Assembly (NCBI GenBank): GCA_012271265.1
Contig: JAAXGQ010000140.1
Span: 1 to 33,897, forward strand
Direction of reading: 5' to 3'
DNA length: 33,897 nucleotides
Source of the DNA: Vicinamibacteraceae bacterium
GTDB lineage: Bacteria > Acidobacteriota > Vicinamibacteria > Marinacidobacterales > Marinacidobacteraceae
Part shown: positions 1 through 33,897 of the stretch, in pieces
Layout: every line of letters begins with the position of its first letter
How positions within the stretch are numbered: position 1 is the stretch's first letter
Notes under the pieces: generated by a model
What the model saw: only the letters and a program-made list of their open reading frames with translations
What the model was told of the DNA's origin: nothing
Databases searched by the model: none
Made by a program: the position numbers and the translations under genes

Positions 1-128
1 CCGCCGCCACTGTCGCCGCCGGCGCCCCGGTCCGCCTCCTCCTCGGCCACGGCGAGCTGGGAGTCCGGGTGGAAAGGGTCTATCCGGGCGAGGGCCCCAC
101 CCAGCCTTTCGGAGACGCGCCGTCATGA
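1..128 (+). CDS. xseA: Exodeoxyribonuclease VII large subunit, C-terminal end (partial)
   Basis: Only the last 41 codons are in the window, read in frame 3 to a TGA at 126-128. The peptide contains AGAPVRLLLGHGELGVRVERV, which resembles the small beta-rich tail of XseA, where a pattern of the type 'G..v...l.dG.l...V' precedes the C-terminus. XseA is the catalytic subunit of exonuclease VII, which degrades single-stranded DNA in the cytoplasm. The stop codon overlaps the ATG of the next gene (ATGA), and that gene is a clear xseB homologue. The context is therefore the main support, because the fragment is too short to identify alone. Confidence 0.72.
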   Translation, partial: AATVAAGAPVRLLLGHGELGVRVERVYPGEGPTQPFGDAPS

Positions 129-619
129 GTGACACGCCGACACCTGCTCCCGACCTGACGAAGTTCGAGCGAACCCAGGCGGAACTCGACACCGTCCTGG
201 CCAGGCTGGAAGACCCGGAGGCGCCACTCCAGGAACGCCTCGCGCTTCATGTGCGGGCCGTCCGCCTCCAGGAGTTGCTGGAGGCGACGCTGGAAAGAGC
301 GCGGGAGACGCTGGAGGAACCGGTTGCGCCGCCCGGCGCCGCCCCCGATCCGGACTTCCCACAGGGTGCGGAGGAGCCCTACGAATCCGTGCTGGCGCGA
401 CTCGGGGACACCGTCAGGGAAATGACGAACCGGGAACTTCCCCTGGCCCGGGTGATCGAGCTGCGTCGGACGGCGCTCCGGCTTGTCGCCCGGTGCGAGT
501 CCATCCTCGCCGGCGTGCAGGAAGAACTCGACCGGAGCGCATCGGGATCGGACGCCGCGAGCCCCCCGGGGCCGCCTCCACCGGCCGTCCCCCCAAAGGG
601 CGATGAAGCCCCCTTCTGA
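125..619 (+). CDS. xseB: Exodeoxyribonuclease VII small subunit, tandem-duplicated
   Basis: XseB is the small helical subunit that binds the XseA tail to form exonuclease VII. The family is usually about 60-90 residues with one helical hairpin; this protein has 164. Residues 13-65 carry the standard pattern (FE..qaELd.vlarLEd...PLqErL, then a second helix ending in ARETLEE). Residues 84-137 repeat it: YESVLARLGDTV, then ELPLARVIELRRTALRLVARC and a final acidic helix. A Pro/Ala-rich linker separates the two copies, and a Pro-rich tail follows. The start overlaps the xseA stop by four bases (ATGA), which implies translational coupling. The family call is firm. That the second half is a true XseB repeat is my reading of the pattern. 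Confidence 0.88.
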   Translation: MSDTPTPAPDLTKFERTQAELDTVLARLEDPEAPLQERLALHVRAVRLQELLEATLERARETLEEPVAPPGAAPDPDFPQGAEEPYESVLARLGDTVREMTNRELPLARVIELRRTALRLVARCESILAGVQEELDRSASGSDAASPPGPPPPAVPPKGDEAPF

Positions 620-653
620 CCCGGGCCGGCTCCCCCTGCCTTCGTTCGGCCCC

Positions 654-690
654 ATGGAGCGCCGGCGTCCCCGCCGGCCTGCGCCGCACC
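654..690 (+). repeat. Solitary REP-like repeat between xseB and ispA
   Basis: The sequence ATGGAGCGCCGGCGTCCCC begins a copy of the end sequence of the repeat family found at 13.7 kb, 22.7 kb and 33.8 kb. It contains GGAG, then a 7-bp stem GCCGGCG (661-667), a TCCC loop, and CGCCGGC (672-678). Similarity to the larger element continues through CTGCGCCGCACC and then fades. The second, inverted end is missing, so this is a single end or a decayed copy. It starts 35 bases after the xseB stop. Confidence 0.75.
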
Positions 691-746
691 TTCATGCCGC
701 GCACCTCGGGACCGATGCGGGTGCGCGGTCGCCGTCGCCGGCGCCC

Positions 747-1691
747 GTGAACGCGCCGCCGTCCCACCCGGCCCCGACGGGCGGTCCTCTGGATGCGTTT
801 CTCCGGGACGGCGCCAGGCTGGTCGACGCCTTTCTCGACCAGGCGCTTCCATCCGGAGCCGACGACGCGCTGGCCGAAGCCATCCGGTATGCGGTCTTTT
901 CCGGCGGCAAACGGGTGCGCCCGGCGCTCGCCATGGCCTCCTCCCTGGCCGTGGGCGCCCCGGCCGGCGACGCCCTGCCGGCAGCAGGGGCGGTGGAACT
1001 GATCCACGCCTATTCGCTGATCCACGACGACCTTCCCTGCATGGACGACGATGACCTGCGGCGAGGGAAACCCACGGTGCACCGCCGCTACGGCGAGGCG
1101 ATGGCGGTGCTGGCGGGTGACGCCCTCCACACTCTGGCGTTCGGCATCCTGGCCGGGAGCGATGCCCCGGCGCCGATTCGGGTCGGCTGGATTCGGAGGC
1201 TTACCGCCGCGGCCGGCCCGGAGGGCATGGTCGGCGGTCAGGTCCTCGACCTGGCGGCGGAGAGCGCGCCCCCGGACGCCGCGGGGCTCGAGGCCATCCA
1301 CCGGGCGAAGACCGGCGCGCTGATCGGAGCCGCGGCGGCCATGGGCGCGATCGCCGGCGGGGCGTCCCGGGCGGATGTCGAGCGGCTCGAGAGGTTCGGT
1401 CGGGAGATCGGGCTCGTCTTCCAGATCGTGGACGACCTGCTCGACGAGGAGGAAACGACCGCCGCTCTGGGGAAGACCGCCGGCAAGGACCGGGCCCAGG
1501 GGAAGGCCACCTATCCGGCGATTCACGGCGCCGAGGCGGCCCGGGGCGAGGCGGAGGAGCGCGCCGAGGCAGCGGCTCACCTGTTGGAGGGACTCACCGA
1601 CCCACCGCCGGGCCCCGAGAGGGCGCGCGCGGCCGAAGGACGCGACGTGCTGGTCCGGCTCGCGGACCGGATCCTGCGGCGCCGTTCCTGA
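747..1691 (+). CDS. ispA: Polyprenyl (farnesyl) diphosphate synthase
   Basis: This enzyme makes farnesyl diphosphate from IPP and DMAPP/GPP for quinone, undecaprenyl and other isoprenoid synthesis in the cytoplasm. From the GTG at 747 it has 314 residues, close to E. coli IspA (299). It has GGKRVRP near residue 53, the first Asp-rich motif HDDLPCMDDDDLRRG near 93-107, and the second motif DDLLD near residue 227, followed by a GKTAGKD segment. The HAYSLIHDDLP context is typical of the bacterial FPP synthase type rather than long-chain synthases. The ORF is open upstream to ATG 603 and beyond, but that stretch translates the repeat at 654-690 into an Arg/Pro-rich peptide. I therefore prefer the GTG at 747, although no good Shine-Dalgarno precedes it. 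Confidence 0.9.
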   Translation: MNAPPSHPAPTGGPLDAFLRDGARLVDAFLDQALPSGADDALAEAIRYAVFSGGKRVRPALAMASSLAVGAPAGDALPAAGAVELIHAYSLIHDDLPCMDDDDLRRGKPTVHRRYGEAMAVLAGDALHTLAFGILAGSDAPAPIRVGWIRRLTAAAGPEGMVGGQVLDLAAESAPPDAAGLEAIHRAKTGALIGAAAAMGAIAGGASRADVERLERFGREIGLVFQIVDDLLDEEETTAALGKTAGKDRAQGKATYPAIHGAEAARGEAEERAEAAAHLLEGLTDPPPGPERARAAEGRDVLVRLADRILRRRS

Positions 1692-1783
1692 CCCGGGGAC
1701 CGGGCAGCCTTCCGTGGCTGCCCTGGATGTGGCCCGCGCCGGATAGGCTCCCGGTCGGAACAGGCAGGCGAGCGGAAGAGGAA

Positions 1784-2737
1784 ATGCCCGACAGCGGTGG
1801 CCATTTTCGCCGCTTCCGGCTGCCGGCCGGCCGCCCTCCGCGGGTCGGGATCGTGGCCAAGATCGCGGCGGCGGAGACCCGGGAGACGGTCCGGACCCTC
1901 GTCGGCTGGCTGGAGCGGCGCGGGGTCGAGGTCACGATGGAAGGCGCGCTCGCCGATGCCGCAGCCTGGCCGGGGCGGTCGGCTCCGCTCGCCGGGATCG
2001 GGACCGGCCAGGACTTCATCCTCCTCCTCGGCGGCGACGGGACGCTCCTCGCGGTCACCCGGGCCATGGGGGAAGACCAGCGCCCCGTTTTCGGGGTGAA
2101 TCTCGGAAGCCTGGGGTTTCTGACCCAGGCGCCTCTGGATCAGCTCTACACCGGTGTCGAGGCGATCCTTGCGGGCGAGGGAATCATCGATGGACGGGCG
2201 ACCCTGGCGGGGATCCTGGTGCGGAACGGGCGGGAGGTGGCGCGGCAGCACGCCGTGAATGACGTGGTGGTGACCGGCGGCGCCATCGCCCGCGTCATCG
2301 GGGTGCGCCTGAAGACCACCCAGGGCTTTCTCGCCAACGTGCTCGGTGACGGGGTGATCGTGGCGACGCCGACCGGCTCGACCGCCTACAGCCTCGGGGC
2401 CGGCGGCCCGGTCGTCGACCCCGCGGTCGAGGCGATCATCCTCGCTCCGATCGTGCCCCTGACGCTGACCCAGCGTCCGGTGGTCTTCTCCGATTCCGAA
2501 GAGCTTTCCCTGACGCTGCGGCCTCGGGGCGGTGAGGTGTACGTCACCTTCGACGGCCAGGCCAGCCACCCCTTCCGTCCCGGAGATGTCCTCCGCATCC
2601 GGAAGTCGCGGCGCCGCATCCGGATGCTGGGTGTCGGAGAACAGAACTATTTCCGGGTCCTCAGGAAGAAACTGCTCTGGAGCGCCCTGCCACCGAAGCG
2701 GGCTCCCGCCCGCCCCCCCATCCCGCCGCATCCGTAA
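1784..2737 (+). CDS. nadK: NAD kinase
   Basis: NAD kinase phosphorylates NAD to NADP with ATP or polyphosphate in the cytoplasm. The 317-residue product shows the catalytic GGDGTLL motif, then NLGSLGFLT, the NDVVV segment, and the NAD-binding motif TPTGSTAYSLGAGGP, with the following PIVPLTL block in the usual place. All hallmark motifs are intact. The ATG at 1784 is preceded by GGAAGAGG, a usable ribosome binding site, so I take it over the GTG-type start 57 bases upstream. It follows ispA after 92 bases on the same strand, probably in one transcription unit with xseA-xseB-ispA. The C-terminal Pro/Arg-rich tail is not conserved. Confidence 0.96.
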   Translation: MPDSGGHFRRFRLPAGRPPRVGIVAKIAAAETRETVRTLVGWLERRGVEVTMEGALADAAAWPGRSAPLAGIGTGQDFILLLGGDGTLLAVTRAMGEDQRPVFGVNLGSLGFLTQAPLDQLYTGVEAILAGEGIIDGRATLAGILVRNGREVARQHAVNDVVVTGGAIARVIGVRLKTTQGFLANVLGDGVIVATPTGSTAYSLGAGGPVVDPAVEAIILAPIVPLTLTQRPVVFSDSEELSLTLRPRGGEVYVTFDGQASHPFRPGDVLRIRKSRRRIRMLGVGEQNYFRVLRKKLLWSALPPKRAPARPPIPPHP

Positions 2738-2751
2738 GCCGGCCTTCCGGC
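2738..2751 (+). terminator. Short hairpin between convergent nadK and beta-barrel gene
   Basis: Directly after the nadK stop, GCCGG-CCTT-CCGGC forms a 5-bp GC stem. There is no T-run, so an intrinsic terminator of the E. coli type is not shown. It lies in the 33-base gap between convergent genes and could act for both. Confidence 0.3.
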
Positions 2752-2770
2752 GCCGTGGGTCTTCGCGGAC

Positions 2771-3577
2771 TCAGCGGAGGCGACCGACGCGGACGGTGAC
2801 CCCCATGGTCAGCGCCGACACGATCGCGGCGCCGCCAGCCCCTTCGGCGAGGTGCAGGGCGCCTTCACCGCCCGGATAACCGAGACGGCGGTAGTCGAAG
2901 GCCAGCGACACCGGAATGGTCGGGAACGGCACCTTGAGGCCGACTCCGAACATGGCAGCCCCGGTCCGGAACTCGTCGCCTCCCTCCACTTCCGAGTTGC
3001 GCCAGCCGTAGCCGACGACGGCATAGGGTGTCATCGCCGCCAGCGGCAACTGGGCCACGAGGGCCAGGGAGAGTTCCCGGCTTTCCTGCAGCAGCGGTTC
3101 GAGCAGAAACGTCCCTGCTTCCTCATCGGTCACCGAGAACTCGAAGGCCGTGGTGGTGCGGGTGTAGCTGGCCTCGACGCCGAGGTACTGGACGGCGAAC
3201 AGGCTGGCCCGCGCCCCGTAGTGCTCGCCGAACCCGACGTCATCCGCCTCCGCGGAAACCGTCTGGAAGATGTTCCGGGCGAAGCCCAGATCCTGGTCCA
3301 CGAGCTGGCTCCCCACCAGCAGGGACCCCTCGAGCCGGGTCCAGCTGCCGCCCCGCCGGAAGACCGCACCGTCCGGGACCCCGGCCTGTCTCGAAGCTCT
3401 TGGAAAGAGTGCTTCCTCGGGCGCTCTCTCGAGAACGGCCGGGGCTCCGGGTTCGGCTTTCCGGGTCGCCGCGGATTTCGGTTCCGCGGAGCCGCCGCAG
3501 GCTTCCGGCTCGCTGGCGGCTGGGCCCGCCACGCTCGCCATCAGCAGCGCGGCCAGACCCAGCCGCCTCGAACTCAC
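2771..3577 (-). CDS. Predicted outer-membrane beta-barrel protein
   Basis: The 268-residue product starts with a signal peptide (SSRRLGLAALLMASVAGPAAS), followed by a low-complexity Pro/Ala/Glu segment to about residue 60. The rest alternates short amphipathic strands and turns, with motifs such as LFAVQYLGVEASYT, TPYAVVGYGWRN and GVGLKVPFPTIPVSLAFDYR, and ends in VTVRVGRLR. This is the pattern of small OmpA/OmpW-like barrels that sit in the outer membrane. The GTG start at 3577 overlaps the TGA of the upstream metalloprotease by four bases (GTGA), so the two are probably translationally coupled. The specific function is unknown. An adhesin, porin or anchor for its co-transcribed partners are all possible. 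Confidence 0.72.
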   Translation of the reverse strand: MSSRRLGLAALLMASVAGPAASEPEACGGSAEPKSAATRKAEPGAPAVLERAPEEALFPRASRQAGVPDGAVFRRGGSWTRLEGSLLVGSQLVDQDLGFARNIFQTVSAEADDVGFGEHYGARASLFAVQYLGVEASYTRTTTAFEFSVTDEEAGTFLLEPLLQESRELSLALVAQLPLAAMTPYAVVGYGWRNSEVEGGDEFRTGAAMFGVGLKVPFPTIPVSLAFDYRRLGYPGGEGALHLAEGAGGAAIVSALTMGVTVRVGRLR

Positions 3578-4605
3578 GGACGGACCTCGATGCGCACATT
3601 GGGAGCGTTCCGGCCGATGAGCGGCACCAGACTCGGGGCCACCGTGACCGAAAAGTCCTGATCCACCAGCCAGGGAAGGAAGAAGTACGCGAACGTGCTG
3701 TGATCGGGCGGGATGGGATTCACCCGGAGGATGTAGTGGCCATCGGCGAGTCCCCCCACTTCGAAGTTTCCGCTCTCGTCCGTCCAGGCCCCGACCAGAA
3801 CGCCGCGAACCGGGTCGTACACCGTGACGTGCGCGCGGCGGACTCCCTCGCCCGAACCCGCCCGGACGACCGTCCCCCGAATCACTCCCGTTTCGGCGCC
3901 TGGGCCCGGGTACAGGACCGAGGCCCCGGTCACGTCGTCGTCGGTCAACGCGCGCCCCAGGGACTTTCCCGCCCCGTGCGAGAACGGCCACATCACCGCC
4001 GAGCCCTCGAGGACCGAACCGTCCACGATCCTGCCCACGTTCGAATGGCCGAGCCCCAGGAAGTGACCCACTTCGTGCGTCAGCGTGCTGCGGAGGTCCC
4101 ATCCCCCGGCGCGCTCCGGGTCATTGGTCCAGTTCAGCGAAGGATTCACCAGGATGTCCGACTCGATGATGCGGCCGGTCTCCGCGTCGGTAAGCCAGGT
4201 CGTCACTCCGAGCGTCCTCGGCGAGAGTCCGAGCTCCGCCATGTGCTCTCGGGTGGTGAATCCAATGGTGTTCGTGGCGTCGAACGCGTCGAACGGCCTC
4301 TGGTTCGTAAGTCCCTGATAGGAAAAGGAAATCCCGACCTGGGCAGAACTCTCCCACTTCGCAAACGCGGCGCGCGTCTCCGTCGCGACCTCCTCGACGC
4401 TCATCCGGTAGTGGGCCATATTGGCCACCCAATAGCCGACCGGCTGTTCGGAGGCCGGCCAGACGAAGCCGTGTCCCCCGTACAACTGATAGGCGCCGGC
4501 TTCGTGAAGTCCGCCGGCGATCACGAGGCCGGCCGAGAGCGACAGAGCGACGCGCCACGCCCTCCTGCGCCTCGCGCCGGGGAACGGGTCGCGATCCGGA
4601 TCCAT
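3574..4605 (-). CDS. Secreted matrixin-like zinc metalloprotease with C-terminal Ig-like/CarboxypepD_reg domain
   Basis: The 343-residue protein has a basic start and a hydrophobic signal segment (residues 17-33). A metzincin catalytic domain carries the extended zinc motif HEVGHFLGLGH (H177, E178, H181, H187) and a downstream Met (SAVMWPF, M205) placed like the Met-turn. Residues 240-296 (VIRGTVVRAG through DGHYILRV) resemble a carboxypeptidase-regulatory beta-sandwich. It should cleave proteins outside the inner membrane. The substrate is unknown. ATG 4605 is the first start that puts the signal peptide at the N-terminus, and it lies 23 bases after the stop of the upstream secreted protein. 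The downstream beta-barrel gene overlaps it by four bases. Confidence 0.85.
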   Translation of the reverse strand: MDPDRDPFPGARRRRAWRVALSLSAGLVIAGGLHEAGAYQLYGGHGFVWPASEQPVGYWVANMAHYRMSVEEVATETRAAFAKWESSAQVGISFSYQGLTNQRPFDAFDATNTIGFTTREHMAELGLSPRTLGVTTWLTDAETGRIIESDILVNPSLNWTNDPERAGGWDLRSTLTHEVGHFLGLGHSNVGRIVDGSVLEGSAVMWPFSHGAGKSLGRALTDDDVTGASVLYPGPGAETGVIRGTVVRAGSGEGVRRAHVTVYDPVRGVLVGAWTDESGNFEVGGLADGHYILRVNPIPPDHSTFAYFFLPWLVDQDFSVTVAPSLVPLIGRNAPNVRIEVRP

Positions 4606-4628
4606 GGGCTGCTGGTGGATCCAGGCCC

Positions 4629-5222
4629 TCAAATGGGCCGAAGGGCGCTCCGAACCAGCGCCCGAACCTCTTCCAGGGAAACGCGCCCTCGCGGCGACGC
4701 GGATTCGTGCGGAACGTCCGCGCCGTCCCGGCTCCTCAGGGTCAGGCCGAGAAGGGAGCGACGCAGGGTTGGCTCGCCGGTGCGCGGATCCTGATCGAGG
4801 CTGAACTTGCCGGCGGCCAGCCCGAGCACGCCTGGAATGCGGCCGGCTGCGCCCTCGGAGAACACGAGCACCCGCTCTCCGAGTTCGAATCGGGGCGATC
4901 CGGGCACCACGAGGCGGTATCCCTCCGCCTCGCCCCCCAGGATCCGGAGGGTGACCATGCGCCGCCCGCGCCGCTCCCCCTTCAGGAATTCGTCCACCTC
5001 GATCGTCACGAACGTGTGGATGGAGTTCCGGCGCACTGCAACCTGCGCCCGCATCCCCACGACCTCTCCAATCAGGATCTGGTCGGCGGCGACGGCCATC
5101 TCGGGGAGCGTCTGGTACAGGACCGTGGAGCCCGCGCCCAGCCCGGGGAGCGCCAGGGCCAGCGCCGCGAAACCCACCAGGCGCCCGGGGCCCCACCGGG
5201 CGGCACACCACATTCCGCGCAT
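4629..5222 (-). CDS. Exported protein of unknown function, first gene of metalloprotease operon
   Basis: The 197-residue product begins MRGMWCAARWG and then a hydrophobic stretch (VGFAALALALPGLGAGS) that looks like a signal peptide. The mature part starts TVLYQTLPEMAVAADQILIGEVVG and continues as predominantly beta structure, with VTIEVDEFLKGE and a VPGSPRFELGERVLVF segment. Similar exported proteins are, to my knowledge, often encoded beside matrixin-type proteases in Acidobacteriota and myxobacteria; that is memory of context, not a family match. It could be a binding or inhibitory partner of the protease, which is inference. ATG 5222 is used; a second in-frame ATG lies at 5213. No catalytic motif is visible. 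Confidence 0.68.
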   Translation of the reverse strand: MRGMWCAARWGPGRLVGFAALALALPGLGAGSTVLYQTLPEMAVAADQILIGEVVGMRAQVAVRRNSIHTFVTIEVDEFLKGERRGRRMVTLRILGGEAEGYRLVVPGSPRFELGERVLVFSEGAAGRIPGVLGLAAGKFSLDQDPRTGEPTLRRSLLGLTLRSRDGADVPHESASPRGRVSLEEVRALVRSALRPI

Positions 5223-5232
5223 CAGCTGCCGG

Positions 5233-5238
5233 AATCTA
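5233..5238 (-). promoter_or_regulatory. Putative -10 hexamer (TAGATT) for the exported-protein operon
   Basis: On the minus strand TAGATT ends 10 bases before the ATG at 5222. No clear -35 is seen 16-18 bases upstream. The spacing would give a leader of only a few bases, matching several other genes in this window. Confidence 0.4.
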
Positions 5239-5302
5239 GCAGAACGGGCCTCCTCCTCCCGGCGCCGGTCCGGCAGGGCCGGAGTGGCAGGATTCCGCTC
5301 CC

Positions 5303-6376
5303 ATGGCGGCGTCCCCGACCCCGAAAACCGCGCCGCGCCCCGCCGTGCCGGAGCGGGGGACAGTCGTGCGGGTCACCCGGCGCGAGACGACGGCCCGACT
5401 GTCCGACGGCTCTGAGGCGGGACGGCTGATCCGCTGTGCGGTGGGTGGCCGACTCTTCGGGCGTTCGCGGAACAAGGCCGCCGCCGCGGCGCTCGTGGTG
5501 GGGGACGAGGTGGCGGTCGAACGCCTCGCGGTCGAAAGAGGCCGGACGAGGCGGCGGCACCGGAGTCGGCGGTCGCCGGAGGGGCGGATCACCGAGGTGC
5601 TTCCCCGTCGGAACGAGCTGAGGCGGACCGTCGGCCGGGTCGGGCGACGGGAGACGCGAACCTTCGCCGCCAACCTCGACCTCTTCTTCATCGTCTCGGC
5701 CTTTCGCGCCCCTCCGTACCGCACCGGATTCCTCGACCGCGCGCTGGTCGTGGCCTTCGACGCCCGGGTCACCCCCGCGCTCGTCTTCAACAAGGTGGAT
5801 CTGGCGGACGCCGACGACGTGAAGCGTCTTCGCCGGGATCTGGCTGGCTACGGCAGTCTGGATCTGGACGTTCATGTCACCAGCGCCCTCGGCGGTGACG
5901 GTCTCGCGGCGTTTCGCGCCGCGGCGTCACGGGGCCGCTCCGTACTGTTCGGTCACTCCGGAGTCGGCAAGACGGAGCTTCTCGCCGCCCTCGGCATCTC
6001 GGGGCGCCGGAGCAGAGCACTGGATCGGCGCGGACGGGGTCGGCACACGACCACCGGCGCCGAGATCGTTCCGCTGCCTGGCGGGGGGGAGATCGTGGAC
6101 ACGCCGGGGGTGCGCGCCCTTGGCCTCGACGGCCTGACGGCGGCCGAGGTGCGGGCGGCGCATCCCGACGTCATGGCCCATGCCGACGGATGCCGTTTCG
6201 CCGGCTGCTCCCACGAGAGCGAGCCGGACTGCGCCGTGAAGCGGGCCGTGGCCTCCGGCGCCGTCGCGCGGAGTCGCTATGAGAGCCTCATCACACTGAG
6301 TGCCGAGGCCGCGGGGCTGGAAGCCGGACGGACGCCTTCCGGGCCCGGTAGGGAGCCGCCACCGGCATCGGAATGA
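5303..6376 (+). CDS. rsgA: Small ribosomal subunit biogenesis GTPase RsgA (YjeQ)
   Basis: RsgA is a circularly permuted GTPase that checks late maturation of the 30S subunit. The 357-residue product has an N-terminal OB-fold-like region (about 18-105), then the G domain in permuted order: NKVD (163-166) before the P-loop GHSGVGKT (217-224), a GRGRHTTT switch I (244-251) and DTPG (266-269). The zinc-binding tail has C297, C302, H304 and C310 (CRFAGCSHESEPDC), as in the family. The N-terminal region is Arg-rich (RTRRRHRSRR at 81-90), consistent with rRNA binding. It is divergent from the exported-protein operon. Its last 86 bases overlap the 3' end of hflX on the other strand. Confidence 0.96.
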   Translation: MAASPTPKTAPRPAVPERGTVVRVTRRETTARLSDGSEAGRLIRCAVGGRLFGRSRNKAAAAALVVGDEVAVERLAVERGRTRRRHRSRRSPEGRITEVLPRRNELRRTVGRVGRRETRTFAANLDLFFIVSAFRAPPYRTGFLDRALVVAFDARVTPALVFNKVDLADADDVKRLRRDLAGYGSLDLDVHVTSALGGDGLAAFRAAASRGRSVLFGHSGVGKTELLAALGISGRRSRALDRRGRGRHTTTGAEIVPLPGGGEIVDTPGVRALGLDGLTAAEVRAAHPDVMAHADGCRFAGCSHESEPDCAVKRAVASGAVARSRYESLITLSAEAAGLEAGRTPSGPGREPPPASE

Positions 6377-8009
6377 GCCGGGCCACGGCAGCGAGCACCT
6401 CGTCGACGCCCTCCCCGGTCCTCGCCGAAACGGGTATGGCCTCGGCGCCGGCGAAACGGTCCGGAAGCGCCGCCTGCACCGGGCCCGGAAGCCGATCGGT
6501 CTTGTTCAGCAGTGTGACGCGGGGGATCCCGGAGAAACCCAGAGTCGCGAGAAGGCCCTCCACCGCATCGGCGCGGGCCTCGCGGCGGGGGTCCGCCGCG
6601 TCGACCACGTGGAGGAGCAGCGACGCCGCCGAAATCTCCTCGAGCGTGGCGCGAAAGGCGTCGATCAGGTCCGACGGAAGGTCCTGGATGAAGCCCACGG
6701 TGTCCGAAAGCAGCACTTCGCGCTCCACCGGCACCCGAAGCCGGCGGTTCGCCGGGTCGAGGGTCTCGAACATCCGGTTGCCGGCGGCAACACGGCTGTG
6801 GGTCAGGCGGTTGAGCAACGTGGACTTCCCCGCGTTCGTGTACCCGACCAGCGAAACGACCGGGACGCCTCGGGAATCCCGAAGACGCCGCTGAATGCGG
6901 CGCTTCACCGCCACCGCAGCCAGGTCCCGCCGCAGCCGGGCGATACGCGCCCGCACCCGCCGGCGATCGACCTCGAGCATCGTCTCCCCCGGCCCGCGCC
7001 CGCCAATGCCGCCCCCCAATCGCGACAGCGACGGGTCCCGGCCCACCAGCCGGGGCAGCCGATAGCGCAGCTGGGCGAGTTCCACCTGAATCCTGCCGTC
7101 CCGGCTGCGCGCGCGGCGGGCAAAGACGTCCAGGATGAGCTGGGTGCGGTCGAGCACCTTGAGATCGGTGGCGCGGGCGATGTTTCGGGCCTGGGCCGGA
7201 CTCAGATCGCGGGAGAACAGGATCACGTCGGCGCCCCGGTCGAGCGCCCGGATCACCAGCGCCCGCAGCTTTCCCTTGCCGACCAGGGTCCGGGGATCGA
7301 GACGGGGACGACGCTGCTGCACCGCATCCACCACGACCAGACCTGCGTCGCGCGCAAGTTCGCCCAGTTCCTCGACCCGCTCGTCGAGCGGCTCGCCGCG
7401 CGCCGCCACGCCTACCAGGATGGCCCGCCCCGAGTAGCCGCGTCGGGGCCGACGGGGTTCCAGCCGGGCGAGCTCCTGCTCCAGCCCGGCCACCAGCTCC
7501 TGGCAATCGACGGCAATCCGGCTTGGCGGGGCCGGGGGGATGAGTTCCCACGGCGTTTCGTCCGGCGGCCTCGGAGCGCCCGGCCTCGTCGGAGGTCGGA
7601 TGTGGGCCGCGTGAACCAGGAGCGGCAGGCCGCCCTCGTCCACCGTGATCGCCGCGATCAGATCGAGCCGGAGGAGCACCAGGTCGGCCAGGTCGTCCCG
7701 CGTCAGCGGCTCCCCCGCCAGGTGGGTGTGGAGAAAGCGCAGACCGCGGAGGCGGACGCCCGCGGCCCGCTGACGCTTCAGATCGGGGAGCTCGATCTGC
7801 CGGGCGTCGCCGACCCCGACCCAGCGGACCGCGCCGCTCCGGTCCACCAGCACGCCGACCTGCCGCCGGATCCGGCGCGACAGGGCGGAGAGGCGGCGGG
7901 CGAAGTCCTGCGGAACCACGACGGCGCGGGGGAGCCGCCGACCGTGGAGCCGTTCGAGGGCCCGGCGATCGCGGGCCTTCAGGCCCGCGGTCTCACCTCC
8001 GACCCGCAA
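6291..8009 (-). CDS. hflX: GTPase HflX with long N-terminal extension
   Basis: HflX is a ribosome-splitting and rescue GTPase acting on the 50S subunit. The 572-residue product has an HflX N-terminal domain (RTLVGKGKL near 240-248, then [11 protein letters not shown] and [13 protein letters not shown]), the [12 protein letters not shown] linker (332-342) and the G domain: GYTNAGKST (389-397), DTVGF (436-440) and NKTD (502-505). An extra 150 or so residues at the N-terminus (GETAGLK through [10 protein letters not shown]) match the extended HflX form I know from several deep-branching Gram-negative groups. The TTG at 8009 is chosen because an in-frame stop lies at 8037-8039 and it is the only start codon between that stop and the conserved GETAGLK motif. 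Confidence 0.95.
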
Positions 8010-8036
8010 GCCGGCCGGGCCGGTGGATGACGGACG

Positions 8037-9248
8037 TCAGCGCGACGGTCCGCCTCGGAGGTCCCGACTCTCCAGAAGAAGGTCGAGCTTGGCGCGCGCC
8101 GAAATGAAGTTGGGGTCGATGCGGATCGCTTTCTGGTACTCCTCCATCGCCTTCTCCTCGTCTCCCAGCTTCAGGAGCGTTTCCCCGAGGAAAAACCGCG
8201 CGTCGGCCATGTCGCGTTTCTTCGAGAGGGCGCGACGGAAGAACCCGACGGCCTCGTCGTAGCGCTGCTCGTGGTAATGGAGAACGCCGAGGTGATAGTG
8301 GACGTAGGCGTTGGAGTCATCGTTGCGGGCCGCCAGCTTGAACTCCTCGATGGCCCGGTCCACGTCGCCCTGGGCGTAGTGGGCGCTCGCCAGGTTCGCG
8401 CGCGCTTCGGTGAATTCCGGCTGCAGCTCGAGGGCGAGTTCGTACTGCTCGATCGCGTCGTCGACTCGTCCCCGCCGCTTGTAGGCGACGCCGAGGTTGT
8501 TCCGGGCGCGGTTGAACGAGGGACGGATCGAGAGCGCGAGCTCGTACATCTCGATCTCGCGGGCCAGCGGGTCGAAGCCGCCTTGGTCGGCGAGGGCCTC
8601 GGCGAAGTAGCCGTAGAGGAAGCCCTGGTTGTTGTAGAAGTTCGAGATCGCCTCGAAGTCGTCGATGATCCGGGCGCCCCCGTACTCCCGTTCGGGCGTC
8701 GCGGTGAAGTCGACGAAGATGAGGTCCGGACCGTCCTTGATCCCGCCGGTGATGTGCCCGCTGTTCACGATGACCTCGGCCTCCTTGGAGACCCGTTCGA
8801 TCGTTTCCACGTCCACGTAGATCGCCTCGACGCCAACCGCCCGGGACATGCCGACGAACAGGTTCGTGTAGGCGAGGCAATTGCCGCGTCCTTCGCGGTA
8901 GACATCCTTCGCGGTCTTGTTGGACAGCCAGTCGTAGGAGATGGCGCCGCCGGTGTGGTGGCGGATGGCCCGCACGATGGCCCGCATCTTTTCCTTGTCG
9001 GTGCGCAGGTTTTCGGTCACCCGGAAGGCCAGTTCGCGGATCTCGTCGTCGATCTCGAACGGGATCTCGACCTGCGCCAGCATCTCCGGTGTGATCCGGT
9101 GGTTCAGGTCGGCACGGATCTCTTCGACCGACCAGGTGCGCTTGGGAGCGGTCCCGCACGCGGCAAGAAGGAGCGCGGGAGCCAGGAAGACCGGCAACCC
9201 GAGGCGCAGCCAATGCGGCCCGGAGCCGGGGGGTCTTGTGAAACGCAT
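8037..9248 (-). CDS. Lipoprotein with transglutaminase-like domain and TPR repeats
   Basis: The 403-residue product has a signal peptide ending in a lipobox (LLLAACG), so it is probably a lipid-anchored periplasmic or outer-membrane protein. Residues about 85-210 look like a transglutaminase-like fold with a candidate Cys-His-Asp set: Cys in GRGNCLAYTNLF, His in VNSGHI, Asp in VDFTATPE. About five TPR units follow, with signatures such as ARNNLGVAYKRRGRVDDAIEQY and ANLASAHYAQGDVDRAIEEF. Such proteins commonly scaffold envelope complexes or handle cell-wall peptides. The exact role here is not known. It ends 27 bases before the hflX start and lies in the same direction, so co-transcription is likely. 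Confidence 0.85.
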   Translation of the reverse strand: MRFTRPPGSGPHWLRLGLPVFLAPALLLAACGTAPKRTWSVEEIRADLNHRITPEMLAQVEIPFEIDDEIRELAFRVTENLRTDKEKMRAIVRAIRHHTGGAISYDWLSNKTAKDVYREGRGNCLAYTNLFVGMSRAVGVEAIYVDVETIERVSKEAEVIVNSGHITGGIKDGPDLIFVDFTATPEREYGGARIIDDFEAISNFYNNQGFLYGYFAEALADQGGFDPLAREIEMYELALSIRPSFNRARNNLGVAYKRRGRVDDAIEQYELALELQPEFTEARANLASAHYAQGDVDRAIEEFKLAARNDDSNAYVHYHLGVLHYHEQRYDEAVGFFRRALSKKRDMADARFFLGETLLKLGDEEKAMEEYQKAIRIDPNFISARAKLDLLLESRDLRGGPSR

Positions 9249-9256
9249 CGAAATCG

Positions 9257-9262
9257 AGTATA
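9257..9262 (-). promoter_or_regulatory. -10 element TATACT directly before the TPR lipoprotein
   Basis: TATACT on the minus strand ends 8 bases before ATG 9248. A weak -35-like TTTTCC lies 16 bases upstream of it. A start site about 7 bases downstream of the -10 would fall at or next to the ATG, giving a leaderless message. No Shine-Dalgarno is present, which agrees. Confidence 0.55.
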
Positions 9263-9535
9263 GCGCCGTCGCGCGGCAGGAAAATGCGGCGCCTCGCAGT
9301 CGGAATCGGAGGTGTTCCGACCCGCGCCGGGTGCGGGCTGGTTGCTCCGTTTTCGGACGCGAACCGGGAGCCTCCGCACTGCGGCGCGGACGACCCCCGA
9401 TCCGCCTCGAACGCGCCGGAAAGGGAAGAATTCGTCTGGCCCAACGACGGATCCCGTCCCCCGGTTCCCTCCCGAACGGGCGTCGTTTTCGATTCGCCTG
9501 GCCGGCGGCGCCGCCGCCCTCGAGGCGCCCAACGT

Positions 9536-9564
9536 TTGCGGGGCGGCCCAGCCAAGCGTATTCT
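9536..9564 (+). promoter_or_regulatory. Sigma70-type promoter for the GWxTD operon
   Basis: TTGCGG (9536-9541) and TATTCT (9559-9564) are separated by 17 bases, the optimal spacing. Transcription would start near 9571, leaving a leader of about 80 bases before ATG 9652. The region is AT-richer than its surroundings. Confidence 0.5.
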
Positions 9565-9651
9565 TCCGCTTCACTCTTCTCCACTGGAACATGCGGGACC
9601 GGTTCGGGGCGGCAGCCTGGCTCCATTGCCGTTCCGCCAAATGGGGGTCCC

Positions 9652-11241
9652 ATGCCTGAGCCATTCCGGGGTCGTTCCCCGTCGCCCTTCCCCTTCGCCC
9701 TGCTGGCCGTCGCGCTGGCGGTTCCGGCGCTCGCGCAGGAGAACCTGAGCCGGGGCGACCGCCGCTTCCTCGAGGAAGTCGAGCCGATCATGACCGCCCA
9801 GGAGCGGCAGATCTTCGCCGAGATCGATCGCGGTGACCGGGGCAAATTCCAGGACCTGTTCTGGGCGCGGCGGGACCCCACCCCGACGAATCGGCGCAAC
9901 GAGGCGAAGGATCAGTTCGAGAACTGGACCGAACAGGCCGACGATCAGTTCGGGAGGCGCGGACAGAGGGGTTCGCGGACGGACATGGCGCTGGTCATGC
10001 TGCTGCTCGGTCCGCCAGACAACCAGGAGCGCGTCGGGGGACGGGGCGGCGGACCTGGCGGCGCGCGGCCTCCCGCCGGCGCGACCGGCAACAACCCGCT
10101 GCAAAGCAGCGGGGGCGCACCCGGCGCGGGCGCCGGCCCCGGCGGGGGTGGCGGTGGCGGCGGCTTCGGCGGCCCCGGCGGCGGTGGCCTGAAGATGACC
10201 TACGTCCCGAATCCCACCCGGGGGCTTCCGGACGGGCTGGAGCTGGAGTTTCGGGCCACGCAGATGGGCCTCCGCCTCGTCCGGAGCGACGAGATCGAAG
10301 CTGCGCTGGAGCGCGCCCGCCAGCGACAGATCGCCTGGCCGAGCATCAACTACGCCCGGGACGAGGACGGACGCCTGCGGGACCTCGATGACCTCTTCGA
10401 TCCGAACAGTCCGGCGAAGCAGATCCTGAACGCGCTGCGGGACGGCGGCGAGCCAAGCACCGACATCGGGCTGACTCCCGACTTCCTCTTCTTCCGTTCC
10501 AACACGAACGACACCTACGTCGCCGCCGTCGTCGAGGTGGCCGGGGACACCATCGACTGGAGCGGCGACACGGCGGACGCACAGGTCTTCTACAGCGTGG
10601 AGGACGCGCTGGGAACGGTGATCGGACAGGCCGAGGAGAACGTGCAGCTCCAGCGGGGCGAGAACGGGGACGCGGTCCTGGAACTGCCGATGCAGATGCC
10701 TCCGGGCGCCTACACCCTCCGCCTCGGCCTCCGCGACACGGAGACGGACTCCCACGGCTCGATGAACCTCACCGTGGAGGCGCCCGACTACACCGGCGGT
10801 GAGCTCGTGCTCTCCTCGCTCGCCCGGTTCTCCGACGGCAGCCGGGTGGAGGACTTCACCCCGGTGCCCGGCCGGGCGCTGCTCGTGGGCGGCTTCCACT
10901 TCATCCCCAAGGTGTCGCCGGAATACGAAGCGGGCGGCGATCTGCGGGTGGTCTTCAACGCCTATGGCTACGCCTTGGACGGCGAGACAGCCGGCCTGAC
11001 GTGGCAGATCACGTTCACGAAGGACGGGGAGCAGGTCCTCCGCTACAACCCCTCCCCGTTCCAGTTGTCGTCGCCGGAACTGGCGATCGCCATCGTGGAC
11101 GTCCCCCTCGCGCGGCTGTTCCAGGACGGGCGGCGGGAGCCGTTCGAGGCCGGCTCGTACACGGCGGAAATCACCGTGCGTGACACGGTCGGCGGCGGCT
11201 CGGTGACCGAGTCCGTGACCTTCGAGGTGTCCGGCTCCTGA
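9652..11241 (+). CDS. Secreted GWxTD-domain protein with glycine-rich insertion
   Basis: The 529-residue product has a signal peptide (FALLAVALAVPALAQ, cleavage near residue 28-29). The N-terminal domain follows the GWxTD pattern known from Acidobacteriota, Gemmatimonadota and Bacteroidota: EPIMTAQERQIFAEI, FWARRDPTPTNRRNEAKDQF, then the signature region GSRTDMALVMLLLGPPD, where the usual GWxTD reads GSRTD. Residues about 126-181 are a glycine-rich, low-complexity insertion. The C-terminal half is a predicted beta-sandwich (LELPMQMPPGAYTLRLGLRD, EAGSYTAEITVRDTV). Family function is not established; it is extracytoplasmic. It heads a unit with the S41 homologue and mltG, which suggests envelope work. 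ATG 9652 is chosen because it places the signal peptide at the N-terminus. Confidence 0.82.
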   Translation: MPEPFRGRSPSPFPFALLAVALAVPALAQENLSRGDRRFLEEVEPIMTAQERQIFAEIDRGDRGKFQDLFWARRDPTPTNRRNEAKDQFENWTEQADDQFGRRGQRGSRTDMALVMLLLGPPDNQERVGGRGGGPGGARPPAGATGNNPLQSSGGAPGAGAGPGGGGGGGGFGGPGGGGLKMTYVPNPTRGLPDGLELEFRATQMGLRLVRSDEIEAALERARQRQIAWPSINYARDEDGRLRDLDDLFDPNSPAKQILNALRDGGEPSTDIGLTPDFLFFRSNTNDTYVAAVVEVAGDTIDWSGDTADAQVFYSVEDALGTVIGQAEENVQLQRGENGDAVLELPMQMPPGAYTLRLGLRDTETDSHGSMNLTVEAPDYTGGELVLSSLARFSDGSRVEDFTPVPGRALLVGGFHFIPKVSPEYEAGGDLRVVFNAYGYALDGETAGLTWQITFTKDGEQVLRYNPSPFQLSSPELAIAIVDVPLARLFQDGRREPFEAGSYTAEITVRDTVGGGSVTESVTFEVSGS

Positions 11242-11278
11242 CCCTTCTTCCGCGTTCCCTGCCCGGGAGCCACCTGCG

Positions 11279-12583
11279 ATGCCGCTGACCGGCCGCCAAT
11301 CCTTCCGGCTGCGGCTCGTCGGCGGCCTTCTTCTCGTCGCCGGCTTCACCGCCGGTTTCGTCTATCTCTCGTCGAGAATCGTCGGGGGCATCGGCTGGAG
11401 CGGCGCCGCCCGGCAAACGCGTGCCCTGCTCGCCGCCACCGGGGAACGCCTCCGTCCGAACGAGGCTGCCCAGGACTCCACCTACCAGGCGCTGGAGGTG
11501 TTCGACAGCGCCCTGGCGCTGATCCGTGAACAGCATCTCGAGCCGGTCGAGGCGCAGACGCTGATGGATGGAGCGGTCCGGGGTCTCTTCGACGCCCTGG
11601 ATCCCGATAGCGCCTTTCTGAGTCCCGCCGAAGCCGATCTCTACCGCAACCCGCTGCCCGGGCGGGTCGGCATCGGCCTCGAAAAGCGCTACTACCTCCA
11701 TGTCGACGATGTGCTTCCCGGATCCCCGGCCGCCGAGGCAGGGATCGAACGGGGCGACGCGATTACGGCGATCGACGGTCAGAGCACGCGGGATCTTCGG
11801 GTTCCCGCCGGCGAGCTGCTGCTGACGGGACGCCTCGGCTCGGGGGTGGAGCTCTCGATCCGCGGTTCCGCGGAGTCCGAATCGGAGGATGTCGTCCTGC
11901 GCCGGGTAGCGCTTCCGCCCGCGGCCGTGGAGCACGAAGCGATCGAGGAAGGCATCGGGGTGATCCGGATCCGGCGTTTCCACGAGGAAACACCCATGCA
12001 GCTCGAAGCCGCGGTGCGCGCCCTCACCGCCTTGGGCGTCGGTTCCATCGCTCTCGACGTGCGCGGGAGCCGCGGGATGACCCAGGACTGCGCCGCGGGC
12101 GCGGAGAGCGCCGGGGTCTTTCTGGACGGTGTCCGCGTCGAGACTGTCCAGCGTGGTCCGGGTGGAGATGAAGTCTCCACGCCGGTCCCACCGACCGCGG
12201 CGGAGGCGGTCTGGGACGGGCGGCTCGCGGTGGTCACCGACGGCAGCACCGTCTGTGCGGGAGAAGTGCTCGCCGCGGCGCTCGCCGAGGGCGACCGCGC
12301 CGAGATCGTGGGCGGCCGGACGGCGGGCCGCGCCGGCCAGCCGGAGTTCATCGAGGTGGACGGCGGGGGCGCCATCCTGCTGACGACCACCCATGTGCGA
12401 GCGATCGGGGGTGACGACATTCTGGGCACGGGAGTGCGGCCCACGCTGCTTCCCGACGCTCTGGAGGAGATGGGGGTTTCGATCCGCGAGCTCGGCGACG
12501 AAAACCCCGAGCTGGAGCTGGCGATCCGCGTGCTGCGTCACCAGCCCGTCGAAACGCCGCCCCCGCCGCCCGCTTCCAACTAG
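11279..12583 (+). CDS. S41 C-terminal processing peptidase homologue with substituted catalytic dyad
   Basis: The 434-residue product has an N-terminal membrane anchor (LRLVGGLLLVAGFTAGFVYL), the CTP N-terminal helices (FLSPAEADLY), a PDZ domain (about 128-210, GIGLEKRYYL, VLPGSPAAEAGIERGDAITAIDG) and an S41 core (IALDVRGSRGM near 257). CTP enzymes trim periplasmic proteins with a Ser/Lys dyad. Aligned on the conserved Glu after the nucleophile, the Ser position is C326 (STVCAGEVLAAAL) and the Lys position is R351 (GGRTAGRAGQ). Their spacing of 25 residues equals S430 to K455 in E. coli Prc. It may be inactive or chemically altered. It starts 37 bases after the GWxTD gene and ends 3 bases before mltG. 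Confidence 0.86.
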   Translation: MPLTGRQSFRLRLVGGLLLVAGFTAGFVYLSSRIVGGIGWSGAARQTRALLAATGERLRPNEAAQDSTYQALEVFDSALALIREQHLEPVEAQTLMDGAVRGLFDALDPDSAFLSPAEADLYRNPLPGRVGIGLEKRYYLHVDDVLPGSPAAEAGIERGDAITAIDGQSTRDLRVPAGELLLTGRLGSGVELSIRGSAESESEDVVLRRVALPPAAVEHEAIEEGIGVIRIRRFHEETPMQLEAAVRALTALGVGSIALDVRGSRGMTQDCAAGAESAGVFLDGVRVETVQRGPGGDEVSTPVPPTAAEAVWDGRLAVVTDGSTVCAGEVLAAALAEGDRAEIVGGRTAGRAGQPEFIEVDGGGAILLTTTHVRAIGGDDILGTGVRPTLLPDALEEMGVSIRELGDENPELELAIRVLRHQPVETPPPPPASN

Positions 12584-12586
12584 AGA

Positions 12587-13648
12587 GTGGCGGCCGGAGC
12601 GTGGCGCCGGCGCCTCATTCCGGGGCTCGCCATCCTCCTGGGCGCTGTCGGCGCCGCAGCGGGGGCCTGGCAGGTGTTCCACGTCGCTCCGCTCGAGCAG
12701 GAACTGCGAACGCCGTTCCGGGACCATGGCGGCGAGGTGATGTTCCGCGTCGGCGCCGGATCGACGGCCCGCGCGGTCGCTGAGCGACTCGAGGCCTCGG
12801 GCATCGTCGCGAGCCGCCGGGTCTTTCTCTACGGAGTGCGGGCCGCCGGAGTGGAGGCCGGGCTGCAGGCGGGCCTCTACCGGTTCGATGATCCGCTGAC
12901 GCCCGCCGAGGTCGTTCGCCGGATCGCGGACGGCGTGGTGGCCACCCTGCGGTTCACGCTCCCCGAGGGACTCGATCTGGATCAGACCGCGGATGCGCTG
13001 GCGACGCAGGAGGTCGGCGGGGCCGACCGGCTTCGGGAGGCCTTTCGCGACCCTCGCCTGACCCGCGAACTCATGGGCGATCTCGATCCGGAGGCGGAGA
13101 CGCTGGAGGGCTACCTCTTCCCGAGCACCTACCGGATCCCGCCGGAGACTTCAGCGGAAGGCGTCGCGCGCCTCCTCGCCGAGCAGTTCGCGGCACTCTG
13201 GACTCCCACGCGGCGCGCCTCGGCCGCTCAGCGCGAACGCTCGATCCGGGAGATCGCGACCCTGGCCTCGATCGTCGAAAAGGAGACCGGGGATCCGGCG
13301 GAGCGGCCCCGGGTGGCTTCCGTGTTCTGGAACCGGCTGCGCATCGGCATGCCGCTCCAGACCGATCCGACCGTGCTCTACGCCATGCGCCGCACGGGGA
13401 ACCAATCGGGCAACATCCGCCGCGCGGACCTCGAACTGGAATCGCCCTGGAACACCTACCGGGTCCGAGGCATTCCCCCCGGGCCGATTTCCTCGTTCGG
13501 CGTGGCGGCGCTCGACGCCGTCCTCGCCCCGGAGCAGACGAACTTCCTCTACTTCGTCTCCCGCAACGACGGCACCCATGTCTTCAGCCGCTCGCTGCGA
13601 GAACACAATCGCGCCGTCCGCCGCTGGCAACCCCGCATCACCCGCTGA
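12587..13648 (+). CDS. mltG: Endolytic murein transglycosylase MltG
   Basis: MltG cleaves nascent peptidoglycan strands at the outer face of the inner membrane. The 353-residue product has one N-terminal membrane segment (LIPGLAILLGAVGAAAGAW, 10-28), a LysM-like region (VGAGSTARAVAERLEASGIV, 55-74) and the YceG catalytic domain: EGYLFPSTYRI (174-184), LASIVEKETGDPAERPRVAS with the catalytic Glu at 231, and GMPLQTDPTVLYA (254-266). The NTYRVRGIPPGPISSFG motif follows as expected. The GTG start is 3 bases after the stop of the S41 homologue, so the two are tightly coupled. The repeat array begins immediately after this gene. Confidence 0.95.
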   Translation: MAAGAWRRRLIPGLAILLGAVGAAAGAWQVFHVAPLEQELRTPFRDHGGEVMFRVGAGSTARAVAERLEASGIVASRRVFLYGVRAAGVEAGLQAGLYRFDDPLTPAEVVRRIADGVVATLRFTLPEGLDLDQTADALATQEVGGADRLREAFRDPRLTRELMGDLDPEAETLEGYLFPSTYRIPPETSAEGVARLLAEQFAALWTPTRRASAAQRERSIREIATLASIVEKETGDPAERPRVASVFWNRLRIGMPLQTDPTVLYAMRRTGNQSGNIRRADLELESPWNTYRVRGIPPGPISSFGVAALDAVLAPEQTNFLYFVSRNDGTHVFSRSLREHNRAVRRWQPRITR

Positions 13649-13695
13649 CCTCCCCGGCGAGAGCGCCGGACCACCGCCCTGAGGACACCGGCCCC

Positions 13696-13848
13696 ATGGA
13701 GCGCCGGCGTCCTCGCCGGCCTGCCCCGCACCCTCCGTCCCTCAGACAGTCTCCTGCCGGCCGCGCCGCCGTGCCTGCGGACCGATGGCCGGGAGACCCA
13801 CGGACCGTGCCCGCCTCCGGCGGTGGCCGGTGAGGACACCGGCGCTCC
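13696..13848 (+). repeat. BIME-like element, copy A
   Basis: A 153-bp unit bounded by imperfect inverted repeats of about 24 bases. The left hairpin is GCCGGCG (13703-13709)-TCCT-CGCCGGC (13714-13720). The right end carries GCCGGTG-AGGA-CACCGGC. The core includes CAGACAGTCTCCTGCCGG and CCCACGGACCGTGCCCGCC. Confidence 0.9.
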
Positions 13849-13897
13849 AGAGGCGCGGTGGCCGGTGAGAGCGCCAGCCCCATGGAGCACCAGCCCC

Positions 13898-14050
13898 ATG
13901 GAGCGCCGGCGTCCTCGCCGGCCTGCCCCGCACCCTCCGTCCCTCAGACAGTCTCCTGCCGGCCGCGCCGCCGTGCCTGCGGACCGATGGCCGGGATGCC
14001 CACGGACCGTGCCCGCCTCCGGCGGTGGCCGGTGAGGACACCGGCGCTCC
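13898..14050 (+). repeat. BIME-like element, copy B
   Basis: 153 bp and nearly identical to copy A; differences include GGGATGCCC for GGGAGACCC in the core. The near-identity suggests a recent tandem duplication. Confidence 0.9.
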
Positions 14051-14099
14051 AGGCGCACGCTGGCCGGTGAGAGCGCCAGCCCCATGGAGCACCAGCCCC

Positions 14100-14214
14100 A
14101 TGGAGCGCCGGCGTCCTCGCCGGCCTGCCCCGCACCCTCCGCCTCTCAAGCAGTCTCCTGCCCACCGCGCCGCCGTACCGACGCACCGTGGGCCGGCGAG
14201 GACGCCGGCGCTCC
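14100..14214 (+). repeat. BIME-like element, copy C, internally deleted
   Basis: Same left end as copies A and B, but only 115 bp to the right end (GGCCGGCGAGGACGCCGGCG), so about 38 bases of core are missing. Two further right-end fragments follow to about 14290. Confidence 0.85.
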
Positions 14215-14341
14215 AGGCGAGCGGTGCCCGGTGAGGACACCAGCGCTCCAGAGGCGCGGTGGCCGGTGAGGACACCGGCGCTCCAGGCGAGCAGTGGCCA
14301 TGATCCGTGACCAGGGTCATCTGGTGCGCTCCCGGCGAAGG

Positions 14342-14347
14342 TAAATT
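14342..14347 (+). promoter_or_regulatory. Putative -10 element (TAAATT) before fabI
   Basis: TAAATT ends 9 bases before the GTG start of fabI in otherwise GC-rich DNA. The -35 region (TCTGGT, 16 bases upstream) is weak. The spacing predicts a leader of at most two or three bases. Confidence 0.45.
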
Positions 14348-14356
14348 CCGGTCGTT

Positions 14357-15142
14357 GTGCTGCTTTCCGGGAAACGGGGCCTGATCGTCGGCGTCGCCAA
14401 CAAGCGCTCGCTCGCCTGGGGGATCGCCCGCGCGGCGGCGCGGGAAGGCGCCCGGCTCGCCCTCAGCTACCAGAACGAACGGCTTCGTCGGAACGTGGAT
14501 CGTCTCGGCGGCGAAATCGACGGGACGTGGACCCTTCCCCTCGACGTAGCCGTCGAGGAGGAAATCGACGCAGCCGCCCGCATGGTGCGGGAGCGGTTCG
14601 GAGGACTCGATTTCCTGGTGCACGCCGTGGCCTTCGCGCTCCGGTCCGATCTGGCTGGCGACTACGTTTCGACCTCGCGGGAGGGCTTCCGGATCGCCCA
14701 CGACATTTCGGCGTACTCGCTCACCGCGCTGACCCGGCGTTGCGCGCCGATGCTGGAGGCTGACGGAGGGGGCGCCGTCGTCACCCTCAGCTACCTCGGC
14801 GGCGAACGCGCCGTCCCCCACTACAACGTGATGGGCGTCGCCAAGGCGGCCCTCGAGGCCTCGGTGCGCTATCTCGCAGCCGACCTCGGCCCTCGGGGGG
14901 TGCGGGTCAACGCGATTTCGGCCGGTCCGGCGAAGACCCTGGCCGCGTCCGGCGTTGCCGGGATCGGCTCCATGGTGAAGCACTACCGCGAGTTCGCACC
15001 GCTTCGCGCCGGAACCGATCCGATGGAGGTCGGCGACGCCGCCGTGTTCCTGCTCTCCCATCTGTCGCGCGCGGTCACCGGCGAGGTGCTGCACGCGGAC
15101 AGCGGCTTTCATGCACTCGGCGCGACGATCCCGGGGGTCTGA
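14357..15142 (+). CDS. fabI: Enoyl-[acyl-carrier-protein] reductase FabI
   Basis: FabI performs the last reduction in each round of type II fatty acid synthesis, using NADH or NADPH. The 261-residue product has the FabI-type nucleotide motif GLIVGVANKRSLAWGIA (8-24), the substrate-pocket Y146 (VTLSYLGGER) and the catalytic pair Y156 and K163 (HYNVMGVAK), with the same numbering as E. coli FabI. ISAGPAKTLAASG (187-199) is the substrate-binding loop region. GTG 14357 is the start that gives the standard N-terminus. No Shine-Dalgarno is visible, but a -10-like TAAATT sits 9 bases upstream. A LeuA-like gene follows after 31 bases. Confidence 0.96.
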   Translation: MLLSGKRGLIVGVANKRSLAWGIARAAAREGARLALSYQNERLRRNVDRLGGEIDGTWTLPLDVAVEEEIDAAARMVRERFGGLDFLVHAVAFALRSDLAGDYVSTSREGFRIAHDISAYSLTALTRRCAPMLEADGGGAVVTLSYLGGERAVPHYNVMGVAKAALEASVRYLAADLGPRGVRVNAISAGPAKTLAASGVAGIGSMVKHYREFAPLRAGTDPMEVGDAAVFLLSHLSRAVTGEVLHADSGFHALGATIPGV

Positions 15143-15161
15143 GATCCGGGACACCTTCGGC

Positions 15162-15165
15162 GGAG
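15162..15165 (+). promoter_or_regulatory. Ribosome binding site deciding the LeuA-like start
   Basis: GGAG lies 8 bases before GTG 15174. It supports this start over the in-frame ATG 15111, which overlaps the end of fabI. Confidence 0.5.
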
Positions 15166-15173
15166 ATCGCGAC

Positions 15174-16466
15174 GTGGACACCGGGGACAGCGGCCCCTTC
15201 CCCGGCACGGTCGACCGGCCGCCAACGGTTCCTCCTGCCGAGGACCTCATCTACGACTGGAACCGGCCCGATCCGGACAACGCCTGGTTTCCCGAGCGGC
15301 CGGTGCGGCTGAACGACGAGACGCTGCGCGACGGGCTGCAGAGTCCCTCGGTCGTGTCCCCGCCGCCCGAGAAGCGGATCGAGGTGCTCCATCTGATGGA
15401 GGACCTGCGGATCGACTCCGCCGACATCGGGCTCCCGGCGGCGGGTTCCCACGTGGAAGCCCAGGTTCTGCGGATCGCCCGCGAGATCGCGGACAACCGC
15501 ATGCGGATCCGTCCCAACTGCGCCGCCCGCACGATCGTCGCCGACATCGAGCCCATCGCCCGGATCTCCGATCAGGTGGGCATCCCCATCGAGGTGGCGA
15601 TGTTCATCGGAACGAGTCCGATTCGCCAGTACGCCGAAGACTGGGACCTCGACCGGCTGCTTCGCCTCACCGAAGCGGCGGTGACATGGGCGGCCGATCA
15701 CGGCGTGCCGCCGATGTACGTCACCGAGGACACCACCCGCACCCATCCGGACACCGTGCGCCGTCTCTACACCGCCGCGATCGAGGCTGGGGCGCGGCGG
15801 GTCGTCGTCTGCGACACGGTGGGACACGCCACTCCGGACGGGACGACGCGCGTGCTCCGTTTCGTCCGCCAGGTCATCGACGACACCGGCGAGGATGTCC
15901 AGCTCGACTGGCACGGCCACCGCGACCGGGGCCTGTCCGTCCCCAACAGCCTCACCGCGATCGAAGCCGGCGCCGACTGCGTGCACGGGACGGCGATCGG
16001 CATCGGGGAGCGCTGCGGCAATACCCCGATGGACCAGTTGCTGGTGAATCTCCGGCTGCTCGGCTGGATCGACAACGACCTGCGGGCGCTCCCGGAATAC
16101 TGCCGTCTGGTGGCCGAGGCGACCGGTATGGCGATTCCGCCCGGCTATCCGGTGGTGGGGGAGGACGCCTTCCGCACCGGCACGGGCGTGCACGCCGCCG
16201 CGATCATCAAGGCTCGACGCCGGGGCGACGACTGGCTCGCTGACCGGGTGTACTCGGGGGTGCCAGCCGGGGAGTACGGGCTGCGCCAGCGGGTCGAGGT
16301 GGGACCGATGAGCGGGCTCTCCAACGTCGTCTACTGGCTGCGGCAGCACGGTCACGAACCCACCAGCGAACTCCAGGCGGCCGTTTTCCGCGCCGCCAAG
16401 GAAGCTCGCCGCGTCCTCACCGACGGCGAAATCGAAACCGTGATCCAGAGGGCGCAGCGCCCATAG
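15174..16466 (+). CDS. 2-isopropylmalate synthase-like (LeuA/HMGL family) acyltransferase
   Basis: The 430-residue product is a TIM-barrel Claisen-condensing enzyme of the LeuA, homocitrate and citramalate synthase family. Motifs in order are LNDETLRDGLQSP (family DxTLRDGxQ), IGLPAAG, VTEDTTRTHPD, VVCDTVGHATPDG, HGHRDRGLSVPNSLTAIEAG (HxH metal ligands, with R-D where most members have N-D) and GTAIGIGERCGNTPMDQLL. After the barrel there are only about 110 residues, matching a subdomain linker (GVHAAAIIKARR) and not the large LeuA regulatory domain, so leucine feedback through that domain is unlikely. Substrate identity cannot be read from the sequence; isopropylmalate synthase is the default. 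It probably shares a transcript with fabI. Confidence 0.83.
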   Translation: MDTGDSGPFPGTVDRPPTVPPAEDLIYDWNRPDPDNAWFPERPVRLNDETLRDGLQSPSVVSPPPEKRIEVLHLMEDLRIDSADIGLPAAGSHVEAQVLRIAREIADNRMRIRPNCAARTIVADIEPIARISDQVGIPIEVAMFIGTSPIRQYAEDWDLDRLLRLTEAAVTWAADHGVPPMYVTEDTTRTHPDTVRRLYTAAIEAGARRVVVCDTVGHATPDGTTRVLRFVRQVIDDTGEDVQLDWHGHRDRGLSVPNSLTAIEAGADCVHGTAIGIGERCGNTPMDQLLVNLRLLGWIDNDLRALPEYCRLVAEATGMAIPPGYPVVGEDAFRTGTGVHAAAIIKARRRGDDWLADRVYSGVPAGEYGLRQRVEVGPMSGLSNVVYWLRQHGHEPTSELQAAVFRAAKEARRVLTDGEIETVIQRAQRP

Positions 16467-16485
16467 CGGTCCTCGGCGGCGTCGT

Positions 16486-18063
16486 TCAGAGGACCGCCGG
16501 CGCCGGCGAGAGAACGCCGGCCGCTTCGAGCCAGCAGCCGAGGCGAAGGACGCCCGCGTCGCCGCCCGGAGGGCCGACCAGCTGCACTCCGGTCGGCAGG
16601 CCCTCCGGATCCCTTCCGGCCGGAGCCTGGAGGGCCGGAAGCCCGGTGAGGTTGAAAGGACCGACCAGCCGGATCAGACCGGGGCGCAACGGCTCGCCGG
16701 TCGCGAGGCGTGGTTCTCCGGCGCGAGGTGGACCAGACGGGGTGGTGGGAACGACCAAGGCGTCCACGCCGGCGAAGACCCGGCGGAACGCGTCGGTGAC
16801 GACCCGCCGTCCGATCCGGGCGAGGACCAGGTCACGTGCCGGAATGCGGGCGCCGAGCCGGAGCAGGAAGGCGACATCGGGGCTGATGTCCCCGGGTCGA
16901 GTCTCCATCCGGGAGCGGTGCACGGCGGCGGCCTCGGTGAAGGCAATGACGGCCCGGGCAACGTCCGAAAGCCCGGCTTCGGGAATCCGAACCGGCGCCA
17001 GCGCGGCGCCCAGTTCCCTGCATCCCGCCACCACGCGTTCCGCGGCCGCGCGCGCGGGACGGGTCAGATCGGAGTAGAAGAAATCGCGGGGAACGCCCAC
17101 CCGGACCCCTTCGAGCGGCGTCCGCCGGGATCCGAGCGGGGGTCCCTCCGAAAGCGTCGGCGACGGGCCATCTTCAGCCAGAACATCCCACAGGAGGGCA
17201 ATGTCGAACGCCGAGCGCGCCATCGGGCCGACGTGATCGAGACTCCAGGAAAGGGGTGTGACGCCGGAGCGGGAGACGCCCTCGTAGGAGGGCTTGAAGC
17301 CGAAGATCCCGGTCAGCGCGGCGGGAATCCGAATGGACCCGCCGGTGTCGGAGCCGATCGATCCGAATCCGATTCCGGCGGCGACGGCAGCAGCGGAGCC
17401 GGAGGATGAACCCCCGGTGATCCGGTCGCCGTCCAGCGGATTCCGGACCCTGCCGAAGGTGGGGTTGTCCCCGGTGACCCCGAAGGCGAACTCCTGGAGA
17501 TTGGTCTTGCCGAGCAGTACCGCGCCGGCATCACGAAGCCGACGCCAGGCTCGCGCGCTCCTCGAGGGGCGACGCGGAAATCGCGACCCGGAGGTGGTGA
17601 CCAGCCCCCGAACATCGATGATGTCCTTGAGGCTGAGGGGCACGCCTTCCAGCGGCCGTGATGTCGGGGATCCGAAGGGCCCCTCCCCCGTCCCGCCCCG
17701 CCGGCGGCGCGCATCGGAAAGCCGCGCATCGGCGACCGCGTCCTCTCTCAGGTGGATGAAGGCGCGGAGGTTCGAGGCAGCCTCCGCCCGCAGGCGGGCG
17801 TCGGTGACCACATCGACGGAGGTTCGCTTCCCGCTCCCCAGCCGCTGCAGGGCGCCCGCGAGCGTGTCCGCCGGCGGAGACTCCGGGAGCGGGGGCGGTG
17901 GGATCCGGCCCTTCGCCGCGGTGCGCCCGGCGCGGCCCATCGCCGCGAGTTCGCCCGAGGTGAGGGGCTCGGGAAAGTCGGGGAGCCCGGCGATGACCCC
18001 GGAGAGTTCTGCGAGACCCTCGCGCAGTTCGCGCTCCCAGGCTCCCATGTCCGCGTCCGTCAT
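16486..18063 (-). CDS. Amidase signature family enzyme
   Basis: The 525-residue product has the Ser-cisSer-Lys triad of the amidase signature family: K146 (GVPLSLKDIID), S219 (TGGSSSGSAAA) and S243 (GSDTGGSIRIP). The spacings of 73 and 24 residues are close to those of FAAH (75 and 24). It hydrolyses an amide or transfers ammonia. Although the core resembles GatA, the first 130 residues do not, and no gatB or gatC is nearby, so I call it a general amidase. There is no signal peptide, so it is cytoplasmic. It is the last gene of the minus-strand run from 21259, 33 bases after the small membrane protein. ATG 18063 gives the N-terminus MTDADMGAWEREL. Confidence 0.9.
   Translation of the reverse strand: MTDADMGAWERELREGLAELSGVIAGLPDFPEPLTSGELAAMGRAGRTAAKGRIPPPPLPESPPADTLAGALQRLGSGKRTSVDVVTDARLRAEAASNLRAFIHLREDAVADARLSDARRRRGGTGEGPFGSPTSRPLEGVPLSLKDIIDVRGLVTTSGSRFPRRPSRSARAWRRLRDAGAVLLGKTNLQEFAFGVTGDNPTFGRVRNPLDGDRITGGSSSGSAAAVAAGIGFGSIGSDTGGSIRIPAALTGIFGFKPSYEGVSRSGVTPLSWSLDHVGPMARSAFDIALLWDVLAEDGPSPTLSEGPPLGSRRTPLEGVRVGVPRDFFYSDLTRPARAAAERVVAGCRELGAALAPVRIPEAGLSDVARAVIAFTEAAAVHRSRMETRPGDISPDVAFLLRLGARIPARDLVLARIGRRVVTDAFRRVFAGVDALVVPTTPSGPPRAGEPRLATGEPLRPGLIRLVGPFNLTGLPALQAPAGRDPEGLPTGVQLVGPPGGDAGVLRLGCWLEAAGVLSPAPAVL
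16502..16521. terminator. GC hairpin at convergent gene ends
   Basis: GCCGGCG-AGAGAA-CGCCGGC forms a perfect 7-bp stem inside the last codons of the amidase and about 35 bases after the LeuA-like stop. It resembles the hairpin of the repeat family but lacks the GGAG flank. There is no T-run, so termination is only a possibility. Confidence 0.3.
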
Positions 18064-18096
18064 GGAGTCGCCCCCGTATGGATCCCCGACTGGAAA

Positions 18097-18309
18097 CTAG
18101 CGTCTTCCGGTGGCCGCCGCCGGTCCCCGGAGGACCCGCGCCGGCAGGGCCAGCAGGGCGCCGAGCAGCGAGAACATCCCGCCGGCCGCGACCCCGAGCA
18201 GCCGGAACGGCAGCAGCAGGAGCCAGACCACGGGATAGGCGATGAGCGCCAGCAAGGCCAGCGGCCAGCAGACCACCAGCAGGACGAGCCAGAGAAAGAA
18301 CGCGGCCAT
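18097..18309 (-). CDS. Small membrane protein (70 residues)
   Basis: The product is almost entirely hydrophobic. It has one long segment (AAFFLWLVLLVVCWPLALLALIAYPVVWLLLLPF) and a second (LLGVAAGGMFSLLGALLAL), ending in a basic tail (RVLRGPAAATGRR), so two or three membrane passes are likely. It is embedded within a longer ORF, but ATG 18309 lies 8 bases after the ligA stop and gives a complete protein. I recall similar 60-70 residue proteins in other bacteria, but no function is known to me. Position between ligA and the amidase suggests co-transcription only. Confidence 0.7.
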   Translation of the reverse strand: MAAFFLWLVLLVVCWPLALLALIAYPVVWLLLLPFRLLGVAAGGMFSLLGALLALPARVLRGPAAATGRR

Positions 18310-18317
18310 GCTGTTCC

Positions 18318-21259
<2,942 letters not shown>

Positions 21260-21352
21260 GCCGTGGGGAAGGTAGCACCGGGACCGGCATCCCGGCGCGG
21301 CCCCGAAACGCCGGATCGACGCGCCGCCCGGATCCCCCGACCATCACCTCGC

Positions 21353-22621
21353 ATGACCAGCAAGCCCGGCGTCCCCACCGCGAAGCAGGCGCTCCTGGTC
21401 TTCCTGGCCGCCTTCCTGGGCATTCTTGGGGTTGGTGCCGGACTCAACTGGATCGGGGCGCCGCTGGCCGTTTCGGTTCTGGCGGTCCCGGGGGTCACCC
21501 TGTTCGTCGCCGTCGCGGCGATTCGCGTTTTCCGTCTCGACCCGTACCGCGTCTTCCTGTTGCGGCCGGCGAAGAACGCCCACCTGTTGCTTGCTTTCCC
21601 GGTCGCGCTGGCGCTCTTCGTGGTGAGCGACCAGTTGGCGAACCTGAGCCGGTCCCTGATCCCGCTCGACGAGGGCGTCCTCGAGGCGGCGGCGCACCTC
21701 GTCCGGGCGGAGACCCTGTTCGACTGGGTCGTGCGGCTCGCAGGCATCGGATTCGGGGCCGCGGTGTCGGAAGAACTGCTCTTCCGGGGCGTCCTCCTGT
21801 CGGGCCTCAGCCGGCTCGGCCGCGTGGGGGCGATTCTCGTGACCGCCCTCCTGTTCACCGCCGGTCACGGCCTCCTCCTTCCCAACTACTTCGTGGCCGG
21901 CGTCGTGCTCGGAGTCGCGGCCGCGGCCACCGGCAGCATCCTGGTGCCGATCGCCGTCCACTTCTTCCACAACATCACCGCGCTGCTCCTGTTCAACCTC
22001 TCCCGGATCGAGACCCTGGGTGACCCGCTGTGGACCCCGCCCGGCATCCTGGTCCCAGCCGTCCTGATCCTCGCCCTCGGGTTGGGAGTGTGGATCCGGC
22101 ACGGCGTCAAGCGGTGGCGCAACGCGCATCCGGCCGAGTCCGAGGGGCCGGCGGCGGCGGAGATTCCGGCGCCGCCGCCGGAGTCGTTCAGTCTCGCGCG
22201 CGACCTTCGGTTTGTCCCCCGGAAGCGCCGGACCATGGGCTTTCTCGTCCTCGCCATCGCGATGGCCGCCGGAATCCTGACCGTGACCGGGCTGTTCGGC
22301 TATCTCGGCTACATGGCCAACGGCGAACCGCAGCGCGCAGCCATGATCGAGTCCCTGCAGCGGATTTCGCACGACGCGCTCGCGCCCGCCGCCGCGGAGC
22401 GGAGCGCCGAGATCGACGCCGCGTTTCAGACCCTGAGCGAGTTGAACCGCGAGGGTCGCCTCGGGCTGCGCCACATCTGGCGGACCGCCCGCGTCGTCGG
22501 CCTCGCCACCGTGGACGGCGCGTTCGACGAGGCCGATGTCGAGGACCTGCTCATGACCGTCGGAGGCGTCCGCTCGGAGCAACCCGGAAGCACCGCCCTG
22601 CCATCCCCCACCCGAGAGTGA
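21353..22621 (+). CDS. CPBP family intramembrane metalloprotease
   Basis: This is a polytopic membrane protein of 422 residues with about eight hydrophobic segments. It contains the CPBP (CAAX protease/bacteriocin-processing) motifs: E140-E141-x3-R145 (SEELLFRG), H172 (LLFTAGHG) and the HFFHN motif (H203, H206). These residues form the metal site in the family. After a cytoplasmic Pro/Ala-rich linker (about 255-285), another membrane segment (MGFLVLAIAMAAGILTVTGLFGYL) and a helical tail of about 90 residues follow, an addition to the usual domain. ATG 21353 is preferred over the GTG at 21263 because the extra 30 residues are Arg/Pro-rich. Substrate is unknown. Array 2 of the repeat begins about 30 bases after its stop. 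Confidence 0.86.
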   Translation: MTSKPGVPTAKQALLVFLAAFLGILGVGAGLNWIGAPLAVSVLAVPGVTLFVAVAAIRVFRLDPYRVFLLRPAKNAHLLLAFPVALALFVVSDQLANLSRSLIPLDEGVLEAAAHLVRAETLFDWVVRLAGIGFGAAVSEELLFRGVLLSGLSRLGRVGAILVTALLFTAGHGLLLPNYFVAGVVLGVAAAATGSILVPIAVHFFHNITALLLFNLSRIETLGDPLWTPPGILVPAVLILALGLGVWIRHGVKRWRNAHPAESEGPAAAEIPAPPPESFSLARDLRFVPRKRRTMGFLVLAIAMAAGILTVTGLFGYLGYMANGEPQRAAMIESLQRISHDALAPAAAERSAEIDAAFQTLSELNREGRLGLRHIWRTARVVGLATVDGAFDEADVEDLLMTVGGVRSEQPGSTALPSPTRE

Positions 22622-22677
22622 AGCCAGGGAAGCCTGGCGCGCGCCCGCCTGAAGCACCGGTGTCCTCACCGGTCGAC

Positions 22678-22830
22678 ATGGAGCGCCGGTGTCCCCACCG
22701 GCCACCGCCGCAGCCGGGCATGGTCCGTGGCCGTCCCGGCCCACGGTTCGTCGGTACGGTGCCGCGGTCGGCACCAGACTGCCCAAGGGACCGACGGCGC
22801 GCCGCAGGCCGGCGAGGACGCCGGCGCTCC
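22678..22830 (-). repeat. BIME-like element, copy D
   Basis: 153 bp in inverse orientation to array 1. The end hairpin is GCCGGTG (22685-22691)-TCCC-CACCGGC (22696-22702), a compensated version of GCCGGCG/CGCCGGC. The other end is GGCCGGCGAGGACGCCGGCG. Confidence 0.88.
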
Positions 22831-22934
22831 ATGGGACCGGCGCTCCAGACGTCAGGGCGCGCCAGTCTCGGAGCGCCGGTGTCCCCACCGGCCACCTCCC
22901 CATGTTGCGCCGGCATCCTCGCCGGCCACCCCCC

Positions 22935-23087
22935 ATGGAGCGCCGGCGTCCTCGCCGGCCATCGCCGCAGGCGGGCATGGTCCGTGGGCCTCCCGGCCCA
23001 CGGTTCGTCGGTACGGTGGCGCGGTCGGCACGAAACGGCCCAAGGGAACGACGGTGCGCCGCAGGCCGGCGAGGACGCCGGCGCTCC
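22935..23087 (-). repeat. BIME-like element, copy E
   Basis: 153 bp and very similar to copy D. Its first end is the GCCGGCG-TCCT-CGCCGGC version, so the hairpin arms changed together relative to copy D. Confidence 0.88.
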
Positions 23088-23190
23088 AGGGGGCCGGCGC
23101 TCCAGACGTCAGGGCGCGCCAGTCCCCGAGCGCCGGTGTCCCCACCGGCCACCTCCCCAGGAGCGCCGGCATCCTCGCCGGCCACCCCCC

Positions 23191-23246
23191 ATGGAGCGCC
23201 GGCGTCCTCGCCGGCCACCGCCGCAACCGGGCATGGTCCGTGGGCC
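23191..23246 (-). repeat. BIME-like element, copy F, truncated
   Basis: Only the first end and about 30 bases of core (CGGGCATGGTCCGTGGGCC) remain before the similarity stops. Confidence 0.8.
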
Positions 23247-23316
23247 TTCTCCCCATAGAGCAGTCCTCAAGGTGGGCCTCCCCGCCGTCCTCGGCGGAGG
23301 GAGCAGCCGGACGGGG

Positions 23317-25209
23317 TCAGGGGCCGAGGCGTTCTTCGAGAAGGCCGCGCGCGATGAGGGTGAAGTCGTGCTCGGTGACGATGCCCACCAGCCGCCCGTC
23401 CTTGACGACCGGAAGCGCCCCGATCCCCCGTTGGTTCATCAGCCGGATCGCATCCACGGACAGGGTGTCCGGGGGAATCGTCACCAGATCGGTCTTCATC
23501 ACCTTCCGCACCGGTAGCAGTTCGTCCTCCTCGAGCCGGCTTTCGGCCACCAGGCGGATGATGCAGCGGTACGAGACGAGCCCCACGAGTTCGTCCCCGT
23601 CCTCGACCGGCACATGGCGAATCCGCCCCCAGTCCATGATGATCGCGGCGCGGCGGACGGACTCCTCCGGGTGCACCGTGCGGAGTTCCTGGTTCATGAA
23701 CTGGTCCACGCGCAGGTAGTGGTGCTTCCAGCCACCCGAGTCAGCGAGCCGGGCCGGGCTCCAGCGGGCCACCGGGAGGCCCTCGCCCTGCTGCCTTCGC
23801 ATCGCCCCGGTGATGGCGCTCAGCCGCTCCGCTTCGGAGGCGACGTTTTCCAGCCGCTCGTGGGAGTCGAGGATCCACCGCGCTCCGGAACGGCCGGTGG
23901 CGACCCGCTCCTCGATGATGCCCATGTAAGTCTCGATGTCCGAGGCGACCACGCCCTTCCGCTGAAGTCCTTCGCGCGCCCTGGGGAGGAGTTCCTTCGT
24001 GAGGAGATCGCGCGCCTGCCAGCCGCGCCCGTCCAGCCAGGTCATCTCGGCGCTCAGGCCGAGCCGGCTCGCCGCAAAGAAGTTCTCGGCGGCGTCCACG
24101 AAGGGCATGGAATCCGCCGGATCGGCGCGGTCCTTGGCGAAGGCGCTCATGAGCCCGAGCCAGAGCGCCGCATTCGCCACTTCGTCGGGAATCGTGGGGC
24201 CGCTCGGCAGGTACCGACTCTCGATGCGGAGGTGCGGAATCCCGTTCGTGATCCCGTAGCAAGGCCGGTTCCAGCGCCAGACGGTTCCGTTGTGAAGCTG
24301 CAGCGCGCTCAGCCCGGGAGGATCCTCGTCGGCAGGGTCTTCGTCGCCAGCGTCGAGGAGCACCGCGTGCTGAGCCACGTTCTCGCGCAGGATCTCCATG
24401 ATCCCGCCGGTGACCCACCCCCGACCAAAGGACCCCCGGGGAGCCCGCCGCCGCGCGTTCGGCTGAGGACCGCGGGTGTCGATGCTCTGCTGGAACAGGC
24501 CGATCCGCGTCTCCCGCCAGAGGCGGCGGCCGAACAGCAGCGGAGAGTTCGCCGAGCAGGCCAGAATCGGCCCGGCGACCAGCTGGGCCACGTTGTAGAG
24601 CCGGCTGAACTCGTGCGCCCCGACCTGCAGGTGGATCTGGAAGCTGGCGTTGAGCGCCTCGAACATCACGTTGTCGTGGGTCGCGTGGAATTCGTCGGCG
24701 CCGGTGAGATGGATGGAATAGGGCTGCTGCCGGCGGAGCCGCGCCAGCGCCTCGTTCAGGACGCGATAGCGGGGCAGTGGCGTCAGGTTGTCCAGCGTCG
24801 TGTCGGACAGGCGTAACGTGGGGAGAATGCCGGTCAGGCAGACGTCCACGCCCACGCGGCGCGCGGCGTCGGCGGCGAGGGTCATGACCTCTTCCAGCGA
24901 GGCTTCCATCCGGGAAAGGAGGTCGCCGGAGAGCACCATCGGCGGCAGGTTGGCCTCGAGGTTGAACCGGGCGAGCTCGGTGGTGAACCTGGGGTCGTCG
25001 AGAGCCTCCAGCACTTCCATGGCCTTCGAGGCCGGGCGGTGCCCGTCCCCGATCAGGAACATCTCCTGCTCCACACCCACCCGGTAGACATCCTTCTCGA
25101 TCCGGCTGTCGCGGATCAGCGCCTCCAGGCGGCGCAGGTCGAGGAAGAGGCGCCGCTCGAAACGGCGCAGGGCGGCGCCGGTGACGGCGCGGGCGTCGAG
25201 TCTTCCCAT
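23317..25209 (-). CDS. GCS2-type carboxylate-amine ligase fused to two CBS domains
   Basis: The 630-residue product has an N-terminal ATP-grasp-like glutamate-cysteine ligase family 2 domain (about 35-440) with GVEQEMFLI, FNLEANLPPM, TGADEFHATHDN, FQIHLQVGAHE and HLRIESRYLPSGPT. Two CBS domains follow (about 500-560, DQFMNQELRTVHPEESV; about 567-623, VRKVMKTDLVTIPPDTLSV and GALPVVKDGRLVGIVTEHD). GCS2 enzymes ligate an amine to a glutamate-type carboxylate. CBS pairs usually bind adenine nucleotides, so the activity may respond to energy state. The substrate is unknown, and gamma-glutamylcysteine synthesis is only one option. It is the last gene of a minus-strand run, 45 bases after the ABC ATPase, but has its own -10-like TAGAAT. 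Confidence 0.88.
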   Translation of the reverse strand: MGRLDARAVTGAALRRFERRLFLDLRRLEALIRDSRIEKDVYRVGVEQEMFLIGDGHRPASKAMEVLEALDDPRFTTELARFNLEANLPPMVLSGDLLSRMEASLEEVMTLAADAARRVGVDVCLTGILPTLRLSDTTLDNLTPLPRYRVLNEALARLRRQQPYSIHLTGADEFHATHDNVMFEALNASFQIHLQVGAHEFSRLYNVAQLVAGPILACSANSPLLFGRRLWRETRIGLFQQSIDTRGPQPNARRRAPRGSFGRGWVTGGIMEILRENVAQHAVLLDAGDEDPADEDPPGLSALQLHNGTVWRWNRPCYGITNGIPHLRIESRYLPSGPTIPDEVANAALWLGLMSAFAKDRADPADSMPFVDAAENFFAASRLGLSAEMTWLDGRGWQARDLLTKELLPRAREGLQRKGVVASDIETYMGIIEERVATGRSGARWILDSHERLENVASEAERLSAITGAMRRQQGEGLPVARWSPARLADSGGWKHHYLRVDQFMNQELRTVHPEESVRRAAIIMDWGRIRHVPVEDGDELVGLVSYRCIIRLVAESRLEEDELLPVRKVMKTDLVTIPPDTLSVDAIRLMNQRGIGALPVVKDGRLVGIVTEHDFTLIARGLLEERLGP

Positions 25210-25219
25210 GGCGCCGGCG

Positions 25220-25225
25220 ATTCTA
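25220..25225 (-). promoter_or_regulatory. Putative -10 element (TAGAAT) before the GCS2-CBS gene
   Basis: TAGAAT on the minus strand ends 10 bases before ATG 25209 in the 45-base gap after the ABC gene. No clear -35 is seen. It may give this gene a separate, nearly leaderless transcript. Confidence 0.42.
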
Positions 25226-25254
25226 CGGAGCCCGGGCCCGGCGCAGCCCGCGGA

Positions 25255-25944
25255 TCAGCCTTCCTCCGGCGCGGGGACGATGCGGCCGTCGAAGAGGTGG
25301 ACGGTGCGATGGGCCCGGCCGGCGTAGCGCGGATCGTGGGTCACCATGCAGATCGTGGACCCCTCGCGGTGGAGCGCATCGAGGAGGTCCATGACCTCGG
25401 CGCCGTTCTTCGAGTCGAGGTTGCCGGTGGGCTCGTCAGCGAGAAGGATGGCGGGATTCCCCACGACCGCCCGGGCGACGGCCACTCTTTGCTGCTGTCC
25501 ACCGGAGAGTTGCGAGGGGTAGTGCTTCGCCCGGTGGACCATGCCCACCTGGTCGAGGGCGTTCATCACCTTGCGCTTCCGTTTCTTCGGGGCCGTGCCG
25601 CGGTAGACGAGGGGCAGCTCGACGTTCTCGTAGGCGGTGAGATCGCCGATCAGGTTGAAGGCCTGGAAGATGAAGCCGATCTTCTCGTTGCGGATGCGGG
25701 TGCGCTCCACCACCCCGAGGTTCGCCACCGACCGGCCCTGCAGCAGGTATTCCCCCGCGTTCGGGGTGTCGAGGAGCCCCAGGATCGAGAGCAGCGTCGA
25801 CTTGCCGCAGCCGGATGGCCCGGCGACAGCGATGTAGTCGCCCTCGTCGAAGCGGAGGCGCACGTCGGAGAGGGCGTGGGTCTCGACTTCCTCGGTCCGG
25901 AAGATCTTGCTGATCCCGTTCAGTTCGATGACTGGTTCTGCCAC
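25255..25944 (-). CDS. ABC transporter ATP-binding protein, MacB/LolD type
   Basis: The 229-residue ATPase has Walker A GPSGCGKST (about 43-51), a Q-loop in IGFIFQAFNL, signature LSGGQQQRVAVARA, Walker B AILLADEPTGNLD and the H-loop THD. The overall length and the DEPTGNLD/Q-loop context match the LolD/MacB/FtsE group, which works with FtsX-like permeases to power lipoprotein release or periplasm-spanning export. The GTG start at 25944 has a strong ribosome binding site (AAGGAGG). The adaptor gene lies 80 bases upstream. No permease gene lies next to it, which is unusual. Confidence 0.94.
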   Translation of the reverse strand: MAEPVIELNGISKIFRTEEVETHALSDVRLRFDEGDYIAVAGPSGCGKSTLLSILGLLDTPNAGEYLLQGRSVANLGVVERTRIRNEKIGFIFQAFNLIGDLTAYENVELPLVYRGTAPKKRKRKVMNALDQVGMVHRAKHYPSQLSGGQQQRVAVARAVVGNPAILLADEPTGNLDSKNGAEVMDLLDALHREGSTICMVTHDPRYAGRAHRTVHLFDGRIVPAPEEG

Positions 25945-25949
25945 GGATT

Positions 25950-25956
25950 CCTCCTT
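25950..25956 (-). promoter_or_regulatory. Strong Shine-Dalgarno before the ABC ATPase GTG start
   Basis: AAGGAGG on the minus strand, 5 bases before GTG 25944, fixes the start. It is the clearest Shine-Dalgarno sequence in the window. Confidence 0.8.
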
Positions 25957-26024
25957 GCTTCCGGGAGCTGCCGGCCCGTCAGGCCGCGTGGATTGTCTCC
26001 CGACCGGCTAGTGGCTGTTCCAAC

Positions 26025-27284
26025 TCAGCGCAGGCGGATCCGTTCCGCGCCCGCCCACTGACCCGGGTCGGACAGCACGACCTCGTCGCCCTCCGCGAGA
26101 CCTTCGAGGATCTGCACCGCGCTGACCGACACCCGGCCGAGATGCACCGCCACGCGGCTCGCGCTGCGGCCGTCGGGCCCCACGCGGAAGAGTTCGATCC
26201 GTTCACCCTCGCGTCCCACTGCCGGCCGCCCCACCTGGAGAACATCGGGCAACCGCGCAATCTCGATGAGCCCGTCCACCGAGAGATCAGGGCGGGCGCC
26301 GCGCGGCAGCGGTCCGTCAAGAGCAACGTCCACGGTGACCGCGCCCTCCCGCACCGCGGGCTCCACCCGGCTGACCGAACCGTTGACGATCCCGTTCCGG
26401 GTGTCCACCCGCGCCGTCTGGCCGATCTCGATGTCGCGGGCCTGTGCTTCCGGAACCCGCAGTTCCGCCTTCAGCCGGTCGAGCGCCGCGACCCGGGCGA
26501 GGTCGTGGCCGGCGGTGACCTGTTGGCCGGCTTCGGCGGCCACTTCCTGGAGCGTCCCGGCGATGCCCGCCCGCACCTCCAGGCGGGACGCCAGTTCCCG
26601 CTGGAGCACCGCCTTGGCTCGCAGGCTGTTTACGCGGGCCTCCTCGCCCTCGAGTTCGGCCCCGGCCGCCGCCTCGGCGAGGCGGAGCCGCTCTGCCTCG
26701 GCTGCCGCCCTGGCGGCCAGCTCCTCGGCGAGGCTGCGGCTGTCCTCCAGGGCGAGCCGGCCGATGATGCCCTCGGCGTGGATCGCGGTGTCGGCCTCGG
26801 CGTTCAACGCCGCCTGCCGCGCCTCCGCCTCGACCGAGGCGAGCTGGGAACGTTGCTGGAGCGCCTCGCGCCGGAGCCGCACCCGGCGGTCCACGAGGTT
26901 CGCCTCCGCTGCCGCCAGTTCCAGATCCGCCGCTTCGACCTGCTGTTCCAGAGCGGGGTTTTCGAGGGTGAGGAGCACCGTCCCGGGATCCACTTCCGCG
27001 CCGGGGAGCACATGGATGGCGGCAACCCGGCCGTCCACCGCCGCCGCCACCCGCCGGACCACGACCGGAACCAGCGTTCCCGGGGCTCGCGCACCCACCG
27101 CGAGTTCGCCTCGGCGCACGGTATCCACGACGACCGTTGACCGGTCCACCGAGGGACCCGCCGGCTCCAACAGGAGGGCGAAGCCGATGACCGCGGCGAG
27201 CCCGGCGCCGCCTCCGAGGCCGAGCAGCAGCCGACGCTTCCGCCGACGCTCCCGAACCCCCTCGCGGGCGACATCCATGGACAT
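26025..27284 (-). CDS. Periplasmic adaptor (membrane fusion protein, HlyD/MacA family)
   Basis: The 419-residue product has a basic N-terminus and one membrane anchor (LLLGLGGGAGLAAVIGFALLL). A biotinyl-lipoyl half follows (VAAAVDGRVAAIHVLPGAEVDPGTVLLTLE), then an Ala/Glu-rich coiled-coil hairpin (about 110-235) and the second half (RAGIAGTLQEVAAEAGQQVTAGHDLARVA). A beta-barrel and membrane-proximal domain end the protein (IEIGQTARVDTRNGIVNGSVSRVEP; VSVSAVQILEGLAEGDEVVLSDP). It would bridge an inner-membrane transporter to the outer membrane. ATG 27284 (MSMD) is taken; ATG 27278 is equally possible. It lies 25 bases after the phosphodiesterase stop and is followed by the ABC ATPase. Confidence 0.9.
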   Translation of the reverse strand: MSMDVAREGVRERRRKRRLLLGLGGGAGLAAVIGFALLLEPAGPSVDRSTVVVDTVRRGELAVGARAPGTLVPVVVRRVAAAVDGRVAAIHVLPGAEVDPGTVLLTLENPALEQQVEAADLELAAAEANLVDRRVRLRREALQQRSQLASVEAEARQAALNAEADTAIHAEGIIGRLALEDSRSLAEELAARAAAEAERLRLAEAAAGAELEGEEARVNSLRAKAVLQRELASRLEVRAGIAGTLQEVAAEAGQQVTAGHDLARVAALDRLKAELRVPEAQARDIEIGQTARVDTRNGIVNGSVSRVEPAVREGAVTVDVALDGPLPRGARPDLSVDGLIEIARLPDVLQVGRPAVGREGERIELFRVGPDGRSASRVAVHLGRVSVSAVQILEGLAEGDEVVLSDPGQWAGAERIRLR

Positions 27285-27309
27285 CTGCGCGATCCCGGGA
27301 AGACGGGTG

Positions 27310-29295
27310 CTAACGCTCCGGGCCGGACGCGCCGGTCGGGGTGGCGAGCGGGACCGACCCAAGCAGCGAACGACCAGGCAGGTCGGGATCAGCGGGCAGG
27401 TCAAGGAGGTCGAGCGCCGTGGGAACGACGTCGAGGGCGCTGGCCCGAGGCCACCGGGTCCCTGGCAGGAGGCGCGGACCCCAGCCCCCCACCATCGCCC
27501 GCATGTCCGGACGCAGCGGGAAAAAGCCGTGGTTCCCCGAGGGCCGGGCCGGCATGATCACAGCAGCCGCCGGGCGCGCGGAGGGCACGAAACCGGGACG
27601 CAGCCGCAGGAACAGGTCCCCGGTGGTGGCGCCCCCGATCGGGATCGAACCTCGGTCGTCGGGGCGAACGAACCCGGTCACCACCGGCTCTCCCGATGCG
27701 TCGCGGATCCCGAGCACCGCTCGCCGGACGGCGGCGAGCGCGTCCGCCTCTTCCCCGGGCGGGACGATGCCCCCCGGACGCAGATCGCGGTTCACCGCGA
27801 TGCTCCCGTCGGCGGTCGTCAGCAGCATGGCCCGGGTCCGGGACAGGTCCGGCAGCCCGTCGGGGCCGAAGGCGAGCAGTCCGGCGCGCTCGAGCGCGAC
27901 ATTCACGTGGACCAGACGGTTCGTGCCGGCCATGCCGTGGTCGCTCACCACAAGGACGTGAGCCCCGCGCTCCTCTGCCAGACGGAAGACCCGCCCGAGC
28001 ACCCGATCGACCTCGCGGAACGCGTCGCGCAGGATCGGGCGCAGTAGGGCTGCGAGGTCCGGATCATGGCCCGGGAGCCGCTCGTCGAGGTAGCCGTACA
28101 ACAGGTGGCCGAACTCGTCGGCTGTCGGGATATAGAGCCCGATGAACCGCCAATCGGGAATCGTGGCCGCCGCTGCGAGGTGTTCGACAGCGGCGTCGGC
28201 GGTGGCGCCGGCGATTTCCACAAGGCGCGCTTCGGCCCGGCCGTCGCCCTCGCGAAACCGGGGGGGGCCGAGGCTGCCTCGCGCGTAGGCGGCGGCGCCG
28301 GCAGCCGCTGGCCACGACGGGGACCCCAGTCGCGCCTCCCAGGCCTCGGCGGGATGCGCCGCCACCTCGTGTGCGGCGGAGCGATGCACCACGAACCGGG
28401 CGGGAACCTCCGCCGTGCCCGGCTCGGCAAGAAACGCCCGCACCCGGAAGTCCACGCGACGGCCTTCCACCGAGGCGGCGATGGGGACGGAGAAGTTCCC
28501 GGCCGCCCCGACCGCGACCCGCGCCAGAAAGAGGAGCGGATCTGCTTCGGCGTCCGCGCCGTCGTCCCGGCGCGGGTCGTCGAGCACGGCAAACGTGTCC
28601 CAACCGCTCCGGGGATCGCCCCGATCGTCGAGGAATACGCCGAGGAACCTGCTCTCCCCGACCCCGAAACGGAAGACTCCGCCTGCGTCCCCGAGGCCTG
28701 CGGCGCCGGCCACCGGGGGATTCGCGAGCGGATGATCCTCGGCCGTGAGGGTCTCCGCGGGTTCACGAACCCCGGCATAACCGGTGAGGACGAAGAGACG
28801 TTCCCGGGCGTCCCGATCCAGCCCTTCGAGCGCCGCCTCGAGCGGATAGGTGTGCGTCGTGTGGATCGCGACCGCCGTCAGCCCGGCCCGGCTTAGCCGG
28901 GTCCAAAGAGGTTCGGCGCGAAGCTGGCGCGCGGAAAAGCCGTCGCGGGTATCGAGCAGCGAATGCGCGGCGGGCGGAACCGCGAGGACCGAGTTCCCGG
29001 TGATGCCGGTCTCACGGCCCGGCCGTCCCGTCCAGATCATCGCGAACGAGGCCGCGGTCTTCGACGGAAAGGCCGGCGCCATCCCGTCGGCCAAAGCGCC
29101 TTCGTCGCGGAGCCGGGCGAAATTGGGGAGGGCGCCTTCGCGGAGGAACTCGCGGATCTGGGCATCGCCGCCGCCGTCCACCGCCAGCACCACGAGGCGC
29201 GGCAAGGGGCGGCCCGCCTCCGCGCCGGCGTGGCCGAACGCCGCGATTCCGGCCAGAACCCCGACGCCCGCGCCGAGGATGACAGCCGCCCGCAC
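27310..29295 (-). CDS. Type I phosphodiesterase/alkaline phosphatase superfamily protein, exported
   Basis: The 661-residue product has an N-terminal hydrophobic signal (VRAAVILGAGVGVLAGIAAFGHAGA). The metal-binding and catalytic motifs of the nucleotide pyrophosphatase/phosphodiesterase family are present: VVLAVDGGG, the nucleophile region AFPSKTAASFAMIWTGRPG, YIPTADEFGHLLYG, VVSDHGMAG and GNHGFFPLRPDMRAMV. It would hydrolyse phosphodiester or phosphonate-type bonds in the periplasm. A central region without these motifs (about 230-400, with VPIAASVEGRRVDFRVRAF) forms an inserted beta-rich domain. GTG 29295 is chosen because the signal peptide starts there and a CATAAT hexamer sits 6 bases upstream. 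It probably leads a transcript including the adaptor and ABC genes. Confidence 0.88.
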   Translation of the reverse strand: MRAAVILGAGVGVLAGIAAFGHAGAEAGRPLPRLVVLAVDGGGDAQIREFLREGALPNFARLRDEGALADGMAPAFPSKTAASFAMIWTGRPGRETGITGNSVLAVPPAAHSLLDTRDGFSARQLRAEPLWTRLSRAGLTAVAIHTTHTYPLEAALEGLDRDARERLFVLTGYAGVREPAETLTAEDHPLANPPVAGAAGLGDAGGVFRFGVGESRFLGVFLDDRGDPRSGWDTFAVLDDPRRDDGADAEADPLLFLARVAVGAAGNFSVPIAASVEGRRVDFRVRAFLAEPGTAEVPARFVVHRSAAHEVAAHPAEAWEARLGSPSWPAAAGAAAYARGSLGPPRFREGDGRAEARLVEIAGATADAAVEHLAAAATIPDWRFIGLYIPTADEFGHLLYGYLDERLPGHDPDLAALLRPILRDAFREVDRVLGRVFRLAEERGAHVLVVSDHGMAGTNRLVHVNVALERAGLLAFGPDGLPDLSRTRAMLLTTADGSIAVNRDLRPGGIVPPGEEADALAAVRRAVLGIRDASGEPVVTGFVRPDDRGSIPIGGATTGDLFLRLRPGFVPSARPAAAVIMPARPSGNHGFFPLRPDMRAMVGGWGPRLLPGTRWPRASALDVVPTALDLLDLPADPDLPGRSLLGSVPLATPTGASGPER

Positions 29296-29301
29296 GCCGT
29301 G

Positions 29302-29307
29302 ATTATG
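29302..29307 (-). promoter_or_regulatory. -10 element CATAAT before the phosphodiesterase
   Basis: CATAAT (5 of 6 matches to TATAAT) on the minus strand ends 6 bases before GTG 29295. The start of transcription would coincide with the start codon. No convincing -35 is seen. Confidence 0.5.
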
Positions 29308-29436
29308 AACCGCCGGCGTCCGCGCACCCGCGCCGAGGACCGCATTTCCCCGGGCGCCGGAACCGATCGGTCTCGGGTCCGGAAGAGCCTGCGTTCGGGT
29401 CGCTCCAGGCGCCGCTACGGACCGGAGGGTGCGTGC

Positions 29437-29442
29437 TACGAT
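29437..29442 (+). promoter_or_regulatory. Possible -10 element (TACGAT) at the apaG start
   Basis: TACGAT overlaps the ATG at 29441 and ends 7 bases before an in-frame GTG at 29450. If it is a promoter, translation would begin at the GTG on a leaderless message. Confidence 0.3.
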
Positions 29443-29848
29443 GCGAAGCGTGCGGCAGGAGACTTTCACCTCGTCCGCCACGACGCATGGGATCCGGGTC
29501 GATGTGGAAGCGCGCTTCGCGGACGAACGGCGACGCCCGGTTCCGGAGTGGCTCTTCCAGTACGAAATCGAGATCACCAACGAATCGCGCGACCTGGTCC
29601 GGCTGCTGAGCCGGCACTGGATCATCGAGCACGGCGACGGCAAACTCGAAGAAGTCCGAGGCCCCGGGGTCGTCGGCGCCCGTCCGTGGCTGGTGCCCGG
29701 CGAGTCGTTCCGCTACACCTCGTGGTGTCCGCTGCGGGCGCCTTTCGGCTCGATGAAGGGGGCCTACCTGATGGAGGGCCCCGGCGGAAACCGTTTCGAG
29801 GTCGAGATCGCCGAGTTCGCGCTCAGCCCGCCGGTCACCCTCCACTGA
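29441..29848 (+). CDS. apaG: ApaG domain protein
   Basis: The 135-residue product is a single ApaG (DUF525) beta-sandwich domain. It contains HGIRVDVEARF, FQYEIEITNES, LLSRHWIIEHGDGKLEEVRGPGVVG, PGESFRYTSWCPL and GSMKGAYLMEGPGGNRFEVEI, which follow the family pattern through its full length of about 125 residues. ApaG is linked to diadenosine tetraphosphate and cobalt/magnesium phenotypes in enterobacteria; the molecular role is unclear. Starts at 29429 (GTG), 29441 (ATG) and 29450 (GTG) are all in frame and none has a Shine-Dalgarno. It is divergent from the phosphodiesterase gene. Confidence 0.92.
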   Translation: MRSVRQETFTSSATTHGIRVDVEARFADERRRPVPEWLFQYEIEITNESRDLVRLLSRHWIIEHGDGKLEEVRGPGVVGARPWLVPGESFRYTSWCPLRAPFGSMKGAYLMEGPGGNRFEVEIAEFALSPPVTLH

Positions 29849-29855
29849 GCCTGCG

Positions 29856-29876
29856 GCGCCCGTCGCTCCCGGGCGC
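29856..29876 (+). terminator. Hairpin after apaG
   Basis: GCGCCCG-TCGCTCC-CGGGCGC is a perfect 7-bp GC stem beginning 7 bases after the apaG stop. There is no T-run directly after it. It is a candidate terminator of the GC-stem type. Confidence 0.4.
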
Positions 29877-29958
29877 TCCATAGCCGGCCGCCGCTCACCC
29901 CTCCGCGTCCTTGGATTCGACCCGCCTTTTTCCCCGCCGACCGCGCCGCCGGCGCAGC

Positions 29959-30744
29959 ATGGCCGACCGCGCCGACCGCTACGAGCTCTACGAAGCCGCC
30001 GTGCAGGACGCGCCGGGGGACGCGGAGTTCCTCGACGACGAGTTCTTCCGGCGCCGGGGGCGGCGGGCCGACTCGTTCCGCGAGGATTTCTGCGGGACCG
30101 CGGCTCTCGCCTGCGAGTTCGCCCTGCGCCGACCCGGGAGCCGGGTCTACGCGATCGATCGGGATCCGGTCCCGCTGGAGTGGGGGCGGGAGCGTCATCT
30201 GCCGCGCCTCGACCGCGAAGCGCGGGAGCATGTCCGGCTCGTCGAGTCCGATGTACTCGACTGGGAAGGGCCGGCGGTGGACCTGATCGCCGCGATGAAT
30301 TTCAGTTACTGGATCTTCGAGACGCGGGAGATGCTGCGGAGGTACTTCGAGCAGGCGCGCCGGGCGCTGCTGCCGGACGGGCTGTTCTTTCTTGACGCCT
30401 ACGGGGGCTCGGACTGTCACGAAACGAAGGAGTACCCCCGCCGGGAGCAGGGCTTCGTCTTTGTCTGGGACCAGGTCTCCTACGACCCCATCACCGCCCA
30501 TATGGAGTGCGCGATGCACTTCGACCTCCCCGACGGAAGCCGGCTGGCGAACGCCTTCCGCTACGCGTGGCGATTCTGGTCGCTGCCCGAGATCCGGGAA
30601 TTGCTGGAGGAGGCGGGCTTCCGCCGGACGTTCGTCCTCTGGGAAGGCGCCGACGAGAACGGCGACGGCAACGGCGTCTTCGAGGAGGTCGAGGCCGGCT
30701 CCCCGGACCCCACCTGGATCGCCTACCTGGTGAGCGAGCCCTGA
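29959..30744 (+). CDS. Class I SAM-dependent methyltransferase
   Basis: The 261-residue product has a Rossmann methyltransferase core. Motif I is represented by REDFCGTAALACEFA, followed by the acidic end of strand 2 in SRVYAIDRDP, then VRLVESDVLDW and the motif IV-like DLIAAMNFSYWIF. LLPDGLFFLDAYGG is post-motif III. A sheet-forming C-terminal half (YDPITAHMECAMHFDLPDGS, YAWRFWSLPEIRELLEEAGF) completes the domain. The substrate is unknown. ATG 29959 is used; a TTG at 29911 would add an Arg-rich segment. It lies 56 bases before recQ and may be co-transcribed with it. Confidence 0.87.
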   Translation: MADRADRYELYEAAVQDAPGDAEFLDDEFFRRRGRRADSFREDFCGTAALACEFALRRPGSRVYAIDRDPVPLEWGRERHLPRLDREAREHVRLVESDVLDWEGPAVDLIAAMNFSYWIFETREMLRRYFEQARRALLPDGLFFLDAYGGSDCHETKEYPRREQGFVFVWDQVSYDPITAHMECAMHFDLPDGSRLANAFRYAWRFWSLPEIRELLEEAGFRRTFVLWEGADENGDGNGVFEEVEAGSPDPTWIAYLVSEP

Positions 30745-30800
30745 CCGGGAAGGCCGCCCCGGAGGGGCTCTCCCGAGGGACTCCGGCCCGGGCGGCGGAC

Positions 30801-33755
30801 ATGAGGCTCGACGAGGGCCTGAAGCGCCATTTCGGATTCTCCGGCTTCCGGCCGCTCCAGAAGGAAGCCGTCGCGGCGCTTCTCGCCGGACGCGACGCCG
30901 TGGTCCTGCTGCCGACCGGCGGGGGGAAATCCCTCTGCTACCAGTTGCCGGCGCTGCTGCTGCCGGGAACCACTCTCGTGGTCTCACCGCTCATCGCGCT
31001 GATGAAGGACCAGGTGGACGCTCTTCGCGCCCGCGGCGTCGCGGCCCGGTTCCTGAACAGCTCGCTCGGCCTCGCGGAGAGCCGCCAGGTCTGGAGCGAA
31101 GCCTTGCGGGGCGATCTGAAACTGCTCTACGTCGCTCCGGAACGCATCGCAGCATCCGGCTTCGACCTGCTTCTCGAACGCCTGGAGGTGAGCCTGGTAG
31201 CGGTGGACGAAGCCCACTGCATCTCCCAGTGGGGCCACGAGTTCCGTCCCGACTACCGCACTCTTGGCGGGCTCCGGGAAGCGCTGCCCGAGGCGCCCTT
31301 CGCCGCGCTGACGGCGACTGCCACCCGAGGCGTGCGCCGCGACATCGCCAACCAGTTGCGGCTGAAGCGGCCGGAATTCTTCGTGGCCAGTTTCGACCGG
31401 CCGAACCTCACCTACGAAGTCGTCCCGAAGCGGGGCGCCCTCGAGACCCTGGTCCGGCTGCTGCGGAAGCAGGAAGGAGAGTCCGCGCTCATCTACTGCC
31501 TCTCCCGAAAGCAGACGGAAACCCTCGCGGCACAACTCAGAGGGGCCGGGTTCCGCGCCCGGCCTTACCACGCCGGTCTCGATGCGGCGCGCCGGCGCGA
31601 AGAGCAGGACCGGTTCCGCTCGGGCGAGATCCAGGTGATCACGGCCACCGTCGCGTTCGGGATGGGGATCGACATGCCCCGGCTCCGCCTCGTGGCGCAT
31701 CACAGCCTCCCCAAGTCGGTCGAGAGCTACTTTCAGGAGACCGGCCGGGCCGGCCGGGACGGCGGGCCGAGCCGCTGCGTCCTGTTCTTCAGCCATGGCG
31801 ACCGGATCGCGCAGGAGCACTTCTTCCGCGAGCTCCAGGATCCCCGCGAGCGGCGGGCGGCGGAGGCCCGCCTCGCCCGGATGGTGGAGTACTGCAACCT
31901 CACCTCCTGCCGGCGCCGTTTCCTGCTGGAGTACTTCGCCGACCCCGCCGCAGCGGGGACAGGCAACTGCGGCGGCTGTGACAACTGTCTCGACGGGCGG
32001 AAGACCGATGACCGTGATCTCGAGGAGTACGACGCCACCGACATCTCGCTGAAGTTCCTCTCCGCCGTGGTCCGTACCGGGCAGCGCTTCGGGACGCGGC
32101 ACATCGTCGCGGTGTTGCGCGGCTCCCAGGCGAAGAAGATCCTCGATCGCGGCCACGACCGGCTGAGCGTCCACGGGATCGCCAGTGATGCTTCGGCCGA
32201 CGAGCTGGCCGGGCTCGCCGAGGCGCTCCTGCAGCGAGGCCTCCTGGTCCGCCGGGGCAGCGAGTTTCCGACCCTCGGGCTCTCCCCCGCCGGCCGCTCG
32301 TTTCTCCGAACCCGCACCCCCCTGATGCTGCAGCGGCCCCGCGCTCTCCGGTCCCCGGCGTCGCCCGAGGGAGGCGCCACGAAGCTGGACGACGATCTGC
32401 TCCGTGCGTTGAAGGACCTTCGCCGCAGGATCGCGGCCGAACGGGGCGTTCCTGCTTACATTGTGTTTCCTGACCGCACCCTGACAGCCATGGCGGCGGC
32501 CGAGCCGCGCGATGACACGGAGTTCCTGGACCTGCCCGGCGTCGGCCCGGCGAAGCTGGAGTCCTACGGCCCAGCCTTCCTGGAAGAAATCGCCAAGTTC
32601 CACAGCGACGCTCCGCCGCAGGCGCAAGGGGCGAAATCCGAGCCGGGGCCACCGGCAGCGACCGGGCCCGCGGAGGCCGGGAAGCCGAAGCAGAATGGCG
32701 CCGGCATGAAGAAGTCCGCTGCCGAGCGCGTTCGTTCCCGGCTCGCCCGCGGTCTTTCCCTGGAGCAGATCGCCGCCGAACTCGGGATCCAGCCGGGGAC
32801 GGTGATCGGCCACATCACACAACTCGTGGCAGGGACGGAACCCTGCCGCCTGGATCACCTCCTCCCCGGCGCCGACCGCACCGCTCGGATCCGCGACGGT
32901 CTGGACCGGCTCGGAATCTGGCCGCTGCGTCCGGTCAAGGAGCTTCTCGGCGACGAGGTCTCGTACGATGAGATCCGGCTGGTGCGGGCAGCGATGGTCA
33001 TGGAGCGGCGGGGCGCGGGGGCCAAGGCGGCGCGCGACGGTTCCGGCTACCGTCAGACCGCCGCGCTCCTCGTCATCGGGAATGAGCTCCTCGCCGGAAA
33101 GGTGGCCGACACGAACACCGGGAAGCTGGCCCGGCTGCTTCGCGAGAAGGGGATCGAGCTGCGCCGGGTGGTGACGATCCGGGACAGCGTCGAACGGATC
33201 GCCGCCGAAACCGCCGCCCTTGCCGAGCGCCACGACGTGGTGTTCACGTCCGGCGGTATCGGCGGCACCCACGACGACGTGACGATGGAGGGCGTCGCCC
33301 GGGCCTTCGGAACGAGCGTCGTCCACCACCCGCGCTTTCTCACGGCGATCCGGGAACGCGGACTCGAAAACAGCCATCGCGGCCTCGCTCGCGTGCCCGC
33401 CGGCTGCGAGCTGCGCGGGGGAACGCCCGGCGGCTCCTGGCCGGTGCCGGTCATGAGGAATGTGTGGATCCTGCCCGGGCTGCCCTCGGCCTTCGACGAC
33501 AAGATTGAAGTGCTCGCGGGCTGCCTTCCCGAGGGTCCGGCGTTCCACACCGACTTCGAATTCGTGCCCGGACCGGAGGAAGCCCTGATCCCCCTCCTCG
33601 ACCGCGTCGTTGCAGCGCACCCTGAGGTGCAGATCGGCTCCTATCCTGGACCCGAAGGGACCCGCATCACGTTCGACGGTGACGACGGCGGCGCCGTGAA
33701 CCGGGCGGCAGCGGCGTTCCGCCACGCGCTCCAAGGCGCGTCCACCGGCGTCTGA
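30801..33755 (+). CDS. recQ: RecQ-type DNA helicase fused to a CinA-like MoCF domain
   Basis: This 984-residue ORF is unbroken. RecQ part: Walker A LLPTGGGKS (near 35-43), DEAH box VDEAHCISQWGHEFRPDY (near 135-152), motif VI FQETGRAGRDGG, four-Cys zinc site (YCNLTSC and CGGCDNC, near 363-393), RQC winged helix (about 405-510), HRDC (about 527-603) and a RecQ-type C-terminal HTH module (about 635-735, LARGLSLEQIAAELGIQPGT). The last 234 residues are a MoCF/CinA N-terminal domain: LLVIGNELLAGKVADTNTG, TSGGIGGTHDDVTMEGVA and VWILPGLPSAFDDKIEVL. RecQ unwinds DNA 3' to 5' in repair. The CinA N-domain is linked to ADP-ribose hydrolysis or pterin binding. The CinA amidase half is absent. An internal start near the MVMERRG codons (about 32995-33003) is possible. 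Confidence 0.93.
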   Translation: MRLDEGLKRHFGFSGFRPLQKEAVAALLAGRDAVVLLPTGGGKSLCYQLPALLLPGTTLVVSPLIALMKDQVDALRARGVAARFLNSSLGLAESRQVWSEALRGDLKLLYVAPERIAASGFDLLLERLEVSLVAVDEAHCISQWGHEFRPDYRTLGGLREALPEAPFAALTATATRGVRRDIANQLRLKRPEFFVASFDRPNLTYEVVPKRGALETLVRLLRKQEGESALIYCLSRKQTETLAAQLRGAGFRARPYHAGLDAARRREEQDRFRSGEIQVITATVAFGMGIDMPRLRLVAHHSLPKSVESYFQETGRAGRDGGPSRCVLFFSHGDRIAQEHFFRELQDPRERRAAEARLARMVEYCNLTSCRRRFLLEYFADPAAAGTGNCGGCDNCLDGRKTDDRDLEEYDATDISLKFLSAVVRTGQRFGTRHIVAVLRGSQAKKILDRGHDRLSVHGIASDASADELAGLAEALLQRGLLVRRGSEFPTLGLSPAGRSFLRTRTPLMLQRPRALRSPASPEGGATKLDDDLLRALKDLRRRIAAERGVPAYIVFPDRTLTAMAAAEPRDDTEFLDLPGVGPAKLESYGPAFLEEIAKFHSDAPPQAQGAKSEPGPPAATGPAEAGKPKQNGAGMKKSAAERVRSRLARGLSLEQIAAELGIQPGTVIGHITQLVAGTEPCRLDHLLPGADRTARIRDGLDRLGIWPLRPVKELLGDEVSYDEIRLVRAAMVMERRGAGAKAARDGSGYRQTAALLVIGNELLAGKVADTNTGKLARLLREKGIELRRVVTIRDSVERIAAETAALAERHDVVFTSGGIGGTHDDVTMEGVARAFGTSVVHHPRFLTAIRERGLENSHRGLARVPAGCELRGGTPGGSWPVPVMRNVWILPGLPSAFDDKIEVLAGCLPEGPAFHTDFEFVPGPEEALIPLLDRVVAAHPEVQIGSYPGPEGTRITFDGDDGGAVNRAAAAFRHALQGASTGV

Positions 33756-33763
33756 CCGCTCCC

Positions 33764-33897
33764 ATGGAGCGCCGGCGTCCTCACCGGCCTACGCCGCACC
33801 GTTGGTCCCTTACGGAAGTCTCCTGCCGACAGCCCCGACGTCCCGACCGACCGTGGGTCCGGAGCCACGGACCATGCCCGCCTACGGCGGTGGCCGG
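33764..33897 (+). repeat. BIME-like element, copy G, cut by the window end
   Basis: It starts ATGGAGCGCCGGCGTCCTCA eight bases after the recQ stop, in the same orientation as array 1. Core blocks match (AGTCTCCTGCCG, CACGGACCATGCCCGCC, GGCGGTGGCCGG). The right end lies beyond the window. Confidence 0.88.

Follow-up and report, generated by a model that had tools for sequence, protein, structure and literature searches.

A RAYT/REPIN system with a variant GG[AT]NC tag in a Vicinamibacteraceae genome and its relatives

The repeats in the window, by which we mean the whole 33,897-nt stretch analysed here, the entire contig C261 of a Vicinamibacteraceae genome, belong to a RAYT/REPIN system whose tag, GG[AT]NC, is a new variant. 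We class them as such a system because the enzyme, the repeats flanking its gene and the arrangement of the repeats in doublets are those of RAYT/REPIN systems; the tag departs from the known pattern, and we therefore speak of a variant. In place of the tetranucleotide GT[AG]G 5' of the hairpin, GGAGC is kept in 134/146 sampled copies from this genome (GTAGC in 2/146), and GG[AT]NC is found in relatives. Very probably, the repeats are REPs, mostly joined in inverted doublets (REPINs or BIMEs), that are kept and spread by a single-copy RAYT encoded on contig C268.

REPs and REPINs in the window and its genome

Direct reading of the sequence gives the basic unit. On the plus strand, GGAG (13698-13701) and a C (13702) make up the GGAGC tag or foot (13698-13702), followed at 13703-13720 by a hairpin, also recovered by folding, with the 7-bp stem GCCGGCG/CGCCGGC and the loop TCCT. 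The minus strand of 13826-13848 reads GGAGC, GCCGGTG, TCCT and CACCGGC, i.e., the same motif in the opposite orientation with a second stem type; 13698-13848 is therefore one 151-bp inverted pair, with ~105 bp between the plus REP (13698-13720) and its minus partner. As a single strand, this whole unit folds into one long hairpin (z = -5.1). A further hairpin, GCCGGTG-TCCC-CACCGGC, is read at 22685-22702. The original prediction described each end as GGAG followed by a 7-bp stem and a 4-base loop, which is borne out, and noted that REPs of enterobacteria and pseudomonads pair up as inverted BIMEs, an arrangement also seen in this doublet and in the spacing of copies in the genome (see below).

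A motif scan allowing mismatches identified 19 copies of the motif (the tag GGAGC and a hairpin with a 7-bp stem and the loop TCC[T/C]) at four places, 19/19 of them intergenic, with placement relative to genes assessed in this window only. A single plus-strand REP (656-678) lies between the genes for the exonuclease VII small subunit and a polyprenyl synthetase. The gap between the YceG and enoyl-ACP reductase genes holds the doublet described above, a second REPIN 202 bp downstream (13900-14050, both strands) that is 97% identical to it, and a diverged third unit (14102-14284) with one plus-strand REP (14102-14124) and three on the minus strand (14192-14214, 14227-14249 and 14262-14284). Between the genes for an Rce1-like protease and a GCS2/CBS protein are the REPIN with the variant hairpin (22680-22830, both strands), two single plus-strand REPs (22870-22926; 22870-22892 and, with a degenerate tag, 22904-22926), a second REPIN (22937-23087, both strands) and three tandem plus-strand REPs (23127-23215; 23127-23149, 23160-23182 and 23193-23215). 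The fourth place (33766-33897, plus strand), after a RecQ/MoCF-domain gene, comprises a REP at 33766-33788 and the beginning of a REPIN truncated by the contig end, which falls inside a repeat unit. The gene before it (30507-33755, plus strand) is a single ORF joining a RecQ-type helicase (DEAD, Helicase_C, RQC, HRDC and HTH_40) to a MoCF/CinA-like domain, either an unusual fusion or a read-through. Further, several reading frames run uninterrupted through the repeats, which creates spurious long ORFs such as those at 13549-14085 and 21344-23218 (both minus strand); the products of such ORFs (with AGEDAGAPW, WSAGVLAG and ERRRPRRP) are likely contaminants of protein databases.

A genome-wide scan tolerating up to two mismatches recovered 758 + 712 = 1,470 REP copies; the reversed pattern, used as a control, yielded 3 + 4 = 7. 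A loose 18-bp pattern yielded many chance matches in this GC-rich genome and was hence replaced with a stricter motif, which gave 153 matches in 228 kb as against 0, 1, 0, 0 and 0 in second-order Markov controls; the sampled stretches were chosen partly for repeat content, so the rates are biased upward. Outside the stem, conservation is highest in the tag GGAGC and in the TCC of the loop, AT or CT usually precedes GGAGC, and T is found at -6 in 88% of copies. Within the sample, 15/153 REPs stand alone, the spacing of plus-minus neighbours peaks at 122-125 bp and that of minus-plus neighbours at 67 and 83 bp. The two stem types, GCCGGCG/CGCCGGC and GCCGGTG/CACCGGC, occur one of each at opposite ends in 23/29 pairs. 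Thus, apart from the GT[AG]G tetranucleotide, both the defining features of a REP (a short hairpin in hundreds of intergenic copies, intergenic as checked in the window) and those of a REPIN or BIME (two inverted REPs at a fixed spacing) are present. Many contigs of this genome terminate in or beside a REP (the window at 33862-33897; C9, C10, C14, C15, C18, C21, C26 and C38), and the repeats therefore probably break the assembly.

The joint change of the two stem types on both arms, noted in the original prediction, extends over the sampled copies: among those picked without regard to pairing at the variable stem position, the pair is C-G in 101, T-A in 39 and mispaired in 6, i.e., paired in 140/146 copies versus 85.5 expected from the column frequencies. 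Within this genome, the double change may represent one or a few events. In the relative G001, 39/50 copies are paired versus 17.3 expected. For the comparison across species, sites were re-picked by tag and loop alone, because a count of pairs in hairpins already selected as perfect would be circular. Of such sites beside related RAYTs, 129/155 have a 3' arm complementary at 6/7 positions or more, with 37 different stems; of those more than ~2 kb away from the RAYTs, 5/20 do. Covariation between genomes is not down to one or a few events. Significant covariation over many copies, on which the original prediction was staked, is thus seen within the genome and across species.

The RAYT gene and its cognate repeats

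Exactly one Y1_Tnp (Y1/HUH) gene is present in the 3.4-Mb assembly, which at 87.65% completeness could miss a second RAYT; it lies on contig C268 at 3570-4295. The original prediction had proposed that a RAYT might serve the repeats and that a single-copy Y1/HUH gene of this type, flanked by the same repeat, should be sought; the genome does possess such an HUH enzyme, with the repeat on both of its flanks. By sequence, its product is classified as a RAYT by the curated model NCBIfam NF047646 (85 bits versus a cut-off of 80), which 52/52 members of RAYT set A2 also match. Domain annotation found Y1_Tnp as the sole domain, with a conserved HUH motif (NHVH) and Y motif (YIRRNP, of the form YxxxNP). 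The predicted fold has a mean pLDDT of 87, and its closest PDB entry, by sequence as well as by fold, is 4er8, the E. coli RAYT with a bound REP hairpin, followed by IS200/IS605 transposases, these fold matches having moderate TM-scores of about 0.5-0.6. The protein thus combines the HUH motif, the catalytic tyrosine in YxxxNP and a predicted Y1 fold, as is characteristic of RAYTs.

Eight REPs lie upstream of the gene (3016-3532, at most 520 bp away) and four downstream (4394-4703, at most 405 bp away), and the motif scan found no copies at 148-3015 and 4704-10260 of the same contig. Of random repeat-free intervals as long as the RAYT locus, 0.04% are flanked on each side by a copy no more than 200 bp away, a conservative control because the sampled stretches favour repeats and bias the rates upward. 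The gene is thus flanked by the REP family that it would serve, as in a REPtron. In the family, 10/10 genomes examined have a RAYT homologue and repeats, with 1-3 diverged RAYT copies each, some of them fragments; with the one copy in the window's genome, this is the single or low copy number of RAYTs and not that of an amplified IS.

The repeat adjoining the RAYT varies by species. In G008, the RAYT is adjoined by GGAACGCCGGTCTCCGACCGGCAC, of which this genome holds 257 copies and other genomes 0-28. The RAYTs of G004 and G005 are adjoined by GGAGCGCCGGCCTCCGGCCGGCAT, which numbers 188 copies in G004 and 219 in G005; the count falls to 47-89 in the remaining congeners and to 0 outside the genus. 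The version found in the window has 1,377 copies in its own genome and 1 match in 118 other genomes of the class. Hence, which version is enriched in a genome can be predicted from the one adjoining its RAYT, and nothing links the enzyme to the repeat more strongly than this matching species by species. As a separate observation, in one genus (g3) a second small hairpin (e.g., CGCGGCCGCAGGCCGCG) adjoins the REP in the inner part of the REPIN (L189 11602-11805 and L183 6318-6540).

Phyletic spread and mobility

Relatives of this RAYT were found in 71/396 genomes of the phylum (E <= 1e-15) and, in a species-genome scan, also in records titled Acidobacteria, Thermoanaerobaculia, Verrucomicrobia, Chloroflexi, Bacteroidetes and others. 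A significant inverted repeat surrounds the RAYT at 89 loci, which are not all independent because some records are identical or closely related. At 75 of them, versus 7.3 expected, this repeat contains a hairpin of 6 bp or more, mostly with the tag GG[AT]NC and a TCC-like loop. Tagged hairpins occur at 58/106 examined loci of the clade that includes the RAYT on C268. Comparison of residue 95 of the RAYTs with the bases of the tag revealed no clear correlation.

As RAYTs are mostly single-copy, movement of the repeats is inferred from their copy number and the matching of versions. Two orthologous intergenic sites carry a whole REPIN in some congeners and lack it in others. At the second, congeners without the REPIN retain a remnant of the tag, so deletion is no less plausible here than a new insertion, and given such remnants the presence or absence of the REPIN at the two sites does not prove insertion. 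The insertions of whole REP-RAYT-REP units are stronger evidence, for mobility of the RAYT unit itself. Such a unit lies in frame inside homologous HmaB-type (DUF1156) methyltransferase genes at two different positions (L081 1-3540 in G132 and L082 1-3540 in G174; L071 811-3558 in G083), with each homologue intact where the other is interrupted, and inside a type III DNA methyltransferase gene (L070 67-3552 in G141). We take these in-frame REPtron insertions to indicate that some RAYT genes do move. The search of the phylum genomes also recovered further RAYTs within long open frames, of about 900-1800 aa.

We consider it moderately likely that these systems form a RAYT/REP branch found in numerous phyla (among them Acidobacteriota, Verrucomicrobiota, Chloroflexota and Bacteroidota), in which the RAYTs recognize a GG[AT]NC tag and a TCC-like loop in place of GT[AG]G, the stem drifts freely with each RAYT tracking that of its repeats, and REP-RAYT-REP units are mobile as a whole, including in frame into phage-defence methyltransferase genes.

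Proposed mechanism, alternatives and known systems

The TnpA_REP proteins of E. coli and Stenotrophomonas bind single-stranded REP hairpins, require the tag and cut at CT sites, with the tag being the guide for cutting in at least one case (PMC8266576). Based on this in vitro behaviour, we propose that the RAYT would bind the tagged hairpin as single-stranded DNA via the GGAGC tag and the TCC loop, that its tyrosine would cut beside the tag, and that it would move or copy the doublet once the strand is exposed. By analogy, GGAG is predicted to retain the A3-G4 that would pick CT.

The shared protein fold, a weak match to the IS200 model NF033573 and the REP-RAYT-REP units inside host genes of some relatives could also suggest that an ordinary IS200/IS605 element, with the Y1 gene as its transposase, left the repeats behind as its decayed ends (MITEs). 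This is very unlikely: with that model the protein reaches 22.5 bits, where 55 are required, while passing the RAYT model, its Y motif is YxxxNP and not the YxxxQ of class 1 (PMC6006769), the gene is present once here and in 1-3 diverged rather than many identical copies per family genome, and the repeats form hundreds of intergenic inverted doublets. That the hairpins are instead selected RNA or DNA elements (terminators, mRNA-stabilizing elements, gyrase or nucleoid sites) among which a RAYT merely landed would agree with their stability in folding, with the intergenic position of all copies in the window and with the co-option of known REPs for such roles (PMC6006769). We regard it as very improbable, since it leaves unexplained both the enrichment of the version adjoining each RAYT and the tagged hairpins at RAYT flanks across phyla; moreover, the window has no Rfam match, and it is the loop and tag that are conserved, with the T run absent.

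The incompleteness of the genome and the inferred role of the RAYT leave some room for another enzyme spreading the repeats, with the Y1 gene as a passenger. The independent association of the RAYT clade with tagged hairpins, and of RAYT loci with inverted hairpin repeats, renders this extremely improbable. Readings as uptake signals or Rfam-type elements were rejected, as the repeat changes genome by genome with the RAYT and no Rfam match exists in the window.

Among known systems, the Group 3 RAYT/REPINs of Pseudomonas and Stenotrophomonas (Quentin subclass 2.5) resemble the one described here in several ways: the hairpin is short and perfect, 1-2 bases separate it from its 5' tag, inverted doublets occur in hundreds of copies, and each family has one cognate, single-copy RAYT with flanking repeats; the P. 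putida REP TGTGGGAGCGGGC resembles the form TGGGAGCGCGGGC of the window's relatives. However, the tag of Group 3 is GT[AG]G and its HUH motif DH[LF]H, as opposed to GG[AT]NC and NHVH in a protein ~50 aa longer. The E. coli system (group 2), whose RAYT is the best match by sequence and fold among solved structures, likewise has two REP types (Y and Z) at opposite ends of its BIMEs, but its REP has a long bulged stem and a GTAG tag. In the tag-binding region, W94 and R104 of the E. coli RAYT are kept, whereas E100/H101 are replaced by D/R and Q95, which helps contact the tag, is mostly M in the RAYTs compared here. Quentin subclasses 2.4 and 2.7 share NHVH, W-x and YI-x-x-NP but have long REPs with GT[AG]G, and class 3, which also occurs in Acidobacteria, differs in its foot, CnGA, and in its Y motif, which is of the EQ type. 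The Acidobacteria TIRYTs (mostly subclass 2.1; PMC3733652) are also Y1 transposases flanked by inverted repeats, some in multi-copy families; membership was rejected, as the GGGGWSAS shared by their repeats is absent on inspection and the protein lacks their C-terminal HTH or any other domain beyond Y1_Tnp.

The original prediction held that GTAG or GGAG defines REPs. The accessible papers do not support this for GGAG: the tags they give are GT[AG]G (PMC2817692, PMC6006769), GTAG and CGTC (PMC3733652), with CnGA as the class 3 foot (PMC6006769). PMC12306157 lists palindromes of three Acidobacteriota, RAYTs being outside its treatment. We found no description of a GG[AT]NC tag in the accessible literature, and an earlier one may exist among subscription papers or preprints.

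The GG[AT]NC tag widens the known repertoire of REP tags. To our knowledge, only a few RAYTs, all with one tag (GTAG), have been assayed so far. In the dozens of enzyme-repeat pairs described here, tag and loop hardly vary but the stem differs entirely (37 stems), so that stem specificity is directly testable by swapping. The REP family also accounts for the heavily repeated sequence that breaks assemblies and makes spurious proteins in these metagenome genomes.
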